A stretch of DNA of 64,000 nt from Paracoccus lutimaris. GTDB lineage: Bacteria; Pseudomonadota; Alphaproteobacteria; Rhodobacterales; Rhodobacteraceae. Within the stretch, counting starts at the first letter, position 1. The number at the start of each line of letters is the position of its first letter. This document shows positions 1 to 64,000 of the stretch, piece after piece. The notes under the pieces are model-generated. The model ran no database searches. It was not told where the DNA came from and saw nothing but the letters and a program-made list of their open reading frames with translations. Location of the stretch: assembly GCF_003337565.1 (NCBI RefSeq), contig NZ_QPJL01000003.1:1-64000 (forward strand). Reading direction: 5' to 3'. The translations under genes and the position numbers were made by a program.

Positions 1-95
1 CCCCAGCTGGTTCAAGCCGGGGCAAGGTTGCACATGGGTCAATTCTCAATGACAATTTCCGCTGTTGCCGGGTCAAATCTCAGTGGCAATCAACA
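1..95. mobile_element. Right-end fragment of an IS21-family-like insertion sequence
   Basis: Two 21-base direct repeats lie at 36-56 and 70-90 (both begin GGGTCA and end CAAT) and differ at only three positions. The second is followed by CAACA at 91-95, which reads TGTTG inwards from the outside. Multiple terminal repeats just inside a TG...CA end are typical of IS21-type elements. No transposase coding sequence is visible, so the element either continues upstream of the window or is only a remnant. Family assignment rests on repeat architecture alone. Confidence 0.55.
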
Positions 96-206
96 GGCAG
101 GACCGCCAGGCGCTTCCACCCCAAATGTCAGCCAAAGCCGACTCACTTGGCTGGATTCCAGGCGCCTTCTATGCGGGACGAAGCGGATGCCCGTTTGGCG
201 AAGGAC

Positions 207-620
207 TCAGCTGTTGGTGTAGACAAGTCGGAGCATGTGCTCCCCGACAGCTTCATACTTTACGCGCGCCCAAAGACCGATGAGCATCTCCTCATCCGAC
301 AGTTCTCGGTCAAATATGTACGACTTTCGAATTTTTCTGTCCGGCAGAACCTCATCGAGTTCGTGAATGCGCGGCGTCAGATCCGAGAAAGACAGATACA
401 TATAGGCGAAAACGATCAATTGCCTCTTCCCAAGACGCGCAAGGTGAGCTTCGATTTCCGCACATACTTCGAGCACGCCGTCAAAGCTTGCCGTCCCTTT
501 GACGCGCTCAAGCTGTACGAAGAGAGAAAATAGCTCAACATCAGTCAACGTTATTCGACCGTCCGCACTGCGGTTGACACCGTGCGCGATAAGCCTGGTT
601 CTCGTTGTTTTATAAATCAT
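207..620 (-). CDS. Hypothetical protein, 137 aa, next to an IS end
   Basis: I do not recognise this protein. It is a soluble-looking 137-residue product without signal peptide or membrane segment. The middle is hydrophobic and helical (around residues 50-80) and the C-terminal half is rich in charged residues. The base composition is visibly lower in GC than the rest of the window, and it lies about 110 bases from the IS21-like end. It may therefore be acquired DNA or cargo. It starts at an ATG (618-620) with no strong ribosome binding site. No neighbour shares its direction, so it seems to be a single-gene unit. Confidence 0.5.
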   Translation of the reverse strand: MIYKTTRTRLIAHGVNRSADGRITLTDVELFSLFVQLERVKGTASFDGVLEVCAEIEAHLARLGKRQLIVFAYMYLSFSDLTPRIHELDEVLPDRKIRKSYIFDRELSDEEMLIGLWARVKYEAVGEHMLRLVYTNS

Positions 621-720
621 CGTTCATTTGGGGAAGCTAGCACAGGATTGCGCGTACTTTCGACCATCCGCAAAGGGCTCTTCGCGTCGATGATCTGATA
701 CCCGCTGCATTGCGGTCTGG

Positions 721-750
721 GTCAGATATCTGACGGAAAGCCAGATATCT
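721..750. promoter_or_regulatory. Palindromic operator candidate upstream of the sugar operon
   Basis: The gene-free stretch 621-940 holds a perfect 14-base palindrome, GTCAGATATCTGAC, at 721-734. A second copy of its core, CAGATATCT, lies at 742-750, 19 bases after the first. A further palindrome CACATGTG is at 919-926, just before the ribosome binding site of the first gene (GGAGGA, 931-936). The SorC-type regulator encoded in the operon is the obvious candidate ligand, but this is inference. I see nothing else coding in the stretch. Confidence 0.45.
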
Positions 751-940
751 CTGACAGACGATAATAATGACAGGGCAGGGGGCGGTCCGGCGGCGGTCCG
801 CGCCGTTTTCATATCCGGTCCGCAGCGGGTCGCTGGCACGTATGTGTCCGTATGTCACGAGTGTGAAAATCCCTTGCCCGAATCGCGGCGGCGGAATACC
901 ACATTCGTGATATCGTGCCACATGTGTAACGGAGGAACCC

Positions 941-1960
941 TTGCGCGCCATCGTCCTGCACGCCCCCAAAGACATCCGGCTTGAAGAGCGGCCCGTCCCC
1001 GAGGCCGGTCCCGGCGAAGTCGTCGTTCGCGTGGCCTCGGTCGGGGTCTGCGGCTCGGACCTGCCGCGCATGCTGGTCAAGGGCGCCTGGAAGATGCCGC
1101 TGATCACCGGGCACGAATTTTCCGGCCATATCACCGCGATCGGCGCCGGCGTCGAAGGCTGGGCGATGGGCGAGCTGGTCGCCGTCGCGCCTCTGATCCC
1201 TTGCAATGACTGCGACCAGTGCCGGACCGGCAATTATTCGCGCTGCCGGGATTACGACTATTTCGGCAGCCGCCGGGACGGGGCCTATGCGGAATATGTG
1301 GCCATCCCGGTGGGCAATCTGCTGAAGGCGCCGCAGCATGTCGATCCGCGCGCCATCGCCATGACCGACCCGGCCTCGATCGCGCTGCATGCGATCTGGA
1401 AGGCGGGCGGCATCCGCATCGGGCAGACCGGCGGGGTCATGGGCTGCGGCCCGATCGGGCTGTTCGCGATTCAATGGCTGCGGCTGATGGGCGCATCAGA
1501 GGTGATCGCGGTCGACATCTCCGAGGAAAAGCTGGCTCTGGCGCGCGAGGCGGGGGCCACCGTCACCGTGCTCTCGGGCGATCTGGCACAGAACGAGACC
1601 CGCGCCGATCTGGTGATCGAGGCCGTGGGCATCGACGCCACCATCAATGCTGCGGTGATGCTGGCCGGTCCGGGCGGGCATGTCGCCTTCATCGGGATTC
1701 CGGTCCCGGATGTGCGGCTTGCCAATGCGAGCTTCCAGTATTTCCTGCGTCAGGAGATCTCGCTTCACGGATCCTGGAACAGCTTTGGCCCGCCATTCCC
1801 CGGCCCGCAATGGACCACCACGCTGGAGAAATTCGGCACCGGCGAGCTGAAATGGGAATTCATGATCTCGCATGATCTGGATCTGGCCGAGCTGCCGGGC
1901 ATCTTTCAGCGCTTCGACAACAAGGATCTGCACTTTTCGAAAGTCCTGTTCCGACCGTAA
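941..1960 (+). CDS. Zinc-dependent medium-chain alcohol/polyol dehydrogenase
   Basis: A 339-residue member of the medium-chain dehydrogenase family (sorbitol, threonine and galactitol-phosphate dehydrogenase relatives). It should oxidise a sugar alcohol or sugar hydroxyl with NAD(P). Visible features are the catalytic-zinc region VGVCGSD and GHE near the N-terminus, a four-cysteine structural zinc lobe (C-x2-C-x2-C-x7-C, about residues 88-102) and a nucleotide fold with GCGPIG. The start is TTG, chosen because GGAGGA lies five bases upstream and the reading begins MRAIVLH, as usual in the family. It is the first gene of an operon with an FGGY kinase, a SorC regulator, a DeoC aldolase and an aldehyde dehydrogenase. 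Substrate unknown. Confidence 0.9.
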   Translation: MRAIVLHAPKDIRLEERPVPEAGPGEVVVRVASVGVCGSDLPRMLVKGAWKMPLITGHEFSGHITAIGAGVEGWAMGELVAVAPLIPCNDCDQCRTGNYSRCRDYDYFGSRRDGAYAEYVAIPVGNLLKAPQHVDPRAIAMTDPASIALHAIWKAGGIRIGQTGGVMGCGPIGLFAIQWLRLMGASEVIAVDISEEKLALAREAGATVTVLSGDLAQNETRADLVIEAVGIDATINAAVMLAGPGGHVAFIGIPVPDVRLANASFQYFLRQEISLHGSWNSFGPPFPGPQWTTTLEKFGTGELKWEFMISHDLDLAELPGIFQRFDNKDLHFSKVLFRP

Positions 1961-1987
1961 GAAGATGCTGGGATGGGAGGCGCGCGC

Positions 1988-3508
1988 ATGACGACGGTTC
2001 TGACGCTGGATCTGGGCACCAACGGCGCGCGCGCCGGGATCTATGACATCGAGGCCCGCCGCCTGATCGCCCGGGCCGAAGCCCGCTACCCGACCCGGCA
2101 CCTGCCGCCCAACCGCGCCGAACAGGACCCCGGCGACTGGTGGCGCGCGCTGGGGGATTGCGTGCGCGGTGCCATGGCCGAGGCGGGTCAGCCCGCCATC
2201 GCGGCGATCGCGGTGGCGGCGTTTTCCTCGACCGTGGTGGTCGCGGACCGGACCGGGCAGCCGCTGGCGCCGGCAATCCTGTGGATGGATGCGCGCGCGG
2301 CCTCGGAATCGCTGGCCTCGGCGGCGGTCGATCACCCGGTGATGGACTATTGCGGCGGCGCGAATGCGGTCGAGTGGCTGGTGCCCAAGGCCATGTGGCT
2401 CAAGCGTCACCAGCCGGACCTGTGGTCGCGCGTCGAGGTGATCTGCGAGGCGCTGGACTGGGTCAATTTCCGCCTGACCGGGGAATGGGCCGGTTCGCTG
2501 ATGAACGCCACCTGCAAATGGAACTATGACAGCCGCGCCCGCGCCTTCGTCCCCGAGCTATATGCGCGCTTCGGCTTGCCCGATCTGGCCGCACGCCTGC
2601 CCCAGCGCATCGTCGATATCGGCGCGATCATCGGCCCGCTGCTGCCCGAAGTGGCGCGCGACTGGGGAATTTCGGGCAGTCCTGTGGTCGTGCAGGGCGG
2701 GATCGACGCGCATATGGGCACGTTCGGCGCCGATTGCGTGGCGCCGGGCGCGATGCTGCTGATCGGCGGCACCTCGAATGTGCATCTGACGCAGGTGCCC
2801 GACGATGGCGCGCGGATCACCGGGGTCTGGGGTCCCTATCCGCATGCGCTGACGCCGGGATTGCGGATGATCGAGGGCGGGCAGGTCTCGGCCGGGTCGA
2901 TCCTGAAATGGCTCTCGCAAGAGATCTTCGGCATCACCAATGCCGATATGGCGCCGCTTCTGGCCGCGGCCGAGGCCATCGAGCCGGCCGAAACCCGGCT
3001 GCTGGCGCTGGATTTCTGGATGGGCAACCGCACGCCCTACCGTGATGCCCGCCTGCGCGGGGCGTTTCTGGGGCTGTCGCTGTCCCATGACCGCGCGGCG
3101 ATCTATCGCGCGGCGGTGACGGCGGTGGCGCTTGGCGCGGCGAATGTGGTGTTCGATCTGGAGCGGCAGGGCGTCGGCATCGACCGCATCGTGATGGCGG
3201 GCGGCATCATGCACAATCCGGTCTGGCTGCAGGCGACCGTCGATGCCATCGGCAAGCCGGTCGGGCTGGCGCCGGACGACAATCTGACGCTTTACGGCAA
3301 TGCCGTGGCGGCGGCGGTGGGACTGGGTCTGTGGCCGGATCTGACCGCGGCGGCGCGCGCGCTGGCGCCGCAGGTCTCGGTTCTGCAGCCCGATCCTGCG
3401 CGGCATGCGCAATACCGCCGCCTGCTGGCGCAATACCGGCAGGCGGTGGACCTGCTGGCGCCGATCCTTCATGCTTTGGCCGATGGCACGACCGGGGATG
3501 ACGCATGA
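1988..3508 (+). CDS. FGGY-family carbohydrate kinase
   Basis: A 506-residue sugar kinase of the FGGY (xylulokinase/ribulokinase/glycerol kinase) family, expected to phosphorylate a ketose or polyol in the cytoplasm. The N-terminal phosphate-binding loop LDLGTNGARAG and a later GGTSNV motif are visible, and the length fits the family. I chose ATG 1988 over an in-frame ATG at 1973 because GGGAGG (1975-1980) is well placed for the later start and the protein then begins MTTVLTLDLGTN. The stop overlaps the next gene by four bases (ATGA), so translation is probably coupled. With the flanking dehydrogenase and aldolase it suggests oxidation, phosphorylation, then cleavage of a sugar. Confidence 0.9.
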   Translation: MTTVLTLDLGTNGARAGIYDIEARRLIARAEARYPTRHLPPNRAEQDPGDWWRALGDCVRGAMAEAGQPAIAAIAVAAFSSTVVVADRTGQPLAPAILWMDARAASESLASAAVDHPVMDYCGGANAVEWLVPKAMWLKRHQPDLWSRVEVICEALDWVNFRLTGEWAGSLMNATCKWNYDSRARAFVPELYARFGLPDLAARLPQRIVDIGAIIGPLLPEVARDWGISGSPVVVQGGIDAHMGTFGADCVAPGAMLLIGGTSNVHLTQVPDDGARITGVWGPYPHALTPGLRMIEGGQVSAGSILKWLSQEIFGITNADMAPLLAAAEAIEPAETRLLALDFWMGNRTPYRDARLRGAFLGLSLSHDRAAIYRAAVTAVALGAANVVFDLERQGVGIDRIVMAGGIMHNPVWLQATVDAIGKPVGLAPDDNLTLYGNAVAAAVGLGLWPDLTAAARALAPQVSVLQPDPARHAQYRRLLAQYRQAVDLLAPILHALADGTTGDDA

Positions 3509-4488
3509 ACGATGACCCTTCCCGCGCTTCGGCGCGCCTGCCGGTCGACGAGAGCCGCGAGCATCTGATGGTCGGGATCGCGCGGATGACCTATCAGCAG
3601 GACAAGACCTTGACCGAGATCGCGGCCGAGACCGGCCTGAACCGCTGGCAGGTCAGCCGGCTTTTGCAGGAGGCCCGCGATCTGGGCATCGTCCGCATCG
3701 AGATCGTGCCGCGCACCCTGCGCCATCCCGGTCTCGAGACGCGGCTGACGCGCACCTTCGGCCTGCGCGACGCGGTGGTCGTGCCCGGCCCGGTCGAACA
3801 GGGCGTCGAAAGCGTGGCGCAGGCGGCCGGGCAATATCTGGCGGCGATGAAGCCCAAGCCGCGCGTGATCGGCGTGTCCTGGGGCCGGACCATGGCGGCG
3901 GTCGCGCATTGGCTGCCGCCGGACTGGGCCGACGGGGTCACGGTCGTGCAGATCAACGGCACCGTCGCGCCGGTCCCCGGCATCGCCTATCACAATGATG
4001 TCGCCGAGATCTTTGCCCGCAAGGGCCGGGGCCACATGATCCCGCTGCCGGTTCCCGCCATTGTCGGCGAAAGGCTGACGCGCGAGGTGCTGGAAAAGGA
4101 CCGCATCGTCTCGGATGTCCTGGCCCGCGCTAGGGCGGCGCAGGTGCTGGCCTTCTCGCTGGGGGTGGCGGGCGACGATTCGGTGCTGATGCGGTCGGGA
4201 AACGTGATGAAATCGGAAATGGCGGCGCTGGTGCAGGCCGGCGCCGTGGGCGACGTCCTGGGCCATTTCATCGACCGCAGGGGCCGCATCGTCGATCCCG
4301 ATCTGGACGCCCGCACCATCGGCCTGACCCTGCCCGACCTGACCGCGCGTGAGCGGGTGATCGGCATTGCCGCCGGCCCCAGAAAGCGCGAGGTGACGCT
4401 GGGGGCGCTGAAGGCCGGGCTGGTGAATATCCTCGTCACCGACGAGGCGACTGCAACTTTCGCATTGGAGCATGCACATGACCGTTGA
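3505..4488 (+). CDS. SorC/DeoR-type sugar-binding transcriptional regulator
   Basis: A 327-residue regulator with an N-terminal helix-turn-helix (about residues 30-65, with LTEIAAETGLNRWQVSRLL) and a C-terminal SorC sugar-phosphate-binding domain (about 70-320). Members of this family usually respond to a phosphorylated sugar that is an intermediate of the pathway they control. It lies inside the operon, between kinase and aldolase genes, overlapping the first by four bases and the second by eleven. It is therefore probably autoregulated. The palindromes at 721-750 are candidate binding sites. Confidence 0.88.
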   Translation: MNDDPSRASARLPVDESREHLMVGIARMTYQQDKTLTEIAAETGLNRWQVSRLLQEARDLGIVRIEIVPRTLRHPGLETRLTRTFGLRDAVVVPGPVEQGVESVAQAAGQYLAAMKPKPRVIGVSWGRTMAAVAHWLPPDWADGVTVVQINGTVAPVPGIAYHNDVAEIFARKGRGHMIPLPVPAIVGERLTREVLEKDRIVSDVLARARAAQVLAFSLGVAGDDSVLMRSGNVMKSEMAALVQAGAVGDVLGHFIDRRGRIVDPDLDARTIGLTLPDLTARERVIGIAAGPRKREVTLGALKAGLVNILVTDEATATFALEHAHDR

Positions 4489-5467
4489 AACCGCCGTGCC
4501 CGCACCGGCCGCGGCCAATGACCTGCGCAATCCCGGAATGGCGCTGGATCTGGCCATGTTCGAGGGCCATGCCGTCAATCGCAGCGCGGCCGAGCGTCGC
4601 GCCGCCTCGCTGACCACGCGGCGCAGCGTCAAGAAGGACTGGCAGGCGGCATGGCTGATCAATGCCGTGCGCTGCATCGACCTGACCACGCTGGCCGGTG
4701 ACGACACCGCCGAGCGTGTCCGCCGCCTTTGCGCCAAGGCCCGCCAGCCGCTGGCCCCGCATATCACCGAGGGGCTTGGCATTGCCGGGATGCGCCTGAC
4801 CACCGGCGCGGTCTGCGTCTATCCGACCATGGTGACCCATGCCGTCCGTGCGCTTGAGGGCAGCGGCATCCCGGTCGCCTCGGTCGCCACCGGCTTTCCC
4901 GCCGGGCTGATGCCCCTGCATCTGCGGCTTGAGGAAATCCGCTATGCCGTGGCCGAGGGCGCCGAGGAAATCGACATCGTCATCACCCGCGAACACGTCC
5001 TGAGCGGCAACTGGCCCGCGCTTTACGATGAGGTCGCGGCGATGCGCGACGCCTGCGGGCCCGCGCATCTGAAGGCGATCCTGGCCACGGGCGATCTGCA
5101 AACGCTGCGGAATGTCTATGCCGCATCCATGGTGGCGATGCAGGCGGGCGCCGATTTCATCAAGACCTCGACCGGGAAAGAGGGGGTGAATGCCACCCTG
5201 CCGGTCAGTCTGGTGATGGTGCGGGCGCTGCGCGACTACCTGGACGCAACCGGCCACCGCATCGGCTTCAAGCCGGCGGGCGGCATGAAATCGGCCAAGG
5301 ACGCGCTGAACTGGCAGTTCCTGATGCGCGAGGAAATGGGCCGCGACTGGCTGGACCCGCATCTGTTCCGGCTGGGGGCCTCGTCCATGCTGGGCGATAT
5401 CGAGCGGCAATTGGAACATCATGTCACCGGACGCTATTCGTCCGCATCGCGCCTGGCGCTGGCATAA
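4478..5467 (+). CDS. deoC: Deoxyribose-phosphate aldolase (DeoC family)
   Basis: A class I aldolase of the DeoC family. The classic reaction is reversible cleavage of 2-deoxyribose-5-phosphate to glyceraldehyde-3-phosphate and acetaldehyde. The Schiff-base lysine lies in FIKTSTGKEG and the second conserved lysine in GFKPAGG. At about 329 residues it is longer than the E. coli enzyme (about 259) because of an N-terminal extension of some 60 residues. ATG 4478 is preferred to ATG 4472 because GGAG at 4467-4470 has better spacing. The next gene, an aldehyde dehydrogenase, would remove the aldehyde product. The exact sugar phosphate is not proved by the sequence. Confidence 0.9.
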   Translation: MTVETAVPAPAAANDLRNPGMALDLAMFEGHAVNRSAAERRAASLTTRRSVKKDWQAAWLINAVRCIDLTTLAGDDTAERVRRLCAKARQPLAPHITEGLGIAGMRLTTGAVCVYPTMVTHAVRALEGSGIPVASVATGFPAGLMPLHLRLEEIRYAVAEGAEEIDIVITREHVLSGNWPALYDEVAAMRDACGPAHLKAILATGDLQTLRNVYAASMVAMQAGADFIKTSTGKEGVNATLPVSLVMVRALRDYLDATGHRIGFKPAGGMKSAKDALNWQFLMREEMGRDWLDPHLFRLGASSMLGDIERQLEHHVTGRYSSASRLALA

Positions 5468-5478
5468 GGGGAATGGGC

Positions 5479-7839
5479 ATGAACAAGATCATGGAAGTGC
5501 TGGACAACATGGAATACGGCCCCGCCCCCGAGGACAGCGCGATCGTCCGCGACTGGCTGGCGTGCCACGAGGCGGGCTTTGGCCATTTCATCGACGGCGG
5601 CTTCACCAAGCCTTCGGACCCGTTCGAGGTGACGAACCCCGCGACCGGCAAGGTCATCGCCCGCGTCTCGCAGGGTGCGGCGACCGATGTGGATGCGGCA
5701 GTCAAAGCCGCCCGCGCCGCGCAACCGAAATGGGCGGCGCTTTCTGGTCATGACCGGGCGCGGCATCTCTATGCACTTGCCCGTCACATCCAGCAGCATG
5801 CCCGCTTTCTGGCGGTGCTGGAAACCATCGACAACGGCAAGCCGATCCGCGAAAGCCGCGACATCGATATCCCGCTGGTCATCCGCCATTTCTATCACCA
5901 TGCCGGCTGGGCCGAGATCATGGCGGATGAATTCCCCGGCGCCACTCCGCATGGCGTCTGCGGACAGGTGATCCCGTGGAATTTCCCGCTGCTGATGCTG
6001 GCATGGAAGGTCGCGCCGGCCCTCGCCGCCGGCAATAGCGTGGTGCTGAAACCCGCCGAATACACGCCTCTGACCGCGCTGGCGCTGGCCGAAATCGCGC
6101 GCGAGGCCGGGCTACCCAAGGGCGTTCTGAACATCGTCACCGGCGACGGCGAAACCGGCGCCCTGATCACCGGCCATGACGGCATCGACAAGGTGGCCTT
6201 TACCGGCTCGACCGAGGTCGGGCGCCTGATCCGCCGCCAGATCGCCGGCTCGGGCAAGGCGCTGACACTGGAACTGGGCGGCAAGTCGCCCTTTATCGTC
6301 TTCGCCGATGCCGATCTGGATGCGGCGGTCGAGGGGGTCGTCGACTCGATCTGGTTCAATCAGGGGCAGGTCTGCTGCGCCGGTTCGCGCATTCTGGTCG
6401 CGGAATCGGTGGCGGCGCGCTTTACCGAATTGCTGTCGCGGCGCATGGAAACGCTGATCACCGGCGACCCGCTGGAGAAATCCACCGATATCGGCGCCAT
6501 CGTCCATCCCGTGCAACTGGCGCGCATCCGCAGCCTTGTCGAACGGGGCCGGGCCGAGGGCGCGCAGATCCATCAGGGCAGCGCACCTTCGGGCTGCTTC
6601 TATCCCCCGACCTTCGTGACCGAGGTCGAGCCTGCCTCGACCCTTGCGACCGAGGAAGTCTTTGGCCCGGTGGTCACGCTGACCCCGTTCCGCACCCCCG
6701 AGGACGCCGTGGCGCTGGCCAACAACACCCGCTACGGGCTGGCCGGCTCGGTCTGGTCGGAAAACATCAATCTGGCCATCGATATCGCGGCAAAGATCAA
6801 GGCCGGGGTCATCTGGATCAACTCGGCCAACCTCTTTGACGCCGGTGCCGGGTTCGGCGGCTATCGCGAAAGCGGCTTTGGCCGCGAGGGCGGGCGCGAG
6901 GGCATGAGCGCCTATCTACGCCACCCCGCGCCGCGTGCGAAGAAGCCGGAAACCGCGCCGCCCGCGCCCGTCGCCACCCCGGTCGAGGGCATGGCCGCCA
7001 GCGCCATCGACCGCACCGCGAAACTGTATATCGGCGGCAAACAGGCGCGGCCCGACAGCGGCTATTCCTATGCCGTCGCGGGCGCCAAGGGGCCGGTCGG
7101 GCTGGCCGGTCTGGGCAACCGCAAGGATATCCGCAACGCCGTCGAGGCCGCGCATAAGGCGACGGGATGGGGGGTGCAGACCGGGCATAACCGCGCGCAG
7201 GTGCTGTATTATCTGGCCGAGAACCTCTCTGCCCGCGCCGAGGAATTCACCGGGCGGCTGAAATCATTCGGTCACAGCGGTTCTGCCGCGAAAACCGAGG
7301 TCGAGATCTCGATCCGTCGCATCTTCTGGTATGCGGCGCAGGCCGACAAGTTCGACGGCGCCGTGCATCAGACCAAGTCCGCGCATGTGACACTGGCGAT
7401 GAACGAGCCGCTTGGCGTCATGGGCATCGCCTGCCCGAATGCCTATCCGCTTTTGGGTTTCGTGTCGCTGGTCTTGCCGGCGATCGCGATGGGCAACCGC
7501 GTCGTGGCGCTGCCCTCGCAGACGCATCCCTTGGCGGCGACCGATCTTTATCAGGTCATCGACACCTCGGACGTGCCGGGCGGCGTGGTCAATATCGTCA
7601 CCGGCGAGCGCGATCCGCTGGCGAAAACGCTGGCCGAACATGATGATGTCGATGCGCTTTGGTACTTCGGCACCGCAGCCGGCGCGGCGATGGCCGAGGC
7701 GGCCTCCGCCGGGAACCTGAAACAGACCTGGTGCGAGGATGGCGCGGCCCGCGACTGGACAACGGCGCAAGGGCAGGGCCGGCAGTTCCTGACCCGCGCC
7801 ACGCAGGTCAAGAACATCTGGGTTCCCCACGGCGAATGA
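5479..7839 (+). CDS. Two-domain aldehyde dehydrogenase
   Basis: A 786-residue protein with a complete NAD(P)-dependent aldehyde dehydrogenase domain (about residues 20-480) joined to a second, shorter ALDH-like domain (about 510-786). The first domain has the expected motifs: PWNFPLLM, the glutamate in ELGGKSP, and the catalytic cysteine in NQGQVCCAG. The second retains ALDH-like segments (CPNAYPLLG, VVNIVTG) but lacks the ELGGK and GQxC motifs and looks non-catalytic. ATG 5479 is preferred to 5473 because AAGGGGA directly abuts the earlier codon. It follows deoC by about ten bases, so it probably oxidises the aldehyde released by that aldolase. Confidence 0.88.
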   Translation: MNKIMEVLDNMEYGPAPEDSAIVRDWLACHEAGFGHFIDGGFTKPSDPFEVTNPATGKVIARVSQGAATDVDAAVKAARAAQPKWAALSGHDRARHLYALARHIQQHARFLAVLETIDNGKPIRESRDIDIPLVIRHFYHHAGWAEIMADEFPGATPHGVCGQVIPWNFPLLMLAWKVAPALAAGNSVVLKPAEYTPLTALALAEIAREAGLPKGVLNIVTGDGETGALITGHDGIDKVAFTGSTEVGRLIRRQIAGSGKALTLELGGKSPFIVFADADLDAAVEGVVDSIWFNQGQVCCAGSRILVAESVAARFTELLSRRMETLITGDPLEKSTDIGAIVHPVQLARIRSLVERGRAEGAQIHQGSAPSGCFYPPTFVTEVEPASTLATEEVFGPVVTLTPFRTPEDAVALANNTRYGLAGSVWSENINLAIDIAAKIKAGVIWINSANLFDAGAGFGGYRESGFGREGGREGMSAYLRHPAPRAKKPETAPPAPVATPVEGMAASAIDRTAKLYIGGKQARPDSGYSYAVAGAKGPVGLAGLGNRKDIRNAVEAAHKATGWGVQTGHNRAQVLYYLAENLSARAEEFTGRLKSFGHSGSAAKTEVEISIRRIFWYAAQADKFDGAVHQTKSAHVTLAMNEPLGVMGIACPNAYPLLGFVSLVLPAIAMGNRVVALPSQTHPLAATDLYQVIDTSDVPGGVVNIVTGERDPLAKTLAEHDDVDALWYFGTAAGAAMAEAASAGNLKQTWCEDGAARDWTTAQGQGRQFLTRATQVKNIWVPHGE

Positions 7840-7847
7840 TCCCTGTC

Positions 7848-7876
7848 CGCTGCGGGCCGAGACCCGGCCCGCAGCG
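7848..7876. terminator. Hairpin terminator between convergent genes
   Basis: A perfect 11-base-pair stem (CGCTGCGGGCC, 7848-7858, with GGCCCGCAGCG, 7866-7876) encloses a seven-base loop. It sits exactly between the end of the aldehyde dehydrogenase gene on the plus strand and the end of the aldolase gene on the minus strand, so it could serve both. There is no long T-run on either side. Confidence 0.6.
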
Positions 7877-7882
7877 AAATGA

Positions 7883-8644
7883 TCAGCCCTTGCTCGCCTC
7901 GGCTGCGGCAGCGCGGGCGCCCGCGATCAGGAACGAGACATCATTCGGGCCGACAACCAGCCCGTAACCCTTTGCGGTCAGGTCCGCCCAGCTGCGGCCC
8001 GGCCCGGTGATCGTGCCCAGCCATTTGCCCGCCGCCCGTGTCGCCGCCTCGACCTGCGCGAAAGCCGCGTGCAGGGCGGGGGCCTCAAGCTGTTCCAGCA
8101 ATCCCATCGATCCGGCAAGGTCATTGGGCCCGATAAAGACCATGTCGACGCCATCCGTCCCGGCCAGCGCCGCGATATCGGCGACGGCATCCGCATGTTC
8201 GCATTGCACGATCAGCAGCAGATCTTCGGCGGCCGCGCCGGTCCCATAGCCGGGCACGGTGCCGAAACCCGACCCCCGCACCACCGGCGCCGCATAGCCG
8301 CGCCGGCCCAAAGGCGGATAGCGGCATGCGCCCGCGATGGAGGCCGCGTCCCGCGCCGAATTCACCATCGGCACGATGATCGAGCGAAACCCCCGGTCCA
8401 GCACCCGTTTGAGCAGCGCGTCCGAGCCTTCGGGCACGCGCAGCACCACCTCGCCCCCCGCTGCCTCGATGGCGCGGGCAACAGTGACCCAGTCCTCAAG
8501 CCCGCCGACGCCGTGTTCACCGTCGATGACGATGACCTCCCAGCCATGGCGGACCATGATTTCGGCGGCATCGGGGCTGGCAAGCTCGGCCCAGGCCGCC
8601 TTGACGGTTTCACCGGCGGCCAGCCGGGCTTTCAGCCTGTTCAT
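7883..8644 (-). CDS. HpcH/HpaI-family aldolase (class II 2-keto-3-deoxy acid aldolase)
   Basis: A 253-residue pyruvate-dependent aldolase of the HpcH/HpaI family. These cleave 2-keto-3-deoxy or 4-hydroxy-2-oxo acids to pyruvate and an aldehyde with a divalent metal. Conserved segments are VIDGEHG near residue 40, VQCEHADAV and VFIGPNDLAGS, which hold the metal ligands and phosphate/pyruvate-binding loop. The frame is open much further upstream, but the true start is ATG 8644. It overlaps the stop of the preceding gene by four bases (ATGA) and begins MNRLKARL, as usual in the family. It is the last gene of a gntR-oxidase-aldolase operon. Confidence 0.9.
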   Translation of the reverse strand: MNRLKARLAAGETVKAAWAELASPDAAEIMVRHGWEVIVIDGEHGVGGLEDWVTVARAIEAAGGEVVLRVPEGSDALLKRVLDRGFRSIIVPMVNSARDAASIAGACRYPPLGRRGYAAPVVRGSGFGTVPGYGTGAAAEDLLLIVQCEHADAVADIAALAGTDGVDMVFIGPNDLAGSMGLLEQLEAPALHAAFAQVEAATRAAGKWLGTITGPGRSWADLTAKGYGLVVGPNDVSFLIAGARAAAAEASKG

Positions 8645-10068
8645 GGGGCCTCCTCCAGATCGATGACCTTGCCGGGGTTCAGCAGCCCCTGCGGGTCCAG
8701 CGCGCGTTTCAGCCGCCGCATCAAGGCCAGTTCGCCCTTGGACCGGCTGAGGGCCAGATAGGGTTTCTTGACCAACCCGATGCCATGCTCGGCCGAGATG
8801 GTGCCGCCATGCGCCTTGACCGTGCGATAGACAATTTCGGAAATGGCCTTGCCGGGCTGCTCTGCGGCGCCCGGCATCAGCGCCACGATATGCATGTTGC
8901 CGTCGCCGATATGGCCGTAATAGACCGAAAGGCAGCCCGGCAGCGCCTTCGAGAGCGCCGCCCGGCATTCTTGCGCGAACTGGTCCATCACCCCCACCGG
9001 CAGGCCGATATCGAATGAGGAATGCCGCCCCAGAAAGGTGACGAATTCCCCCGCCGCATCGCGGGTGCGCCAGAAGGCCGCGACATCCGCCATGCTTTGC
9101 GCAATCGCCGCATCCTCGATCAGCCCGGCCTCGAACTGCGTCTCAAGCCAGGCTTCAAAGCGCGGCGCGTCCAGTTCGGCCTCCATCCCCTGCATCTCGA
9201 CCAGCACGTAAAAGGCGTGATCGCCGGTGATCGGGCGGCGGACATTCGGCACGGTGACAGTGGCCTCGTGCCAGTAATCCGCCCACATCACCTCGAATGC
9301 AGACAACATCGGCCCCAGCCCGCGCCGTGCCGCGCCCAGCAGGGCCAGCACATCGTCATAGCGGGCAAGGCCGCAGATCGCGGCGCAGGTGCAGCCGGGC
9401 TTGGGATAAAGCCGCAGGACGGCGCGGGTGATCATGCCCAAGGTGCCCTCGGAGCCCATGAACAGCTGTTTCAGGTCATAGCCCGCGTTGTTCTTGATCA
9501 TCTTGTTCAGTCCGGTGACCAGCGTGCCGTCGGGCAGGACATATTCCAGCCCCAGCACCATCTCGCGCGCCATGCCGTAACGGATGACGCGGTTGCCGCC
9601 GGCATTGGTGCCCAGATTGCCGCCGATCAGGCAAGAGCCGCGCGCGCCCAGATCCAGCGGGATGAAGAACCCCGCCTCATCGGCGGCGCGCTGGACCACC
9701 TCAAGGGGGGTGCCCGCGCGCACGGTCATTGTGGCCGAGGCCGGGTCGATTTCCTCGATCCCCGAAAAGCGCTCGAACGAGATGGCGACCGCGCCGGCGA
9801 TGGGCTGCGCGCCGCCGGCAAGTCCGGTCAGCCCGGCCTGCGGCACCACCGGGACGCCGTGGCTGGCGCAGATCGCCATGGCATCGGCAAAGCCCTGCGG
9901 GTCGTTCGGGCGCACCACGCCAAGGGGCGGGGTGGGGGGCAGATAGCCTGCGTCATGAAGGTTGCGCGCGGGAATATCCGCCCCCTCCAGCCAGGCGGCC
10001 TTGTCGAACCGCCGGGCCAGCGCGGCCTTGCATGCGTGTCTGTCGGAGATTCCTTGCGATCCGCCCAT
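8641..10068 (-). CDS. FAD-binding 2-hydroxyacid oxidase/dehydrogenase (GlcD family)
   Basis: A 475-residue flavoprotein with an N-terminal PCMH-type FAD-binding domain (GLTGLAGGAQP, then GSCLIGGNLGTNAGG around residues 130-145) and a C-terminal FAD-oxidase domain ending with GHIGDGNMH and SAEHGIGL. Relatives oxidise glycolate, D-lactate or other D-2-hydroxyacids to 2-keto acids. ATG 10068 is chosen because AAAGGA lies five bases upstream; an earlier in-frame start at 10089 has no such site. The gene product could feed a 2-keto acid to the HpcH/HpaI aldolase translated next. Substrate not determinable from sequence. Confidence 0.88.
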   Translation of the reverse strand: MGGSQGISDRHACKAALARRFDKAAWLEGADIPARNLHDAGYLPPTPPLGVVRPNDPQGFADAMAICASHGVPVVPQAGLTGLAGGAQPIAGAVAISFERFSGIEEIDPASATMTVRAGTPLEVVQRAADEAGFFIPLDLGARGSCLIGGNLGTNAGGNRVIRYGMAREMVLGLEYVLPDGTLVTGLNKMIKNNAGYDLKQLFMGSEGTLGMITRAVLRLYPKPGCTCAAICGLARYDDVLALLGAARRGLGPMLSAFEVMWADYWHEATVTVPNVRRPITGDHAFYVLVEMQGMEAELDAPRFEAWLETQFEAGLIEDAAIAQSMADVAAFWRTRDAAGEFVTFLGRHSSFDIGLPVGVMDQFAQECRAALSKALPGCLSVYYGHIGDGNMHIVALMPGAAEQPGKAISEIVYRTVKAHGGTISAEHGIGLVKKPYLALSRSKGELALMRRLKRALDPQGLLNPGKVIDLEEAP

Positions 10069-10123
10069 CTGCGTCCTTTCTGTCAGCAAAACCCCGCCGC
10101 ATCCCTGACGGCGGGCATGTCCA

Positions 10124-10822
10124 TTATCGCGCGGCAGCCGCGTCGGCCTTGGTCTTGAACCTCTGCAGTTCCCGGGTGGCGATGCGGCGGGTGCGGTTGA
10201 TATGTTCCGACAGCGTGGCCCGGAACCCGTCCAGATCGCCGCGGCCCAGCTGTTCGGCCATCGCCAGATGTTCGCGGAAACTGTCGGCGCGGTGGCGGTC
10301 CGAGGGCGCGGTCAGCGCCGTGCGCAGCGTGGCGATGCGGGCATCGGCCAGCGCATAGGCATCGCAGACCAGAGGGTTGCCGCAGAACTCGAAGAACGCC
10401 GCATGATAGGCGGTGTCGGCATGGGCGTAATCGGCGTGATCGCTGTCTTCCTCGGCCCGGGCCATGCGCGCGCAGATCGCCTTGAGGCGCGCAACCAGCA
10501 GATCGGGCGCGGCGGCCATCGCGAGCGTCGCCGCCTCGCGCTCCATCATCAGGCGGAAGGCGCAAAGGTCTGCGACCTCGGCATCGCCGGGCAGAAAGAC
10601 GAAACTGCCGCGCTTGGGCACGATCTCGACCAGTCCGGCGAATTTCAGCGCGTTCAGGGCATCGCGGATCGGCGAGCGGCTGACCCCGAACAGCGCCGTC
10701 AGCCGCTCTTCCGAGATGTTTTCGCCCATGGCGAACTGCCCGTCGATGATCGCGGCGCGCAGCCCGTCGCGGACCTGATCGGCCACGCTTTTGATCGGCG
10801 GAATGGGCAGGATTCGTCGCAT
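10124..10822 (-). CDS. GntR-family transcriptional regulator (FCD subfamily)
   Basis: A 232-residue regulator with a winged helix (about residues 10-75, including EERLTALFGVSRSPIRDAL) and an FCD effector domain (about 85-215) with the usual metal-binding acidic and histidine positions. FCD members typically bind small carboxylates. It is the first gene of the minus-strand operon with the FAD oxidase and the aldolase, 55 bases upstream of the oxidase, so it most likely controls that operon. An inverted repeat at 10847-10859 just upstream of its start is a probable autoregulatory operator. Confidence 0.9.
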   Translation of the reverse strand: MRRILPIPPIKSVADQVRDGLRAAIIDGQFAMGENISEERLTALFGVSRSPIRDALNALKFAGLVEIVPKRGSFVFLPGDAEVADLCAFRLMMEREAATLAMAAAPDLLVARLKAICARMARAEEDSDHADYAHADTAYHAAFFEFCGNPLVCDAYALADARIATLRTALTAPSDRHRADSFREHLAMAEQLGRGDLDGFRATLSEHINRTRRIATRELQRFKTKADAAAAR

Positions 10823-10846
10823 GTCGCCTCCATTACGCCAAGTCTT

Positions 10847-10871
10847 ACATGTTACATGTTAGATTGATCAA
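10847..10871. promoter_or_regulatory. Operator candidate for the adjacent GntR regulator
   Basis: ACATG-TTA-CATGT at 10847-10859 is an inverted repeat with perfect five-base arms, 25 bases upstream of the regulator's ATG. The self-complementary TTGATCAA follows at 10864-10871. Size and position fit a GntR/FCD-type operator overlapping the promoter. Assignment is inference from position and symmetry. Confidence 0.5.
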
Positions 10872-10892
10872 GACAGATGTTGCCCGGATATG

Positions 10893-10918
10893 AAAACGGC
10901 CCCGCCAGGGCGGGGCCG
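10893..10918 (-). terminator. Rho-independent terminator of the NCS1 transporter gene
   Basis: A 10-base-pair GC stem (10897-10906 with 10909-10918, two-base loop) is followed on the minus strand by TTTT (10896-10893). It begins 18 bases after the stop codon of the minus-strand transporter gene. Confidence 0.8.
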
Positions 10919-10936
10919 CTGCAAAATCTCTGGCGT

Positions 10937-12385
10937 TCAGGCGGTGCGGGTCTGACCGGCCGCGCCGCGCATCAGCATGACGTGGAAGCCCCCGCCCAGT
11001 ACCGCGCCGATGACCCAGCCAAAGCCCGAGAGGCTGGCCAAGGCCGGCACCCAGACCGTCGCGACCGAAAAGACGGCGGCGCAGGCAAAGGCCATGATCG
11101 CCTTTTTGTTCCAGCCGCCCTCATAGTAATAGGGCCCCTTGGGATCGGCGCTGAAGAGCGCGTTCAGGTCGATCTTCTGGCGGCGGACCAGATAGTAATC
11201 GGCGACCAGAATCCCGTAAAGCGGCGCCAGAACCGCGCCCAGCGTGTCAACAAAGGCCGCGATCCCGACATTCGAGATGAACGAGACCCAGAGCGCGCCG
11301 ATAAAGAAGGCGATGCCGGCGGTGATCAGCCCGCCCGTCCTGGCCGAGATGCGGTCGGGGGCAAGGTTCGCGATGTCATAGGCCGGCGGGATGAAATTCG
11401 CGACCAGATTGATGCCGACCGTCGCGGCAAAGAAGGTCACCGCCGCAATCAGCGTCAGCGCGGTATTGTCCACCCGCGCCACGATATCAGCCGGGTTCAC
11501 CAGCTTTTCGCCAAACAGCACCACCGTCCCCGCCGTCACGAACAGCGCGATGAACGAGAACAGCGCGATCGAGACCGGCAGCCCCCAGAAATTGCCCTTT
11601 CGCATCGCGGTCTCGTCCTTCACGAAGCGCGAGAAGTCACCGAAATTGATCACCACGGCGGCGAAATAGGCGATCATCGTGCCCATGACGGTGACGAATG
11701 CCACGACCGGCCCGCGCGGATCGGTCGCATCCGAGCCCTCGAAGATCGATCCCAGCGCGGCAAAGATGCCGTTACCGGCCTGCCACCAGATCATCAGCAT
11801 CAGCGCGATCATCACCGCATAGACGAAAGGCCCGGCCCAGTTCAGGAAGCGCCCGACCCATTCGATGCCCATCATGAACAGCCCGACCTGAAAGACGCAG
11901 ACGATGACATAGGACAGCCAGTCGATGCCGGTCATGCCCAGAAATGTCGCCCCGCCCTCGATGCCCAGAAGCGTGTTCAGCAAAAGCGCCACCGCGGTCG
12001 AGGCGAAATAGGTCTGCACCCCATACCAGAAGATGGCGACGAAGCCGCGCACCAGCGCCGGGAACTTGGCGCCGTAAACCCCCATCGAGGCCCGCGCCAT
12101 CACCGGATAGGGCACCCCGTAACGGACCGAGGGCCGCCCGGTCAGGTTCACCAGAACCATGACAAAGAACCCGGCCAGCACGATGGCCGCAAAGACCGCC
12201 CAGCCGTTCAGCCCATAGGTGATGAACAGCGACGCCGCCAGCGAATAGCCGAACAGGCTTTGAATATCATTGTTCCAGACGTTGAAGATCTCGAAGGCGC
12301 CCCATTGCCGCTTCTCGGCGGGAATGGGGGCCAGATCCTCGTTATAAAGCGCGCCGTCCTGCGCCCCTTGCGGCGGATGTGCCAT
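10937..12385 (-). CDS. NCS1-family nucleobase/hydantoin:cation symporter
   Basis: A 482-residue integral membrane protein with about twelve hydrophobic segments, of the nucleobase:cation symporter-1 family (cytosine, allantoin, uracil, hydantoin carriers). Family-like segments include the N-terminal WNNDIQSLFGYSLAAS and the following GRPSVRYGVPYPVMARAS. ATG 12385 is preferred because GAGG lies six bases upstream; a longer reading to 12457 has no clear ribosome binding site. It is transcribed divergently from a GntR-type regulator, and a long inverted repeat lies between them. A purine, pyrimidine or hydantoin-like substrate is likely; no catabolic gene for one is adjacent. Confidence 0.88.
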   Translation of the reverse strand: MAHPPQGAQDGALYNEDLAPIPAEKRQWGAFEIFNVWNNDIQSLFGYSLAASLFITYGLNGWAVFAAIVLAGFFVMVLVNLTGRPSVRYGVPYPVMARASMGVYGAKFPALVRGFVAIFWYGVQTYFASTAVALLLNTLLGIEGGATFLGMTGIDWLSYVIVCVFQVGLFMMGIEWVGRFLNWAGPFVYAVMIALMLMIWWQAGNGIFAALGSIFEGSDATDPRGPVVAFVTVMGTMIAYFAAVVINFGDFSRFVKDETAMRKGNFWGLPVSIALFSFIALFVTAGTVVLFGEKLVNPADIVARVDNTALTLIAAVTFFAATVGINLVANFIPPAYDIANLAPDRISARTGGLITAGIAFFIGALWVSFISNVGIAAFVDTLGAVLAPLYGILVADYYLVRRQKIDLNALFSADPKGPYYYEGGWNKKAIMAFACAAVFSVATVWVPALASLSGFGWVIGAVLGGGFHVMLMRGAAGQTRTA

Positions 12386-12456
12386 CGCAAACCTCATTCT
12401 GTTGGGTTGGTGCCGATCCGCCATCATCTTGACCGCGCCGGCCTTCTGGTCTTTCA

Positions 12457-12506
12457 TCTGAAATGTTAGTCAGAATGTTGCTTAATCGCATACTCGTCAT
12501 TTCAGA
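12457..12506. promoter_or_regulatory. Long inverted repeat in the divergent promoter region
   Basis: TCTGAAATG at 12457-12465 and CATTTCAGA at 12498-12506 form perfect nine-base inverted arms separated by 32 bases. They lie in the AT-richer region between the divergent NCS1 transporter and the GntR-type regulator. This could be two half-sites or two operators for that regulator, one serving each promoter. Confidence 0.45.
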
Positions 12507-12579
12507 AAACACCTTATCCGATTTCTTGAAAATGCGAAGGCCGGCAATGGTATCTGATGGGGGCGAGGAAAGGATTGCC

Positions 12580-13230
12580 ATGTCCGAAGACAAGATGCTG
12601 AATACCCGGGCACAGCTGTCGTTGACCGAGGCATTGCGGCGCGGGGACCTGCGCGCCGGTCAGTTCCTGTCCATGCCGCAGATGGTCGGGATCCTTGGCT
12701 ATCCGCTGGCCGCCGTGCGCGAGGCGGTGCGCCATGCCGGGGCCTCGGGCTGGCTGGACATCATCCCCAAGCGCGGCGTGCAGGTGCTTGAGGCGCGCCC
12801 CGACACCATCCGCGACACGCTGGATGCGCGCATGGTGCTGGATCAGGAAGGCGCGCGGCGGCGCATTGCGGCCGGTGTGCTGGACGGGCTGTCGGATCTG
12901 CGCGCCAGCCATCAGGCGCTGCTGGCCGAGACGATGGGGCAGGGCGAGCCAGAACTGTCCTCCCGCGCCATCGGCATCGACCTGTCGCTGCATGACTATC
13001 TGGCCGACGGTCTGGGCAACCCGCTTCTGCGCGCCGCCTATGAGGCGAACCGCGTCCGCATGGCGATCTTCCAGCGCGTGCGGCCATTCGTGCAGGAGCG
13101 GATCAAATCCGCCATGCAGGAACATCTGGCCATCATCTCGGCCCTGGAGCGCCGCGATGGGGGTGCCGCCGTCGCCGCCATCGCCCATCACTGCGAGCGC
13201 ACCCGGCACTGGTGGGGCGTGCCGGCATAA
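12580..13230 (+). CDS. GntR-family transcriptional regulator (FCD type)
   Basis: A 216-residue regulator with an N-terminal winged helix (about residues 5-75; the segment ending in IIPKRGVQVLEA is the wing) and an FCD-like all-helical effector domain (about 80-210). ATG 12580 is chosen over upstream in-frame starts (12463, 12547) because AGGA lies five bases ahead of it and the family-like sequence begins there. It is divergent from the NCS1 transporter gene and probably controls it. Effector unknown. Confidence 0.82.
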   Translation: MSEDKMLNTRAQLSLTEALRRGDLRAGQFLSMPQMVGILGYPLAAVREAVRHAGASGWLDIIPKRGVQVLEARPDTIRDTLDARMVLDQEGARRRIAAGVLDGLSDLRASHQALLAETMGQGEPELSSRAIGIDLSLHDYLADGLGNPLLRAAYEANRVRMAIFQRVRPFVQERIKSAMQEHLAIISALERRDGGAAVAAIAHHCERTRHWWGVPA

Positions 13231-13264
13231 GCCCGCCGCAGACGGGCCGCGGCACAGGAAGTCG

Positions 13265-13289
13265 TTGACAAATCTTATTTCCGATAAGA
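13265..13289 (+). promoter_or_regulatory. Promoter/operator candidate for the imelysin gene
   Basis: TTGACA at 13265-13270 fits a -35 element. It is followed by an inverted repeat TCTTAT-TTCCG-ATAAGA at 13273-13289 with perfect six-base arms, about 90 bases upstream of the first imelysin ATG. An iron-responsive repressor (Fur, RirA or Irr class) is the natural guess for this cluster, but the site does not let me choose among them. Confidence 0.4.
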
Positions 13290-13381
13290 AAACTCGGACA
13301 TCTTCCTGCGGGCGGATCGCCGCTGCGTGGCGCGGGCCGCAGCGGTCTTTTCCCGCTGTCCCTGACCCAAGAGGCCCTGCC

Positions 13382-14644
13382 ATGAAACCGACCCTGACCG
13401 CCCTTTTGCTGACCGGCACCCTGCTGGCAAGCCCCGCGCTGGCCGTGGAAAAGGCCGATGTCGTCAAGACCTATGCCGATATCGCCGCCGCCGGCTATGC
13501 CGACAGCCTGACCAGCGCGCAGGCGCTGCAAACCGCTGTGGACGCGCTGATCGCCGCGCCCTCGGACGAGACGCTGAAAGCCGCGCGCACGGCCTGGCTC
13601 GCGTCGCGTGTGCCCTATCAACAGACCGAGGTCTTTCGTTTCGGTAACCCCATCGTCGATGACTGGGAGGGCAAGGTGAACGCCTGGCCGCTGGACGAAG
13701 GGCTGATCGATTACGTCGACAACAACGCCTATGGCGGCCCGTCCGAGGAAAACCCGCTCTCGACCCTGAACGTGGTCGCGACCCCGGCCTTCAAGATCGG
13801 CGCGACCGAGGTGGACGCCGCCACCATCAGCGCCGACACCATCCGCAGCCTGCACGAGGCCGACGGGATCGAGGCAAACGTCGCCTCAGGCTATCACGCC
13901 GTGGAGTTCCTGCTTTGGGGGCAGGATCTGAACGGCACCGAACCCGGCGCCGGGGCGCGGCCCCATACCGACTATATTCAGGGCGAGGGCTGCACCGGTG
14001 GCAATTGCGACCGCCGCGCCGCCTATCTCAAGGCCGCGACCGATCTGCTGGTCGCCGATCTGCAGGAAATGTCCGCGAACTGGGCCGAAGGCGGCGCCGC
14101 CCGCGCCGCCGTGACCGAGGACCCGGCCAAGGGCGTGCAGGCCATGCTGACCGGCATGGGCAGCCTGTCTTACGGCGAGCAGGCGGGTGAGCGGATGAAG
14201 CTGGGCCTGATGCTGAACGACCCCGAGGAAGAGCATGACTGCTTCTCGGACAACACCCAGAACAGCCATTATTATGACGGTCTGGGTATCCGGAACGTCT
14301 ATCTGGGCAGCTATACCCGGCCCGACGGCTCGGTCGTCTCCGGCCCGTCGCTGTCGGAACTGGTCGCCTCGGGCGATGCGGCGGTGGACACGCAGCTGAA
14401 AGCCGAGCTGGACGATTCCGTGGCCAAGCTCGCGGCGCTGAAAGCGGCGGCCGATGGCGGTTTCGCCTATGACCAGATGCTGGCACCGGGCAACAAAGAG
14501 GGCGAAAAGCTGATCATGGACGCGGTCAATGCGCTGGTCACGCAGACTGCCTCGATCCAGCGCGCGGTCGCGGTGGTCGGTGGCGACAAGATCGAATTCG
14601 AGGGCTCGGATTCGCTGGATAATCCGGACGCGGTCTTCCAGTAA
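13382..14644 (+). CDS. Imelysin-family (peptidase M75) periplasmic iron-regulated protein
   Basis: A 420-residue exported protein with a signal peptide (MKPTLTALLLTG... cleaved near ALA, residue 20) and an imelysin domain. The hallmark GxHxxE motif appears as GYHAVEFLLWGQD (about residue 170). Such IrpA/imelysin proteins are periplasmic or outer-membrane proteins linked to iron uptake; proteolysis is doubtful. ATG 13382 is chosen because it starts the signal peptide, although the frame is open far upstream through the preceding gene. It points towards a di-heme oxidoreductase, second imelysin and DUF1513 protein on the opposite strand, a grouping commonly found together. Confidence 0.9.
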   Translation: MKPTLTALLLTGTLLASPALAVEKADVVKTYADIAAAGYADSLTSAQALQTAVDALIAAPSDETLKAARTAWLASRVPYQQTEVFRFGNPIVDDWEGKVNAWPLDEGLIDYVDNNAYGGPSEENPLSTLNVVATPAFKIGATEVDAATISADTIRSLHEADGIEANVASGYHAVEFLLWGQDLNGTEPGAGARPHTDYIQGEGCTGGNCDRRAAYLKAATDLLVADLQEMSANWAEGGAARAAVTEDPAKGVQAMLTGMGSLSYGEQAGERMKLGLMLNDPEEEHDCFSDNTQNSHYYDGLGIRNVYLGSYTRPDGSVVSGPSLSELVASGDAAVDTQLKAELDDSVAKLAALKAAADGGFAYDQMLAPGNKEGEKLIMDAVNALVTQTASIQRAVAVVGGDKIEFEGSDSLDNPDAVFQ

Positions 14645-14652
14645 GTCCCTAC

Positions 14653-14676
14653 GGGGGCGGGCGACCGCCCCCTTTT
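14653..14676. terminator. Strong rho-independent terminator
   Basis: A perfect eight-base-pair stem GGGGGCGG/CCGCCCCC (14653-14660 with 14665-14672) with a GCGA tetraloop is followed by TTTT. It lies between the convergent imelysin and DUF1513 genes and ends transcription of the former. Confidence 0.85.
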
Positions 14677-15749
14677 CACCCCAGCGCCACCAGATGGTTG
14701 TCCCAGGCCAGATCGTGGCGTTGCAGCGGCACCAGCCCATCCGGGCCAAGGCGGCTGATCGCACCGGTCCCGTCCGTGACCATCAGCCCATCCGCCAGGG
14801 GCGCGACGCCCGAGGCATCCGTGCGCCGGATGGTTTCGATGAAATTCCCTGCCGTATCAAAGACCTGCACCACGCCACCGGGGGGTGAGGTCAGGGCGAT
14901 CCGATCCCCGCCAAGCGCGATCGAGCCGGCATAGCCCTTCATCGCCCATGCCTCGTTTTCGGGGGTCGGGCACATGACGACCGGGTGGTCGCGCCGGTGC
15001 AGCGCCAGCAGCGGCACGGCCTCGGCGGGGTCCCCTTCCCATTGCAGGGCGCAGGCGACCGTGCCATCGGCGCCAAGCGCCAGATGCCGGATCGAGGCCT
15101 GATGCAGGTCGGGATGCAGCGTCACCTGATCCAGCAGCGCGCCCTCGGGCGAAAGATAGGTCAGGTTCGGGCGCATCGTGTCAAGGTTCAGCTTGCGCCG
15201 GTCGGCCGGGTCGGTCTGGATGCCGCCATTGGCCACGACCAGCGTGCCGTCGCCCATGCGGCGCAGCTCATGCGGGCCGATGCCGTGGCTGGGCCATTCG
15301 TCGATGCGGGCATAGCCCCGCGCGGCGTCCCAGACCCCGATGCGGCCCTCGCTGGTTTCGGCCACCACCTCGGAGTTGTAAAGCAGCAGGCCATCTGCCG
15401 AGAATGCGCCATGGCCGTTGAACTGGCGGCCTTCGGGCGGGGTCAGGCGGTGGGCAATCTCGCCCCGCGCGCAGTCGATGACCAGCGCAAAGGTGCCGGG
15501 GCGGCGGGCAAAACCCACGGCCTCGGGGCGGATCGGATGTGCGGCGGCGGCATGGCCGCGCGCGGGCAGGGGGATGCGAAAGACGATTTGTCCGTCCGGG
15601 GCAAGACCGCACAGGATAAAGCCGTCGCCCTGTTTCGCCGCCGCCAGAAAGCCCGGATTGCCGGCATCGGCCCAGCTGAGCCGGGGCACTGTCAGCGCCG
15701 CCGCGAATGAGGCCAGAAAACCGCGCCGTGTCGCCATCTCAGTCGCCAT
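14676..15749 (-). CDS. DUF1513 family protein, Tat-exported
   Basis: A protein of about 357 residues resembling the DUF1513 family found next to imelysin and di-heme oxidoreductase genes. The N-terminus carries a twin-arginine signal, TRRGFLASFAAA, so it is probably exported folded, perhaps with a cofactor. The body looks like a beta-propeller, with repeated blades ending in short GxxxV/W segments (for example VWDAARG, VANGG, VTDGTG). Two starts are possible: ATG 15749, overlapping the preceding gene, or ATG 15737, just after its stop; neither has a strong ribosome binding site. It is last in the minus-strand cluster. Biochemical role unknown to me. Confidence 0.78.
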   Translation of the reverse strand: MATEMATRRGFLASFAAALTVPRLSWADAGNPGFLAAAKQGDGFILCGLAPDGQIVFRIPLPARGHAAAAHPIRPEAVGFARRPGTFALVIDCARGEIAHRLTPPEGRQFNGHGAFSADGLLLYNSEVVAETSEGRIGVWDAARGYARIDEWPSHGIGPHELRRMGDGTLVVANGGIQTDPADRRKLNLDTMRPNLTYLSPEGALLDQVTLHPDLHQASIRHLALGADGTVACALQWEGDPAEAVPLLALHRRDHPVVMCPTPENEAWAMKGYAGSIALGGDRIALTSPPGGVVQVFDTAGNFIETIRRTDASGVAPLADGLMVTDGTGAISRLGPDGLVPLQRHDLAWDNHLVALG

Positions 15750-16722
15750 CCGCCGAATTGAAGCCGACCTCGACACCAAGCGCCGCGCCAGCCTCGGCAC
15801 CGGCACTGTCCTGTGCGGTCCGCACCAGCCCCAGCAAGGCCTCGGCGCGGACATGGCCCTGAGGCTGGGCGAAGCCGGAAAAATCGGGGTCCTTCAGGGC
15901 CGCCGCAGCCGTCAGGGCCTGCGCGACATCGGCGCGGGTTTCGGGCAGCGGGCCGGCCAGCGCCTCGCCAAATGCCAGCAGGGATTGCAGCGACAATTCG
16001 ACATTACGCAGCGAGCGGGCGGATGCGCGGGCCTCGGCCCGTTCCGGGCGCGGGCGCTCGAACGTGCCAAGCGGCCGGCCCAGCCGCTGGTCGGCGGTGA
16101 ATTCAAAGCCGGTCATCAGCTGGGTATAAAGTGCCTGTTTGGCCTCGGCCTCGGTCAGATAGAGGCTGTTGCCGGGCTGGCCCGCGCTCAGCAGGGTCTG
16201 GGCGAAGCCGTCGCGCCAGCCCTGATCGATCTCGGCGGCCATGCGCGCCAGATCGGCGGCGGTGGCGCGGATCAGCGCGCAGGGGTAATCGCCGGTCAGC
16301 GGCTCAGTGGGGTAAAGCAGGCGTTCCAGCGCAAAGAACCCGCGCAGCGCGACCGAGCGTTCGGCAAAGCCCGCCGGATCGCCGACCACCGCGTCCTGGC
16401 TTTGCAGCAACTGGCGTTGCTGGCGGGCGCCGATGCCCTTGGGATCGGGCCAGAAGGCGATGGCAAGGATGCGGCCCTCATCCTCGGCCGGGCCAAGGCG
16501 CAGGAAGCTGACCGGCAGCCACGCATCAAAGGCCGCGTTCCAGACGGGGCGCAGCGTCTCGGGCGCGCAGGTTTCGGCGGCGGTCTCGGCCAATGTCCGG
16601 GTCGCGTCGCGGAATGCCCCCAGATCGGGCAGGATGCGGTTATTTATCGCCCCTGCCACATCGGCATGGGCGGGCGAAGCCAGCAGCAGCGCCACGGCCA
16701 TGGCAAGATTTTTCAGTCCCAT
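15739..16722 (-). CDS. Second imelysin-family exported protein
   Basis: A 327-residue protein with a signal peptide (LAMAVALLLASPAHA) and an imelysin-like helical domain. Where the first imelysin has GYHAVE, this one reads GFFALERLLY, so the histidine of GxHxxE is replaced by phenylalanine while G and E remain. It is a divergent paralogue whose metal binding may differ. ATG 16722 overlaps the stop of the di-heme oxidoreductase gene by one base (TGATG), and its own end lies within the start region of the DUF1513 gene, so the three are co-translated. The partners suggest a periplasmic iron-related complex. Confidence 0.85.
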   Translation of the reverse strand: MGLKNLAMAVALLLASPAHADVAGAINNRILPDLGAFRDATRTLAETAAETCAPETLRPVWNAAFDAWLPVSFLRLGPAEDEGRILAIAFWPDPKGIGARQQRQLLQSQDAVVGDPAGFAERSVALRGFFALERLLYPTEPLTGDYPCALIRATAADLARMAAEIDQGWRDGFAQTLLSAGQPGNSLYLTEAEAKQALYTQLMTGFEFTADQRLGRPLGTFERPRPERAEARASARSLRNVELSLQSLLAFGEALAGPLPETRADVAQALTAAAALKDPDFSGFAQPQGHVRAEALLGLVRTAQDSAGAEAGAALGVEVGFNSADGD

Positions 16723-18236
16723 CAAAGACTTTCCAGAAACTCAAGGATCGCGTCGCGGTCGGCTTTCGTCATGCCGGCAAAGCTGTCGCGGGCGGCTTGC
16801 GCCTCGCCGCCATGCCACAGGATCGCCTCGGTCAGGTTACGGGCGCGGCCGTCGTGAAGCAACTCGGTATGGCCCGAGACGGTCTGGGTCAGGCCGATCC
16901 CCCAAAGCGGCGCGGTGCGCCATTCGCTGCCCGAGGCGCGACCTTCGGGGCGACCATCCGCCAGCCCCGGCCCCATGTCATGCAGCAACAGGTCGGAATA
17001 GGGCCAGATCAGCTGAAAGCTCTGCTCGGGCTGGTCTTTCAGGCGATGGGTGACGAATTTCGGCACATGGCAGGCGGGGCAGCCGGCCTGATAGAACAGT
17101 TCCTTGCCGCGCAGGACCTGCGGATCATCAAGGCGACGGCGTTCGGGCACGGCCAGATTGCGGGAATAGAAGGCCACCAGATCAAGGCTTTTCGCGTCCA
17201 CCTCAAGCCCGTCGCGGCTGCCGGGTTCCTGCCCCACGGGGGCCGCGCGGCAGTCCGCCTGCGCGTCGCGGCATTCGCCATGCGGATCGGGGTTCAGCGG
17301 CGTCGACAGGCCCATATCGCCCGAAAACGCCCCGGCGGATTGTTCCTTGACCGTCGGCGCACCACCTTTCAGGCCAAAGCGGCCCAGCATCGGCACGCCG
17401 AATTCAGCCGAAGGCACGATGCTGGCGCGGCCCGATATGCCGTCGCCATCCGCGTCGTCGGGATCGGCATGGGCAAGGATATCGGCGGCGGGGATCGCCT
17501 CCAGAAGGCCAAGGCCGATCATCTGCGGCGCCACGCGCGGCGACAGCATGATCTGGTCATGCAGCGGCCCATAGCCGGGATCCGCGACCGAATAGACGGG
17601 CTTGCGCAAGGTGACCACGGTGCCGTCGCCCAGAGTTTCGGGCCGGTCCTGATAGGTGATGACCATGCGCCCCTCGGGCGGCAGGCCGTTCGAGGCGAAA
17701 TCCTGCAATTGCCCGCCATAGGTCGGCTCGGGCTGGGTGGCCAGCCATTCCTTGATGTCGCCGGGGGCCTCGCCGCCAGGGATCGACAGGCGCAGGAACA
17801 TCGACACCGCCGAGCCTTCGGGTTCGGGCACATGGCCGCGCCCGTCCTTGAGGTGGCAGTCCTGACAGCCGCGCGCATTGTAAAGCGGCCCCAGCCCGTC
17901 CGAGCCCTTGGTCGACGAGGGCGCGGCGACCCATGTCTTGCGGAAAAGCCCGTTCCCCAGCTTGAAATCCATCTCGCGCGCGAAGGGCATATTGGCCGAG
18001 GACAGCGAAAATGCGTCCGAGCTGTCGCGCGCCCGCACCGTCGCGGCACCGCCGGGCTTGGTCTCGAATTTCTCGGGTGCGGTGAAATCGGTGGCCGGGG
18101 CGGTGACGGCGCTGATGCGGGCCTGTTCCTTGGCGGTGCGGGGCAGAACGGGCAGATGGCGGTCGTCCAGATCCTGCGCCAGCGCGGGCAGGGCAAGGAT
18201 CGCGGCAAGGCCAAGGCTGGCAAATCGGAACGTCAT
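16722..18236 (-). CDS. Di-heme oxidoreductase (DUF1111/thiol oxidoreductase-like)
   Basis: A 504-residue periplasmic c-type cytochrome of the di-heme oxidoreductase family. It has a signal peptide (residues 1-20) and two CxxCH heme-binding sites, CQDCH (about residue 125) and CPACH (about residue 385). Relatives accompany imelysin genes, and a role in redox handling of imported or surface iron has been proposed. It is the first gene of the minus-strand cluster, followed by the second imelysin gene with a one-base overlap. Its upstream region (18237-18323) is AT-richer just before the ATG and probably holds the promoter. Confidence 0.88.
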   Translation of the reverse strand: MTFRFASLGLAAILALPALAQDLDDRHLPVLPRTAKEQARISAVTAPATDFTAPEKFETKPGGAATVRARDSSDAFSLSSANMPFAREMDFKLGNGLFRKTWVAAPSSTKGSDGLGPLYNARGCQDCHLKDGRGHVPEPEGSAVSMFLRLSIPGGEAPGDIKEWLATQPEPTYGGQLQDFASNGLPPEGRMVITYQDRPETLGDGTVVTLRKPVYSVADPGYGPLHDQIMLSPRVAPQMIGLGLLEAIPAADILAHADPDDADGDGISGRASIVPSAEFGVPMLGRFGLKGGAPTVKEQSAGAFSGDMGLSTPLNPDPHGECRDAQADCRAAPVGQEPGSRDGLEVDAKSLDLVAFYSRNLAVPERRRLDDPQVLRGKELFYQAGCPACHVPKFVTHRLKDQPEQSFQLIWPYSDLLLHDMGPGLADGRPEGRASGSEWRTAPLWGIGLTQTVSGHTELLHDGRARNLTEAILWHGGEAQAARDSFAGMTKADRDAILEFLESL

Positions 18237-18304
18237 CGCGGGACCGGATTATTTTTCCTGAGTCTACTACTCTGGATTTTGGCGCAGGCCAAGCCGGGCT
18301 GGCT

Positions 18305-18319
18305 GGGACATCTTGTCCC
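18305..18319 (-). terminator. Weak hairpin after the metal transporter operon
   Basis: GGGACA-TCT-TGTCCC forms a six-base-pair stem five bases beyond the last sit gene. No U-run follows on the minus strand, so termination here may be Rho-dependent or the hairpin may only protect the 3' end. Confidence 0.3.
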
Positions 18320-18323
18320 GGTG

Positions 18324-19145
18324 TCAGATGGCGGCGCGCCGGACCCGCGCAAGGCGGCGCAGGAAGGCCGCGATAAAGATCGCCGTCAGCACAAGGATGA
18401 TGGTGGGGGCAGGGGCGCTGTCCAGAAAATAGCTCAGATAGACCCCGGTCAGCATGGCGCCCAGACAGACCACGACCGCGACCGCCAGCATCTGGCCAAA
18501 GCTGCGCACCAGCAGGAATGCGATCGCGCCGGGCGCGATCAAAAGCCCCACGGCAAGGATCAGTCCCGTGGCGCTGAGCGTGGCGACGATGGTCAGCGAC
18601 AAGGCCGTCAGCAGCCCGTAATGCAGCAAGCCCACCCGCAGCCCCGAGGCCCGCGCCTGCGCCGGGTCGAAGGCATGCAGCATCAGGTCTTTCCAACTGA
18701 GCAGCAGCACGCCCGAGACCACGGCGGCGATCAGCCCGGCGGTCCACAGGTCATGCGCCTGCACGCCCAGCATATTGCCAAACAGCACATGATCCAGATG
18801 GATGTCCGAGGTGATCGCCGTGTAAAGCACGATCCCCAGCCCGAACATGCCCGAAAACACCACGCCCATCACGGTATCTTGCTTGACCCGGCTGTTCTGC
18901 GCCAGATAGCCGGTCGCCAAGGCCGTCACCATCCCGGCCGCGAAGGCGCCAAGGATCAGCGGAAACCCCGCCACATAGGCCAGAACGATGCCCGGCAGCA
19001 CGGCATGGCTGACCGCATCGCCCATCAACGCCCAGCCCTTCAGCACCAGAAAGCAGGACAAAAGCGCCGTCGGCACCGCCACCATGGCCGAGATCAGAAA
19101 GGCCTTTTGCATGAAGGCGAATTGAAACGGCTCAAGCAGGATCAT
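18324..19145 (-). CDS. sitD: Manganese/iron ABC transporter permease (SitD-like)
   Basis: A 273-residue inner-membrane permease of the ABC-3 metal-uptake family with about eight to nine hydrophobic segments. Family-like sequences include LKGWALMGDAVSHAVLPG near residue 40 and the C-terminal GLLIAPGAIAFLL. The start at 19145 overlaps the stop of the sister permease gene by four bases (ATGA); the open frame continues upstream only as a shadow of that gene. It should form the membrane channel with the neighbouring permease for Mn2+ or Fe2+. Specificity cannot be read from the sequence. Confidence 0.88.
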   Translation of the reverse strand: MILLEPFQFAFMQKAFLISAMVAVPTALLSCFLVLKGWALMGDAVSHAVLPGIVLAYVAGFPLILGAFAAGMVTALATGYLAQNSRVKQDTVMGVVFSGMFGLGIVLYTAITSDIHLDHVLFGNMLGVQAHDLWTAGLIAAVVSGVLLLSWKDLMLHAFDPAQARASGLRVGLLHYGLLTALSLTIVATLSATGLILAVGLLIAPGAIAFLLVRSFGQMLAVAVVVCLGAMLTGVYLSYFLDSAPAPTIILVLTAIFIAAFLRRLARVRRAAI

Positions 19146-20002
19146 GGCGCGGTCCCACTCAGCGCGGCGGCGGCCTTGCGGCGCGCGGCCAGAAGGCCAT
19201 GTTTTGGCGCCCAGACAAAGGCCGCCAGAAAGACCAGCGTTTGCAGGCAGACGATGATACCGCCGGTGGCTCCGTCCAGGAAATAGCTGAAATAGGCGCC
19301 GGTAAAGCTGGTCCCCGCCCCGATGGCGACCGATGTCGCGATCAGGCGCGGGAAACGGTCGCAGAGCAGATAGGCGGTCGCGCCCGGCGTCACCACCATG
19401 GCGATGACCAGAAACGCGCCGACCGTCTGCATGGCCGCGACCACGCAGGCCGACAGCAGGACGAAAAACACCCCCTTCAGCAGCCCCGGCCGCAGCCCGA
19501 CCGAACGCGCATGGCTTTCGTCGAAAAAGACCACCATCAGATCCTTCCATTTCGCCAGCAGCACCGCCAGCGACACGAAACCGATGATCGCCAGTTGCAG
19601 CGTGTCCTCAGGCGTGATGGCCAGAATATTGCCCATGGTGATGGTCTGGACCGAAATCGCCATCGGGTTGACCGAGACCATGAACAGCCCCAGCCCGAAA
19701 AAGGCCGAAAAGATCAGCCCGATCACCACATCGGGTTTCAGCCCCGAGCGGTCGGACAGAAACAGCATCGCCGCCGCTGCCAGCCCCCCCGACAGGAACG
19801 CCCCCAGCGCGAAAGGCAGACCCAGCATATAGGCGCCCGCCACCCCCGGCACGACCGAATGCGACAGCGCGTCCCCGATCAGCGACCAGCCCTTGAGCAT
19901 CAGATAGGCGGAAAGAAACGCGCAGACCCCGCCCACCAGCGCCGAGACCCACATCGCGTTCACCATGTAATTATAGCCAAAGGGCTCGAGCAGCAGGCTC
20001 AT
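19142..20002 (-). CDS. sitC: Manganese/iron ABC transporter permease (SitC-like)
   Basis: A 286-residue integral membrane protein of the ABC-3 family, paralogous to the next gene. The motif [18 protein letters not shown] (about residues 36-53) matches it almost exactly. It overlaps the ATPase gene by four bases upstream and the second permease by four bases downstream, so all three are translationally coupled. It is the third gene of a SitABCD-type operon for periplasmic-binding-protein-dependent metal uptake. Confidence 0.88.
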
Positions 20003-20883
20003 TCGCCGCGCCCCGCGGTGTGGGTCTGGTCGCCATATTGCACCAGCGGACGTTCGTCATCGCTGATGATGGTGATGCGGCGCGGGTCGTCATCGTCATG
20101 CAACGCCTGCCCGCTGAGGGTAAAGTGGCGCAGAACGCCGCCGAAGGCCGCCTCGAGATTGTCGCGGGTGAAGGTGGTCTCGGTCGGGCCATAGGCCAGC
20201 ACGGTGCCCTTGACCAGCACCACCCGGTCGCAGAATTCCGGCACCGAGCCAAGGTTATGGGTCGAGACCAGCATCACCCGCCCCTCGGCCCGCAATTCGC
20301 CCAACAGGGTGACGATCTGTTCCTCGGTCTTGACGTCGACGCCGGTGAAGGGCTCGTCCAGCAGGATGACGCGGCCGTCCTGCGCCAGCGCACGGGCCAG
20401 AAAGACGCGCTTTTTCTGCCCGCCCGACAATTCGCCGATCTGACGCTGGCGATAGTCCTGCATGCCGACGCGGGCCAGCGCCGCCTCGACCGCCGCCCGG
20501 TCGGCGGCAGAGGGGCGGCGCAAAAACCCCATATGGCCATAGCGGCCCATCATCACCACGTCCTCGACCAGCACCGGGAAGGACCAGTCGACCTCCTCGG
20601 CTTGGGGGACATAGGCGACAAGGCTTTGGCGCAATGCCTCGCGCACGGACATGCCCAAAAGCCGGATTTCGCCCCCGGCCAGTGGAACAAAGCCCATGAT
20701 CGCCTTGAACAGCGTGGATTTTCCGGCGCCGTTGACGCCCACCAGCGCGGTCACGGTGCCGCGCGGGATCTGAAAGCTGGCATGGCGCAGCGCGGTCAGC
20801 CCGCTGCGATAGGTGACAGTCACGTCGCGCGCGAGGATGCCGCCGCCGGGGTCAGCTTCTGTGGCGGGTGGCGTCGCGGTCAT
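19999..20883 (-). CDS. sitB: Manganese/iron ABC transporter ATP-binding protein (SitB-like)
   Basis: A 294-residue ABC ATPase with Walker [10 protein letters not shown] (about residue 50), signature LSGGQKKR (about residue 150), Walker B VILLDEP and the switch histidine in STHNLG. A C-terminal extension of some 40 residues is rich in aspartate ([10 protein letters not shown]). ATG 20883 is chosen for its nearby AGGA; ATG 20898 is an alternative five codons upstream. It lies about 40 bases after the solute-binding protein gene and overlaps the permease gene. Confidence 0.88.
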
Positions 20884-20924
20884 GCTGTCCTGTCTCATCC
20901 TGTGGTCTTTCTGCCGCCCACGGC

Positions 20925-21830
20925 CTAGTCCATGCCCGCCTGCAGCCCCTCGGCCACGGTCTGCGAGGTGACCCGCAGCAGGTCCAGATAGCTGGGCACG
21001 GGGCCGTCCGGCTCGGACAGGCTGTCCACGTAAAGGACACCGCCGTAATGGGCGCCGGTTTCGCGCGCGACCTGTTCGGCCGGGGCAGTATTGACCGTGC
21101 TTTCGCAGAAAACCACCGGGATCTGGTGGTCGCGCACGCCGTCGATCACCGTGCGCACCTGTTTGGGCGTGCCCATCTGGTCGGCATTGATCGGCCAAAG
21201 ATACAGCTCGCGCATGCCGTAATCGCGCGCCAGATAGCTGAAGGCGCCCTCGCAGGTCACCAGCCAGCGCTGATCCTCGGGGATCGCGGTGATCTGCTGG
21301 CGCAGCGGTTCGAGCGCCGCGCGCAGTTCCTGCTTGTAGGTTTCGGCATTGGCGGCATAGGCCGGGGCGTTGGCGGGGTCGTGCTCGGACAGCGCCTTGG
21401 CGATATTGTCGATATAGATCATGGCATTATCGGCACCCATCCAGGCATGGGGATTGGGCTTGCCCTCATAGCTGCCGCCCGCGATCGCGATGGGCGCGAT
21501 GCCGTCGCTGAGCGTGGCCGAGGGCACGCCCTCGAGATTGCCAAGGAACTGCTCGAACCATTGTTCCAGGTTCAGCCCGTTGCGCAGGATCAGGTCGGCA
21601 TCCTGCGCGCCGGCGATGTCGCGCGGCGTCGGCTCATAGCCGTGAATCTCGGCGCCGGGCTTGGTGATCGAGACGACATCGGCCGCATCGCCCGCGACAT
21701 GGCGCGCCATGTCGGCCAGCACGGTGAAGGTGGTGACGACTTTCAGCCGCCCGTCATCGGCAAGGGCCGCGCCAACACTCAGCGTGCAGCCCGCCGCCGC
21801 CATCACCAGACGCGCCATTGCCCGTGCCAT
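20925..21830 (-). CDS. sitA: Metal ABC transporter solute-binding protein (SitA-like)
   Basis: A 301-residue periplasmic cluster A-I metal-binding protein with a signal peptide ending near ALA (residue 24). Likely ligands are the histidine in [10 protein letters not shown], the histidine in PNPHAWMG (about residue 118), the glutamate in [12 protein letters not shown] and the C-terminal aspartate in [11 protein letters not shown], matching the Mn/Fe-binding SitA/MntA group. ATG 21830 is chosen because it starts the signal peptide and has GAAAGG upstream; the frame stays open to 21893. It is the first gene of the operon, with a Fur/Mur-like inverted repeat upstream. Confidence 0.88.
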
Positions 21831-21861
21831 CCCAGCCCTTTCCTTCACGTTGTTTCCTGCA

Positions 21862-21882
21862 TCATGTAAATGCAACGCATTC
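21862..21882 (-). promoter_or_regulatory. Fur/Mur-like operator candidate upstream of sitA
   Basis: AATGC-AAC-GCATT at 21869-21881 is a perfect five-base-arm inverted repeat about 40 bases upstream of the sitA start. Read on the minus strand, GAGAATGCGTTGCATTTAC resembles Fur-family boxes, and alphaproteobacterial Fur homologues (Mur) often control sitABCD with manganese. Inference from symmetry and position. Confidence 0.5.
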
Positions 21883-22072
21883 TCAACTGTCAAGCACGAT
21901 CGTCTGCCCGCCGCTCACATGCGCGGGATCGGGACCAGCGCAATCCGGGTGGCATAAACTTCGGTTTATTTGCCGCCCATCTGCCTTGGGTGCAATGGCC
22001 AGCGGGCGGTTTCGGCGCTTGGCTGGTTCCAGGCCGGGCGATCCGGCGCAACACCATCAGGAGGAAACCCGA

Positions 22073-22612
22073 ATGCGCAGACATATCCATCTTGCCGCGG
22101 CGCTGCTGGTCCTGGGGCCGTCACTTGCCCAGGCGCAGGCCCAGGTCGATGCAGATCGTATCGCCCGCGACCTGACCCGGCAGGGCTTTCGGAATATCGA
22201 GATCACCCGCGAAGACGGCCTGATGAAGGTCGAAGCCTGGCGCGGCGCGCATGAGCTTGAAATCACCTATGACCTTTCGACCGGCGCGGTGGTGAAGCAG
22301 GAAATGGAGCGCCACCCCGGCGCGCCGGGACGTGTCCGGGACCGCAACTCGGACGATCGCGGACGCGCGGATGACAGTGATGATGACAGTGACGACAGTG
22401 ACGATGATGACAGTGACGACAGTGACGATGATGACAGTGACGACAGTGACGATGATGACAGCGACGACAGCGATGATGACGATGACGACAGCGGCCATGG
22501 CCGTGGCGGCAGCGATGACGATGACAGCGATGACGATGACAGCGCCGATGACGACAGCGACGACGATGACAGCGGTCGGGGCCGGGGTCGGGGCCGGGGC
22601 GGTGACGATTGA
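22073..22612 (+). CDS. Exported PepSY-like protein with Ser/Asp-rich tail
   Basis: A 179-residue protein with a signal peptide (residues 1-22, ending AQAQA), a single PepSY-like domain (about 24-85: helix with RIARDLTRQGF, then strands IEIT, LEITYDLSTGAVV) and a C-terminal half almost entirely of aspartate and serine, with short Gly/Arg runs (about 98-179). The tail carries more than 45 Asp and could bind Ca2+, Mn2+ or Fe2+; that is inference. ATG 22073 is fixed by AGGAGG at about 22059-22064. A similar but distinct paralogue follows, then a membrane LuxR-type regulator. Not a known named gene to me. Confidence 0.85.
   Translation: MRRHIHLAAALLVLGPSLAQAQAQVDADRIARDLTRQGFRNIEITREDGLMKVEAWRGAHELEITYDLSTGAVVKQEMERHPGAPGRVRDRNSDDRGRADDSDDDSDDSDDDDSDDSDDDDSDDSDDDDSDDSDDDDDDSGHGRGGSDDDDSDDDDSADDDSDDDDSGRGRGRGRGGDD
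22382..22477 (+). repeat. 24-base tandem repeat encoding the Asp/Ser tail
   Basis: Three identical 24-base units (22382-22405, 22406-22429, 22430-22453) and a fourth with three silent changes (22454-22477) encode DDSDDSDD each. The unit is a multiple of three, so copy-number change would lengthen or shorten the acidic tail without frameshift. Confidence 0.85.
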
Positions 22613-22617
22613 GGGGG

Positions 22618-22649
22618 ACGGCCGGGTCTGACAGACCCCCGCCGGCCGT
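22618..22649 (+). other. Hairpin between the two PepSY-like genes
   Basis: ACGGCCGG (22618-22625) pairs with CCGGCCGT (22642-22649), with the inner GTCTGACAGAC also self-complementary. No U-run follows, so it may be a partial terminator, an RNA-processing site or a stabilising 3' structure that sets the ratio of the two proteins. Confidence 0.4.
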
Positions 22650-22685
22650 GCTATGATGCCGGACGCGTCGCGCTTCGGAGGCCGT

Positions 22686-23198
22686 ATGAAGTTACGTCTG
22701 TATCTGCACGCTCTGCCAATGATGTTTTGCCTTGCGGGTGCGGCTCATGCCGCACCCGATTATGCGCGTCAGGTGGCCCGGCAACTTGCCGAACAGGGAT
22801 ACCGCCAGATCGAGGTGCGGCGCAGCCTTCTGGGCAAGATGATCGTGACCGGCACCCTGCCCGGCCACGAGCGCGAGATCGTCATCGATCCGCGCAACGG
22901 CGAACTGCTGCGCGATCTGGTGCGCCGCGGGTCGGGGGGATCCGCCGCGGTTTCGGCGCCGACCCTGTCCAGTCCGGGACAGGCAGGCACAGCCGGAAAT
23001 TCGGATGATAGCAGCGGCAAGGGCAATGGCGACGATGATGATGACGACGATGACGATGACAGCGATGATGACAGCGACGACAGTGGCGGCAACAGCGGCA
23101 GCGGCAGCGATAGCGACGACGACAGCGACAGTGACAGCGGTAGCGGAAGTGATAGCGGCAGCGGCAGCGACAGCGACGGCGAGGATGGGGACGACTGA
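22686..23198 (+). CDS. Second exported PepSY-like protein with acidic Ser/Asp/Gly tail
   Basis: A 170-residue paralogue of the preceding gene. It has a signal peptide (residues 1-22, ending AHAA), a PepSY-like domain (about 24-80, with YARQVARQLAEQGYRQIEV and IVIDPRNGELL), then a tail of aspartate runs followed by Ser/Gly/Asp repeats (about 108-170) ending EDGDD. GGAGG at 22677-22681 supports ATG 22686. Conservation of the PepSY-plus-acidic-tail plan despite quite different tails suggests that charge, not sequence, matters. It may be a metal-binding surface or periplasmic protein. The membrane regulator gene starts 23 bases after its stop. Confidence 0.82.
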   Translation: MKLRLYLHALPMMFCLAGAAHAAPDYARQVARQLAEQGYRQIEVRRSLLGKMIVTGTLPGHEREIVIDPRNGELLRDLVRRGSGGSAAVSAPTLSSPGQAGTAGNSDDSSGKGNGDDDDDDDDDDSDDDSDDSGGNSGSGSDSDDDSDSDSGSGSDSGSGSDSDGEDGDD

Positions 23199-23220
23199 TG
23201 CCGCGAACCAGGGCCGCGCA

Positions 23221-23799
23221 ATGCTGAGATCCGCGCCGATCCTGGCCATTCTGGCGCTGCAGGCGCTTTGCGCGCTTTACCTGATGTCGGATATTCTCGC
23301 CTCGGTCCTTGGCATTTCCTATCAGCCTCCGGCCTGGCAATATGTCGAATACCTGCAGATTGGGGCCTCGCTGGGGCTGATCGCGGGCTTGGTGCTGGGG
23401 GCGCGGCTTTTGTCGCTGACCATACGCCAGCGCCGCCTGGCCGAGGACAAGCTGCGCCGCGCCTCGACCGCCCTCATGGAGCTGGTGCAGCAGCGTTTCG
23501 ACGAATGGACCCTGTCCCCGGCCGAGCGCGACGTGGCGCTGTTTGCGATCAAGGGCATGTCGGTCGCCGAGATCGCCGTCCTGCGCGGCACCTCCGAAGG
23601 GACGATCAAGGCGCAGACGGCGGCGGTCTATCGCAAGGCGGGCGTGGCCAACCGTCACCAGCTGCTGAGCCTGTTCATCGAGGATCTGTTCGACCCGGCG
23701 CTGACCGGTGGCGGCGCCCATGCGCCTGCGGATCCCGCACCGGCACGCCCCGCCGGTCCGAATGCGGCCAGCCCGGATACCGCCGCCGATCGCCGCTGA
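23221..23799 (+). CDS. Membrane-anchored LuxR-type transcriptional regulator
   Basis: A 192-residue protein with two predicted membrane segments (about residues 5-30 and 39-62), a short linker helix (QRRLAEDKLRRA) and a C-terminal LuxR-type helix-turn-helix (about 98-160, LSPAERDVALFAIKGMSVAEIA... then GTIKAQTAAVYRKAG). It ends in an Ala/Pro-rich tail. This plan fits a one-component sensor that binds DNA from the membrane. There is no receiver domain. It follows the two PepSY-like genes closely and could sense their state or their ligand. ATG 23221 is chosen; ATG 23185, overlapping the preceding gene, is an alternative. Confidence 0.8.
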   Translation: MLRSAPILAILALQALCALYLMSDILASVLGISYQPPAWQYVEYLQIGASLGLIAGLVLGARLLSLTIRQRRLAEDKLRRASTALMELVQQRFDEWTLSPAERDVALFAIKGMSVAEIAVLRGTSEGTIKAQTAAVYRKAGVANRHQLLSLFIEDLFDPALTGGGAHAPADPAPARPAGPNAASPDTAADRR

Positions 23800-23843
23800 T
23801 CTGCCGCCCTCGGGAAAGTCACACCGGGGCCGGCCGGTGCCCG

Positions 23844-23864
23844 AGGCGGGCATTGCGCCCGCCT
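23844..23864. terminator. Hairpin between convergent genes
   Basis: AGGCGGGC (23844-23851) pairs perfectly with GCCCGCCT (23857-23864) around a five-base loop, midway between the converging LuxR-type and FAH genes. No marked U-run is present. Confidence 0.45.
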
Positions 23865-23886
23865 TGCGCCATCTTCGGGGCTGTCC

Positions 23887-24729
23887 TCAGTCGGCGATCA
23901 CGTCCTGGCGCTGCTGGCCCAGCCCCTCGATGCCCAGTTCGACCACGTCGCCGGCCTTCAGATAGCGCGGCGGCTTTTGCCCCAGACCCACGCCCGGCGG
24001 CGTCCCGGTCGAGATGATGTCGCCCGGATGCAGCGTCATGAACTGGCTCAGATAGCTGACCAGATGGCGCACCCCGTAAACCATGGTCCGGGTCGAGCCG
24101 TCCTGCATGGTTTCGCCGTTCACCTTGAGCCACATGGCAAGGTTCTGCGGGTCGGCCACCTCGTCGCGGGTGACCAGCCAGGGCCCGATCTGGCCGAAAT
24201 AGTCGCAGCTTTTGCCCTTGGTCCACTGGCCCGACCGCTCGGTCTGGAAGGCGCGTTCAGAGACGTCATTGGTCACCGCGAAACCGGCGACATGGTCCAT
24301 GGCCTCGTCCTCGGTGACATATTTGGCGCGCTTGCCGATGATGACGGCCAGCTCGACCTCCCAATCGGTCTTTTCCGAGCCGCGGGGGATGACGATGGGA
24401 TCCGTCGGGCCGCAGATGGCGCTGTTGGCTTTCATGAAGATCACCGGCTCGGGCGGGACATCCATGCCGCTTTCGGCGGCGTGATCGGCATAGTTCAGGC
24501 CAATGCAGATGAACTTGGTCGTGCCCGCCACGCAGGCGCCCAGCCGGGTGCCCTGCGCTACCACCGGCAGCGCCGCCGGGTCGAGGCCGCGCAACCGCGC
24601 CAGCCCCGCATCCGTCAGCACATCGCCCGCGATGTCTGGGACCACGCCCGACAGGTCGCGGATGCTGCCGTCAGCGGCCAGCAGGCCGGGTTTCTCGGCC
24701 CCTTCGGGCCCGTGTCGCAACAGTTTCAT
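23887..24729 (-). CDS. Fumarylacetoacetate hydrolase family protein
   Basis: A 280-residue FAH-family hydrolase or lyase. The core (about residues 70-278) contains CIGLNYADHAAE, the acidic metal site in DWEVELAVIIG and the C-terminal HPGDIISTGTPPGVG. Close relatives hydrolyse 2,4-diketo-3-deoxy sugar acids in the non-phosphorylative L-fucose or L-rhamnose routes. The next gene upstream in the operon is an SDR of the type that makes such diketo acids, which favours that reading. It is the last gene of a long minus-strand operon. The substrate remains an inference. Confidence 0.85.
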   Translation of the reverse strand: MKLLRHGPEGAEKPGLLAADGSIRDLSGVVPDIAGDVLTDAGLARLRGLDPAALPVVAQGTRLGACVAGTTKFICIGLNYADHAAESGMDVPPEPVIFMKANSAICGPTDPIVIPRGSEKTDWEVELAVIIGKRAKYVTEDEAMDHVAGFAVTNDVSERAFQTERSGQWTKGKSCDYFGQIGPWLVTRDEVADPQNLAMWLKVNGETMQDGSTRTMVYGVRHLVSYLSQFMTLHPGDIISTGTPPGVGLGQKPPRYLKAGDVVELGIEGLGQQRQDVIAD

Positions 24730-24741
24730 GTGATTTCCCCC

Positions 24742-25479
24742 TCAGGTATTGGACCAGCCGCCGTCGATGATATGGACGCCACCGGTCGTATAGGCGGATT
24801 CGTCGCCCGCCAGATGCACGACAAGCGCGGCGATTTCCTCGGCCTTGCCGACACGGCCGATGGGCTGGCGCGCGATGAATGCGGCCTTGGCACCCTCGTA
24901 ATCGCCGGTCGCCCGCAGCCGCTCATGCAGCGAGGGGCTTTCGACCGTGCCGGGGCAGATCGCATTGGCGCGAATGCCCCGCGTGACGTAATCGGCAGCG
25001 ATGGATTTGGTCATGCCGATGACGCCCGCCTTGGTCGCGCCATAGGCAAAGCGGTTCGGCGCCGCGATCACCGAGGACGCGACCGAGGCCATGTTGATGA
25101 TCGAGCCGCCGCCATGGGCGATCATGCCCGGCAGGAACGCCCGGCACATGCGAAACATCGCCGTCATGTTCAGGCTGACCGAGAAATCCCAGTCCTCTTC
25201 GCTGCAATCCAGCAACGCGCCATTGGCGACGACGCCCGCGCAGTTGAACAGGATGTCGGGCGCGGGGCAGGCCGCCACCGCTTCCGCGATGCTGGCCGGG
25301 TCGCGCACGTCCAGATGGCGGGTCTGGATGCCCTCGCCGGCCAGAGTGGCCAGCGCCTCGCGGTTCACGTCGGTGGCGATGACGCGGGCGCCCTCGGCCA
25401 CCATGGCCAGGACGCTGGCGCGTCCGATCCCCTGCGCCGCCGCCGTCACCAGCGCGGTCTTGCCGTTCAGTCGTGCCAT
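24742..25479 (-). CDS. Short-chain dehydrogenase/reductase
   Basis: A 245-residue classical SDR with a nucleotide-binding motif (VTAAAQGIG, about residue 12), FNCAG, catalytic serine region NMASVAS, and the YGATK active-site pair (about residue 145). Beside an FAH hydrolase and a split UxaA dehydratase, a 2-keto-3-deoxy sugar-acid dehydrogenase producing a diketo acid is plausible. It sits 12 bases upstream of the FAH gene in the same operon. Confidence 0.88.
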   Translation of the reverse strand: MARLNGKTALVTAAAQGIGRASVLAMVAEGARVIATDVNREALATLAGEGIQTRHLDVRDPASIAEAVAACPAPDILFNCAGVVANGALLDCSEEDWDFSVSLNMTAMFRMCRAFLPGMIAHGGGSIINMASVASSVIAAPNRFAYGATKAGVIGMTKSIAADYVTRGIRANAICPGTVESPSLHERLRATGDYEGAKAAFIARQPIGRVGKAEEIAALVVHLAGDESAYTTGGVHIIDGGWSNT

Positions 25480-25507
25480 GTGTTTTCCCTTTTCATGATA
25501 TGCCCGA

Positions 25508-26695
25508 TCACGCCGGCAGACAGGCCGGGCCGATCGGCTCGAAGCTTTTGTAGGTCAGGATGAATTCCTGATGCCCGAGATCCTCGGAGCGGCTTTTCTC
25601 GCCCGAGGCCAGCGCCAGAACCTTGCGGTAGATTTCCTCGCCCACCTCGGCCAGCGTCGCGCCGCCGTCCAGAATCCGGCCGGCATTGATGTCCATGTCA
25701 TCGGCAAGGCGGCGATACATATGCGGGTTCGCGGCGATCTTGATGACCGGCGAGATGGCCGAGCCAACGACCGAGCCGCGCCCGGTCACGAACAGTGTCA
25801 CATGCGCCCCCGAGGCCATCATCTCGACAATCTCGGCATTGTCCGAGATGTTCGGAAAGCCGAAGCGCACCTCGCCATCGGGGACGACATCCATCAGGTA
25901 AAGCCCACCATGGGGCGGAATGTCACCGGGCTTGATCAGCCCCGAAATCTGCGACTGGCCGGATTTCATATAGGCGCCCAGCGACTTTTCCTCGATGGTG
26001 GACAGCCCGCCATCGGCATTCCCCGGCGCAAAGGAGCCATATCCCAGCGTCGCGTAATAGCGCGCGGCCTTTTCGACGCTGGCGCGCAGCTCGGCGGCCA
26101 GTTCGGGCGTGGCGGCGCGCGCCTCCATGATCGACTCGCAGCCGATCAACTCGCCGGTTTCCTCGAAGATGCAGGTGGCGCCGTCGGCCACCAGCCGGTC
26201 AAAGGCCAGCCCTGTCGCCGGGTTTCCGGTGATGCCGCTGGTCCCGTCCGAGCCGCCGCAGACCGTGCCCACCACCAGCTCATTCACGGCCATGGGCACG
26301 GTCGGCTGGGTGGCCAGTTCGCTGGCCTGTGCCGCGACCCATTCGCGGCCCGCGGCGATGGTGGCGCGGGTGCCGCCGTCATTCTGGATCGTCAGCACCT
26401 TGACCGGCCGGCCCGAATCCCGCACCACCTGTTCCAGCCGGTAGCGGTTGAAGCTTTCGCAGCCTAGGCTGACCAGCAGTACCGCGCCGACATTCGGATG
26501 GGTGCAAAGCCGCTCCATCATGCGCTGCGCGTAATCGTTGGGATAGCAGCCGGGGAAGCCGATCACATGCGCGGCCTCGGGGTCGGTGCCGGCGATCTGG
26601 CGCGCGACGTGATGGGCGCATTCGACCAGATAGGCCACGGCCACGACATTGCGGATGCCCTTGCGCCCGTCATTCCTTTGCCAACCGCGCATCAT
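25508..26695 (-). CDS. UxaA-family dehydratase, large subunit
   Basis: A 395-residue protein matching the large C-terminal part of altronate/galactarate dehydratases (UxaA/GarD family), which are iron-dependent hydro-lyases acting on sugar acids. Several conserved cysteines lie in family-like contexts (GFPGCYPN, SLGCESF, VCGGSDG). The small SAF-domain part is encoded separately just upstream, overlapping by four bases. Split pairs act as sugar-acid dehydratases or, in some bacteria, as sulfolactate sulfo-lyase (SuyAB). The SDR, FAH and enolase neighbours favour a sugar acid. Confidence 0.85.
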   Translation of the reverse strand: MMRGWQRNDGRKGIRNVVAVAYLVECAHHVARQIAGTDPEAAHVIGFPGCYPNDYAQRMMERLCTHPNVGAVLLVSLGCESFNRYRLEQVVRDSGRPVKVLTIQNDGGTRATIAAGREWVAAQASELATQPTVPMAVNELVVGTVCGGSDGTSGITGNPATGLAFDRLVADGATCIFEETGELIGCESIMEARAATPELAAELRASVEKAARYYATLGYGSFAPGNADGGLSTIEEKSLGAYMKSGQSQISGLIKPGDIPPHGGLYLMDVVPDGEVRFGFPNISDNAEIVEMMASGAHVTLFVTGRGSVVGSAISPVIKIAANPHMYRRLADDMDINAGRILDGGATLAEVGEEIYRKVLALASGEKSRSEDLGHQEFILTYKSFEPIGPACLPA

Positions 26696-27030
26696 GACTG
26701 GATCTCCTGATCGGTTTCCGCCTGACTGCGCGCCGCTTCCAGCGTATGCGTCGCGGTGTAGTCGCTTTTCAGGTTATGGGTGTGGACATGCTCGCCCGGC
26801 GCGATATCCGTGCTGGCCGAGCCGATGGGTGCGCCGTATTTCACCACCTTGTCGCCGGGGCGATGCGCCCGGCGGGCGATCTTGTGGCCCAGCCCCAGCG
26901 CTTGGGGGATCGCCACCATACGGCCCTGAACCGTGATGGATTCCCCTTGGGCGATCTGGTCGCGCAGCACATAGACGCTGTCGTCCGCAGCCAGCAGCAT
27001 CAGCCGCGGATCGGTGTCAGAGCGTTGCAA
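26692..27030 (-). CDS. UxaA-family dehydratase, small (SAF-domain) subunit
   Basis: A protein of about 112 residues with a SAF domain, corresponding to the N-terminal part of altronate dehydratases. Visible segments are VPQ-like VAIPQALGLGHKIARR and HVHTHNLKSDY near the end. I place the start at TTG 27030 because GAGGAGA lies six bases upstream; an ATG at 27045 has no such site and would overlap the preceding gene more. It partners the large subunit, whose gene overlaps by four bases. Confidence 0.8.
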   Translation of the reverse strand: MQRSDTDPRLMLLAADDSVYVLRDQIAQGESITVQGRMVAIPQALGLGHKIARRAHRPGDKVVKYGAPIGSASTDIAPGEHVHTHNLKSDYTATHTLEAARSQAETDQEIQS

Positions 27031-28117
27031 TGGTCGTCTCCTCAATCAGGTTCCAGTCCAGTTCCATGCCAAGGCCGGGCGCCTCGGGCAGGCTGGCGAT
27101 GCCGCCGGTGACCGGCAGCGCGCCGGCAAGACCGAAGGCAAAGCGGTCCATCGGCCAAAGCACCTCGAACATGCCGCTGTTCGAGACCGCCGCCGCGCAA
27201 TGCAGGTTCATCAGCTCCAGCGGGTGAAAGATGGTCGAATGCAGCTCGCAATTCATGTGGAAGGCATCGGCCAGCGCTGCGGTGCGCAGAACGCCGGTGA
27301 CGCCGCCCGACCAGCTGACATCGGCACGCACCGCATCGACCACCCGCGTCGCCACGCATTCGGCCACCGACCAGGGATGCTTGGCCAGCACCTCGCAGCC
27401 GACGACCGCGATATCCAGCTGCCGCGTCAGCTCGCGCAGCGCGCCAAGATTTTCATCCGGCAGCGGCTCCTCCAGCCAGGCATAGTTCAGCCGTTCCAGC
27501 ACGCGGCCCAGTCGCAGCGCCTGATCGAAGTCATAGGGCTGCACCGGGTCCGACATCAGCGTGAAATCCGGCCCGGCGGCGGCGCGCACCGCCTCGTGGA
27601 TGGCGATGTCCTGATCCGGATCGCGGCCCGGAGGATGGATCTTGTAGCCGTGCATCCCCGCCGCCTGCACGGCGCGCACCTCCTCGGCATAGGCGTCGGG
27701 TCCTTCCAGCACCAGCGACGAGGCATAGGTCTTGATCCGGTTGCGATGGCCGCCCAGATAGCGCCAGAGCGGCTGTTCCGCTGCCTGCGCCGCCAGAAGC
27801 CACAGGCAGCAATCGATGGGCCCGTAGCTGTAGATCGGCAGGTGGTGCCACCAGCGGTCGGTGCGCCGCCAGTCCTGCCAGATCCCTTCGCGTTCGCGGG
27901 CATCGCGCCCGACGACGAAGGGCCGCAGCGAGGCCGCCGCCAGATGCCCCGATCCCAGCGCCGAGCGTCCGGCGAAACCGAACATCGAGGCAGACTGCCC
28001 GCATTCGGTACGCAGGGTATGGACCAGAAATTCCAGCCCCTCGGCGGGGCCGTCCACAAGGCCAAGCGCCTCGGCCTTGACCCGGCAGGCCCGGATATCC
28101 AGCGCCGCGATCCGCAT
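27017..28117 (-). CDS. Mandelate racemase/muconate lactonizing-type enolase superfamily enzyme
   Basis: A 366-residue enolase-superfamily protein with an N-terminal capping domain and a C-terminal barrel. Expected metal ligands are the aspartate in SDPVQPYD, the glutamate in WLEEPLPDE and the glutamate in VVGCEV; the first catalytic position lies in GYKIHPP (KxH). A likely C-terminal base lies in the ELHST segment. Members dehydrate, racemise or cycloisomerise carboxylates, often sugar acids. It is three bases downstream of an RraA-like gene. Substrate not determinable. Confidence 0.85.
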   Translation of the reverse strand: MRIAALDIRACRVKAEALGLVDGPAEGLEFLVHTLRTECGQSASMFGFAGRSALGSGHLAAASLRPFVVGRDAREREGIWQDWRRTDRWWHHLPIYSYGPIDCCLWLLAAQAAEQPLWRYLGGHRNRIKTYASSLVLEGPDAYAEEVRAVQAAGMHGYKIHPPGRDPDQDIAIHEAVRAAAGPDFTLMSDPVQPYDFDQALRLGRVLERLNYAWLEEPLPDENLGALRELTRQLDIAVVGCEVLAKHPWSVAECVATRVVDAVRADVSWSGGVTGVLRTAALADAFHMNCELHSTIFHPLELMNLHCAAAVSNSGMFEVLWPMDRFAFGLAGALPVTGGIASLPEAPGLGMELDWNLIEETTIATL

Positions 28118-28119
28118 GG

Positions 28120-28770
28120 CTAGAACTTTCCGAAGCGCAGATAGGCTTCCTGCGGGTCGGTGCCGTCAAGGATGGCGGTGCGGACGCGGTTTTCGGCCTG
28201 CATCGCCTCGACCGAGGCTGCGATGACCTCGTCGAGAATATCGGCCGGGATCACCACCATGCCGTCGCGGTCGCCATGCAGCCAGTCGCCGGGACGGACC
28301 TGGCATTCGCCGATCATGATCGGCTGGTTCACCGCCGTGGGGCGCCAAAGCCCGACCACATCGCGCGGCGTGTGAAACGTCCGCCAGCTGCGAAACCCCA
28401 GTTTCAGGATGAAATTCGCGTCCCTCAGGCCACCGTCCAGAACGCAGCCCAGAACGCCCTTGCGATGCAGCGTCTCGGCCGACAGCTCGCCCATCTGGGC
28501 GACAAGCTGGTTATGCGGCTGGCTGACCCAGATATGGCCGGCGGGAGCCTGCGACAGCAGGCCGGTCCAGTCCAGCAGGGTCTGGTGCGGATCCGCGGTC
28601 TCGTCGATGCGGCCCTCGATGGTCAAGGCCGGGCCGGCCAGCACCGTGTCGGGCTGCAAGGGCGTGATGCGCGAGGGCAGGGTGAAGTTGCGCCGCCCCA
28701 TGGCCCGCAGCACGTCGTGAATGACGCTGGTATAGACGCCCTCAAGCGTGGCGATGCGCGGATCCGTCAT
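28120..28770 (-). CDS. RraA-like/4-hydroxy-4-methyl-2-oxoglutarate aldolase-family protein
   Basis: A 216-residue RraA-fold protein. The segment LGCVLDGGLRDANFI and the following GDWLHGDRDGMVVIP are the pyruvate/metal-binding signature of the class II HMG/CHA-type aldolases, so an aldolase or decarboxylase reaction is more likely than RNase E regulation. ATG 28770 is chosen because AGGAG lies eight bases upstream; an earlier start at 28800 has none. It sits between two enolase-superfamily genes in the same operon. Confidence 0.8.
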   Translation of the reverse strand: MTDPRIATLEGVYTSVIHDVLRAMGRRNFTLPSRITPLQPDTVLAGPALTIEGRIDETADPHQTLLDWTGLLSQAPAGHIWVSQPHNQLVAQMGELSAETLHRKGVLGCVLDGGLRDANFILKLGFRSWRTFHTPRDVVGLWRPTAVNQPIMIGECQVRPGDWLHGDRDGMVVIPADILDEVIAASVEAMQAENRVRTAILDGTDPQEAYLRFGKF

Positions 28771-28796
28771 GGCGAAATCTCCTGAGTTCTTTCGGG

Positions 28797-29915
28797 TCAA
28801 GTGCTGTGATCGATGGTGACGTGGCTGCCCTCGACCCGGCGGGCGGTGATGGCGTCCCAGTCCCAGTCGATGCCCAGACCGGGGGTCATCGGCGCATGGG
28901 CGCGGCCCTCACGCAGGTCCAGACGCGAGCCGGTGATCGCGTCGAGCTGCGGGATATATTCCAGCATCCAGCCATTCGGCACCGCCGTGACCAGACTGAC
29001 ATGCAGCTCCATCAGGAAATGCGGACAGACAGAGACGTTATGAGCCTCGGCCAGATGCGCCACCTTGAGCCAGGGGGTGATACCGCCGATGCGGGCCACG
29101 TCCACCTGAATGATGCTGGCCGCGTCGCGGGTCAGGTAATCCTTGAACTGGCTGACGGAATACAGGCTTTCGCCCACCGCGATCGGCACGCGCGAGCGGC
29201 TGGCCAGCTGCGCATGCGCGCCGATATCATCGGCGGGCAGGGGTTCCTCGAACCAGCCGATGCCGTGATCGGCCAGCATGTCGGCGCGCATCAATGCCTG
29301 ATGCAGCGAAAAGCCCTGATTGGCGTCGGTAAAGATGTGAAAGGCATCGCCCACCGCCGCGCGCACCGCACCCAGCCGGGCGCCGTCTTCGGACAGATGC
29401 GGACGGCCGATCTTGATCTTCGAGCCGGCAAACCCGGCCTCTTTCATCCGCAGCGCGTCCTCGACCAAAGCTTCGGTGTCGATATGCAGCCAGCCGCCCT
29501 CGGTCGAATAGACCGCGACGCTGTCCTTGGCGCCACCGGCCATGCGCCATAGCGGCAGGTTCGCCCGCCGGCAGCGCAGATCCCACAGCGCGGTATCGAC
29601 AGTCGCCAGCGCCAGCGAGGTGATCGCCCCCACCGCCGTCGCATGGGTGGCGAACAGCAGGTCGCGCCAGATGGCTTCGATTTCCTCGGCCTCGCGCCCG
29701 ATCAGGCGCGGCAGCAGCGTGTCGCGCAGCAGTGCGATCACCGCCGGGCCGCCGGTGCCGATGGTATAGGAATAGCCGGTGCCCACCGCGCCATCGGCAT
29801 CGGTCAGCCGCAGGATCGGGGTTTCCTGACTGACAAAGGACTGGATCGCATCCGTGCGCCGCACCTTGGGCGCCAGATCCACCATCGAAAGCTCTGCCCG
29901 AATAATTTTCGCCAT
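28797..29915 (-). CDS. Mandelate racemase/MLE-type enolase superfamily enzyme (KxK subgroup)
   Basis: A 372-residue enolase-superfamily enzyme distinct from the one two genes downstream. It shows a catalytic pair in GSKIKIGRP (KxK), metal ligands in FTDANQG, WFEEPLP and AVGES, and a distal HFLMELHVSL segment. The sequence looks like the subgroup holding sugar-acid dehydratases and the 3,6-anhydrogalactonate cycloisomerase; I cannot choose between these. The frame is open upstream to 30275, but ATG 29915 starts the family-like sequence MAKIIRAELS and follows an AGGAGGAG-rich leader. Confidence 0.82.
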   Translation of the reverse strand: MAKIIRAELSMVDLAPKVRRTDAIQSFVSQETPILRLTDADGAVGTGYSYTIGTGGPAVIALLRDTLLPRLIGREAEEIEAIWRDLLFATHATAVGAITSLALATVDTALWDLRCRRANLPLWRMAGGAKDSVAVYSTEGGWLHIDTEALVEDALRMKEAGFAGSKIKIGRPHLSEDGARLGAVRAAVGDAFHIFTDANQGFSLHQALMRADMLADHGIGWFEEPLPADDIGAHAQLASRSRVPIAVGESLYSVSQFKDYLTRDAASIIQVDVARIGGITPWLKVAHLAEAHNVSVCPHFLMELHVSLVTAVPNGWMLEYIPQLDAITGSRLDLREGRAHAPMTPGLGIDWDWDAITARRVEGSHVTIDHST

Positions 29916-29953
29916 CTTCCTGCTGTCTCCTCCTGCTGTTGGGGCGCCCGCGC

Positions 29954-31084
29954 CTAGTGGCGGGCGAATTCCTTGACGATGCGCGCGCGGTCGGCCCCCA
30001 GACCGGGGGCGGCGCCGCCAACGGCCAGTGCCGCGCCACCAATCCGAAGCGGACCGCGCACGGTCCGAAGATTGCCGATGTCCTGCACCATATCCAGTTG
30101 CCGGAACGCGGCGCTGTCGATCAGGCCGGGCCAGTCCAGCACCTCGGCGCACCAGATGTCGGCAGGTTGCAGGATCGCCAGCCATTCGGCGGTGCTGCGC
30201 AGGGGTGTTGCCTCGGCGATCAGCGCCTTGATGGCGTCGCGGTCGCGGATGGCGCTGGCCGGATCGTCGCCGCATTCGGTCAGTGCCGGAATGCCCATCA
30301 GCCCGGCCAGCCCGGAAAGCGAGGGCACCATCGCCAGCGCAAGCCAGCCGTCCCGGGTCGGATAGACGCCATAGGGCGCGCCGATATAGGCATGGGCCCC
30401 GTTCACCCCGGCGCGGTCGGGCAGCTTGCCGCCATCATTCAGATAGGTGGTCAGCACCTCGAACTGGAACGAGACCAGCGCCTCGATCAGCGAGGTCTCG
30501 ACATGGGTGCCGGTCCCGCCGCGCAGGGCGCCGACCAGCCCGGCCAGGATGCCCTGCACCAGCGCCTCGCCGGCCAGCATGTCGGCCGCCGCCAGCCCCA
30601 TCGGCATTGGCGGATCGTCGCGGCTGCCGGTCAGCCACATCAGCCCCGAGCGCGCCTGCGCCAGCAGATCCTGCCCCGGCAGCGCTGCCCAGTCGGTCGG
30701 CCCAAAGCCGGAAATCGAGCCATAGACCAGTTTCGGATTGATCTGGCGGACGTCCTGATAGCCCAGGCCCTGCCGCTCGATCACGCCGGGGCGAAAGTTC
30801 TGGATCATCACATCCGCGCCTTGAATGATCTCTCTCAGCAGCGCGCGGTCATCGGGGTCGCGCAGATCGGCGGTCAGGCTTTCCTTGCCCCGGTTGATGG
30901 CGTGAAACAGCGTATTCTCGCCCCCGACCGGGTCCGAGATGTAGAGGTTGCGGCAGGGATCGCCCGCGCCCGGACGTTCGACCTTGATGACGCGCGCGCC
31001 CAGATCGGCCAGTTTCAGCCCGGCGAAGGGCGCGGAAAGATACTGCCCGACCTCAAGGACGGTGATGCCCTCCAGCGGTCTCAT
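29954..31084 (-). CDS. CaiB/BaiF-type CoA-transferase
   Basis: A 376-residue family III CoA-transferase. Typical sequences are the N-terminal GITVLEVGQYLSAPFAG, GARVIKVERPGAGD, the FRPGVIER segment and GSISGFG. The enzyme would move CoA from a donor such as succinyl-CoA to a carboxylic acid. The nearby MaoC-type hydratases make CoA-ester hydration the likely next step. It overlaps the solute-binding-like gene by four bases. A paralogue with many identical stretches lies at 37092-38249. Confidence 0.88.
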   Translation of the reverse strand: MRPLEGITVLEVGQYLSAPFAGLKLADLGARVIKVERPGAGDPCRNLYISDPVGGENTLFHAINRGKESLTADLRDPDDRALLREIIQGADVMIQNFRPGVIERQGLGYQDVRQINPKLVYGSISGFGPTDWAALPGQDLLAQARSGLMWLTGSRDDPPMPMGLAAADMLAGEALVQGILAGLVGALRGGTGTHVETSLIEALVSFQFEVLTTYLNDGGKLPDRAGVNGAHAYIGAPYGVYPTRDGWLALAMVPSLSGLAGLMGIPALTECGDDPASAIRDRDAIKALIAEATPLRSTAEWLAILQPADIWCAEVLDWPGLIDSAAFRQLDMVQDIGNLRTVRGPLRIGGAALAVGGAAPGLGADRARIVKEFARH

Positions 31085-32217
31085 GCGCAGCTGTCCCGAT
31101 AGGCGGCGTCCAGCGCATCCAGCGTCGCGGGGATGGTCGCCTCGCCGCGCAGGCAGGCATGGACGATGTCGCCGGCGCGGTCCTGCAGGCCCATATAGCC
31201 GTCATAGCGCGGCCGGACCCATGAGGTTTCCAGCGTCTCGCGGGTATTGGTCAGGAAATTGCGGCAGGCGGCGTTGCAGGCCGGGTCCTGCCATGCGGCG
31301 GCATGGCCGGGCTGGCCGCCGCTTTCAAAGAACAGCCCCTTTTGGCAATCCGCCCCGGCGATCCAGAAGGCATAGTCCACCGCCACGTCGCGCGCATTGC
31401 AGGCGGCCGATACCGCGATGCCGGTGCCGCCCAGCACGGTGCCGCGCGGACCATTGTCGCCAAGGCCGGGCGCGTCGGCAAAGACCAGCGGAAAGCGGCA
31501 ATAGCCGTCGCGGGAATAGTTCGTATAGCCATAGCCAAAGGGCGAATAGGCGGGCGCGTCTGCCGTCCGGCCCATCCATTCATAGATGCCGATCGGGTCC
31601 AGCACCAGGCAGCGCGGGTCCATCAGCGCCACGATTTCGCGCATGTGTTCCAGCACCTTGGTGCCGGCGTCGCGGGCCAGCAGCTGCTCGGGGTTCTCGG
31701 CGATGGCGGCCAGATCGTTGCGCGCAAGCCCGAAGAAGGTCATCAGCGCATTGATCGGGATCAGCGCGAAACCGACGCGGCCCTGACGGGCCAGATCCAG
31801 CACCTGATCCCAGCGGGTGGGCGCGGCCTCCAGCAGATCGGGGCGGTAGCAGGCGACCGGGGTCGCCGCGTCGATGGCCAGCCCCCATTGCCCGCCGTCA
31901 ATGGCATAGGACGGGTGCGAGGCCCCGACCGATCCGGCCGCCAGCGCCGCCAGTTCCGCGTCGCGGCCCTGGGCGGCGAAATCGACCAGATGCCCGGCGC
32001 GGGCCACCTCGCCGACATGGGGATGGTCGATCACCATCAGGTCGTATTCGCCCGCCATGTCGCCGATGGGCCGGTCGGCAAAGGCCTGAAGCGAGCGCTT
32101 TTCCCAGGTGATCGTGACGCCGGGATGGGCGGCCATATAGGCAGCCGAGGTCGCGACCATCGGGTCATAGCCGCGGGCGTGATCCCAGGTCATGCCGCGC
32201 AAGGTGATGTCAGCCAT
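31081..32217 (-). CDS. Solute-binding-protein-like protein without a signal peptide
   Basis: A 378-residue protein with the fold features of family 1 extracellular solute-binding proteins (MTWDHARGYDPM..., DLMVIDHPHVGEVARAG, WGLAIDAATPVACYRPDLL). The N-terminus, MADITLRGMTWDH, has no hydrophobic signal segment or lipobox, and no in-frame upstream start supplies one. No ABC permease or ATPase is nearby. It overlaps the CaiB-type gene by four bases and the MaoC gene by eight, so it is made with cytoplasmic enzymes. It may act in the cytoplasm as a binding protein or an enzyme of unknown kind. Confidence 0.75.
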   Translation of the reverse strand: MADITLRGMTWDHARGYDPMVATSAAYMAAHPGVTITWEKRSLQAFADRPIGDMAGEYDLMVIDHPHVGEVARAGHLVDFAAQGRDAELAALAAGSVGASHPSYAIDGGQWGLAIDAATPVACYRPDLLEAAPTRWDQVLDLARQGRVGFALIPINALMTFFGLARNDLAAIAENPEQLLARDAGTKVLEHMREIVALMDPRCLVLDPIGIYEWMGRTADAPAYSPFGYGYTNYSRDGYCRFPLVFADAPGLGDNGPRGTVLGGTGIAVSAACNARDVAVDYAFWIAGADCQKGLFFESGGQPGHAAAWQDPACNAACRNFLTNTRETLETSWVRPRYDGYMGLQDRAGDIVHACLRGEATIPATLDALDAAYRDSCA

Positions 32218-32791
32218 GGGTCTTCTCCTTTTCAGCGGCTTTTCGGGCCAGCCGGGTTTCGGCCTCGGCGCGGAAAGGGGCGGGGTCGCGGTAAAGCGCG
32301 GTCATCAGGTGCTCGGCGTAAAGCACCAGCTCGCCCTCGCCCTTGTAGACCGAATAGCTGACCCGCACCTTGCCCTGCCTGGTGTCGTGGATTTCCTTCG
32401 AGAGGTTCTCGCGGATCGTGTAGATGGTGTCGCCGATGAAGACCGGCGCGATGAAGCGCAGCCGGTCATAGCCATAGGAAAACGAATTCAGGCAGTTTGT
32501 CGCCGCCAGCCCAAGCCCGTAGGAAAACACCATGGCCCCTGCCACCAGCCGCCGCCCGAAGGCGCCCTCATGCTCGGCAAAGGGCTGGTCGCTGACATAG
32601 GGGTGATGGTCCATCACCAGCGAGTTGAACAGCATCGACTCGCCCTCGGAGATGGTGCGCCGGATCGAGCGGATCCTGTCGCCCGGTGCGAAATCCTCGA
32701 AATACCAGTTCTCGGCATTCCAGACCGGGATTTCGGCATGGGCCTGCGGCAGCCCCGGCAGGCCACGGGCATGTGTTCCGATATCGGCCAT
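32210..32791 (-). CDS. MaoC-family hydratase (hot-dog fold)
   Basis: A 193-residue single hot-dog-domain protein of the MaoC dehydratase family, expected to hydrate or dehydrate a CoA thioester. The hydratase region includes DHHPYVSDQPFAE and the following GRRLVAGAMVFSYGLGL, and the later FSYGYDRLRFIAPVFIGDTI is closely matched in the second MaoC protein (35705-36163). It lies between the TRAP transporter and the CoA-transferase genes. Together these suggest uptake, CoA activation and hydration of a carboxylate. Confidence 0.85.
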   Translation of the reverse strand: MADIGTHARGLPGLPQAHAEIPVWNAENWYFEDFAPGDRIRSIRRTISEGESMLFNSLVMDHHPYVSDQPFAEHEGAFGRRLVAGAMVFSYGLGLAATNCLNSFSYGYDRLRFIAPVFIGDTIYTIRENLSKEIHDTRQGKVRVSYSVYKGEGELVLYAEHLMTALYRDPAPFRAEAETRLARKAAEKEKTHG

Positions 32792-32836
32792 GTGATGGCT
32801 CTCCTGTAGGTGTTCTTTGGGGGGGTGGCCGGGTCC

Positions 32837-34126
32837 TTAGGACCCGAACACCAGATCGGGCAGGAACAGGGTGATGAAGGGCACGAAGGTCACCAGAACC
32901 AGCGCGACCATCATCGCGGCGAACAAGGGCAGGCCCTTTTTGGTGAAGTCTCCGACGCTGACCCCGGTGATCGAGCAGGTCGTGTACATCAGCGTCCCGA
33001 CGGGCGGAGTCACCCCGGCAATGGTCAGGTTCAGCACCATGACGACCCCGAAATGCACCGGATCGATGCCAAGCTTGGTGATGACCGGAACGAAGAGCGG
33101 CGTCAGGATGATCAGCGCTGCCCCGCCCTCAAGGATCATGCCGACCACGACCAGCAGCAGGTTGATCAGCAACAGGATCATATAGGGGTTTTGCGACAGC
33201 ATCAGCATCGCATCCGCCAGCTTGCTGGGCAGGCGTTCCCATGACAGGAAAAAGCCGAAAGCCTGCGCCGCGCAGATGATCAGCATGATCACTGCCGTGG
33301 CAATCGCCGCCTCGGTGAACATCGCGGGGATGCGGCGGATCGGCAGGGCGCGATAGACGACCAGCCCGATGAACAGCGCATAGCAGACCGCGATGGCGCC
33401 TGCCTCGGTCGGCGTGTACCAGCCAAAGCGGATGCCGCCCAGGATGCCCACCGGGATCAGCAGACCCCAGCCCGCATCCAGCGTCGCGCGGCCGCGCTCG
33501 GCCCAGCTGGCGGGGACATCGCGGGACGGCGGATAGCCCTCGGCGCGGCTGATGCGGCCGACGGCGACCAGCAGCAACCCGCAGATCAGCGCCCCCGGCA
33601 CCAGCCCGGCGACGAACAGCCGCCCGATCGAGACATCGGCCAGAAAGCCGTAAAGGATCAGCCCGATCGAGGGCGGGATGATGGCGGTGATGATGGCCGA
33701 GAATGCGGTGACGGCGGCAGAGAACGCCTTGTCATAGCCGCGCGCGGTCATCTCGGGGACCAGCACCGTGCTTTGCATCGCGGCATCGGCATTGGCCGAT
33801 CCGGACATGCCGCCCATCAGCGTCGACAGCAGCACGTTGACCCGCGCCAGCCCGCCGATCATGTGGCCGACCATGGTATCGGCCAGCTTCATGATGCGCC
33901 CGGTGATGCCGGCCTCGTTCATGACGACGCCCGCAAGGATGAAGAAGGGGATGGCCAGCAGCGGAAAGCTTTCCGTGGCGCTGACCAGACGCTGCACATA
34001 GGTCTGGACCGGCACGCCGGCGCCCCCCATGAAAAAGACCAGCGCTCCGATGGCCAGGCAATAGGCGACCGGCGCATTCAGCACCATCAGGATCCCGAGG
34101 ACCAGGAAAGGCAGGATCTCGGTCAT
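32837..34126 (-). CDS. TRAP transporter large permease (DctM family)
   Basis: A 429-residue inner-membrane protein with about twelve hydrophobic segments, the ion-coupled translocation subunit of a tripartite carboxylate transporter. Family-like segments include PFFILAGVVMNEAGIT, LMGGMSGSANADAA and IPPSIGLILYG. Its start overlaps the stop of the small permease gene by four bases. A dicarboxylate or sugar-acid substrate is expected from the family and from the catabolic neighbours. Confidence 0.93.
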   Translation of the reverse strand: MTEILPFLVLGILMVLNAPVAYCLAIGALVFFMGGAGVPVQTYVQRLVSATESFPLLAIPFFILAGVVMNEAGITGRIMKLADTMVGHMIGGLARVNVLLSTLMGGMSGSANADAAMQSTVLVPEMTARGYDKAFSAAVTAFSAIITAIIPPSIGLILYGFLADVSIGRLFVAGLVPGALICGLLLVAVGRISRAEGYPPSRDVPASWAERGRATLDAGWGLLIPVGILGGIRFGWYTPTEAGAIAVCYALFIGLVVYRALPIRRIPAMFTEAAIATAVIMLIICAAQAFGFFLSWERLPSKLADAMLMLSQNPYMILLLINLLLVVVGMILEGGAALIILTPLFVPVITKLGIDPVHFGVVMVLNLTIAGVTPPVGTLMYTTCSITGVSVGDFTKKGLPLFAAMMVALVLVTFVPFITLFLPDLVFGS

Positions 34127-34578
34127 GGCTGGCCTTTCAGCATGCGGATGGCGTCGCGCAGGCAGCCCACCGCGATCGAGGTGAAACCGACAAAGACGGC
34201 GACATGGACGATCGACGAGGGCAGCCGCATCACCGGCGTCGGCCGGTTATAGCTTTTGATGCCGATCTGGACGGCCAGCCAGGCGATATAGGCCAGCGCC
34301 ACGGCCAGAAACAGCGACACGCCGATGGCGATCCAGCGCTGCGCTGCCTGCGGCAGCCGCGCTGTCACCAGATCGACACCGATATGCAGGTGCTGGCGCG
34401 CGCCCGCGGCCGCGCCGACAAAGACGATCCAGGCAAAGCCAAGCGTTGCCAACTCGCCCGACCAGACGGCGGGGCGGGGCGAGACATAGCGCGCCATCAC
34501 CCCCCAAGACACGGCGACAAAGACCACCGCCAGTGCCGCCGCCGCAACATGATCTTCCCAGTTCCTGAGCGCCCGCAT
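34123..34578 (-). CDS. TRAP transporter small permease (DctQ family)
   Basis: A 151-residue protein with four hydrophobic segments and the family segment SGELATLGFAWIVFVGAAAGARQHLHIGVDLV, the small membrane subunit of the TRAP transporter. ATG 34578 (MRALRNWED) is chosen although the frame stays open to 34638. The longer reading would overlap the solute-binding gene by nearly 50 bases. It is 11 bases after that gene and overlaps the large permease gene. Confidence 0.88.
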   Translation of the reverse strand: MRALRNWEDHVAAAALAVVFVAVSWGVMARYVSPRPAVWSGELATLGFAWIVFVGAAAGARQHLHIGVDLVTARLPQAAQRWIAIGVSLFLAVALAYIAWLAVQIGIKSYNRPTPVMRLPSSIVHVAVFVGFTSIAVGCLRDAIRMLKGQP

Positions 34579-34589
34579 GGCCTTTGCCC

Positions 34590-35570
34590 TCAGTTGTCCA
34601 GAATGGCGCGGACGGTCTCGTGCAGACCCGGCGTCCATTTGGGGAACTTGGTATAGACGACCTCGGTCGCGGCGCGGAACGCATCGGTATCGACGTCATC
34701 GACAAAGGTCACGCCCGCCCCTTCCAGATCGGTGCGCAGGGTCGTTTGCGATTCGGTCACCAGATCGGCCATGTACTTGCCGGCATCGACCGCTGATGAG
34801 GTCAGCACCTGTTGCAGTTCGGGATCCAGCGCCTGGTAGACGTCCTCGTTCAGGATCGGGCCTGAAAAGGCGATGAAATGGTTGGTCATCGAGACGGTCT
34901 TGGCGCTTTCGTATAGTTTCGAGCCCCAAAGCGACGACAACGGCGCCTCGGCCGCATCGACCACGCCCGAGGCAAGACCGGAATAGACCTCGGGCCAGGC
35001 CAGCGTCTCGCCACGCGCGCCCAGGGCGGCGAAGGTCTCGATCCACATCACGTTCGGCGGCACCCGGATCGACACGTTCTGCAGATCGGCCGGGGTGCGG
35101 ATTTCCTTGTTGGTGATGATCTGGCGACCGCCGAACAGCCAGTTCAGGGTCAGCACGCGGATGTCGTGATCGGCGGCGATCTGGTCCGAGATTCCGGCAT
35201 ACCAGTCGCTGTCCAGCAGTTTCTGGAAATCGGCCGGTTCGTTCAGCAGATAGGGGCCGTTCAGGATGCCGAAATCGGGAACGTAGTCCGACAGATAGCC
35301 GGGATCCGAGATCTGCACGATGGGCGCGCCCATGCGCACCTGCTCATACATGTCGATGTTCGAGCCAAGCTGGCCGGCCGGAAACACCTCGACCGCGATC
35401 CGTCCGGCCGAACGCTCCTCGACCAGTTCGGCAAAGCGTTCGGATGCCAGATGCATCGGTTCGGTCGTCGACAGCACATGGGTCACGCGCAGCGTGAGTT
35501 CCTGAGCCTGAGCGGCGATCACGGGCAACACGGCAAGGGCCGCGGCCAGGGGCAACGCAGCAGTTTTCAT
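34590..35570 (-). CDS. TRAP transporter solute-binding protein (DctP family)
   Basis: A 326-residue periplasmic protein with a signal peptide (residues 1-21, ending AAQAQ) and the TRAP-type receptor fold. The conserved arginine that usually binds a substrate carboxylate is probably in NVSIRVPPN (about residue 165). It precedes both permease genes, so this is a complete TRAP system. ATG 35570 is chosen because it starts the signal peptide with GGAGAG just upstream. It is divergent from a MaoC gene across an AT-rich region. Confidence 0.9.
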   Translation of the reverse strand: MKTAALPLAAALAVLPVIAAQAQELTLRVTHVLSTTEPMHLASERFAELVEERSAGRIAVEVFPAGQLGSNIDMYEQVRMGAPIVQISDPGYLSDYVPDFGILNGPYLLNEPADFQKLLDSDWYAGISDQIAADHDIRVLTLNWLFGGRQIITNKEIRTPADLQNVSIRVPPNVMWIETFAALGARGETLAWPEVYSGLASGVVDAAEAPLSSLWGSKLYESAKTVSMTNHFIAFSGPILNEDVYQALDPELQQVLTSSAVDAGKYMADLVTESQTTLRTDLEGAGVTFVDDVDTDAFRAATEVVYTKFPKWTPGLHETVRAILDN

Positions 35571-35644
35571 GAGTCTCTCCTCCACATGACGGTGCGGCCC
35601 CTTCCTCCTCGGATCGGGTCCTGCTGGCGGCTGTATGGCGGATT

Positions 35645-35692
35645 ATATTTCACTTGTCAAATTAATTTCTATATATGAAATGTCATGCAACA
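35645..35692. promoter_or_regulatory. AT-rich divergent promoter with inverted repeat
   Basis: The region between the TRAP and MaoC genes is strikingly AT-rich at 35641-35692. It holds the inverted arms ATTTCA (35647-35652) and TGAAAT (35676-35681), and a TTGACA-like box on the minus strand at 35655-35660. It is a likely shared control region, possibly bound by the IclR-type regulator encoded at 36241-37032. Confidence 0.5.
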
Positions 35693-35704
35693 AGAGGAGG
35701 CATC

Positions 35705-36163
35705 ATGGAACACGTGCGTTTCTACGAGGATTACGTGGTCGGCGAGGCTCGCGAGACCTTTGGCCGGACCATCACCGAGGCCGACATGGTCTTTCATGCC
35801 GGTCATTCCGGAGATTTCTTTCCGCATCACATGGATGCCGAATTCTGCAAGACCCAGCCGTTCAAGCAGCGCATTGCCCATGGCACGATGACCTTTGCCA
35901 TCGGCATCGGACTGACCGCGACCGAGATCAATCCGCGTGCCTTTACCTATGGTTATGAGCGGTTGCGGTTTCCCAAGCCGGTCTTTGCGGGTGACACGAT
36001 CCGCTCGACCGTGACCATCGGGCGCAAGGCCGAGGACCCCAAGCGCCCCGGCCACGGGCAGGTGGTCGAGATCGTCGAGACCAAGAACCAGCGCGGCGAG
36101 ACGGTGATGTATTGCGAACATATCCTGTTGGCCGAACGCCGCACGCCCGCCAGCCCGGCATGA
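35705..36163 (+). CDS. MaoC-family hydratase
   Basis: A 152-residue hot-dog-fold hydratase, shorter than but clearly similar to the one at 32210-32791. It shows RTITEADMVFHAGHSGDFFPHHMD, IAHGTMTFAIGIGL and TYGYERLRFPKPVFAGDTI. The HxxD-like hydratase residues appear intact. AGAGGAGG ends five bases before ATG 35705. It is read divergently from the TRAP operon and converges with the IclR regulator gene. A CoA-ester substrate is expected. Confidence 0.87.
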   Translation: MEHVRFYEDYVVGEARETFGRTITEADMVFHAGHSGDFFPHHMDAEFCKTQPFKQRIAHGTMTFAIGIGLTATEINPRAFTYGYERLRFPKPVFAGDTIRSTVTIGRKAEDPKRPGHGQVVEIVETKNQRGETVMYCEHILLAERRTPASPA

Positions 36164-36240
36164 CCGGGATGGCGGCAAGGGCATGGCTGACGCAGGGGTT
36201 CAGGCGGCGGGATGCCGGTTTTGCGAATCGCGTCCGGGGA

Positions 36241-37032
36241 TCAGCTCTTTGCCGCGCCGCCGCCCAGCCCGCGGCTCAGCGCGGCGGCGGCCTCGATGAC
36301 CGCCTCGCGGCAGATGTCGAAGCTGATCGGATCGCCGTAACGTTCCAGATGCGGGATTGTCAGCGCCGCCGCCGCATGGCCCGAATGGTCAAAGACCGGC
36401 ACGCTGATATTGACGATGCCGCGCACCACGAAACTGTCGCGGGTCTCATGGCCGGTGGCGCGGATACGGGCCAGCTCGGCACGGACCTCGTGTTCGGTCA
36501 GGTTCGCGGGCATCGGGATGCGGGTGAAATAGTCGCGCAGGACGTCCTCGGGCTGATAGGCCAGGATGACCCGGCCCGACGAGGCGCGCCACAGGTCGAT
36601 CTTGGCCCCCAGCCGGACCGACATGTTGTTGTTGCCGGGGCTTTGGACCTGTCCGATGACCAGCACGCTGTCCTCGGACAGGATGGCCAGATGCGTGGAC
36701 TGGTTCACCTTGCGGGCCAGCTGCTGCATGATCGGCGCCGACAGCGTCGTCAGCCTGCGGATCGGCGGGGTGCGATGCGCCACCTCGAACAGCAGCGTGG
36801 TCAGCGCATAGCGGTCGGTCAGCGGGTCCAGCGCCACATAGGCGCGGTCCTGCAACACGACCAGCATCCGGAATATCTCGCTGACCGAACGGTCAAGCCG
36901 CCGCGCGATCTCGGTCTGGCTCAGACCGGCCTCTTCGGTGGACAGCAGCTCAAGGATATCGAGCCCCTTCTCAAGCGCCGGAGCAGAGTACTTTTTCGTC
37001 GTTTCGGCGAGCGAGTCGTCGGGTTGCCGCAC
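36241..37032 (-). CDS. IclR-family transcriptional regulator
   Basis: A 263-residue regulator with an N-terminal winged helix (about residues 15-75, including LSQTEIARRLDRSVSEIFRML) and a C-terminal IclR effector domain (about 90-250). I place the start at GTG 37032, which gives the usual family length and has AGGTG upstream. The reading frame is open to 37164, but this would run through the promoter of the divergent CoA-transferase gene. It probably controls that gene and perhaps the TRAP/MaoC genes. Confidence 0.83.
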   Translation of the reverse strand: MRQPDDSLAETTKKYSAPALEKGLDILELLSTEEAGLSQTEIARRLDRSVSEIFRMLVVLQDRAYVALDPLTDRYALTTLLFEVAHRTPPIRRLTTLSAPIMQQLARKVNQSTHLAILSEDSVLVIGQVQSPGNNNMSVRLGAKIDLWRASSGRVILAYQPEDVLRDYFTRIPMPANLTEHEVRAELARIRATGHETRDSFVVRGIVNISVPVFDHSGHAAAALTIPHLERYGDPISFDICREAVIEAAAALSRGLGGGAAKS

Positions 37033-37091
37033 CTTGCACCTGTTACGCTGTCGGGGATTGCGGCTTTTACAACCAAAATGGACCAAAGCCA

Positions 37092-38249
37092 ATGACCGAC
37101 CCTGATTCTGCCCCGCTTTCCGGCCTGCTTGTCGTCGATCTGAGCCAGTTCCTGGCCGGGCCATATGCCGCGTTGCGGCTGATGGATCTGGGCGCGCGCG
37201 TCATCAAGATCGAGCGCCCCGAGACGGGCGACCTGACCCGCAGCCTTTACCTGACCGATACCGAGATCGGCGGCGATTCGACGCTGTTTCACGCCATCAA
37301 CCGCGGCAAGGAAAGCCTGGCGCTTGACCTCAAGGATCCGGGCGACCGCGCGGCGCTGACCCGGCTGATCGCGCGCGCCGACGTGCTGATCCAGAATTTC
37401 CGCCCCGGCGTGATCGAGCGTCTGGGCTTTGACTGGCAGACGGTGCGGCGGATCAATCCGCGCCTCGTCTATGGCAGCATCTCGGGCTATGGCGAGGACG
37501 GACCATGGGTGGATCGCCCCGGACAGGATCTGCTGGCGCAGGCGCGATCCGGGCTGATGTGGCTAAGCGGTGATGCAAGCGACGCGCCGGTGCCGATGGG
37601 GCTGGCCGTGGCCGACATGTTCGCCGGCGCGACGCTGGTGCAGGGGCTTTTGGCGGCGCTGGTCCGGCGCGGCGTCACCGGACGCGGCGGCCTTGTCCAG
37701 ACCAGCCTGCTCGAGGCGCTGGTCGATCTGCAATTCGAGGTGCTGACCACGCATCTCAATGATGGCGGGCGGCGGCCCATGCGCGCGGCGCGGGGATCGG
37801 CCCATGCCTATCTGTCCGCGCCCTATGGGGTTTACCGCGCCGCCGATGGCTGGCTGGTCATCGCCATGATGCCGGTGCCCCGGCTGGCCGATCTGATGGG
37901 ATTGCCGCTTGAGGAACGCTGGCGCGACGATCCGCGGACCTGGTTCACGGATCGCGACCGCATCCGCAGCCTGATCGCCGCCAAGATCGCGCAACGTCCG
38001 GTCGCGGATTGGCTGGCGCTGTTCGAGCCGGCCGATATCTGGTCCGCGCCAGTGATGGATTGGCCCGATCTGCTGACCCATCCCGGCTTTACCGGGCTGG
38101 GTCTGCTGCAGGACCTGCGCGGCGCCGCGCGCGATGTGACCACCACGGCCGCGCCGCTGCGCATCGACGGGGTGCGGCCGCATTGTGCGACGCCCTCGCC
38201 GCGCATCGGCCAGCACAGCGCCGCGATCCGGGCCGAATTTGGCCTGTGA
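37092..38249 (+). CDS. CaiB/BaiF-type CoA-transferase (paralogue)
   Basis: A 385-residue family III CoA-transferase closely similar to the one at 29954-31084. It shares the QFLAGPYA region, GARVIKIERPETGD, HAINRGKESL, FRPGVIERLG and GSISGYG. It is divergent from the IclR regulator. The direct repeat ACCAAAATGG/ACCAAAGCCA (37071-37090) lies immediately before its ATG and may be part of an operator. Two similar transferases in one region suggest activation of two related acids or two stereoisomers. Confidence 0.87.
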   Translation: MTDPDSAPLSGLLVVDLSQFLAGPYAALRLMDLGARVIKIERPETGDLTRSLYLTDTEIGGDSTLFHAINRGKESLALDLKDPGDRAALTRLIARADVLIQNFRPGVIERLGFDWQTVRRINPRLVYGSISGYGEDGPWVDRPGQDLLAQARSGLMWLSGDASDAPVPMGLAVADMFAGATLVQGLLAALVRRGVTGRGGLVQTSLLEALVDLQFEVLTTHLNDGGRRPMRAARGSAHAYLSAPYGVYRAADGWLVIAMMPVPRLADLMGLPLEERWRDDPRTWFTDRDRIRSLIAAKIAQRPVADWLALFEPADIWSAPVMDWPDLLTHPGFTGLGLLQDLRGAARDVTTTAAPLRIDGVRPHCATPSPRIGQHSAAIRAEFGL

Positions 38250-38340
38250 CGCTGCGCCGAACGCGGCATCCGCCGTAACGATCGGCATTGCGAAATCCGG
38301 CCGCTGAGCACAAAACGAAGTTAAGGTTGCACCTTCCGGC

Positions 38341-38391
38341 CCGGGAACTCATATTCCCGGCATAGTATAATGATGTCGATTGCAAGCAATC
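38341..38391 (+). promoter_or_regulatory. Probable promoter and operators of the type VI secretion locus
   Basis: A perfect -10 box TATAAT lies at 38366-38371. Just upstream, in place of a -35 box, is the inverted repeat CCGGGAA-CTCATA-TTCCCGG (38341-38360). Downstream is a second palindrome GATTGC-AA-GCAATC (38378-38391). The first gene of the locus begins at 38414. The arrangement suggests activator-dependent transcription with a further site over the start. Confidence 0.6.
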
Positions 38392-38413
38392 ACGTTGACC
38401 AGAACGGCAAAGG

Positions 38414-38998
38414 ATGACTTCGAACGTGGCCGACGACACGACCAGACCCCCGCGGCGAATGCTGCGCGATGCGCAACCGGCCGAGCTGTTCAGCGCGATT
38501 CCGCAATTGGGCGATCTGGTCAAGCTGCGCCCCCGCCCGGACGAGGACGGGCTGGTTTTTCTGGCCCGGCTGCGTGCCTCGACCACGCCGGAAGAGGCGG
38601 TGACCTATACCGCCTTCGCCGCCTTGCCGGGCGCCGCGACTGGCTGGGGCTATGAATGCCTGCGCCTGATGGCCGATCATCTGCAGCCGCAGGAACGCCA
38701 GACGATGCAGCGCATCGCGACCTGGCTGGCCGAACCCTCGATCCGGCAGCGCCACGAGATCATGCGCGAGGCGCTTTGGGCGCCGACCCGCAGCCCCTCG
38801 GTGCTGCTGGCGCTGGCGGTGGGCTGGTCGACCGGCGGTCCCGCCCCGAACGACCCCGAGCGCGCCCCGGCCCACAAGACCCCCGTGGCGCTGAACAGCG
38901 CGGTGCTGTCCTGCCTTGCGCGGGCGCAACTGTCGCGCCGGTCCTATTATCTCGCCCGATTCCTCGATATGGCCGAGGCGCTGTTTCGCGCCTATTGA
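38414..38998 (+). CDS. Small conserved protein at the head of the T6SS locus
   Basis: A 194-residue soluble protein, mostly helical, without signal peptide. I do not recognise a characterised function; it resembles the uncharacterised proteins often encoded immediately before tagH in T6SS loci (DUF6931-like), an assignment from memory. A conserved-looking core runs about residues 60-140 (GWGYECLRLMADHL, ALAVGWSTGG). The start is ATG 38414 with AAAGG directly before it; GTG 38426 is an alternative. It ends seven bases before tagH. Confidence 0.65.
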   Translation: MTSNVADDTTRPPRRMLRDAQPAELFSAIPQLGDLVKLRPRPDEDGLVFLARLRASTTPEEAVTYTAFAALPGAATGWGYECLRLMADHLQPQERQTMQRIATWLAEPSIRQRHEIMREALWAPTRSPSVLLALAVGWSTGGPAPNDPERAPAHKTPVALNSAVLSCLARAQLSRRSYYLARFLDMAEALFRAY

Positions 38999-39004
38999 TG
39001 TGAC

Positions 39005-40180
39005 ATGACCCTGACCCTTCAGATCGAAAACTTTCACGTGCTGGACGATGGCGGGCCGGTCAGCATCCTGGTGCCGGAAACCGGCATTCAGGTCGGCCGC
39101 CGCTCGGGCATGAACTGGGTGCTGCCAGATGCCAGCCGCTATATTTCGGGCCATCATTTCGACGTCGCGCTTGAGGACGGCAAATGGTGGCTGCATGACC
39201 GCTCGACCAACGGCACCTTTCTGCAAGGGCACCGGCACCGGCTGGACGGCCCGCATGCGCTGCATCACGGCGACCGCTTTCAGGTCGGCCAATATGTGAT
39301 CGTGGCGCTGTTCGACCTGCCGCAGGGCCACGCGATGACGCCCGGATCCTTGCCCGAGCATCGCATGGACAGCCCCGTGGACGAGCCGATGACCGATGAT
39401 CCGTGGTCGGTCGGCGCGGTCCATGCCCCGATTGAGGTCTATCCGGTCGAGATCGCCCGCCGTGGCCCCGATTTCGCCCGCGATTTCGTACCCTTCCCGA
39501 CGGTGCCGCCGACAGCCCCCGCGCCGGCTGCGGCGCCCGCGCCGCAACCCGCCCCGGCCCCTGTCCCGACTCCGGTGCCGGCGGCCGCCAGCCAAGCCGA
39601 CCCGTCGGCGGTGCTGCGCGCCTTTTGCGAAGGGGCGGGGCTTTCGATCGAATATGCCAAGGATGTCCCGGCCGAGGATCTGGCCCGCAATCTGGGGCAG
39701 GCGCTGCGCGCCACGACCACGCATATCATGGCCGCCTTGCAGGACCGTGCGGCGGCGCGCCATTTTACCCGCGCGGGCGAACGCACCATGCGCGGCGCAA
39801 CCGACAACAATCCGTTGAAATTCCTGCCCGATGCCGAACAGGCGATGGATGCGCTGTTCCTGCGTCCGCGCGCCGGCTTTCTGACCGGGGCCGACGGTTT
39901 CGATGCGGCGCTGTGGGACCTGCGCCGCCATCAAAGCGCGCTTTTCGCGGCGCTGCAGCCGGCCTTGCTGGCGCTGGTCGAGGATCTGGACCCCGGCAGG
40001 ATCGACACCGAGGTCAAGGGCGCGGCCCTGATGGGCAATCGCAAGTCGCGCACCTGGGATGAGTTCGTGACCCGCTGGGACGCCAAGACCGCCAGCGAAA
40101 ACGGCATGCTTGACGAGTTCATCCGCCTGTTCGCGCAGGCCTACCGCAAGGCCCATGACCGCGAGGGGCTTCCCGATTAG
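39005..40180 (+). CDS. tagH: T6SS-associated FHA-domain protein TagH
   Basis: A 391-residue protein with an N-terminal FHA phosphothreonine-binding domain (about residues 25-95; GRRSG, the S-x2-H turn, and DRSTNGTF are visible). An Ala/Pro-rich linker (about 165-200) and a C-terminal helical domain typical of T6SS FHA proteins (about 200-370) follow. Such proteins link T6SS assembly to threonine phosphorylation, but no PpkA kinase or PppA phosphatase gene is seen in this window. It sits 30 bases before tssA. Confidence 0.88.
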   Translation: MTLTLQIENFHVLDDGGPVSILVPETGIQVGRRSGMNWVLPDASRYISGHHFDVALEDGKWWLHDRSTNGTFLQGHRHRLDGPHALHHGDRFQVGQYVIVALFDLPQGHAMTPGSLPEHRMDSPVDEPMTDDPWSVGAVHAPIEVYPVEIARRGPDFARDFVPFPTVPPTAPAPAAAPAPQPAPAPVPTPVPAAASQADPSAVLRAFCEGAGLSIEYAKDVPAEDLARNLGQALRATTTHIMAALQDRAAARHFTRAGERTMRGATDNNPLKFLPDAEQAMDALFLRPRAGFLTGADGFDAALWDLRRHQSALFAALQPALLALVEDLDPGRIDTEVKGAALMGNRKSRTWDEFVTRWDAKTASENGMLDEFIRLFAQAYRKAHDREGLPD

Positions 40181-40210
40181 GCGCGGCGCCGCCGCAAATG
40201 AGGTCACGAT

Positions 40211-41548
40211 TTGTCTGCATTCAACCTGCTTGAGCCGATTTCGCCCGACAGCCCCTGCGGCCCGGATCTTGAGCGTCAGGACGACCCGGATTTTCTGGAC
40301 TACTATTTCGAGGCGGAATCGCGTCTGCCGGAACGCTATTTCACCCCCGGCCTTGCGCAGGACGGCCGCGAGGATCGCCAGTTCGATCCGCGTTCGGTTG
40401 ATCTGGCAGCGGAAGCCAGCGCGATCAATGGCTTGCTGCAACGATCGCGCGATTTGCGGCTGCTGAGCCTGCTGGCACGCTTTCAAGTCCTGGCCGGCCG
40501 GCTGGAGGAATTTTCGGCCACGCTCGAGGATATGGCAGCGCTGATGGCGCAATGGCCTGACGAGCTGCACCCAAGGGGCTCCGAGCGCCGCGCGGCCATT
40601 GATTCGCTCAACAGCCAGCCCGCCGTGGTGATGCCGCTGCTGCATTTGTCCATTCTGCCCAATTCCGAAGTGACGCTACGTCGCTTCATGGTTGTTAACG
40701 GCAAGGCGGCGGCGCGCGCCTCGGAACGCGACCTTGAGGGCGCGGATTTTCTGGGCCCGCTGCGCGCCGAAACAAATCAACGCGCAGTTGTGGCGGCCCA
40801 TGAGCGGCTGACCCGCGCCGCCGATGCGCTGCACCGTATTCAGCGGCTGGCGGCCAGCCATCCCGAGGCGCCCTTGCATCTGGATATGGGGGCGCTGAAG
40901 ACCGCGATTGCGGATATGCAGGCGATGATCGCGACAGCCCGGCCCGAGCTGCAACCTTGGTCCGCCAGCGCCCTGCCGCCCGAGCCGGAACCCGAACCCG
41001 AGACCCCCGCACCGGGCGCGATCCAGCTGCCGCCGACCGCCAGCGCCGCCTTGGCCACCTCAACTGCACCGCTGAAGATCGCGAACCGCGCCACGGCCTC
41101 GGCAGCGCTGGATGTGGTCCGGGGCTGGCTTGCGGCGCAAGAGCCGTCCTCGCCGGCGCTGGTTCTGGTGGCGCAGGCGCGGGCGCTGATCGGCAAGCCG
41201 CTGGTCGAGGCGATCGAGGTCCTGATGCCGCGCGAGGCGGCGGGCGCGACCCTGCGGATCGGGCAGGGCAGCCCCTTCGTTCTGCCCATGGACCGGCTCA
41301 AGGCGCTGACCCAAATCGGGCTTGAAGGGCAGGGGGCCACTCCTCCTGCGGCTGTAGAGCTGCCGCCCATCACCCAGCGGTCGGAACTTGTCGCTAAATT
41401 ACTTGAGGTTGAACGCTATTTCGCAGCCTGCGAACCGGCCAGCCCGGTTCCCTTGCTTCTTGCCAAGGCCCGTGAAATGCTCGACAAGCGCTTTGACGCT
41501 ATTATCGCTGAATTGCTGGCTTCCCCGGCGCAAACCGGTCAAGCCTGA
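40211..41548 (+). CDS. tssA: T6SS protein TssA (ImpA family)
   Basis: A 445-residue TssA protein with the characteristic N-terminal ImpA domain (LLEPISPDSPCGPDLERQDD through about residue 130). A variable Pro/Glu-rich linker follows (about 255-285), then a C-terminal region with family-like PASPVPLLLAKAREML. TssA organises baseplate and tail-sheath growth at the cytoplasmic side. The start is TTG 40211, supported by GAGG seven bases upstream; there is no closer ATG. Confidence 0.88.
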   Translation: MSAFNLLEPISPDSPCGPDLERQDDPDFLDYYFEAESRLPERYFTPGLAQDGREDRQFDPRSVDLAAEASAINGLLQRSRDLRLLSLLARFQVLAGRLEEFSATLEDMAALMAQWPDELHPRGSERRAAIDSLNSQPAVVMPLLHLSILPNSEVTLRRFMVVNGKAAARASERDLEGADFLGPLRAETNQRAVVAAHERLTRAADALHRIQRLAASHPEAPLHLDMGALKTAIADMQAMIATARPELQPWSASALPPEPEPEPETPAPGAIQLPPTASAALATSTAPLKIANRATASAALDVVRGWLAAQEPSSPALVLVAQARALIGKPLVEAIEVLMPREAAGATLRIGQGSPFVLPMDRLKALTQIGLEGQGATPPAAVELPPITQRSELVAKLLEVERYFAACEPASPVPLLLAKAREMLDKRFDAIIAELLASPAQTGQA

Positions 41549-41616
41549 TCGACGTTTTGGGGAATTGACTTGGTGGAAGTTTTAAAGTTTGCCTTGCGCA
41601 GTGGAGGAATAATCTG

Positions 41617-42141
41617 ATGGCCTCGGACAAGTCGACCGATTTTCTCAAACGCAATCGCCCGCCCCGGGTGAACATCTCGTACGAAGATCCTTACGATTCG
41701 GAAAAGATGGTTGAACTGCCCTTCGTGCTGGGCGTGATGTCCGATCTGTCCGGTAATGCTTCGCAAGTCGAAAAGCCCGACATGGAAGAGCGCGACTTTG
41801 TCGACGTCACCGCAGCGACGCTGGACGACTATATGAAAAGCATCGCGCCGGGCCTGTCCTTCAATGTCGAGAACAAGCTGGGCGGCGAGGGCGACAGCCG
41901 CGTCGGCGTGTCGCTGAATTTCGAAAGCATGGACGATTTCAACCCCGCCGCGGTCGCCCGCCAGATCCCGGCGCTGAAAAAGCTGCTTGAGGCGCGCCAG
42001 CACCTGGCGAACCTGCAGCGCTACATGAATTCCAAGCCCAAGGCCCAGGACCAGATCCGCAAGCTGCTGAACGACCCCGAGTTGATGGCAGCGCTGGCCG
42101 AACGGGAACAGAAGAAATCGGCTGACGGAGAGGATAGCTGA
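41617..42141 (+). CDS. tssB: T6SS contractile sheath small subunit TssB
   Basis: A 174-residue TssB (VipA/ImpB) protein, which forms the contractile sheath with TssC. Typical sequences are FLKRNRPPRVNISY, ELPFVLGVMSDLSGN and the helical C-terminus with PALKKLLEARQHLANL. GGAGG upstream supports the start, and its stop overlaps the tssC start by one base (TGATG), giving tight coupling for equal production. Confidence 0.95.
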   Translation: MASDKSTDFLKRNRPPRVNISYEDPYDSEKMVELPFVLGVMSDLSGNASQVEKPDMEERDFVDVTAATLDDYMKSIAPGLSFNVENKLGGEGDSRVGVSLNFESMDDFNPAAVARQIPALKKLLEARQHLANLQRYMNSKPKAQDQIRKLLNDPELMAALAEREQKKSADGEDS

Positions 42142-43631
42142 TGGCGAAGGAAACACAGGCCCGGGCCGCCGAGGCCACAGCCCTTACCGGCCTGGACGAG
42201 TTCTCGGACATTCTGAAACAGACCATCAAGCCGCGCACCGATATCGCCGCCAAAGAGGTCGATAACGCCGTCATCGCCCTGGTGCGCGAGGCGCTGGACG
42301 ATGAAAGCCTGATCGCCGAGGACGTGATCGACACCATCGACGCGATGCTGTCGAAGCTGGACCAGAAGCTGACCGAACAGCTGAACGCGGTCATCCATAA
42401 CGAGGAATTCCAGAAGCTGGAATCCTCGTGGCGCGGGCTGGCCTATACGGTCAACAACTCCGAGACTGACGCCTCGCTGCGCGTCAAGGTGATGAACGTC
42501 TCGAAGAAAGAGCTGCAGCAGTCGATGCGCCGCTATCCGGGCGCGAAATGGGACAAATCGCCCCTGAACATGCGCGTCTATGAGGCCGAGTTCGGCACGC
42601 TGGGCGGCAAGCCCTTTGGCGCGCTGATCGGCGATTATTATTTCGACCACGGCACGGCCGATGTGGCGCTGCTGCGCGACATCTCGAAAGTCGCGGCGGC
42701 CGCGCATGCGCCCTTCCTGTCGGCGGCGGCACCGGAACTTCTGGGCATGGACAGCTGGAACGAGCTGTCGACGCCCCCGGACCTGTCCGAGATCTTCGAC
42801 ACCCCCGATTATGCGGCCTGGAATGGCCTGCGCGATTCCGAGAATTCGCGCTATGTCGCGCTGGTTGCTCCGCGCGTGCTGGCGCGCGAGCCTTACGGCC
42901 AGAACTCGAATTCGGTGGTCGAGGAATTCAATTTCGAGGAAGAGACCGACGGCCACGAGGGCAAGAAATATTCCTGGATGAACGCGGCCCATGCCATGGC
43001 CGTGAACATCAACCGCGCGCATAAGGAACATGGCTGGACCGTGCAGATCCGCGGCGTGCAATCGGGCGGCGAGGTGCTGAACCTTCCGACCCACAACTTC
43101 GATAGCGGCGACGGCTCGAAGGATCTGAAATGCCCGACCGAAGTGTCGATCACCGATCGGCGCGAGGCAGAGCTGTCCAAGGCCGGACTGATCGGCCTGA
43201 TCCATCGCAAGCATACCGACAAGGCCGCCTTCATCGGCGCGCAGACCCTGTATCGGCCCAAGAAATACGTTGATGAGCAAGCGACTGCTTCGGACAATAT
43301 GTCCTCGCGGTTGCCCTATATTTTCGCGGTGTCGCGATTCAGTCATTATCTCAAGTGCATGGTGCGGGACAAAATCGGGCAAAGCCCCGACCGCCTGCAA
43401 TTGCAGACCCAGTTGCAAACCTGGATCAACAAATATGTATCCGGGAATCCCGAAAGCGCGACCGAGCGCGAGAAGGCAAAGAAACCCTTGGCTGGCGCCA
43501 AGGTTGAAGTGGTGGAGGACGAAGAGAACCCCGGTTACTACATGGGGAAATTCTATCTGAAACCGCACTTCCAACTCGAGGGCATGGATGTTGGCATGTC
43601 GCTCGTATCCAAGCTGCCCAAGGGCAAGTAA
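42141..43631 (+). CDS. tssC: T6SS contractile sheath large subunit TssC
   Basis: A 496-residue TssC (VipB/ImpC) sheath protein. Family-like sequences include EEFQKLESSWRGLAY, the PFGALIGDYYFDH region, RVLAREPYG and the C-terminal EDEENPGYYMGKFYLKPHFQLEGM. It assembles with TssB around the Hcp tube and is disassembled by TssH. The length matches the family. Confidence 0.96.
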   Translation: MAKETQARAAEATALTGLDEFSDILKQTIKPRTDIAAKEVDNAVIALVREALDDESLIAEDVIDTIDAMLSKLDQKLTEQLNAVIHNEEFQKLESSWRGLAYTVNNSETDASLRVKVMNVSKKELQQSMRRYPGAKWDKSPLNMRVYEAEFGTLGGKPFGALIGDYYFDHGTADVALLRDISKVAAAAHAPFLSAAAPELLGMDSWNELSTPPDLSEIFDTPDYAAWNGLRDSENSRYVALVAPRVLAREPYGQNSNSVVEEFNFEEETDGHEGKKYSWMNAAHAMAVNINRAHKEHGWTVQIRGVQSGGEVLNLPTHNFDSGDGSKDLKCPTEVSITDRREAELSKAGLIGLIHRKHTDKAAFIGAQTLYRPKKYVDEQATASDNMSSRLPYIFAVSRFSHYLKCMVRDKIGQSPDRLQLQTQLQTWINKYVSGNPESATEREKAKKPLAGAKVEVVEDEENPGYYMGKFYLKPHFQLEGMDVGMSLVSKLPKGK

Positions 43632-43669
43632 CTTTTTGAATAGTCTAGCGTAATCAAGGAGCTCATCTA

Positions 43670-44167
43670 ATGGCTGTCGATATCTTTCTGAAGCTGTCGA
43701 ACAATATCAAAGGGGAGTCGCAAGACGACACCCATCGTAATGAGATCGACGTCCTGGCCTGGAACTGGGGTCTGACCCAGTCGGGCACCACCCATGTCGG
43801 CTCGGGCGGCGGCGGCGGCAAGGTGAATGTGCAAGACATCACCCTGACCAAATATGTCGACTTGGCCTCGAACGACCTGATCAAGCGCTGCACCAACGGT
43901 GAGCACATCGAATCGGGTGAGCTGATCGTGCGCAAGTCGGGCGGCGCCGCGCCGGTCGAATATTTCCGCATCAAGTTCCAGAACATCATGATCACCAGCT
44001 ATTCGACCGGTGGCGCCAAGGATGGTCTGGACCGCATTCAGGAAACCCTGACCCTGAACTTCCGCCGCTTCGAAGTGGCCTACACCCTGCAGGAAGACAC
44101 CGGTGCCGCCGGCGCCGAGACCCTGGCGGGCTGGGACATTGCCGAGAACAAGGAATGGAGCGCCTAA
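43670..44167 (+). CDS. hcp: T6SS tube protein Hcp (TssD)
   Basis: A 165-residue Hcp1-family protein. It shows the MAVDIFLKLSNNIKGES start, the tube-interface HRNEIDVLAWNWG and the GGxKDGLD-type segment late in the protein (GGAKDGLDRIQETLTLNF). Hcp hexamers stack to form the inner tube. AAGGAGC lies nine bases ahead of the start. A hairpin with a U-rich tail follows the gene, suggesting that hcp is expressed more strongly than the downstream baseplate genes. Confidence 0.96.
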   Translation: MAVDIFLKLSNNIKGESQDDTHRNEIDVLAWNWGLTQSGTTHVGSGGGGGKVNVQDITLTKYVDLASNDLIKRCTNGEHIESGELIVRKSGGAAPVEYFRIKFQNIMITSYSTGGAKDGLDRIQETLTLNFRRFEVAYTLQEDTGAAGAETLAGWDIAENKEWSA

Positions 44168-44193
44168 TCGGCGTTTCCTTCAGGCAGTTCTGG

Positions 44194-44228
44194 ACAGGGT
44201 CGGTGCATGTTGCCGGCCCTGTTTCTTT
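44194..44228 (+). terminator. Attenuating terminator after hcp
   Basis: ACAGGGTCGG (44194-44203) pairs with CCGGCCCTGT (44213-44222), with one G-U pair, around a nine-base loop. The tail TTTCTTT follows. It lies between hcp and tssE, where partial read-through would give excess Hcp over baseplate proteins. Confidence 0.6.
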
Positions 44229-44278
44229 ACGCCCGCCCCGTTCTGCGGCGGGGCAGGCGGCCAGCAACGGGGCATGGC

Positions 44279-44860
44279 ATGGCGAAGCGTCGTCAGTCCT
44301 CTGACAGGGATCCGGGCCGGGGCGGCCTGCGTGAAATGTCGCTGATGCATATCTTTCGCGATTCCGCCGCGCGGCGGGATTCGCGCGATCAGGGCCGCCG
44401 TTATACCGAGGGCGAGCGCGACCTGACCGTTCTCAGCCAGAAGCGCCGCGAAGGCGCCAGCGAGGAATCCCTGCGCCGCAACCTTGCCCGCGACATTGCC
44501 AGCCTGATGAACACGATCCGTCTGGATGTCTGCGTCGATCTGGCAGACAATCCCCGCGTGCGTAACTCGGTCATCAATCACGGTTTTCAGGACATGGACA
44601 CGATCTGGCGCGAAAACCGCACGCCCGGCGATCTGGCCCATGCCATCCGCGAGGCCCTGATCCGCAATGAACCGCGCCTGCGCGCCGAGACGCTGGAGGT
44701 CCGTCTTGACGAGATCGCACCGACCGTCGACCAGCGCCTGACCTTTGAAATCATAGCCGAAATGATTGCCGATCCGACCGATATCCCGTTGCAATTCTAT
44801 GCCGAGGTGGACCCCGCCGCCGGCAAGATCGCCATGAAACGCATGCAGGGCGACGCATGA
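44279..44860 (+). CDS. tssE: T6SS baseplate protein TssE (gp25-like)
   Basis: A 193-residue protein with the gp25/TssE lysozyme-like baseplate domain in its second half (LRRNLARDIASLMNTIRLD, RNSVINHGFQDMD, then ALIRNEPRLRAETLEV). The N-terminal 60 residues are unusually basic and rich in arginine. The start is uncertain: ATG 44279 gives MAKRRQSSDRD, while ATG 44336 would give a length nearer the typical 140-175 residues. It overlaps tssF by four bases. Confidence 0.88.
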   Translation: MAKRRQSSDRDPGRGGLREMSLMHIFRDSAARRDSRDQGRRYTEGERDLTVLSQKRREGASEESLRRNLARDIASLMNTIRLDVCVDLADNPRVRNSVINHGFQDMDTIWRENRTPGDLAHAIREALIRNEPRLRAETLEVRLDEIAPTVDQRLTFEIIAEMIADPTDIPLQFYAEVDPAAGKIAMKRMQGDA

Positions 44861-46767
44861 AAAAGGCCTTTCGCGACGCCTATGAGCGTGAACTGGACAT
44901 GCTTTACGAACGCTCGGCCGAATTCGCCGAGGAATTTCCGGGGCTGGCCGAACGCCTTGGCGGCGTGCTGCGCGAGAATATCGACCCGACCATCGCCGGC
45001 CTTCTGGAGGGCACCGCCTTTCTGGCCGCCCGCGTCCAGCTGAAACTGGACGAGGAGTTTCGCGGCTTCACCACCGAGCTGCTGGAACAGATCTTTCCCG
45101 ATGCGCTGGCGCCTGTTCCCAGCTGCATGATGGTCGAGGCACCGCCCTTGACCCGCCAGACCGGCGATGGTGAGCCCAAGGTCTTTGCGCGCGGCGAATA
45201 TCTGGATGCACGGTTTCGCGACGCCGACAAGCGCGTGACCTGCCGCTTCAGCCTGACCTCGCCCCTGGTGGTGCTGCCCCTGACCGTTTCGGATCTGGTC
45301 TATCACGACCGCACCACAACCTTGGGCGGGCTGGGGCAGGACCCCGACCGGCTGAGCAAGGCCGGGTTGCAGATCGACCTGCAGCGCACCGATGGCGAGC
45401 CGATGTCCAGCCATGCGCAGGATGCGCTGACCTTTCATTTCGCCGCCGATCACCAGCGTGCCATCGCGCTTTACGAACAGATCCATTGCAATGTGACGCG
45501 CGCCTCGTTGCGCTGGTTGCAGCCCAATGGCGATGCGGCCTTCATCCGGCTGCGCCCCGACCAGATCGGGCAGATCGGCTTTGAGCGCGACGAACTGCTC
45601 TTCGACCGCAATGGCCGCATGTTCGAAGGCTTTGCCATCCTGCGCGATTTCTTTGCCTTTCCACGCAAGTTCTTGGGCTTTCGCGTCACCGGGCTGAAAT
45701 CCATGCTGGGCCGCATCCCGGCCGATCAGGTGCAGCTCATCGTCGAGTTCGACCGCGCCAGCGACGAACTGGCCCGCCAGACCCAAAAGGGCGATATCCG
45801 CCTGAACTGCGCGCCCTCGATCAATCTGTTCGAGGAAAGCTCGAACCAGGTACGGCTGGACGACCGCCGCCATGAATATGTGGTGACGCCCGATTCCAGC
45901 CCGATCACGCATTACGAGATCCAGCGCCTGCTGCGCGTCCATGCCAGCTATGGCACCGCCCATGACCGGGTCGAAGTGTTCCCGCTTTACGCCCTGCCGC
46001 AGAACGCGACCGCGCCCCGCGCGACCTATTACTATACCGCGCGCCGCAAGCAGCGCCGCCTGACCGAGACCGAGCGCCGCGCCGGGCTGCGCCATGATTA
46101 TCGCGGCACCGAAACCTATATCGCCATCCATGAGCCGCCCGAATCCGTGGTCGGGCGCCGGGCGCAGCGGCTGCATATCCGCGCGCTCTGCTCGAACCGC
46201 CATCTGCCGGCGGCGCTGCCTCTGGTCGGCTCGAACGATTTCAACATGGTCGCCGATCAGGCGATGCCGCTGGCCTGCATCAGCGGCCCGACCCAGCCCC
46301 GCGAAGCCATGTCCGAGGTCGAGCGCGCCGGCCCCCATCGCATGGGTCAGGGCGATGTCTATTGGCGGCTGATCTCGTATCTGTCGCTGAACCATTTCGG
46401 GCTGGACGACCGTTTCGGCCGCGACGGCGCCGCCAGCCTGCGCGAGATCCTGACGCTGTTCGCCGATGCCTCGGACAATGTGACCGAGGCGCAGGTCGCC
46501 GGCCTGACCGGGCTGGTGGTGCGCCCGGTCACCCGCTCGATCCGCCGCCCGGAGGGGTTCTTTCCCGCCCGCGGGCTGGAGCTGACCATCACCTTTGACG
46601 AAACCGCCTTCGAGGGCAGCGGCATCATCCTGCTGGGCGCGGTGCTGGACCGGTTCCTGGCCGAATATGCCAATGTGAACAGCTTTACCCAGACCGTCAT
46701 CAGCAGCCGCCAGCGCGGCTTGATCCGGCGATTTCCGCCGCGCACCGGGCTTGGTCCGCTGATATGA
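44857..46767 (+). CDS. tssF: T6SS baseplate protein TssF
   Basis: A 636-residue TssF (VasA/ImpG) protein with the family start KKAFRDAYERELDMLYERSAEFAEEFP and the following LAERLGG...DPTIAGLLEGTAFLAARV. It forms the baseplate wedge with TssG and TssE. The length matches the family, and it overlaps both flanking genes by four bases. Confidence 0.95.
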   Translation: MKKAFRDAYERELDMLYERSAEFAEEFPGLAERLGGVLRENIDPTIAGLLEGTAFLAARVQLKLDEEFRGFTTELLEQIFPDALAPVPSCMMVEAPPLTRQTGDGEPKVFARGEYLDARFRDADKRVTCRFSLTSPLVVLPLTVSDLVYHDRTTTLGGLGQDPDRLSKAGLQIDLQRTDGEPMSSHAQDALTFHFAADHQRAIALYEQIHCNVTRASLRWLQPNGDAAFIRLRPDQIGQIGFERDELLFDRNGRMFEGFAILRDFFAFPRKFLGFRVTGLKSMLGRIPADQVQLIVEFDRASDELARQTQKGDIRLNCAPSINLFEESSNQVRLDDRRHEYVVTPDSSPITHYEIQRLLRVHASYGTAHDRVEVFPLYALPQNATAPRATYYYTARRKQRRLTETERRAGLRHDYRGTETYIAIHEPPESVVGRRAQRLHIRALCSNRHLPAALPLVGSNDFNMVADQAMPLACISGPTQPREAMSEVERAGPHRMGQGDVYWRLISYLSLNHFGLDDRFGRDGAASLREILTLFADASDNVTEAQVAGLTGLVVRPVTRSIRRPEGFFPARGLELTITFDETAFEGSGIILLGAVLDRFLAEYANVNSFTQTVISSRQRGLIRRFPPRTGLGPLI

Positions 46768-47764
46768 CGCCTGCCGGACCGACGACAGGCGAGGCGGGTT
46801 TTCTGGCGCTGCTGCGCCGGCTGGAGCGCGAACAGGGGCACCGGCCCCGCATCGGCCGCTCGGTCCGGCGCGCGCAGGACATCGCCGATATCGGGCAGGA
46901 CCCGCAGCTGGCCTTTCCGGCCGAGGAACTGCGCCAGCCCGACAGTCCCGGCGACCGCACCCGCATCCGCGCGCAGTTCATGGGCTTTTTCGGCCCGCAA
47001 GGCGCGCTGCCCCTGAACACGACCGAGGAAGTCCTGCGTTGGCAGGACGAGGGCGAGGACGGCTTTGTCCGCTTTACCGACATCCTGTCGGCGCGGTTTT
47101 ACCAGCTTTTCTTTCGCGCCTGGTCGGATGCCCATGCCATCAGCCAGCATGACCGCCCCGACGAGGACCGGTTCGGCACCTATGTCGCCGCGGTGGCCGG
47201 GATGGGCTCGCCCGCGTTTCGCGACCATGACAGCTTTCCTGATATCGCGCGGCTGCCGCTGGTCTCGATCTTTGGGGGGCGGGTGCGCAGCGCGGTGCGG
47301 CTGCGCCAGATGCTGGCCAGCTATTTCGGCCATCCGGTCGATGTTCAGGAACATCTGCCCTGCTGGCTGGAATTCGAATCCGACGACCTGCGCGGGCTGG
47401 GGCAGGGCGGCGCGCTGGGTCAGGACGTCTATCTGGGCGCGCGGCTGCAATCGGTGAACGAAAAGATCTGCATCCGCGTGAACCTGCCCGATGTCAGCGA
47501 ATATCGCACATTCCTGCCCGGCCAGTCCCGTCATCTGCGGCTGGCCGATCTGGTCTTCTGGTATCTGGGCAAATGCATCGAGGTCGATCTGGCCCTTTCG
47601 CTGCCCCCCGACGCCATTCCGCCCGCGCGGCTGGGGGGCGACGCCGCCATCGGCTGGCTTGCCGCCATGCGCCCCGAGGGCATCGACCGTGTTTCCGATT
47701 ACATCGAAGTTGCCCGTTTCGCGCTAAGCCGCGATGCGGGCACGCAGACTGAAAGAGGCCAGGC

Positions 47765-47768
<4 letters not shown>
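46764..47768 (+). CDS. tssG: T6SS baseplate protein TssG
   Basis: A 334-residue TssG (VasB/ImpH) protein. It shows an N-terminal FLALLRRLER region, PRIGRSVRRAQD, FMGFFGPQGALPLNTTEEVL and YLGKCIEVDLAL, as expected for the family. It pairs with TssF in the baseplate wedge. Four-base overlaps join it to tssF and tssH. Confidence 0.94.
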
Positions 47769-50394
<2,626 letters not shown>

Positions 50395-50398
<4 letters not shown>

Positions 50399-51414
50399 CG
50401 GATATAGACGCTGGCGACCCCGGTCAGGGCTTCGGGGCCGACCTCGCGGGCAAGCTGGTCAAAGAATGTCTCGGCCAGCTCGCCGGCGGCGCGGCTGACG
50501 GTCTCGGGGCGGGTGGGGGTTGCCACGGCGATCAGCAATTGATGGGTGTCGCGGGCGTCGCCGTCGCGCGCCACCGGCACCTCAAAGCTGATCTTTCCGC
50601 CTGAATTGACCAGAAAGCGACGCAGGTCGTGGGTGGCACCATTGTCATCGACAAGGATCAGGGAGACATGGCGCCCGGTCGCACCCGAAATCGTGCCGCG
50701 CAGGGTATTGCCGCTGGGCACGTCCTGCGCCGCAAGCTGCACCGCCAGCGGAAAGACCGGATAGCGCAGATCCCGCCGGGCAAAGGTCAGTCCGGGGCAT
50801 TGCCGCGGATCCAGCAGGACCGCCTGTCCGGTGATCTCGGTTTCCAGCCCCTGCGTCAGATCGCGCAGCAGCCCCGGGATCTGGCCGTCATCCGAGGCCA
50901 GCAGGCTTAGCCGGATCTCGCCGTCAGCGGTCAGTGCCGGCAGGGCCAGCAGGCAGGGTGCGGTCAGCCGGGTGCGGATGCGCTCGAACAGCTCGATCAG
51001 GCGGGGATCGGTCTCGGCCGCAGTCTTGGCGGCGGATTCGGGGGCAGATTCGGGGCCGGGCGGGATCTCGGGCGCGGCGGGGGTGGGGGTCTCGGCCCCA
51101 GCCATGGGCAGGGCCATGTTGGGCAGGATCGGCGACATGCCCGCGACCGGGGTCTCTTGTTTGGTGGCGCCGGTTTCAGCCGCAATCTCGGGGGCGGGAA
51201 CCGGGGTGGTGACGGGGGTCAGGATTTCCGCCGGGGCATTGTTGCCGGGCAGGGTCAGGGCGGTCAGCTGGATCGCAACCGGCGTCACCGGCTCATCCGT
51301 GGCCCAGGACCATGTGGGCCGCCAGATCAGCGCCCCCGCCGCTGCCGCATGCACGGAAAGCGAGATTGTCACCGCCAGCGTCCATCCGCGCGCGGTGGCT
51401 TGCGCCCCGATCAT
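50395..51414 (-). CDS. TonB/TolA-like membrane-anchored protein in the T6SS locus
   Basis: A 339-residue protein with one N-terminal membrane segment (about residues 12-32), a long Pro/Ala/Glu-rich periplasmic stretch (about 40-135) and a folded C-terminal domain (about 140-339). The membrane segment contains SLSVH, an SxxxH spacing like the TonB motif needed for coupling to ExbB/ExbD. The C-terminal domain is not an obvious TonB domain; it recalls regions near Ser/Thr kinase-linked T6SS proteins, without certainty. It is last in an ExbB-ExbD-ExbD operon, overlapping the second ExbD by four bases. Probably the energy-transducing arm of that complex. Confidence 0.7.
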
Positions 51415-51806
51415 CCGCCCAGCCCCTTGATCGTGACCAGACGCAATTCATGCCCCGCCAGTTCCGGGCGCCGCATCAGCCCCACGAGCAGCCCCGCAGG
51501 CGCATTGCGGTCCAAAAGCAGATGCACCGGCCCCGGGCTTGCGGCCAGCGCGCCGGGCAGCGCCTCGGGCCGGATGGGCTGGCCGTTCAGCCGCCAGTCC
51601 TCGGGGCCGAGGACCTCAAGCACGGGCGAGGGCAGCGTATCAGGCGACAGCGTGGTGGTGGTCGCCAGTTCCAGCTGGGTCCGGACCTTGGAATCCTGCC
51701 CGGCCAGCAGGAAGTAAAAGATCAGCAGCAGCACGATATTGACGATCGCCAGCGAGGTATCGACTTGCACCTTGCGGCCCCGGCTGGTGGGTAGGCGCAT
51801 GCTCAT
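51411..51806 (-). CDS. ExbD/TolR-like protein lacking the membrane aspartate
   Basis: A 131-residue protein with one N-terminal membrane segment (about residues 18-38) and a short periplasmic domain like ExbD/TolR. In this family a membrane aspartate carries protons. Here the matching position reads IVNIVLLLIFYF, so asparagine stands where the paralogue at 51803-52285 has aspartate. It overlaps that paralogue by four bases. It may be a structural half of an ExbD heterodimer rather than an independent proton carrier. Confidence 0.75.
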   Translation of the reverse strand: MSMRLPTSRGRKVQVDTSLAIVNIVLLLIFYFLLAGQDSKVRTQLELATTTTLSPDTLPSPVLEVLGPEDWRLNGQPIRPEALPGALAASPGPVHLLLDRNAPAGLLVGLMRRPELAGHELRLVTIKGLGG

Positions 51807-52285
51807 GGCGCGGCCCCCGGGGCCGAGGGTGCCTCGGCGATCTGGACCGAGGTGATGCCATGCGCCGACAGCAGTTCCAGCACCGTCGCGACGTTCTGGA
51901 CCGGCACGTCGGGGCGCAGGATGATCAGCACATGCCGGGTCTGTTGCAGCGCAAGGGCGTCGGCCAGCGCCTGCATCCGGTCAAGGCCGAAACGCTGCCC
52001 GGATGCGACGATGCCATCCGGGTTCAGCGTCCAGATCGCGGTGGCGCTGGTCTCGGTCACGGCGGTCGAGGCGCTGGCCGGGGCCTCGCCGCCCCCATCG
52101 CCGCGAAGCGCACCGCTGCGCAGGGACAGCATGGAATAGGCCGAAAGGTTCGAGGACAGCATGAAAAAGATCAGCAGCTGAAACAGCACATCCGCCAGCG
52201 CCGTCATCGAAAAGGCGACACCCTTCCTGCGCCGGACCGGCAGGTCCAGCCCCGGCGCGCGCATCAGGCTGGGCGCGCCCTGCAT
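51803..52285 (-). CDS. ExbD/TolR-like proton-channel protein
   Basis: A 160-residue ExbD/TolR-family protein with one membrane segment (about residues 25-48) containing the expected aspartate in ALADVLFQLLIFFM. A periplasmic domain (about 70-155) ends HGITSVQIAEA. With the ExbB-like partner three bases upstream it should form a proton-driven stator-type motor in the inner membrane. Location between tssH and tssK points to a role linked to type VI secretion. Confidence 0.85.
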   Translation of the reverse strand: MQGAPSLMRAPGLDLPVRRRKGVAFSMTALADVLFQLLIFFMLSSNLSAYSMLSLRSGALRGDGGGEAPASASTAVTETSATAIWTLNPDGIVASGQRFGLDRMQALADALALQQTRHVLIILRPDVPVQNVATVLELLSAHGITSVQIAEAPSAPGAAP

Positions 52286-52288
52286 CGC

Positions 52289-52918
52289 TCAGCCCCGCTG
52301 CGGCCTTGCGATCCGGCCATGGATCGCGGCCGAGACCGCCAGCTCGATGCTTTGGCGTTCGTCATCGATCCGCCCCTCCAGCCAGGCCGAGACGAAATAG
52401 GCCACCAGCGCGATGGCAAGACCGGCGGCGGTGGTGGTCAGGGCGGTCCAGATGCCCCCGGCCAGCAGCCGCGGGTCCGAGCTTTGCTGGCTGAGCGCAA
52501 GGCTGCCAAAGGCGTCGATCATGCCGATCACCGTGCCCAGAAGGCCCAGCATCGGCGCCATCTGCACCACGGCCTCAAGCAGGCGCATGCGCTGGCCCAT
52601 CTGCACCAGCTCGGCCAGCGCGACCTGCCGGCCCAGCTCTTCGCCATAGGCGGGATCGCCGGGGCGGGCGCGCAGCCCGGACATGACCGCGCCAAGGACG
52701 CGCGACAGCACGGTCTTGCCGGCCTGCGCCTTGCGCTGCGCCTCGTCGGGACGGCCGTTCAGCCAGTCGTCCAGAATGGTTTCGCCCAGCTTGTGATGGC
52801 CCACGCCCATGCGGCGGAACTGCATCAGCTTGAAAATCACCACCGTCAGCGTCAGTATCGACAGCCCCGCAAGCGCGGCAAAGACGGCCCAGGTCGTAAG
52901 CGGCAGATCCCAGTGCAT
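52289..52918 (-). CDS. MotA/TolQ/ExbB-type proton channel protein
   Basis: A 209-residue protein with three membrane segments (about residues 12-32, 115-137 and 158-180). The family core MAPMLGLLGTVIGMIDAFGSLA and the following GGIWTALTTTAAGLAIALVAY are the TolQ/ExbB signature. ATG 52918 overlaps the stop of the preceding gene by one base. It forms a motor with the two ExbD-like proteins and probably energises the TonB-like product. Confidence 0.9.
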   Translation of the reverse strand: MHWDLPLTTWAVFAALAGLSILTLTVVIFKLMQFRRMGVGHHKLGETILDDWLNGRPDEAQRKAQAGKTVLSRVLGAVMSGLRARPGDPAYGEELGRQVALAELVQMGQRMRLLEAVVQMAPMLGLLGTVIGMIDAFGSLALSQQSSDPRLLAGGIWTALTTTAAGLAIALVAYFVSAWLEGRIDDERQSIELAVSAAIHGRIARPQRG

Positions 52919-53367
52919 CACAGACCGAAATCAATATCCGTGCGGGTCTGGGTGGCCAGCCCGCCCAGGCAGATGTCGCGCAGATCGGCGCCGTCCTCGG
53001 CGCTGCATTCGGCGACATCGTTGACGACGATGCGACCGATATCGGCGCAGGGGCGGTCCGGCAGCGGGAACAGCCCGACGCGGGTCTTGCCGGCGATCAT
53101 GCCGCCGAAATCAAGGATCGGCAGCGATTGCACGGCCCCGGCCTTGTCAAAGATCGCGACCTGCCAGGCGGCGCGCTTGATCCCGGTCTCCAGCTGATTC
53201 GTCGCCACGATGGTCAGCTGGCAGCCGCCCGCCTTGGTATCCGAGGCGCCATTCAGCTCCAGCATGACACGGCTGTCCGGGCCGGGCGCGGCCGCGTCCT
53301 GGGCCAGGGCAGGAGAGGCAAGGCCAAGGCTCAGCGCGATGAGCAACCTTCCAAAATAGCGCGGCAT
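52918..53367 (-). CDS. Small periplasmic protein, first gene of the Exb-like operon
   Basis: A 149-residue protein with a signal peptide (residues 1-22, ending LAQ) and a mature domain with four cysteines (in GGCQLT, RPCADIG, AECSAED, DICLGG), enough for two disulfides. I do not recognise the family. It is translated with the ExbB-like gene (one-base overlap), so it is likely a periplasmic partner of that motor. ATG 53367 is supported by AAAGGA upstream; a longer open frame to 53706 is not believable. Confidence 0.72.
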   Translation of the reverse strand: MPRYFGRLLIALSLGLASPALAQDAAAPGPDSRVMLELNGASDTKAGGCQLTIVATNQLETGIKRAAWQVAIFDKAGAVQSLPILDFGGMIAGKTRVGLFPLPDRPCADIGRIVVNDVAECSAEDGADLRDICLGGLATQTRTDIDFGL

Positions 53368-53560
53368 GGCAGTCCTTTCAGAGAACCGGTTAACAGGTCG
53401 GGTGCAGGGACATTGCCGAACCCCACACGCGCAAATTGTGATACATTCTTGTGGCGCCTCGCCGGAGTGCCGGGATGCGCCAAGGTTGCGAAAGCGGTCA
53501 GGATCGGTTTCATGGGAATGAAATCTCCTATGCCTATGGGCTGTAACACGGCTGGAAGCG

Positions 53561-54004
53561 TTGCTCAATCGGTGCTCTGTCAACCCTGCGTTGTATTTTT
53601 GCCGCCGTGGCCTGTTTGCGGCGCTGGTCGCGCTGCTTCCTGCCGGTGCCGCGCAGGCCGGGTTGCGGCTGTGCAACCAGTCCTTTGACGTGCTCAATGT
53701 CGCCATCGCCGCGCCTGCGGGCGAGGATGTCGTGACCCGCGGCTGGTGGCGCGTGGCCCCGAACCAATGTGCGACATTGCAGCGCGAGACGCTGACGTCA
53801 CGCTATTATTATGTCTTTGCTGCGGATGTATTCGGTAATGAGGTTCTGGCAGGCGCGATTCCGCTTTGCGTGGCGCCGCGCCGCTTCGAGATCGAGGGTC
53901 AGCGCGATTGTCTGCTGCGCGGCTATCTGGACGCGCGCTTCGCCGAGGTCGATACCGGGGATCAGCCGAACTGGACGGTTTTTGTGACACCAAGACCGAA
54001 TTGA
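53561..54004 (+). CDS. DUF1036-type exported protein
   Basis: A protein of about 147 residues with a hydrophobic signal segment (GLFAALVALLPAGAAQA) and a DUF1036-like domain. The domain shows LRLCNQSFDVLNVAIA, a GWWRVAPNQC stretch and paired cysteines, ending at NWTVFVTP. The start is uncertain: TTG 53561 or TTG 53591, since no ATG is in frame; GGAAG lies just upstream of the first. It is divergent from the Exb-like operon across 190 bases and precedes two more exported proteins. Role unknown. Confidence 0.7.
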   Translation: MLNRCSVNPALYFCRRGLFAALVALLPAGAAQAGLRLCNQSFDVLNVAIAAPAGEDVVTRGWWRVAPNQCATLQRETLTSRYYYVFAADVFGNEVLAGAIPLCVAPRRFEIEGQRDCLLRGYLDARFAEVDTGDQPNWTVFVTPRPN

Positions 54005-54022
54005 GGGGTGAAGGGGTCGGGA

Positions 54023-54829
54023 ATGGGCAAGAGGATGATCGTCGCGACATCTCGGATCGGGCTGGCCCTGGGCGGCTGGCTGGCCTGCGCAACGCTGGCA
54101 TTGGCGCAGGGCGGGCTGGTGATCGCGCCGCTGCCCTCGGATGTGGTGATCGGTGCCCAGTCCAATGCGGCGCCGACGGAAACCGTGCTGCCCGCCGGCG
54201 CTGTGGTGACGGCGTTGACGCCGGCCGATCCCGGCCTGTCGGCCTTGCCCGCGGCGCCGCGCGCCGGACTGCCGCGCCCGTCGATCATCGTGGGCGACAT
54301 GGCGATTCTGGCGGCGATGGAGCCGCGCGGGCCGCTGGGCCTGTCCTTCGCGCTGCGCGAGGTGATCCGCCAGCGCGACATCGCGCTGTTCGAGCGGCTG
54401 TTGGGCCGCGGCGTCCTGGACCCAGATCCCGACCGCATGGCCGAGGCGATCCAGACCGAATTGCGTCGCGCCGATTGCTATACCGGCCGCATCGATGGCG
54501 ACTGGGGCAGCGGCTCGGTCCGCGCGGTCGAGCGCTGGCGGCAGGCGGCCGGGGCCTCGGTCGCGGGCGACCCGCAGCCGCAACTGTTCCGCGCCATTGC
54601 CCGCAGCGGCGACCTGCGCTGCGCCGCTATTGTCGCCCCCGTTGTCGTCGCCACGCCGCCCCGGGGCGGCGCGGGCGGGGGCGGCTCGGGCGGGGGTGGC
54701 GCGTCGGGCCGGCCGAAACCGGTCGCGGCAAAGCCCGCGCAACCGGCCAAGCCCGTCCAGCCGGCGAAACCCGCCACCACCTCGCCGCAGTTCAACCCCT
54801 CGATGATCGGGTCGGGGATGTTCCGCTGA
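54023..54829 (+). CDS. Exported protein with a peptidoglycan-binding-like region
   Basis: A 268-residue protein with a signal peptide (residues 1-29, ending ALAQ), a central region resembling PG_binding_1 domains (about 135-185; CYTGRIDGDWGSGSVRAVERW) and a Gly- and Pro/Ala/Lys-rich C-terminal tail (about 210-255). The tail looks like a wall-spanning spacer. ATG 54023 is preferred to GTG 54008. It is five bases upstream of the wall-cutting fusion gene and could anchor or position that enzyme. Confidence 0.7.
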   Translation: MGKRMIVATSRIGLALGGWLACATLALAQGGLVIAPLPSDVVIGAQSNAAPTETVLPAGAVVTALTPADPGLSALPAAPRAGLPRPSIIVGDMAILAAMEPRGPLGLSFALREVIRQRDIALFERLLGRGVLDPDPDRMAEAIQTELRRADCYTGRIDGDWGSGSVRAVERWRQAAGASVAGDPQPQLFRAIARSGDLRCAAIVAPVVVATPPRGGAGGGGSGGGGASGRPKPVAAKPAQPAKPVQPAKPATTSPQFNPSMIGSGMFR

Positions 54830-54833
54830 ACCG

Positions 54834-57017
54834 ATGACCAGGGTCGATCCCCGCTTTCGCCAGATGGGCCAGGGGGCGCGTCGCCGCCGCCGGCGCGGAC
54901 TGGCGCTGCGTACCGGGGCCGGGCTGGTGGTCTTCGCGGGTCTCGCGGTGCTGACCTGGCCGCGAATCGCGCCGCAGGTCTTGTCCTGGCTGCAGCCCGC
55001 GCCGGCGGCCACCATGGTTCAGGTCGAGACGGAATTCGACATCGCGCCGGTGGTTCGTGTCGATACCTTCGCCGATATTCCGGGCGATCCCTTGATCATC
55101 CCGGCGCCGCAGGACAACCAGCGCCCCGACATGCAGCGCCGCCCCGCCCCCGCGGCGCTGGCCGCGTCGCGCCGACTGCCCGCGCCGGCGGCCGAACTGG
55201 CGGTGCTCGACAGCCGGCTGATCGCGCAGGACCGCCAGCTCGTCGCGGCGCTGCCCTCGACCCGCGAGGAATTCGCGCTGTTTCAGGCCGAACGTGGCCG
55301 GGGGCGGCTGATGACCGCCGGCCTGAGCGGTGCCGAGGACGTTGCGGGCGTGACGCCCGAGGCGCAGCGCGCAAGTTCGGGCATCGCCTTTCTGCGCGAT
55401 GCGGTCAGCCGCGTGCCGCTGTGGCGCGAGCTGATTCTTGAAACCACCATCGAGACCCGCCCCGAGGCTCTGCTGGCGGCGAATGGCTTCAGCCCGGCGC
55501 AGGCCGACCGCCTGGGCGCGCGCCTGCGCGGACAGCTTGAGCTTGCCGAGACGCTGCCAGCGGGCGCGGTGCTGGCGCTGCGCTATCGGCCGCAAAGCGG
55601 CTTGCGCGAGGTGATCCAACTGACGCTTTACGATCGCGGCGGATATGTCGGGTCGCTGGCGCTGTCGGCGGCGGGGCAGCTGGTGCCGGGGGCCGATGCC
55701 TGGGCGGACCAGCCGCTCTTGCAAAAGGCGCTGGCGGGCGACCCGGCCCCGGCTTCCGCAGGGCAGCAGCGTTTGCTGGACGTGATCTATTCCGCCGCTC
55801 TGCGCAACGAGGTGCCGACCGAGATCATCGGTGAGGCTCTGGCGCTGATGTCGCAGGTCTACGACCTTGACGGCTTTGCCGATGCGCGGGACCGGCTGGA
55901 GCTGATCTATGCCGCCGAAGCTGCGGGGCGTCCCGGCGCGGTGATGTTCGTCGGCGTCAGCGGGCCTTCGGGCGAGAAGCGTTGCTATGTCGTTCCCGCC
56001 GAGGCCGGCGAAGGCTTTGAATGCTATGCTCCGGGGGCGCGCGTTCAGATGCGCGGGACATCGGCGCAATTGCAGCCGCCGGTGGGCGGCGTGCTGTCGC
56101 AGCGTTTCGTGCCGCCCTCGGGCGATGCGGCGCAGGCCGGGCGCGGGCAGGTGGCCTGGACGGTGCCGCCCGGCAACCCGGTGCTGGCCGCCGGTGCCGG
56201 CAGCGTCATTCTGGCCACTGGCGACCGGGTCGAGATCGCGCATGAGGACGGGCTGGTCAGCCGCTATATCGGCCTTGCCGCGCTGGCACCGGCCATCGCC
56301 AAGGGGGCGGCGGTTGCGCGCGGTGCGGTGATCGGCGAAACCGGCCAGATGCCGGGGCAAGAGCAGCCCGAGCTGGCCTTCATGCTGCTCGAGGGCGGCA
56401 GGCCGGTCGATCCGATGCCCTATTTCGGCGGCGGGACCGAGGCGTTGGCCTCGGATTCCATCGAATCGCTGATCGGCCATATCATCCGCGTCGAAAGCGC
56501 CGGCAATGCCTCTGCCAAGAACCCGCGCTCGACCGCGACCGGGCTGGGGCAGTTCATCGAAAGCACCTGGCTGCGGATGCTGCGCAGCTATCGCCCGGAC
56601 CTGATCGTCAGCCTGTCGCGGGCCGAATTGCTGGACCTGCGGCTTGACCCCGACATGTCGCGGCAGATGGTCCGCCATCTGGCCCAGGAAAACGAAGGCT
56701 ATTTGCGCGCGCGCGGCCATGCGATCTCGGCCGGGCGGCTGTATCTGGCGCATTTCCTGGGCCCGGCGGGGGCCGATCAGGCCCTGCGTGCCCATCCGGC
56801 GCAATCGGTGGACAGCGTGATGGGCGCGGCGGTGGTCTCGGCCAATCCCTTCCTGCGCGGCTGGTCCATCGCCCAGCTGCAGAACTGGGCCGAGCGCAAG
56901 ATGAGCGGCTCGGCCGCGATGCCGGCGGTGATGGTGGTGCCCGAGACCCCCGCCTCGCCCCTGATCCGCGCCTTCATGGCCGACATGGACGGCCTGCGCG
57001 GCGCCCGCAAGGGCTGA
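54834..57017 (+). CDS. Degenerate LytM / lytic transglycosylase (SLT) fusion
   Basis: A 727-residue protein with an N-terminal membrane anchor (about residues 24-42), a large periplasmic region, a LytM/M23-like domain (about 400-530) and a C-terminal lytic transglycosylase domain (about 542-650). The SLT catalytic glutamate is present in RVESAGN (residue about 554), followed by ATGLGQF. The M23 zinc ligands seem lost: GRGQVAWTV stands where HxxxD should be, and PELAFM where HLHFE should be. It probably cuts glycan strands to open the wall for the secretion apparatus, with the LytM part as binding or regulatory module. Confidence 0.82.
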   Translation: MTRVDPRFRQMGQGARRRRRRGLALRTGAGLVVFAGLAVLTWPRIAPQVLSWLQPAPAATMVQVETEFDIAPVVRVDTFADIPGDPLIIPAPQDNQRPDMQRRPAPAALAASRRLPAPAAELAVLDSRLIAQDRQLVAALPSTREEFALFQAERGRGRLMTAGLSGAEDVAGVTPEAQRASSGIAFLRDAVSRVPLWRELILETTIETRPEALLAANGFSPAQADRLGARLRGQLELAETLPAGAVLALRYRPQSGLREVIQLTLYDRGGYVGSLALSAAGQLVPGADAWADQPLLQKALAGDPAPASAGQQRLLDVIYSAALRNEVPTEIIGEALALMSQVYDLDGFADARDRLELIYAAEAAGRPGAVMFVGVSGPSGEKRCYVVPAEAGEGFECYAPGARVQMRGTSAQLQPPVGGVLSQRFVPPSGDAAQAGRGQVAWTVPPGNPVLAAGAGSVILATGDRVEIAHEDGLVSRYIGLAALAPAIAKGAAVARGAVIGETGQMPGQEQPELAFMLLEGGRPVDPMPYFGGGTEALASDSIESLIGHIIRVESAGNASAKNPRSTATGLGQFIESTWLRMLRSYRPDLIVSLSRAELLDLRLDPDMSRQMVRHLAQENEGYLRARGHAISAGRLYLAHFLGPAGADQALRAHPAQSVDSVMGAAVVSANPFLRGWSIAQLQNWAERKMSGSAAMPAVMVVPETPASPLIRAFMADMDGLRGARKG

Positions 57018-57025
57018 GAGGTGAT

Positions 57026-57039
57026 GCCCGAAAGCGGGC
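57026..57039 (+). other. Short hairpin after the SLT fusion gene
   Basis: GCCCG-AAAG-CGGGC forms a five-base-pair stem nine bases after the stop codon. The 126 bases that follow, up to the autotransporter ATG, are AT-richer and probably hold that gene's own promoter; I see no clear consensus boxes. Confidence 0.3.
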
Positions 57040-57165
57040 CGAGGGCAAAAACCGATGCTTTCCGCACATATTTCCTTGTGTTGCGGGTGAAGGGCAAAGT
57101 AACCCTACTGCGTAAAGATTTAACAATCTCTGCTCCTGCCTTTATCGAAAAGAAGACACCAGCCG

Positions 57166-60100
57166 ATGTTCCCGATTAACAAGAATTCGATCAGTCTGAT
57201 CTGCCGCGCCCATCTTCTTCTGACAACCGCACTGATCTCGGTCGCGCCGCTGGCCTTCGGCGGCGGCATGGTCCGGGCACAGATGTATCTGGATAACGGC
57301 GATACGCCCGGCGGCAGCACCTATGAGACCGTCAGCGGCAGCTGGAGCAATGGCAGCCAGATCTGGAACGATGGCAGCGGTGCGGGCGCGCAGAACGACA
57401 CCCTGCCGCCGGACGAGATCGGCGTGCTGACCAGCCAGGGCGGCTCTTCGATCACGCTGACCCTGAATGGCAATATCTCTGCGGGCGGGCTGCGGCTGGA
57501 TTCGGGCGATTACTTGCTGACCGGCGGGACGCTGCGCGCGGGCAATCTCGGCGGCGGCTCATCGGCGATCCTCAGTTTTGCTGTCGCCGATGGCAGCATC
57601 CTGACGATCGCCTCGAATGTCGAGGCCGACGTGAATACGGGCCGTATCGACATCCTCGAGACCGGCGCCGGCACCGGCCAGGTCAGGTTTACCGGCGACA
57701 CCCAGGGGCAGATGGTCAATGCCAGCACCGCCCGCCATTCCGGTCAGCATACCGGCGATCTTCAGAACGACGGGACCTTCCAGCTGACCGGTGATATCGA
57801 CGGCGATCTGACCAACTCCGGCAGCTTCACCCTTGCCGGCAATGTCGAAGGGCTGATCACGAACTCGGGTCTGATTGCGACGGGTCTGACCGGCGGGACC
57901 GCGGACAACCTGACCAACCTTGCCGACAGCACCGTGGTTGTCGGCGAGGGGCAGACGCTGACCGTCGACAACGAGATCCAGAATAGCGGCACCATCCAGC
58001 TGAATGCGACCGGGACCGGTTTCGGCACGCTGGACGCGGATGTGAACAACCTGACGGGCAGCATCCTGCGCCTGGGCAATGGCGGCCGGGTCGAGGGCTC
58101 GCTGGTCAATGCTGGCCAGATCGGCGGCACCGGTACCATCACCGGCTCGCTCAACAACCTCAATTCCGCCGCCATCGCCGGGAGCATCGGGGGCGCGGTC
58201 ACCAACGACGGTACGCTGACAACCGTCGGCAACCTGAGTGTCCTGTCGGCGACCAATGGCGGGACGCTGAACGTGGGCGCGGGGCACGAGCTGAATTCCG
58301 GCTCGGCCATGGTGAACAACGGCGTGATCAACCTTGCCGGCGATCTGCTGGATGGCGTGACGAACAACGCCGGCAGCACCATCAACATGACCACCGCCGG
58401 TTCGGGCATCGACGGCAGTGTCACGAATGCCGGCACCATGAACATCATGGGCGCGATCGAGGGGCAGCTTTACAACCGCGGCGTGGTCACGACCGCCGGC
58501 GACGTCGAGGTCGACAGCCTGTATGTCGCCGCGGCCGGAAGCACCACGATCGGCGCGGGGCACGAACTGACCACGACGCAGCTGGCGCAGAACTTCGGGA
58601 CCACGACGGTCTCGGGCACGCTGAACGGCAGCATTCACAACAGCACCCTTGGCGGGGTCATCGGGCGGCTGGATCTGACCGGCGGCGCCATCAACGGCAA
58701 TGTCGACAATGACGGCGTGATGAATGGCCGTGGCAGCGTGTCCGGCCTGGTGGACAATTCCGGCACCCTGAACACCACCGGCACGCTTTCGGTGGGAAGC
58801 CTGATCAACAGCGGCACGACTGTGGTCCAGAGCGGCAATCAGCTGAACTCGGCCGGATCGATCCTCAACTCGAACCAGATGACCGTGAACGGGACCGTTT
58901 CGGTGGCAACAGGCAGCCAGCTGACCAATAGCAGCACCGGCACGCTGACCCTGGCGGGGGCCCAGATTCTGGGAAGCATCACCAATGACGGCGACATGGA
59001 TGTCAACAGCAACTCGCGCGTCCAGGGCAACCTGACGAACAACGCCAACCTGTCGCTGAATTCGACCGGCGGCGCCGATGTCACGCTGACCGTGGACAAT
59101 ATCTTTGTCAACCGCGGCACGGTCGATGGCACCGGCACGGGCGATCTGACCATTGTCACCAACCTTTACGACAATGACGGCGGCACGGTCGCCAACGTGA
59201 ACGTGATCGGCGACCTGCTCAACCGCAGCACGCTGACCTATTCCGAGGATTCCTTCATCAATGGCGGCCTGCGCAATGCGCAGACGGGTTCGGTCACGGT
59301 CTCGGCCGGTCTGGACATGACCGACCATAACGTCGTGAACCAGGGCAACTTCCTTGTCACCACCGACGCCGATTCGACCGGAAACCTGCATAACGTCGTT
59401 GAGCTGACGAACAGCGGCAATTTCACCATCGACACCAACGCCTCGGTTGAGGCCGGTTCGGCGGAGAACGCCGCCCCCGGCACGATGACGATTGCCGGCA
59501 CCTTGGACTCGAACCTGCTGAACCGTGGTCAAGTCGACATGGACGGCGGGGTGGTCGACGGCCAGCTGACCAATAACGGCGAGCTGAACGGCACCGGTAC
59601 GGTGATCGGCGGACTGGTCAACAATGGCACAAGCACCATGACCGGGGAGGTCCGGAACCGGCTGACCAACGAAGGTACCGTGATCCTGAACGGCGAGTTG
59701 CAGGTCGGGGAGCTGCACAACAACGAGCAGTTCAGCATCGGCGCCTCGGGCATACTGCAATCGACCACCACTGCCCAGAACGCCGGCAGCCTGACCGTTG
59801 CCGGCCGGCTCGAGGCCAATCTGCGCAACACCGGCACCACGACGCTTGTCGCTGGCAGCACCATCCTCGGCAACGTCAACAATACCGAAGATGGGGGGCT
59901 GAACGGCAGAGGTACGATTTCGGGCGCGCTGGCCAATGCCGGGACCGCCCAGATCGGCGGCCACGTCACCGGTCAGGTCACGAATACCGGCAGTCTGACC
60001 TCGGTCGGGCCGCTGCGTGTCGGCGGGCTGACCAACGAGCAAACGCTCATTGTCGGGACGAGCAGCACGCTGACCTCGGATACGGCCGTGCTCAACGAGG

Positions 60101-63100
60101 GTGCCGCGTCGATCCACGGCACGCTGGTTGCCGCGCTGAACAATACCGGCACCACGACGCTAGCGAATGGCCGAGTGACGGGTGCGGTCACCAACACCCA
60201 AAACGGCCTGCTGGACGGCACGGGCCAGATTTCGGGTACGCTGGCCAATGCCGGGACGGCCGAGTTCGGCGGCCGCGTTACCGGTCAGGTCACGAATACC
60301 GGCAGGCTGACCTCGGTCGGGACGTTGCGCGTCGGCGGGCTGACCAATAGCGCGACGCTGACCGTCGCCGAGGACAGCACCCTTCAGTCCGACAGCGCCG
60401 TCCAGAACAACCAGCTGACGACCATTGCCGGGCGCTTGCAGGGCGATCTGAACAATGCCGGCACCACCACGATGTCTGGCGGTTCGGTGACGGGCACGCT
60501 GATCAACACCAACCAGCTGAGCGGCGACGGTACCATCGAGACGCTGGACAACCGCGGCACCGCAGCGATGAGTGGGCGGGTCGATACGCTGGCCAATACC
60601 GGGACGCTGTCCAGCCGGGGTAGGCTCAGCGTCGGTTCGCTGACCAATGACGAACTGGTGCGTGTCACGGCCGGATCGACCCTGAGCATGGACAATGCGC
60701 TGCTGAACCGCGACCGGCTGATCGTCGCCGGCACGATCGAGGGGCGGCTCGACAACCGCAGCAGCACGGTCATGGTCGGGGGCACGATCGATGGTTCTGT
60801 CGACAACGCGGCCAGCGGGACCTTCTCGGGCTCGGGCAGGGTCGACGGCACGCTGACCAATGCCGGAACCCTGACCGCTGACGGCGATCTGAGCGTCGGG
60901 CGGTTGATCAATAACGCCACGGTCGATGTCTTGGAGGACGGGGAACTGAGCTCGGACACCGCGGTCAGAAACAACGCGGCGCTGCGCGTGGCCGGCACGC
61001 TGGCGGCGGATCTGCTGAACGGCGCCGCCGGCACCACGACCCTGGCCAATGGCACGATCGACGGCAATGTCAGCAATATCGGCTCGCTGACCGGCACCGG
61101 CACGATCACCGGACAGCTGGCCAACAGCGGTGTTGCCAGGATCGCTGGCGAGGTCACCGACCTGCTGAACCTGTCCGGCGGCCGGCTGACCACCTCGGAC
61201 GATCTTGCGGCGACCAGTTTCAGCAATGCCGGGCAGGCGGTCATTGCCGCGAATACCGAGCTGACGGTGACGAATCCCGTGCAGAACGTCAGCGGCGGTG
61301 TGCTGCAGATCAATGGCAGCCTGCTGGGGTCGCTGGCCAATGCCGGGACGCTGAACGGGGCGGGGGAAATCTCGCAAACGGTAAGCAACGGCGGCATCGC
61401 CAACTGGCGCGGCCGGATCGGCGGCAGCTTCGGCAACAGCGGCACCGCCAATCTGGGCGGCTCGATCGCGGGCGGCCTGGAAAATGCCGATGGCGGCGTC
61501 GTGACCACGGTGGGCGACCTTTCCGTCTCTGGCGAAAGCGGCGTGACCAACAGGTCGGGCGGGCGCTTCGTCGTTGCCGATGACACGACCCTTGCCGTGA
61601 CCCACGCGCTGACGAACGAGCGGGGCGGCCACCTGACCGTCGCAGGCGAGTTGCAGGGCAGCGTGACCAATGCCGGGACCATCGTGCAGACCGGGTTGCT
61701 GACCGGCACGTTGACCACCACGGGCAGCGCCAGCCTGAACGGCCTGATCACCGGCAACCTGAATTATGACGGTGGCTCGCTGCTGACCGGCGACAATTTC
61801 CGCGTCGGCGGCGATTTCCGGCTGGGGCATGACTACACCATCGAGGCCGGGCGCCAGATCAATGCCGCGCGTACGGTGGTGACGGCAGGCAGCACGCTGG
61901 ACCTGAATGGCGCGCTGGTCGGCGCGCTGCTCAACAATGGCCGGGTCGAGGTGCGCGGCGACGACGCCAGCGTCAGCGGCCTTGTCACCAACAACCGCGT
62001 GGTCTCGCTGTCGAACGGCGCCGGACAGGCCAATGTCGGCACCGATGTGCTGACCGTGGGCGGGCTTGCGGGCGGCGGCAGCTATTATCTGGACGTCGAT
62101 ACCCGCAATGCCACCGCGGACCAGATCGTCGTCAGTGGCGGCGCGGCGACCGGCACTTACCGGTTGGAGCTGAACTTCATCGATCCGAGCACGGTTCTGA
62201 GCACCAACAACCGGCTGATGCTGATCGACGTGGATGAAAGCTTCGGCGACCAGAACACCTACGACATCACGCATAGCGACCTGCCCGCGATCTCCGAGCG
62301 GATTTCCTATTCAATCGACCGCGCCTCGGGCAATGGCGACGCGACGCTGGTGGCGCAGACCAACCCCGCCATCGGCGCGCTGTTTGGCAATGTGGCACTG
62401 ACCCAGTCGCTGATCGGCTCGGTCATCAACCGCCCGACCAGCCCCTTCGTCACCGCGCTGGCCTACGAGGACAAGGATAAGCCCTGCGGCGTCGGCAGCT
62501 GGGGCCGGATCACCGGCGGTCACGCCACGGCCACCGGCTCGACCGACAACGGTGTCAGCTCGGTCGAAAGCGAGATCACGGCCGATTACTACGGCATGCA
62601 GGTCGGCACCGATCTGGCCTGTTTCGACGACCGTTTCGGCGGTTGGGACATGGCCCTTGGCGTGCTGGGCGGCATCAACCGCGGCGATACCAACCAGCCG
62701 GTCTATGCCATCGACCCGAACAATTCGCAGAACGTCACCGGCACGCTGACCAGCTATACCTCGACCGATTTCGAGCAGCGCTATGTCGGCGTCTACATGA
62801 CCGCGAACCGTGGCCGCCTGCAGGCCGACCTGCAATACCGTCTGGAAAAGACCGATTTCACCATCGAGAACAAGGGTGTCGGCAACTATCAGGGGCTTGG
62901 TCTTGACGAGACCGATTTCTCCAGTGACGGGTACACGCTCAGCGGTTCGCTCAGCTACGGCATCCCGGTCGGTGAAAGCGGCTGGGCGGTGGTGCCGACC
63001 GTGGGCTTCGCCTGGTCGAAAATGTCCACGGATTCCATCCCCTTCGGCGGCACCGGGACGGATGCAGGCTATCGGCTGAGCTTTGACGACAGCACCCGCA

Positions 63101-63438
63101 AGATCGGCTTTGTCGGCGCCACGGTCGCCAAGACCTTCGTGCAGCCCTCCCAGAACGCGGCGCTGAGCACCTTCGCCACGGCGACCTGGTACAAGGATTT
63201 CGCCGATCCGACGATCTCGGTCTTCAGCAATGACAACGACTCGAGCTTTACGCCGCAAAAGCTGGAATCCGACAATCTGGGCGCTTACGGCGAAATCAGC
63301 ATCGGCGCGAACTGGATCAAGGTGCTGGGTCCCAAATCGCGTGGCCGCCAGATCAGCGCCGGGGCCCGCATCGATGCGCGCTTTGGCGACCAGCTGGACA
63401 GCATCGGCGTTTCGGGCCAGTTCCGCTGGCAGTTCTGA
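57166..63438 (+). CDS. Large autotransporter (type V) with repetitive passenger
   Basis: A 2090-residue outer-membrane autotransporter. It has a signal peptide of about 39 residues, a beta-helix-like passenger (about 40-1740) made of repeated short strands with NxGT, LTN and xGxV turns, and a C-terminal 12-strand barrel domain (about 1765-2090) ending in phenylalanine (FRWQF). It belongs to the adhesin-like class without a protease motif. Two 107-base stretches (59929-60035 and 60241-60347) are near-identical. It lies between the SLT fusion and tssK, so it is embedded in the T6SS locus. A cell-surface adhesin or passenger display role is likely. Confidence 0.9.
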   Translation: MFPINKNSISLICRAHLLLTTALISVAPLAFGGGMVRAQMYLDNGDTPGGSTYETVSGSWSNGSQIWNDGSGAGAQNDTLPPDEIGVLTSQGGSSITLTLNGNISAGGLRLDSGDYLLTGGTLRAGNLGGGSSAILSFAVADGSILTIASNVEADVNTGRIDILETGAGTGQVRFTGDTQGQMVNASTARHSGQHTGDLQNDGTFQLTGDIDGDLTNSGSFTLAGNVEGLITNSGLIATGLTGGTADNLTNLADSTVVVGEGQTLTVDNEIQNSGTIQLNATGTGFGTLDADVNNLTGSILRLGNGGRVEGSLVNAGQIGGTGTITGSLNNLNSAAIAGSIGGAVTNDGTLTTVGNLSVLSATNGGTLNVGAGHELNSGSAMVNNGVINLAGDLLDGVTNNAGSTINMTTAGSGIDGSVTNAGTMNIMGAIEGQLYNRGVVTTAGDVEVDSLYVAAAGSTTIGAGHELTTTQLAQNFGTTTVSGTLNGSIHNSTLGGVIGRLDLTGGAINGNVDNDGVMNGRGSVSGLVDNSGTLNTTGTLSVGSLINSGTTVVQSGNQLNSAGSILNSNQMTVNGTVSVATGSQLTNSSTGTLTLAGAQILGSITNDGDMDVNSNSRVQGNLTNNANLSLNSTGGADVTLTVDNIFVNRGTVDGTGTGDLTIVTNLYDNDGGTVANVNVIGDLLNRSTLTYSEDSFINGGLRNAQTGSVTVSAGLDMTDHNVVNQGNFLVTTDADSTGNLHNVVELTNSGNFTIDTNASVEAGSAENAAPGTMTIAGTLDSNLLNRGQVDMDGGVVDGQLTNNGELNGTGTVIGGLVNNGTSTMTGEVRNRLTNEGTVILNGELQVGELHNNEQFSIGASGILQSTTTAQNAGSLTVAGRLEANLRNTGTTTLVAGSTILGNVNNTEDGGLNGRGTISGALANAGTAQIGGHVTGQVTNTGSLTSVGPLRVGGLTNEQTLIVGTSSTLTSDTAVLNEGAASIHGTLVAALNNTGTTTLANGRVTGAVTNTQNGLLDGTGQISGTLANAGTAEFGGRVTGQVTNTGRLTSVGTLRVGGLTNSATLTVAEDSTLQSDSAVQNNQLTTIAGRLQGDLNNAGTTTMSGGSVTGTLINTNQLSGDGTIETLDNRGTAAMSGRVDTLANTGTLSSRGRLSVGSLTNDELVRVTAGSTLSMDNALLNRDRLIVAGTIEGRLDNRSSTVMVGGTIDGSVDNAASGTFSGSGRVDGTLTNAGTLTADGDLSVGRLINNATVDVLEDGELSSDTAVRNNAALRVAGTLAADLLNGAAGTTTLANGTIDGNVSNIGSLTGTGTITGQLANSGVARIAGEVTDLLNLSGGRLTTSDDLAATSFSNAGQAVIAANTELTVTNPVQNVSGGVLQINGSLLGSLANAGTLNGAGEISQTVSNGGIANWRGRIGGSFGNSGTANLGGSIAGGLENADGGVVTTVGDLSVSGESGVTNRSGGRFVVADDTTLAVTHALTNERGGHLTVAGELQGSVTNAGTIVQTGLLTGTLTTTGSASLNGLITGNLNYDGGSLLTGDNFRVGGDFRLGHDYTIEAGRQINAARTVVTAGSTLDLNGALVGALLNNGRVEVRGDDASVSGLVTNNRVVSLSNGAGQANVGTDVLTVGGLAGGGSYYLDVDTRNATADQIVVSGGAATGTYRLELNFIDPSTVLSTNNRLMLIDVDESFGDQNTYDITHSDLPAISERISYSIDRASGNGDATLVAQTNPAIGALFGNVALTQSLIGSVINRPTSPFVTALAYEDKDKPCGVGSWGRITGGHATATGSTDNGVSSVESEITADYYGMQVGTDLACFDDRFGGWDMALGVLGGINRGDTNQPVYAIDPNNSQNVTGTLTSYTSTDFEQRYVGVYMTANRGRLQADLQYRLEKTDFTIENKGVGNYQGLGLDETDFSSDGYTLSGSLSYGIPVGESGWAVVPTVGFAWSKMSTDSIPFGGTGTDAGYRLSFDDSTRKIGFVGATVAKTFVQPSQNAALSTFATATWYKDFADPTISVFSNDNDSSFTPQKLESDNLGAYGEISIGANWIKVLGPKSRGRQISAGARIDARFGDQLDSIGVSGQFRWQF
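59929..60347 (+). repeat. Near-identical direct repeat inside the autotransporter passenger
   Basis: Copies at 59929-60035 and 60241-60347 are 107 bases long, 312 bases apart (104 codons) and differ at about nine positions. They encode LANAGTA...GGxVTGQVTNTG...LTSVGxLRVGGLTN. Frame is kept, so this looks like duplication of a passenger module. Confidence 0.8.
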
Positions 63439-63563
63439 TCGGCAATTCCGGCTGGCCTCCTGCAGGGGGGGCCGCTAGTCTGCGGCAACCGTCCCGGCTG
63501 CCGGATCCGCGAATTCTGCGCGGTGGCCGGATCGCAACGAAGTCAAACGGGGGTCAGTGACGC

Positions 63564-64000
63564 ATGTCCTGGTTCAGCAAGGTCGCCTGGAAAGAGGGGC
63601 TGTTTTTGCAGCCTCAGCATCTGCAACAGGCCGACCGCTATCACGAGCATCTGGTCAACGCCCGCACGCGGCTGGTCACGCCCTATCCCTGGGGTGTGGG
63701 CGAGCTGGTCCTGGACCGCGATCAGGCCCAGCAGGGCATGATCGCGCTGCGCGCCGTCTCGGGGATCATGCCGGACGGGACGCCCTTTGACGCGCCCGGC
63801 ACCGGCCCCCTGCCGCTGCCGGTACGGGTCCCCGATGACGCGGCCGGCCAGTTCGTCTGGCTGACCCTGCCCGACATCTCGCCCAATATGCGCGACGCCG
63901 CCCCCTATGAGGACGAGGCCGCGACCACCCGCTGGGGCGTCATCACCGAAACGGTCAGCGACAGCGCCTCCTCGGCGCGGATCGAGCAGGTGCTGGAACT
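63564..64000 (+). CDS. tssK: T6SS baseplate protein TssK (partial, runs off the window)
   Basis: The first 145 residues of a TssK (VasE/ImpJ) protein. It shows the typical start MSWFSKVAWKEGLFLQPQHLQQADRYHE, followed by TPYPWGVGEL and LPDISPN. TssK connects the baseplate to the TssL/TssM membrane complex. The gene continues past the end of the window, so tssJ, tssL, tssM and vgrG are presumably further downstream. Confidence 0.93.
   Translation, partial: MSWFSKVAWKEGLFLQPQHLQQADRYHEHLVNARTRLVTPYPWGVGELVLDRDQAQQGMIALRAVSGIMPDGTPFDAPGTGPLPLPVRVPDDAAGQFVWLTLPDISPNMRDAAPYEDEAATTRWGVITETVSDSASSARIEQVLE

What the first reader, a model, noticed from the sequence alone, without database searches (positions are those of the whole stretch)
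50395..53367. An Exb/Tol-like motor with a TonB-like arm inside a type VI secretion locus
A complete operon for an ExbB-like protein, two ExbD-like proteins, a TonB-like arm with the SxxxH membrane motif and a cysteine-containing periplasmic protein lies between tssH and tssK. T6SS loci are not normally known to need a proton-driven stator. It may supply energy for opening the envelope, for positioning the wall enzyme, or for outer-membrane export of the neighbouring proteins.
Basis: partly seen in the sequence, partly recalled or inferred. Interest (0 to 1): 0.8.

Follow-up and report, generated by a model that had tools for sequence, protein, structure and literature searches.

The report
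Repurposed TonB-type motor beside T6SS kinase
Some marine and soil bacteria carry, inside one type of toxin-injection gene cluster, a proton-driven motor of the TonB kind whose arm tip has been replaced by the sensor domain found on that cluster's own signalling kinase, which hints that the motor helps decide when or where the weapon is used.

Summary
Five tightly packed minus-strand genes (53367-50395) encode a periplasmic protein, ExbB, ExbD1 (membrane Asp kept), ExbD2 (Asn instead) and a TonB-like arm, between tssH and tssK of a Paracoccus T6SS. The operon is typical of one Rhodobacterales T6SS class: the arm is in 42 of 44 genomes with that class (43 counting ExbB), against 6 of 346 others.

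The arm is not a true TonB. Its C-terminal 200 residues lack TonB_C and are homologous to the periplasmic domain of the Ser/Thr kinase of the same loci (hhalign E 1.7e-29; near-identical order of strands and helices in both models). Related operons outside T6SS keep TonB_C, so the tip was probably exchanged. The arm also co-occurs with a giant autotransporter (47 of 48 arm genomes). In three genomes motor, kinase, phosphatase and autotransporter sit together without T6SS core genes nearby.

Best reading: a proton-driven envelope arm tied to kinase signalling, perhaps also to the surface adhesin, that regulates this T6SS. Anatomy and conservation are shown; the mechanism is inferred. Moving the adhesin or opening the envelope remain rivals; ordinary TonB or Tol function is unlikely.

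The parts
52918..53367 (-). Periplasmic protein with signal peptide and conserved Cys ('peri'); relative of the first gene of non-T6SS exbB-exbD-exbD-tonB operons
52289..52921 (-). ExbB/TolQ-like motor protein, MotA_ExbB family
   Evidence: PF01618 8.8e-26; tree
51803..52285 (-). ExbD1, membrane-helix Asp kept
   Evidence: PF02472 3.9e-12; Asp in 98 of 98 loci
51411..51806 (-). ExbD2, Asn at the aligned membrane-helix position
   Evidence: Asn in 97 of 98 loci, Ser in 1
50395..51414 (-). TonB-like arm: N-terminal membrane helix with SxxxH, Pro-rich linker, kinase-type C-terminal domain
50398..50994 (-). C-terminal domain of the arm (199 aa), homologous to the periplasmic domain of the T6SS Ser/Thr kinase; two conserved Cys
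47765..50398 (+). tssH (ClpV), convergent neighbour of the arm gene
53561..54004 (+). DUF1036 protein; a relative is seen in most of the related T6SS loci
   Evidence: PF06282 4.1e-36
54008..54829 (+). Protein with a peptidoglycan-binding-like domain; related genes elsewhere carry a caspase domain
   Evidence: PF01471 4.3e-4, below its cut-off
54834..57017 (+). M23 peptidase plus SLT domain
57166..63438 (+). Giant autotransporter (repetitive passenger, C-terminal barrel-like region), directly upstream of tssK
63564..64000 (+). tssK, continues beyond the window
38414..47768 (+). T6SS genes: DUF6931 protein, tagH (FHA), tssA-like, tssB, tssC, hcp, tssE, tssF, tssG

Best explanation
The operon is a proton-driven Exb motor related to the alphaproteobacterial exbB-exbD-exbD-tonB type and recruited, probably once, into one class of T6SS. 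Its arm no longer has the TonB_C domain that engages outer-membrane receptors; it carries instead a domain homologous to the periplasmic domain of the locus's Ser/Thr kinase (shown). Most likely (inferred) the motor works the arm in the periplasm so that arm and kinase, which share this domain, touch each other or a common periplasmic or outer-membrane partner (candidates: the peri protein, the peptidoglycan-binding-like protein, the autotransporter). Energised movement, load or contact on the arm would then change kinase activity and, through the FHA protein TagH, decide when and where the T6SS is assembled. Where the unit is separated from T6SS genes it presumably still senses or organises the envelope or the adhesin.
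For: The motor tracks one T6SS class: arm in 42 of 44 class-B genomes, within 60 kb of tssK in 33 of 44. Arm C-domain against kinase periplasmic domain: hhalign prob 99.8, E 1.7e-29, 192 columns; the arm profile also hits the kinase of the window's own genome, E 9.2e-12. Both domains are modelled confidently (pLDDT 93.9 and 91.7) with nearly the same order of strands and helices. 40 of the 42 surveyed genomes with a kinase hit also have an arm hit. In many related loci arm and kinase genes are tail-to-tail neighbours. TonB_C found in the 2 non-T6SS arms tested and in none of the 6 arms of this kind tested (window; L006, L007, L053, L098, L102). Motor genes of T6SS loci and unlinked units form one clade. 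Published precedent: a periplasmic input protein binds the kinase's periplasmic domain (RtkS in Serratia, TagR in Pseudomonas as summarised there; PMC6082577, passages); a TssW-PpkA-Fha axis controls T6SS position and initiation (PMC12607579, abstract).
Against: No interaction was tested; a shared domain shows common ancestry, not contact. In the window itself arm and kinase genes are not neighbours (arm beside tssH, kinase about 20 kb away). One class-B genome (G149) has tssK, kinase, autotransporter and peri but no motor of this type; its best ExbB match scores 32 bits. 8 of 48 arm genomes gave no kinase-domain hit (at most 8 candidates per genome were scored). Kinase and phosphatase also occur in the class-A loci of two genomes without arm (G307, G285), so the pathway does not need the motor. 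In G322 and G363 the unlinked unit stands beside a distant class-A T6SS with its own kinase and phosphatase, so its output there is unclear. The autotransporter follows the arm at least as closely as T6SS class does (phi 0.93 against 0.90).
Confidence: 0.42

Rival explanations
1. The motor acts on the giant autotransporter: it helps to display, move or retract this surface protein, much as GldLM drives the adhesin SprB in Flavobacterium, and the T6SS profits from the resulting cell contact.
For: Autotransporter barrel family in 47 of 48 arm genomes and in 5 of 342 others; in 49 of 50 class-B or arm genomes against 0 of 20 control T6SS genomes. It stays with the unit in G322, G363, G073 and is present in G281. 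GldLM precedent: PMC8986121, abstract and passages.
Against: Autotransporters are generally held to need only the Bam machinery (recalled). No TonB_C in the arm. In most class-B genomes the autotransporter gene sits by tssK rather than by the motor (39 of 43 within 3 kb of tssK). G149 has it without the motor. G291 has the arm without it.
Confidence: 0.27
2. One reading: the motor powers envelope opening or wall remodelling for the T6SS, standing in for the missing outer-membrane lipoprotein TssJ and working with the M23/SLT enzyme.
For: No TssJ (PF12790) linked to any of the 44 class-B tssK genes, while 11 of 11 class-C control genomes have it. An M23/SLT and a peptidoglycan-binding-like protein lie beside the motor in many loci.
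Against: Class A also mostly lacks TssJ (found in 4 of 15 genomes tested), yet 48 of 55 class-A tssK genes are in genomes without the arm. In three genomes the unit stands without T6SS core genes nearby, although each has a class-A T6SS elsewhere, so action in trans is not excluded. G149 has the T6SS genes without the motor.
Confidence: 0.18
3. An ordinary TonB or Tol system that merely sits in a T6SS island.
For: ExbB and ExbD1 belong to those families, and operons of the same layout with TonB_C arms exist, for example in a Roseivivax heme locus and in Ruegeria.
Against: No TonB_C in the 6 arms of this kind tested. Separate clade. No TonB-dependent receptor annotated in the 8 plasmid T6SS stretches (gene tables incomplete). 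NCBIfam TolQ and ExbB scores far below cut-off. Linkage to T6SS genes across many genera.
Confidence: 0.04

Closest known systems
TonB-ExbB-ExbD systems of the two-ExbD type (peri-exbB-exbD1-exbD2-tonB) outside T6SS loci
   Same: Same gene order, homologous peri, ExbB, ExbD1 and ExbD2, Asp/Asn pattern of the two ExbDs, membrane helix with SxxxH in the Ruegeria arm
   Different: TonB_C replaced by a kinase-type periplasmic domain; separate clade; tied to T6SS, kinase, phosphatase and autotransporter
T6SS threonine phosphorylation pathway (PpkA, PppA, FHA; TagQRST or RtkS input)
   Same: Kinase, PP2C, FHA and TagF genes in the locus; the arm carries a relative of the kinase's periplasmic domain
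   Different: No motor is mentioned in the passages or abstract I saw (PMC6082577, PMC12607579); the domain here gave no convincing Pfam match
Tol-Pal system
   Same: TolQ/TolR-type motor with a periplasmic arm
   Different: NCBIfam tolQ 50.5 against a cut-off of 221, tolR 17.8 against 127.3, tolA 13.2 against 59.45; no Tol-Pal gene recognised among the window proteins scanned
Proton-driven adhesin or gliding motors (GldLM of Flavobacterium; AglRQS-Glt of Myxococcus, recalled)
   Same: A proton-driven inner-membrane motor together with a very large surface protein
   Different: Other arm domain, and an autotransporter in place of SprB; GltJ model 8.4 bits against a cut-off of 450; movement untested
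Roseobacter T6SS1 with the fused sheath protein TssCL (PMC9515649, passages)
   Same: Roseobacter T6SS reported without tssJ
   Different: Probably my class A, five genomes of which show a long second VipB match; 48 of 55 class-A tssK genes lie in genomes without the arm

Membership tests
TonB-ExbB-ExbD system | ExbB of the MotA/TolQ/ExbB family | tested here: met
   PF01618 8.8e-26, cut-off passed
TonB-ExbB-ExbD system | ExbD with a membrane-helix Asp | tested here: met
   ExbD1 Asp in 98 of 98 loci; ExbD2 has Asn in 97 and Ser in 1
TonB-ExbB-ExbD system | Arm with N-terminal membrane helix and SxxxH | tested here: met
   Window has SLSVH; His in the helix of 50 of 51 arms examined, Ser four residues before it in 36 and Ala in 14
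TonB-ExbB-ExbD system | TonB_C / TonB_2 C-terminal domain | tested here: not met
   0 Pfam families in the window arm (E up to 1) and in arms of L006, L007, L053, L098, L102 (E up to 0.01), against PF03544/PF13103 in the 2 non-T6SS control arms
TonB-ExbB-ExbD system | TonB-dependent receptor in the neighbourhood | tested here: inconclusive
   None annotated in 8 plasmid T6SS stretches, but PLSDB gene tables are incomplete and receptors may be encoded elsewhere
Tol-Pal system | TolQ, TolR and TolA at curated score | tested here: not met
   50.5/221, 17.8/127.3 and 13.2/59.45 bits
T6SS class B (my label, by tssK score) | Motor present in genomes with this class | tested here: met
   Arm in 42 of 44 genomes, 43 of 44 counting ExbB in G311; G149 lacks it
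T6SS threonine phosphorylation pathway | Kinase, PP2C and FHA protein in the locus | tested here: met
   Pfam matches for kinase, PP2C and FHA/TagH
T6SS threonine phosphorylation pathway | The motor arm acts on the kinase | not testable with these tools
   Only domain homology shown
Proton-driven adhesin motor (GldLM type) | Motor moves or secretes a surface adhesin | not testable with these tools
   Co-occurrence with the autotransporter only

The most novel reading that the evidence does not exclude
A proton-driven motor is a physical input to a bacterial Ser/Thr kinase: the motor's arm and the kinase carry the same kind of periplasmic domain and form, or compete for, one complex with the envelope or the giant adhesin, so that energy state or mechanical load at the surface is turned into phosphorylation that licenses T6SS firing. 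This would be a mechanosensing kinase circuit built from TonB parts, and separable from the T6SS genes.
Probability: 0.3. Interest if true: 0.88.

Novelty: new variant of a known kind. Interest (0 to 1): 0.72.

Why it matters
T6SS firing is usually described as powered by sheath contraction and recycled by the ClpV ATPase (recalled); a conserved proton-driven motor inside a T6SS class would add an energy source or a sensor. The replacement of TonB_C by a kinase-type domain gives a concrete, testable link between proton motive force, surface contact and the threonine phosphorylation pathway, whose input signal was still called unknown for Serratia in the work I saw in passages (PMC6082577). It also shows Exb motors to be modular: the same motor type with a new arm tip.

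Tried and rejected
Rejected: ordinary TonB or Tol function. Rejected: the motor as a general T6SS part, since most class-A and class-C genomes lack the arm. Rejected: the motor as a simple replacement for TssJ, since class A mostly lacks TssJ as well. My first idea, that the arm domain is DUF4384, found no support: no Pfam match of the arm at E up to 1, and only three weak, unrelated single matches among 23 kinase domains.

Led nowhere: PDB sequence search of the arm domain, 0 hits at E up to 10. Fold search: the C-terminal half (80-199) resembles immunoglobulin-like sandwiches, best Z 8.9 to a nanobody and 8.8 to a DUF4785 protein; too common a fold to name a relative, and the N-terminal half was barely tested. 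Promoter and terminator scan of 50200-54000: 0 promoter-like sites, 2 terminator-like sites against 1.6 expected. Class-wide, 2 of 385 genomes matched the arm domain, the window's own and G003 of the same family; yet brought a Rhizobiaceae MAG (L055) with the arm and two Roseibium-type loci (L096, L097), so the draw misses rare cases.

Limits and rows dropped before counts. Profiles A1 and A6 were built from some of the very loci that they then find (A1 from 9 T6SS arms, the window included; A6 from 8 barrels, the window and the unlinked units of G322, G363 and Pseudorhodobacter E13 included), so those matches are by construction; the remaining ones are not. In one search arm hits were those of 100 bits or more, kinase hits those between 24 and 100; G176 (22.4 bits) and G175:C8 (20 bits) were not counted, and G291:C276 (22.3 bits) was counted as a kinase only. 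One search keeps only the best 80 of 563 relatives. In one search, L110 (duplicate of L053), L056 (no ExbD found), and loci that were duplicates, had no ExbB or had an incomplete motor were left out. In one search duplicates (L003, L104, L110, L112) and the truncated arm of L021 were dropped; arms of L121-L123 were fetched later and are not counted; L099 showed no membrane-helix His. Class limits for tssK were set by me on PF05936 scores and are no published scheme. Fisher p-values are not corrected for kinship. The rows called 'iron/other' are simply the non-T6SS rows; iron function was seen only in some neighbourhoods. On re-reading I corrected two points of my draft: G281 has no T6SS-type ExbB in its assembly, so it is a weaker case than I first wrote, and the receptor row of the membership test is inconclusive.
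Full report
WHAT IS THERE. The window is bases 1-64000 of contig 3 of a 4.2 Mb genome whose nearest relatives at this locus are Paracoccus. On the minus strand, 53367-50395, lie five genes in tight succession: a secreted periplasmic protein ('peri'), ExbB, ExbD1, ExbD2 and a TonB-like arm. They run against the T6SS genes and end in a 4-base overlap with tssH. I recognised these T6SS genes: DUF6931 protein, tagH, tssA-like, tssB, tssC, hcp, tssE, tssF, tssG and tssH before the motor, and tssK, tssL (DotU plus OmpA), tssM, tagF, PP2C, Ser/Thr kinase and VgrG after it, from 63564 on and beyond the window; no TssJ is linked. Between motor and tssK lie a DUF1036 protein, a peptidoglycan-binding-like protein, an M23/SLT enzyme and a 2090-aa autotransporter. 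The genome has a second T6SS on contig 1.

CONSERVATION. In plasmid records the motor genes recur beside T6SS genes in Paracoccus, Rhodovulum, Sagittula, Thioclava, Leisingera and Tritonibacter. Weaker ExbB relatives in Ruegeria, Phaeobacter and Roseivivax lie in stretches without T6SS genes, two of the three beside iron or heme genes. Of the 80 best loci found by ExbB in genome contigs (563 relatives in all), all 38 from L018 to L055 carry the arm (L021 only in part, at a contig end), and 35 of these 38 show at least one T6SS core gene within the fetched flanks (exceptions L037, L046, L053; L021 and L043 by tssH alone). In 390 Rhodobacterales genomes tssK occurs in 111. Sorted by score into classes (my labels), class B, the window's, counts 44 genes in 44 genomes. 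The arm (profile A1, 100 bits or more) is in 48 genomes, 42 of them class B; it lies within 60 kb of class-B tssK in 33 of 44 cases, while 48 of 55 class-A and 15 of 16 class-C tssK genes are in genomes without any arm. G311 has the T6SS-type ExbB although the arm was missed, which leaves G149 as the only class-B genome without the motor; there peri stands 24 bases from the kinase gene with the motor genes absent.

THE ARM IS NOT A TRUE TONB. Two arms from non-T6SS operons have TonB_C and TonB_2. The window arm and five more (L006 and L007 from T6SS loci, L098 from a split locus, L053 and L102 from unlinked units) have no Pfam domain. [quoted passage not shown] The arm profile alone finds the kinase of the window's genome with E 9.2e-12, and 42 surveyed genomes have such a kinase hit, 40 of them with an arm; the other two are G149 and G311. 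Two Cys are shared: 38 of 38 arms at both columns, 20 and 22 of 22 kinases. AlphaFold2 models of an arm and a kinase domain (pLDDT 93.9 and 91.7, pTM 0.90 and 0.86) show nearly the same order of strands and helices, read by eye from the listings: the arm has one more helix at its start, and one short strand listed for the kinase is only two residues long in the arm. No PDB relative was found by sequence; the second half of the arm domain is immunoglobulin-like.

THE MOTOR. Over 98 loci ExbD1 has the membrane Asp in 98, and ExbD2 has Asn in 97 and Ser in 1; this holds for T6SS and non-T6SS operons alike, so the asymmetry is probably older than the T6SS link. On a quick tree of ExbB, ExbD1 and ExbD2 the 50 T6SS rows and 4 unlinked rows form one clade (SH-aLRT 100), apart from the 42 other rows, among which the two Roseibium-type T6SS rows fell on a long branch; the 4 unlinked rows form one nested clade (99). 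Holding T6SS, unlinked and Roseibium rows together is not rejected and even scores better (AU p 0.754); holding the T6SS rows together without the unlinked ones is rejected at p 0.032. This fits one recruitment followed by later separation, without proving it.

PARTNERS. The barrel family of the giant autotransporter is in 52 of 390 genomes: 47 of 48 arm genomes and 5 of 342 others. In the targeted set it is in 49 of 50 class-B or arm genomes and in 0 of 20 control T6SS genomes. In G322, G363 and G073 the autotransporter, PP2C and kinase genes lie next to the convergent arm operon, without T6SS core genes in the neighbouring stretches fetched; each of these genomes has a class-A T6SS elsewhere, which in G322 and G363 was seen to carry its own kinase and phosphatase. 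G281 has no tssK and no tssC match; there the autotransporter is followed directly by PP2C, and ExbD1 (cut), ExbD2 and arm by a small FHA gene, on two short contigs, but no T6SS-type ExbB is in its assembly, so the case is weak. In G169 a class-B-type membrane set (tssL, tssM, tagF, kinase, motor) lies on the same contig as class-A sheath and baseplate genes. So the unit is usually, but not always, tied to class-B T6SS core genes.

TSSJ. PF12790 is not linked to any of 44 class-B tssK genes; it is present in 11 of 11 class-C control genomes and in 4 of 15 class-A genomes tested. Missing TssJ alone therefore does not explain the motor.

INTERPRETATION. Shown: the operon, its conservation, the arm tip without TonB_C, its homology to the kinase domain, and the co-occurrence with the autotransporter. 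Inferred: that the arm acts on kinase signalling. The inference rests on the shared domain, on the frequent tail-to-tail neighbourhood of arm and kinase genes in related loci (not in the window itself), and on published cases where a kinase's periplasmic domain is the site of input (PMC6082577, passages) or a TssW-PpkA-Fha axis controls T6SS position and initiation (PMC12607579, abstract). A motor that moves the adhesin, as GldLM does with SprB (PMC8986121, abstract and passages), is the strongest rival.

LITERATURE. Searches listed no paper whose title or shown abstract start is about an Exb motor as part of a T6SS. The main texts of three works on T6SS in these or related bacteria hold none of the Exb terms that I looked for (PMC9515649; PMC4337385; PMC9113992; passages seen only); the last mentions a plasmid T6SS group including Rhodobacteraceae that may be a new subtype. 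The library lacks most subscription journals, so this is no proof that nothing is in print.

Noticed in passing
window 51411-52285 and the 98 loci: In the two-ExbD operons examined, T6SS-linked or not, ExbD1 keeps the membrane Asp and ExbD2 has Asn (97 of 98) or Ser, suggesting an asymmetric ExbD pair with one proton-carrying partner.
   Followed up: partly
window 57166-63438: Giant autotransporter with a barrel family found in 52 of 390 Rhodobacterales genomes, 47 of them with the motor arm.
   Followed up: partly
L103 (G149): T6SS locus in which peri stands next to the kinase gene with exbB, exbD1, exbD2 and arm missing: a natural motor-less relative.
   Followed up: partly
L053 6695-8596; L098; L096; L097: Relatives of the peptidoglycan-binding-like gene in other loci carry or neighbour a caspase (Peptidase_C14) domain; none was found in the window's copy.
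   Followed up: no
L136-L139 and L101 (G169): Class-B-type membrane genes and motor on the same contig as class-A sheath and baseplate genes: an apparent hybrid T6SS locus.
   Followed up: no
G322, G363, G073, G169, G230: Second VipB match in open frames of 1305-1655 aa in class-A loci, fitting the published fused sheath protein TssCL (PMC9515649, passages).
   Followed up: partly
G000:C1:43050-51920: Second T6SS in the window's genome, class C by score, with TssJ next to tssK and no arm hit on that contig.
   Followed up: no
L096, L097: Roseibium-type T6SS loci with peri, ExbB and DUF1036 on one strand and ExbD-like and arm-like frames on the other; motor genes on a long branch.
   Followed up: partly
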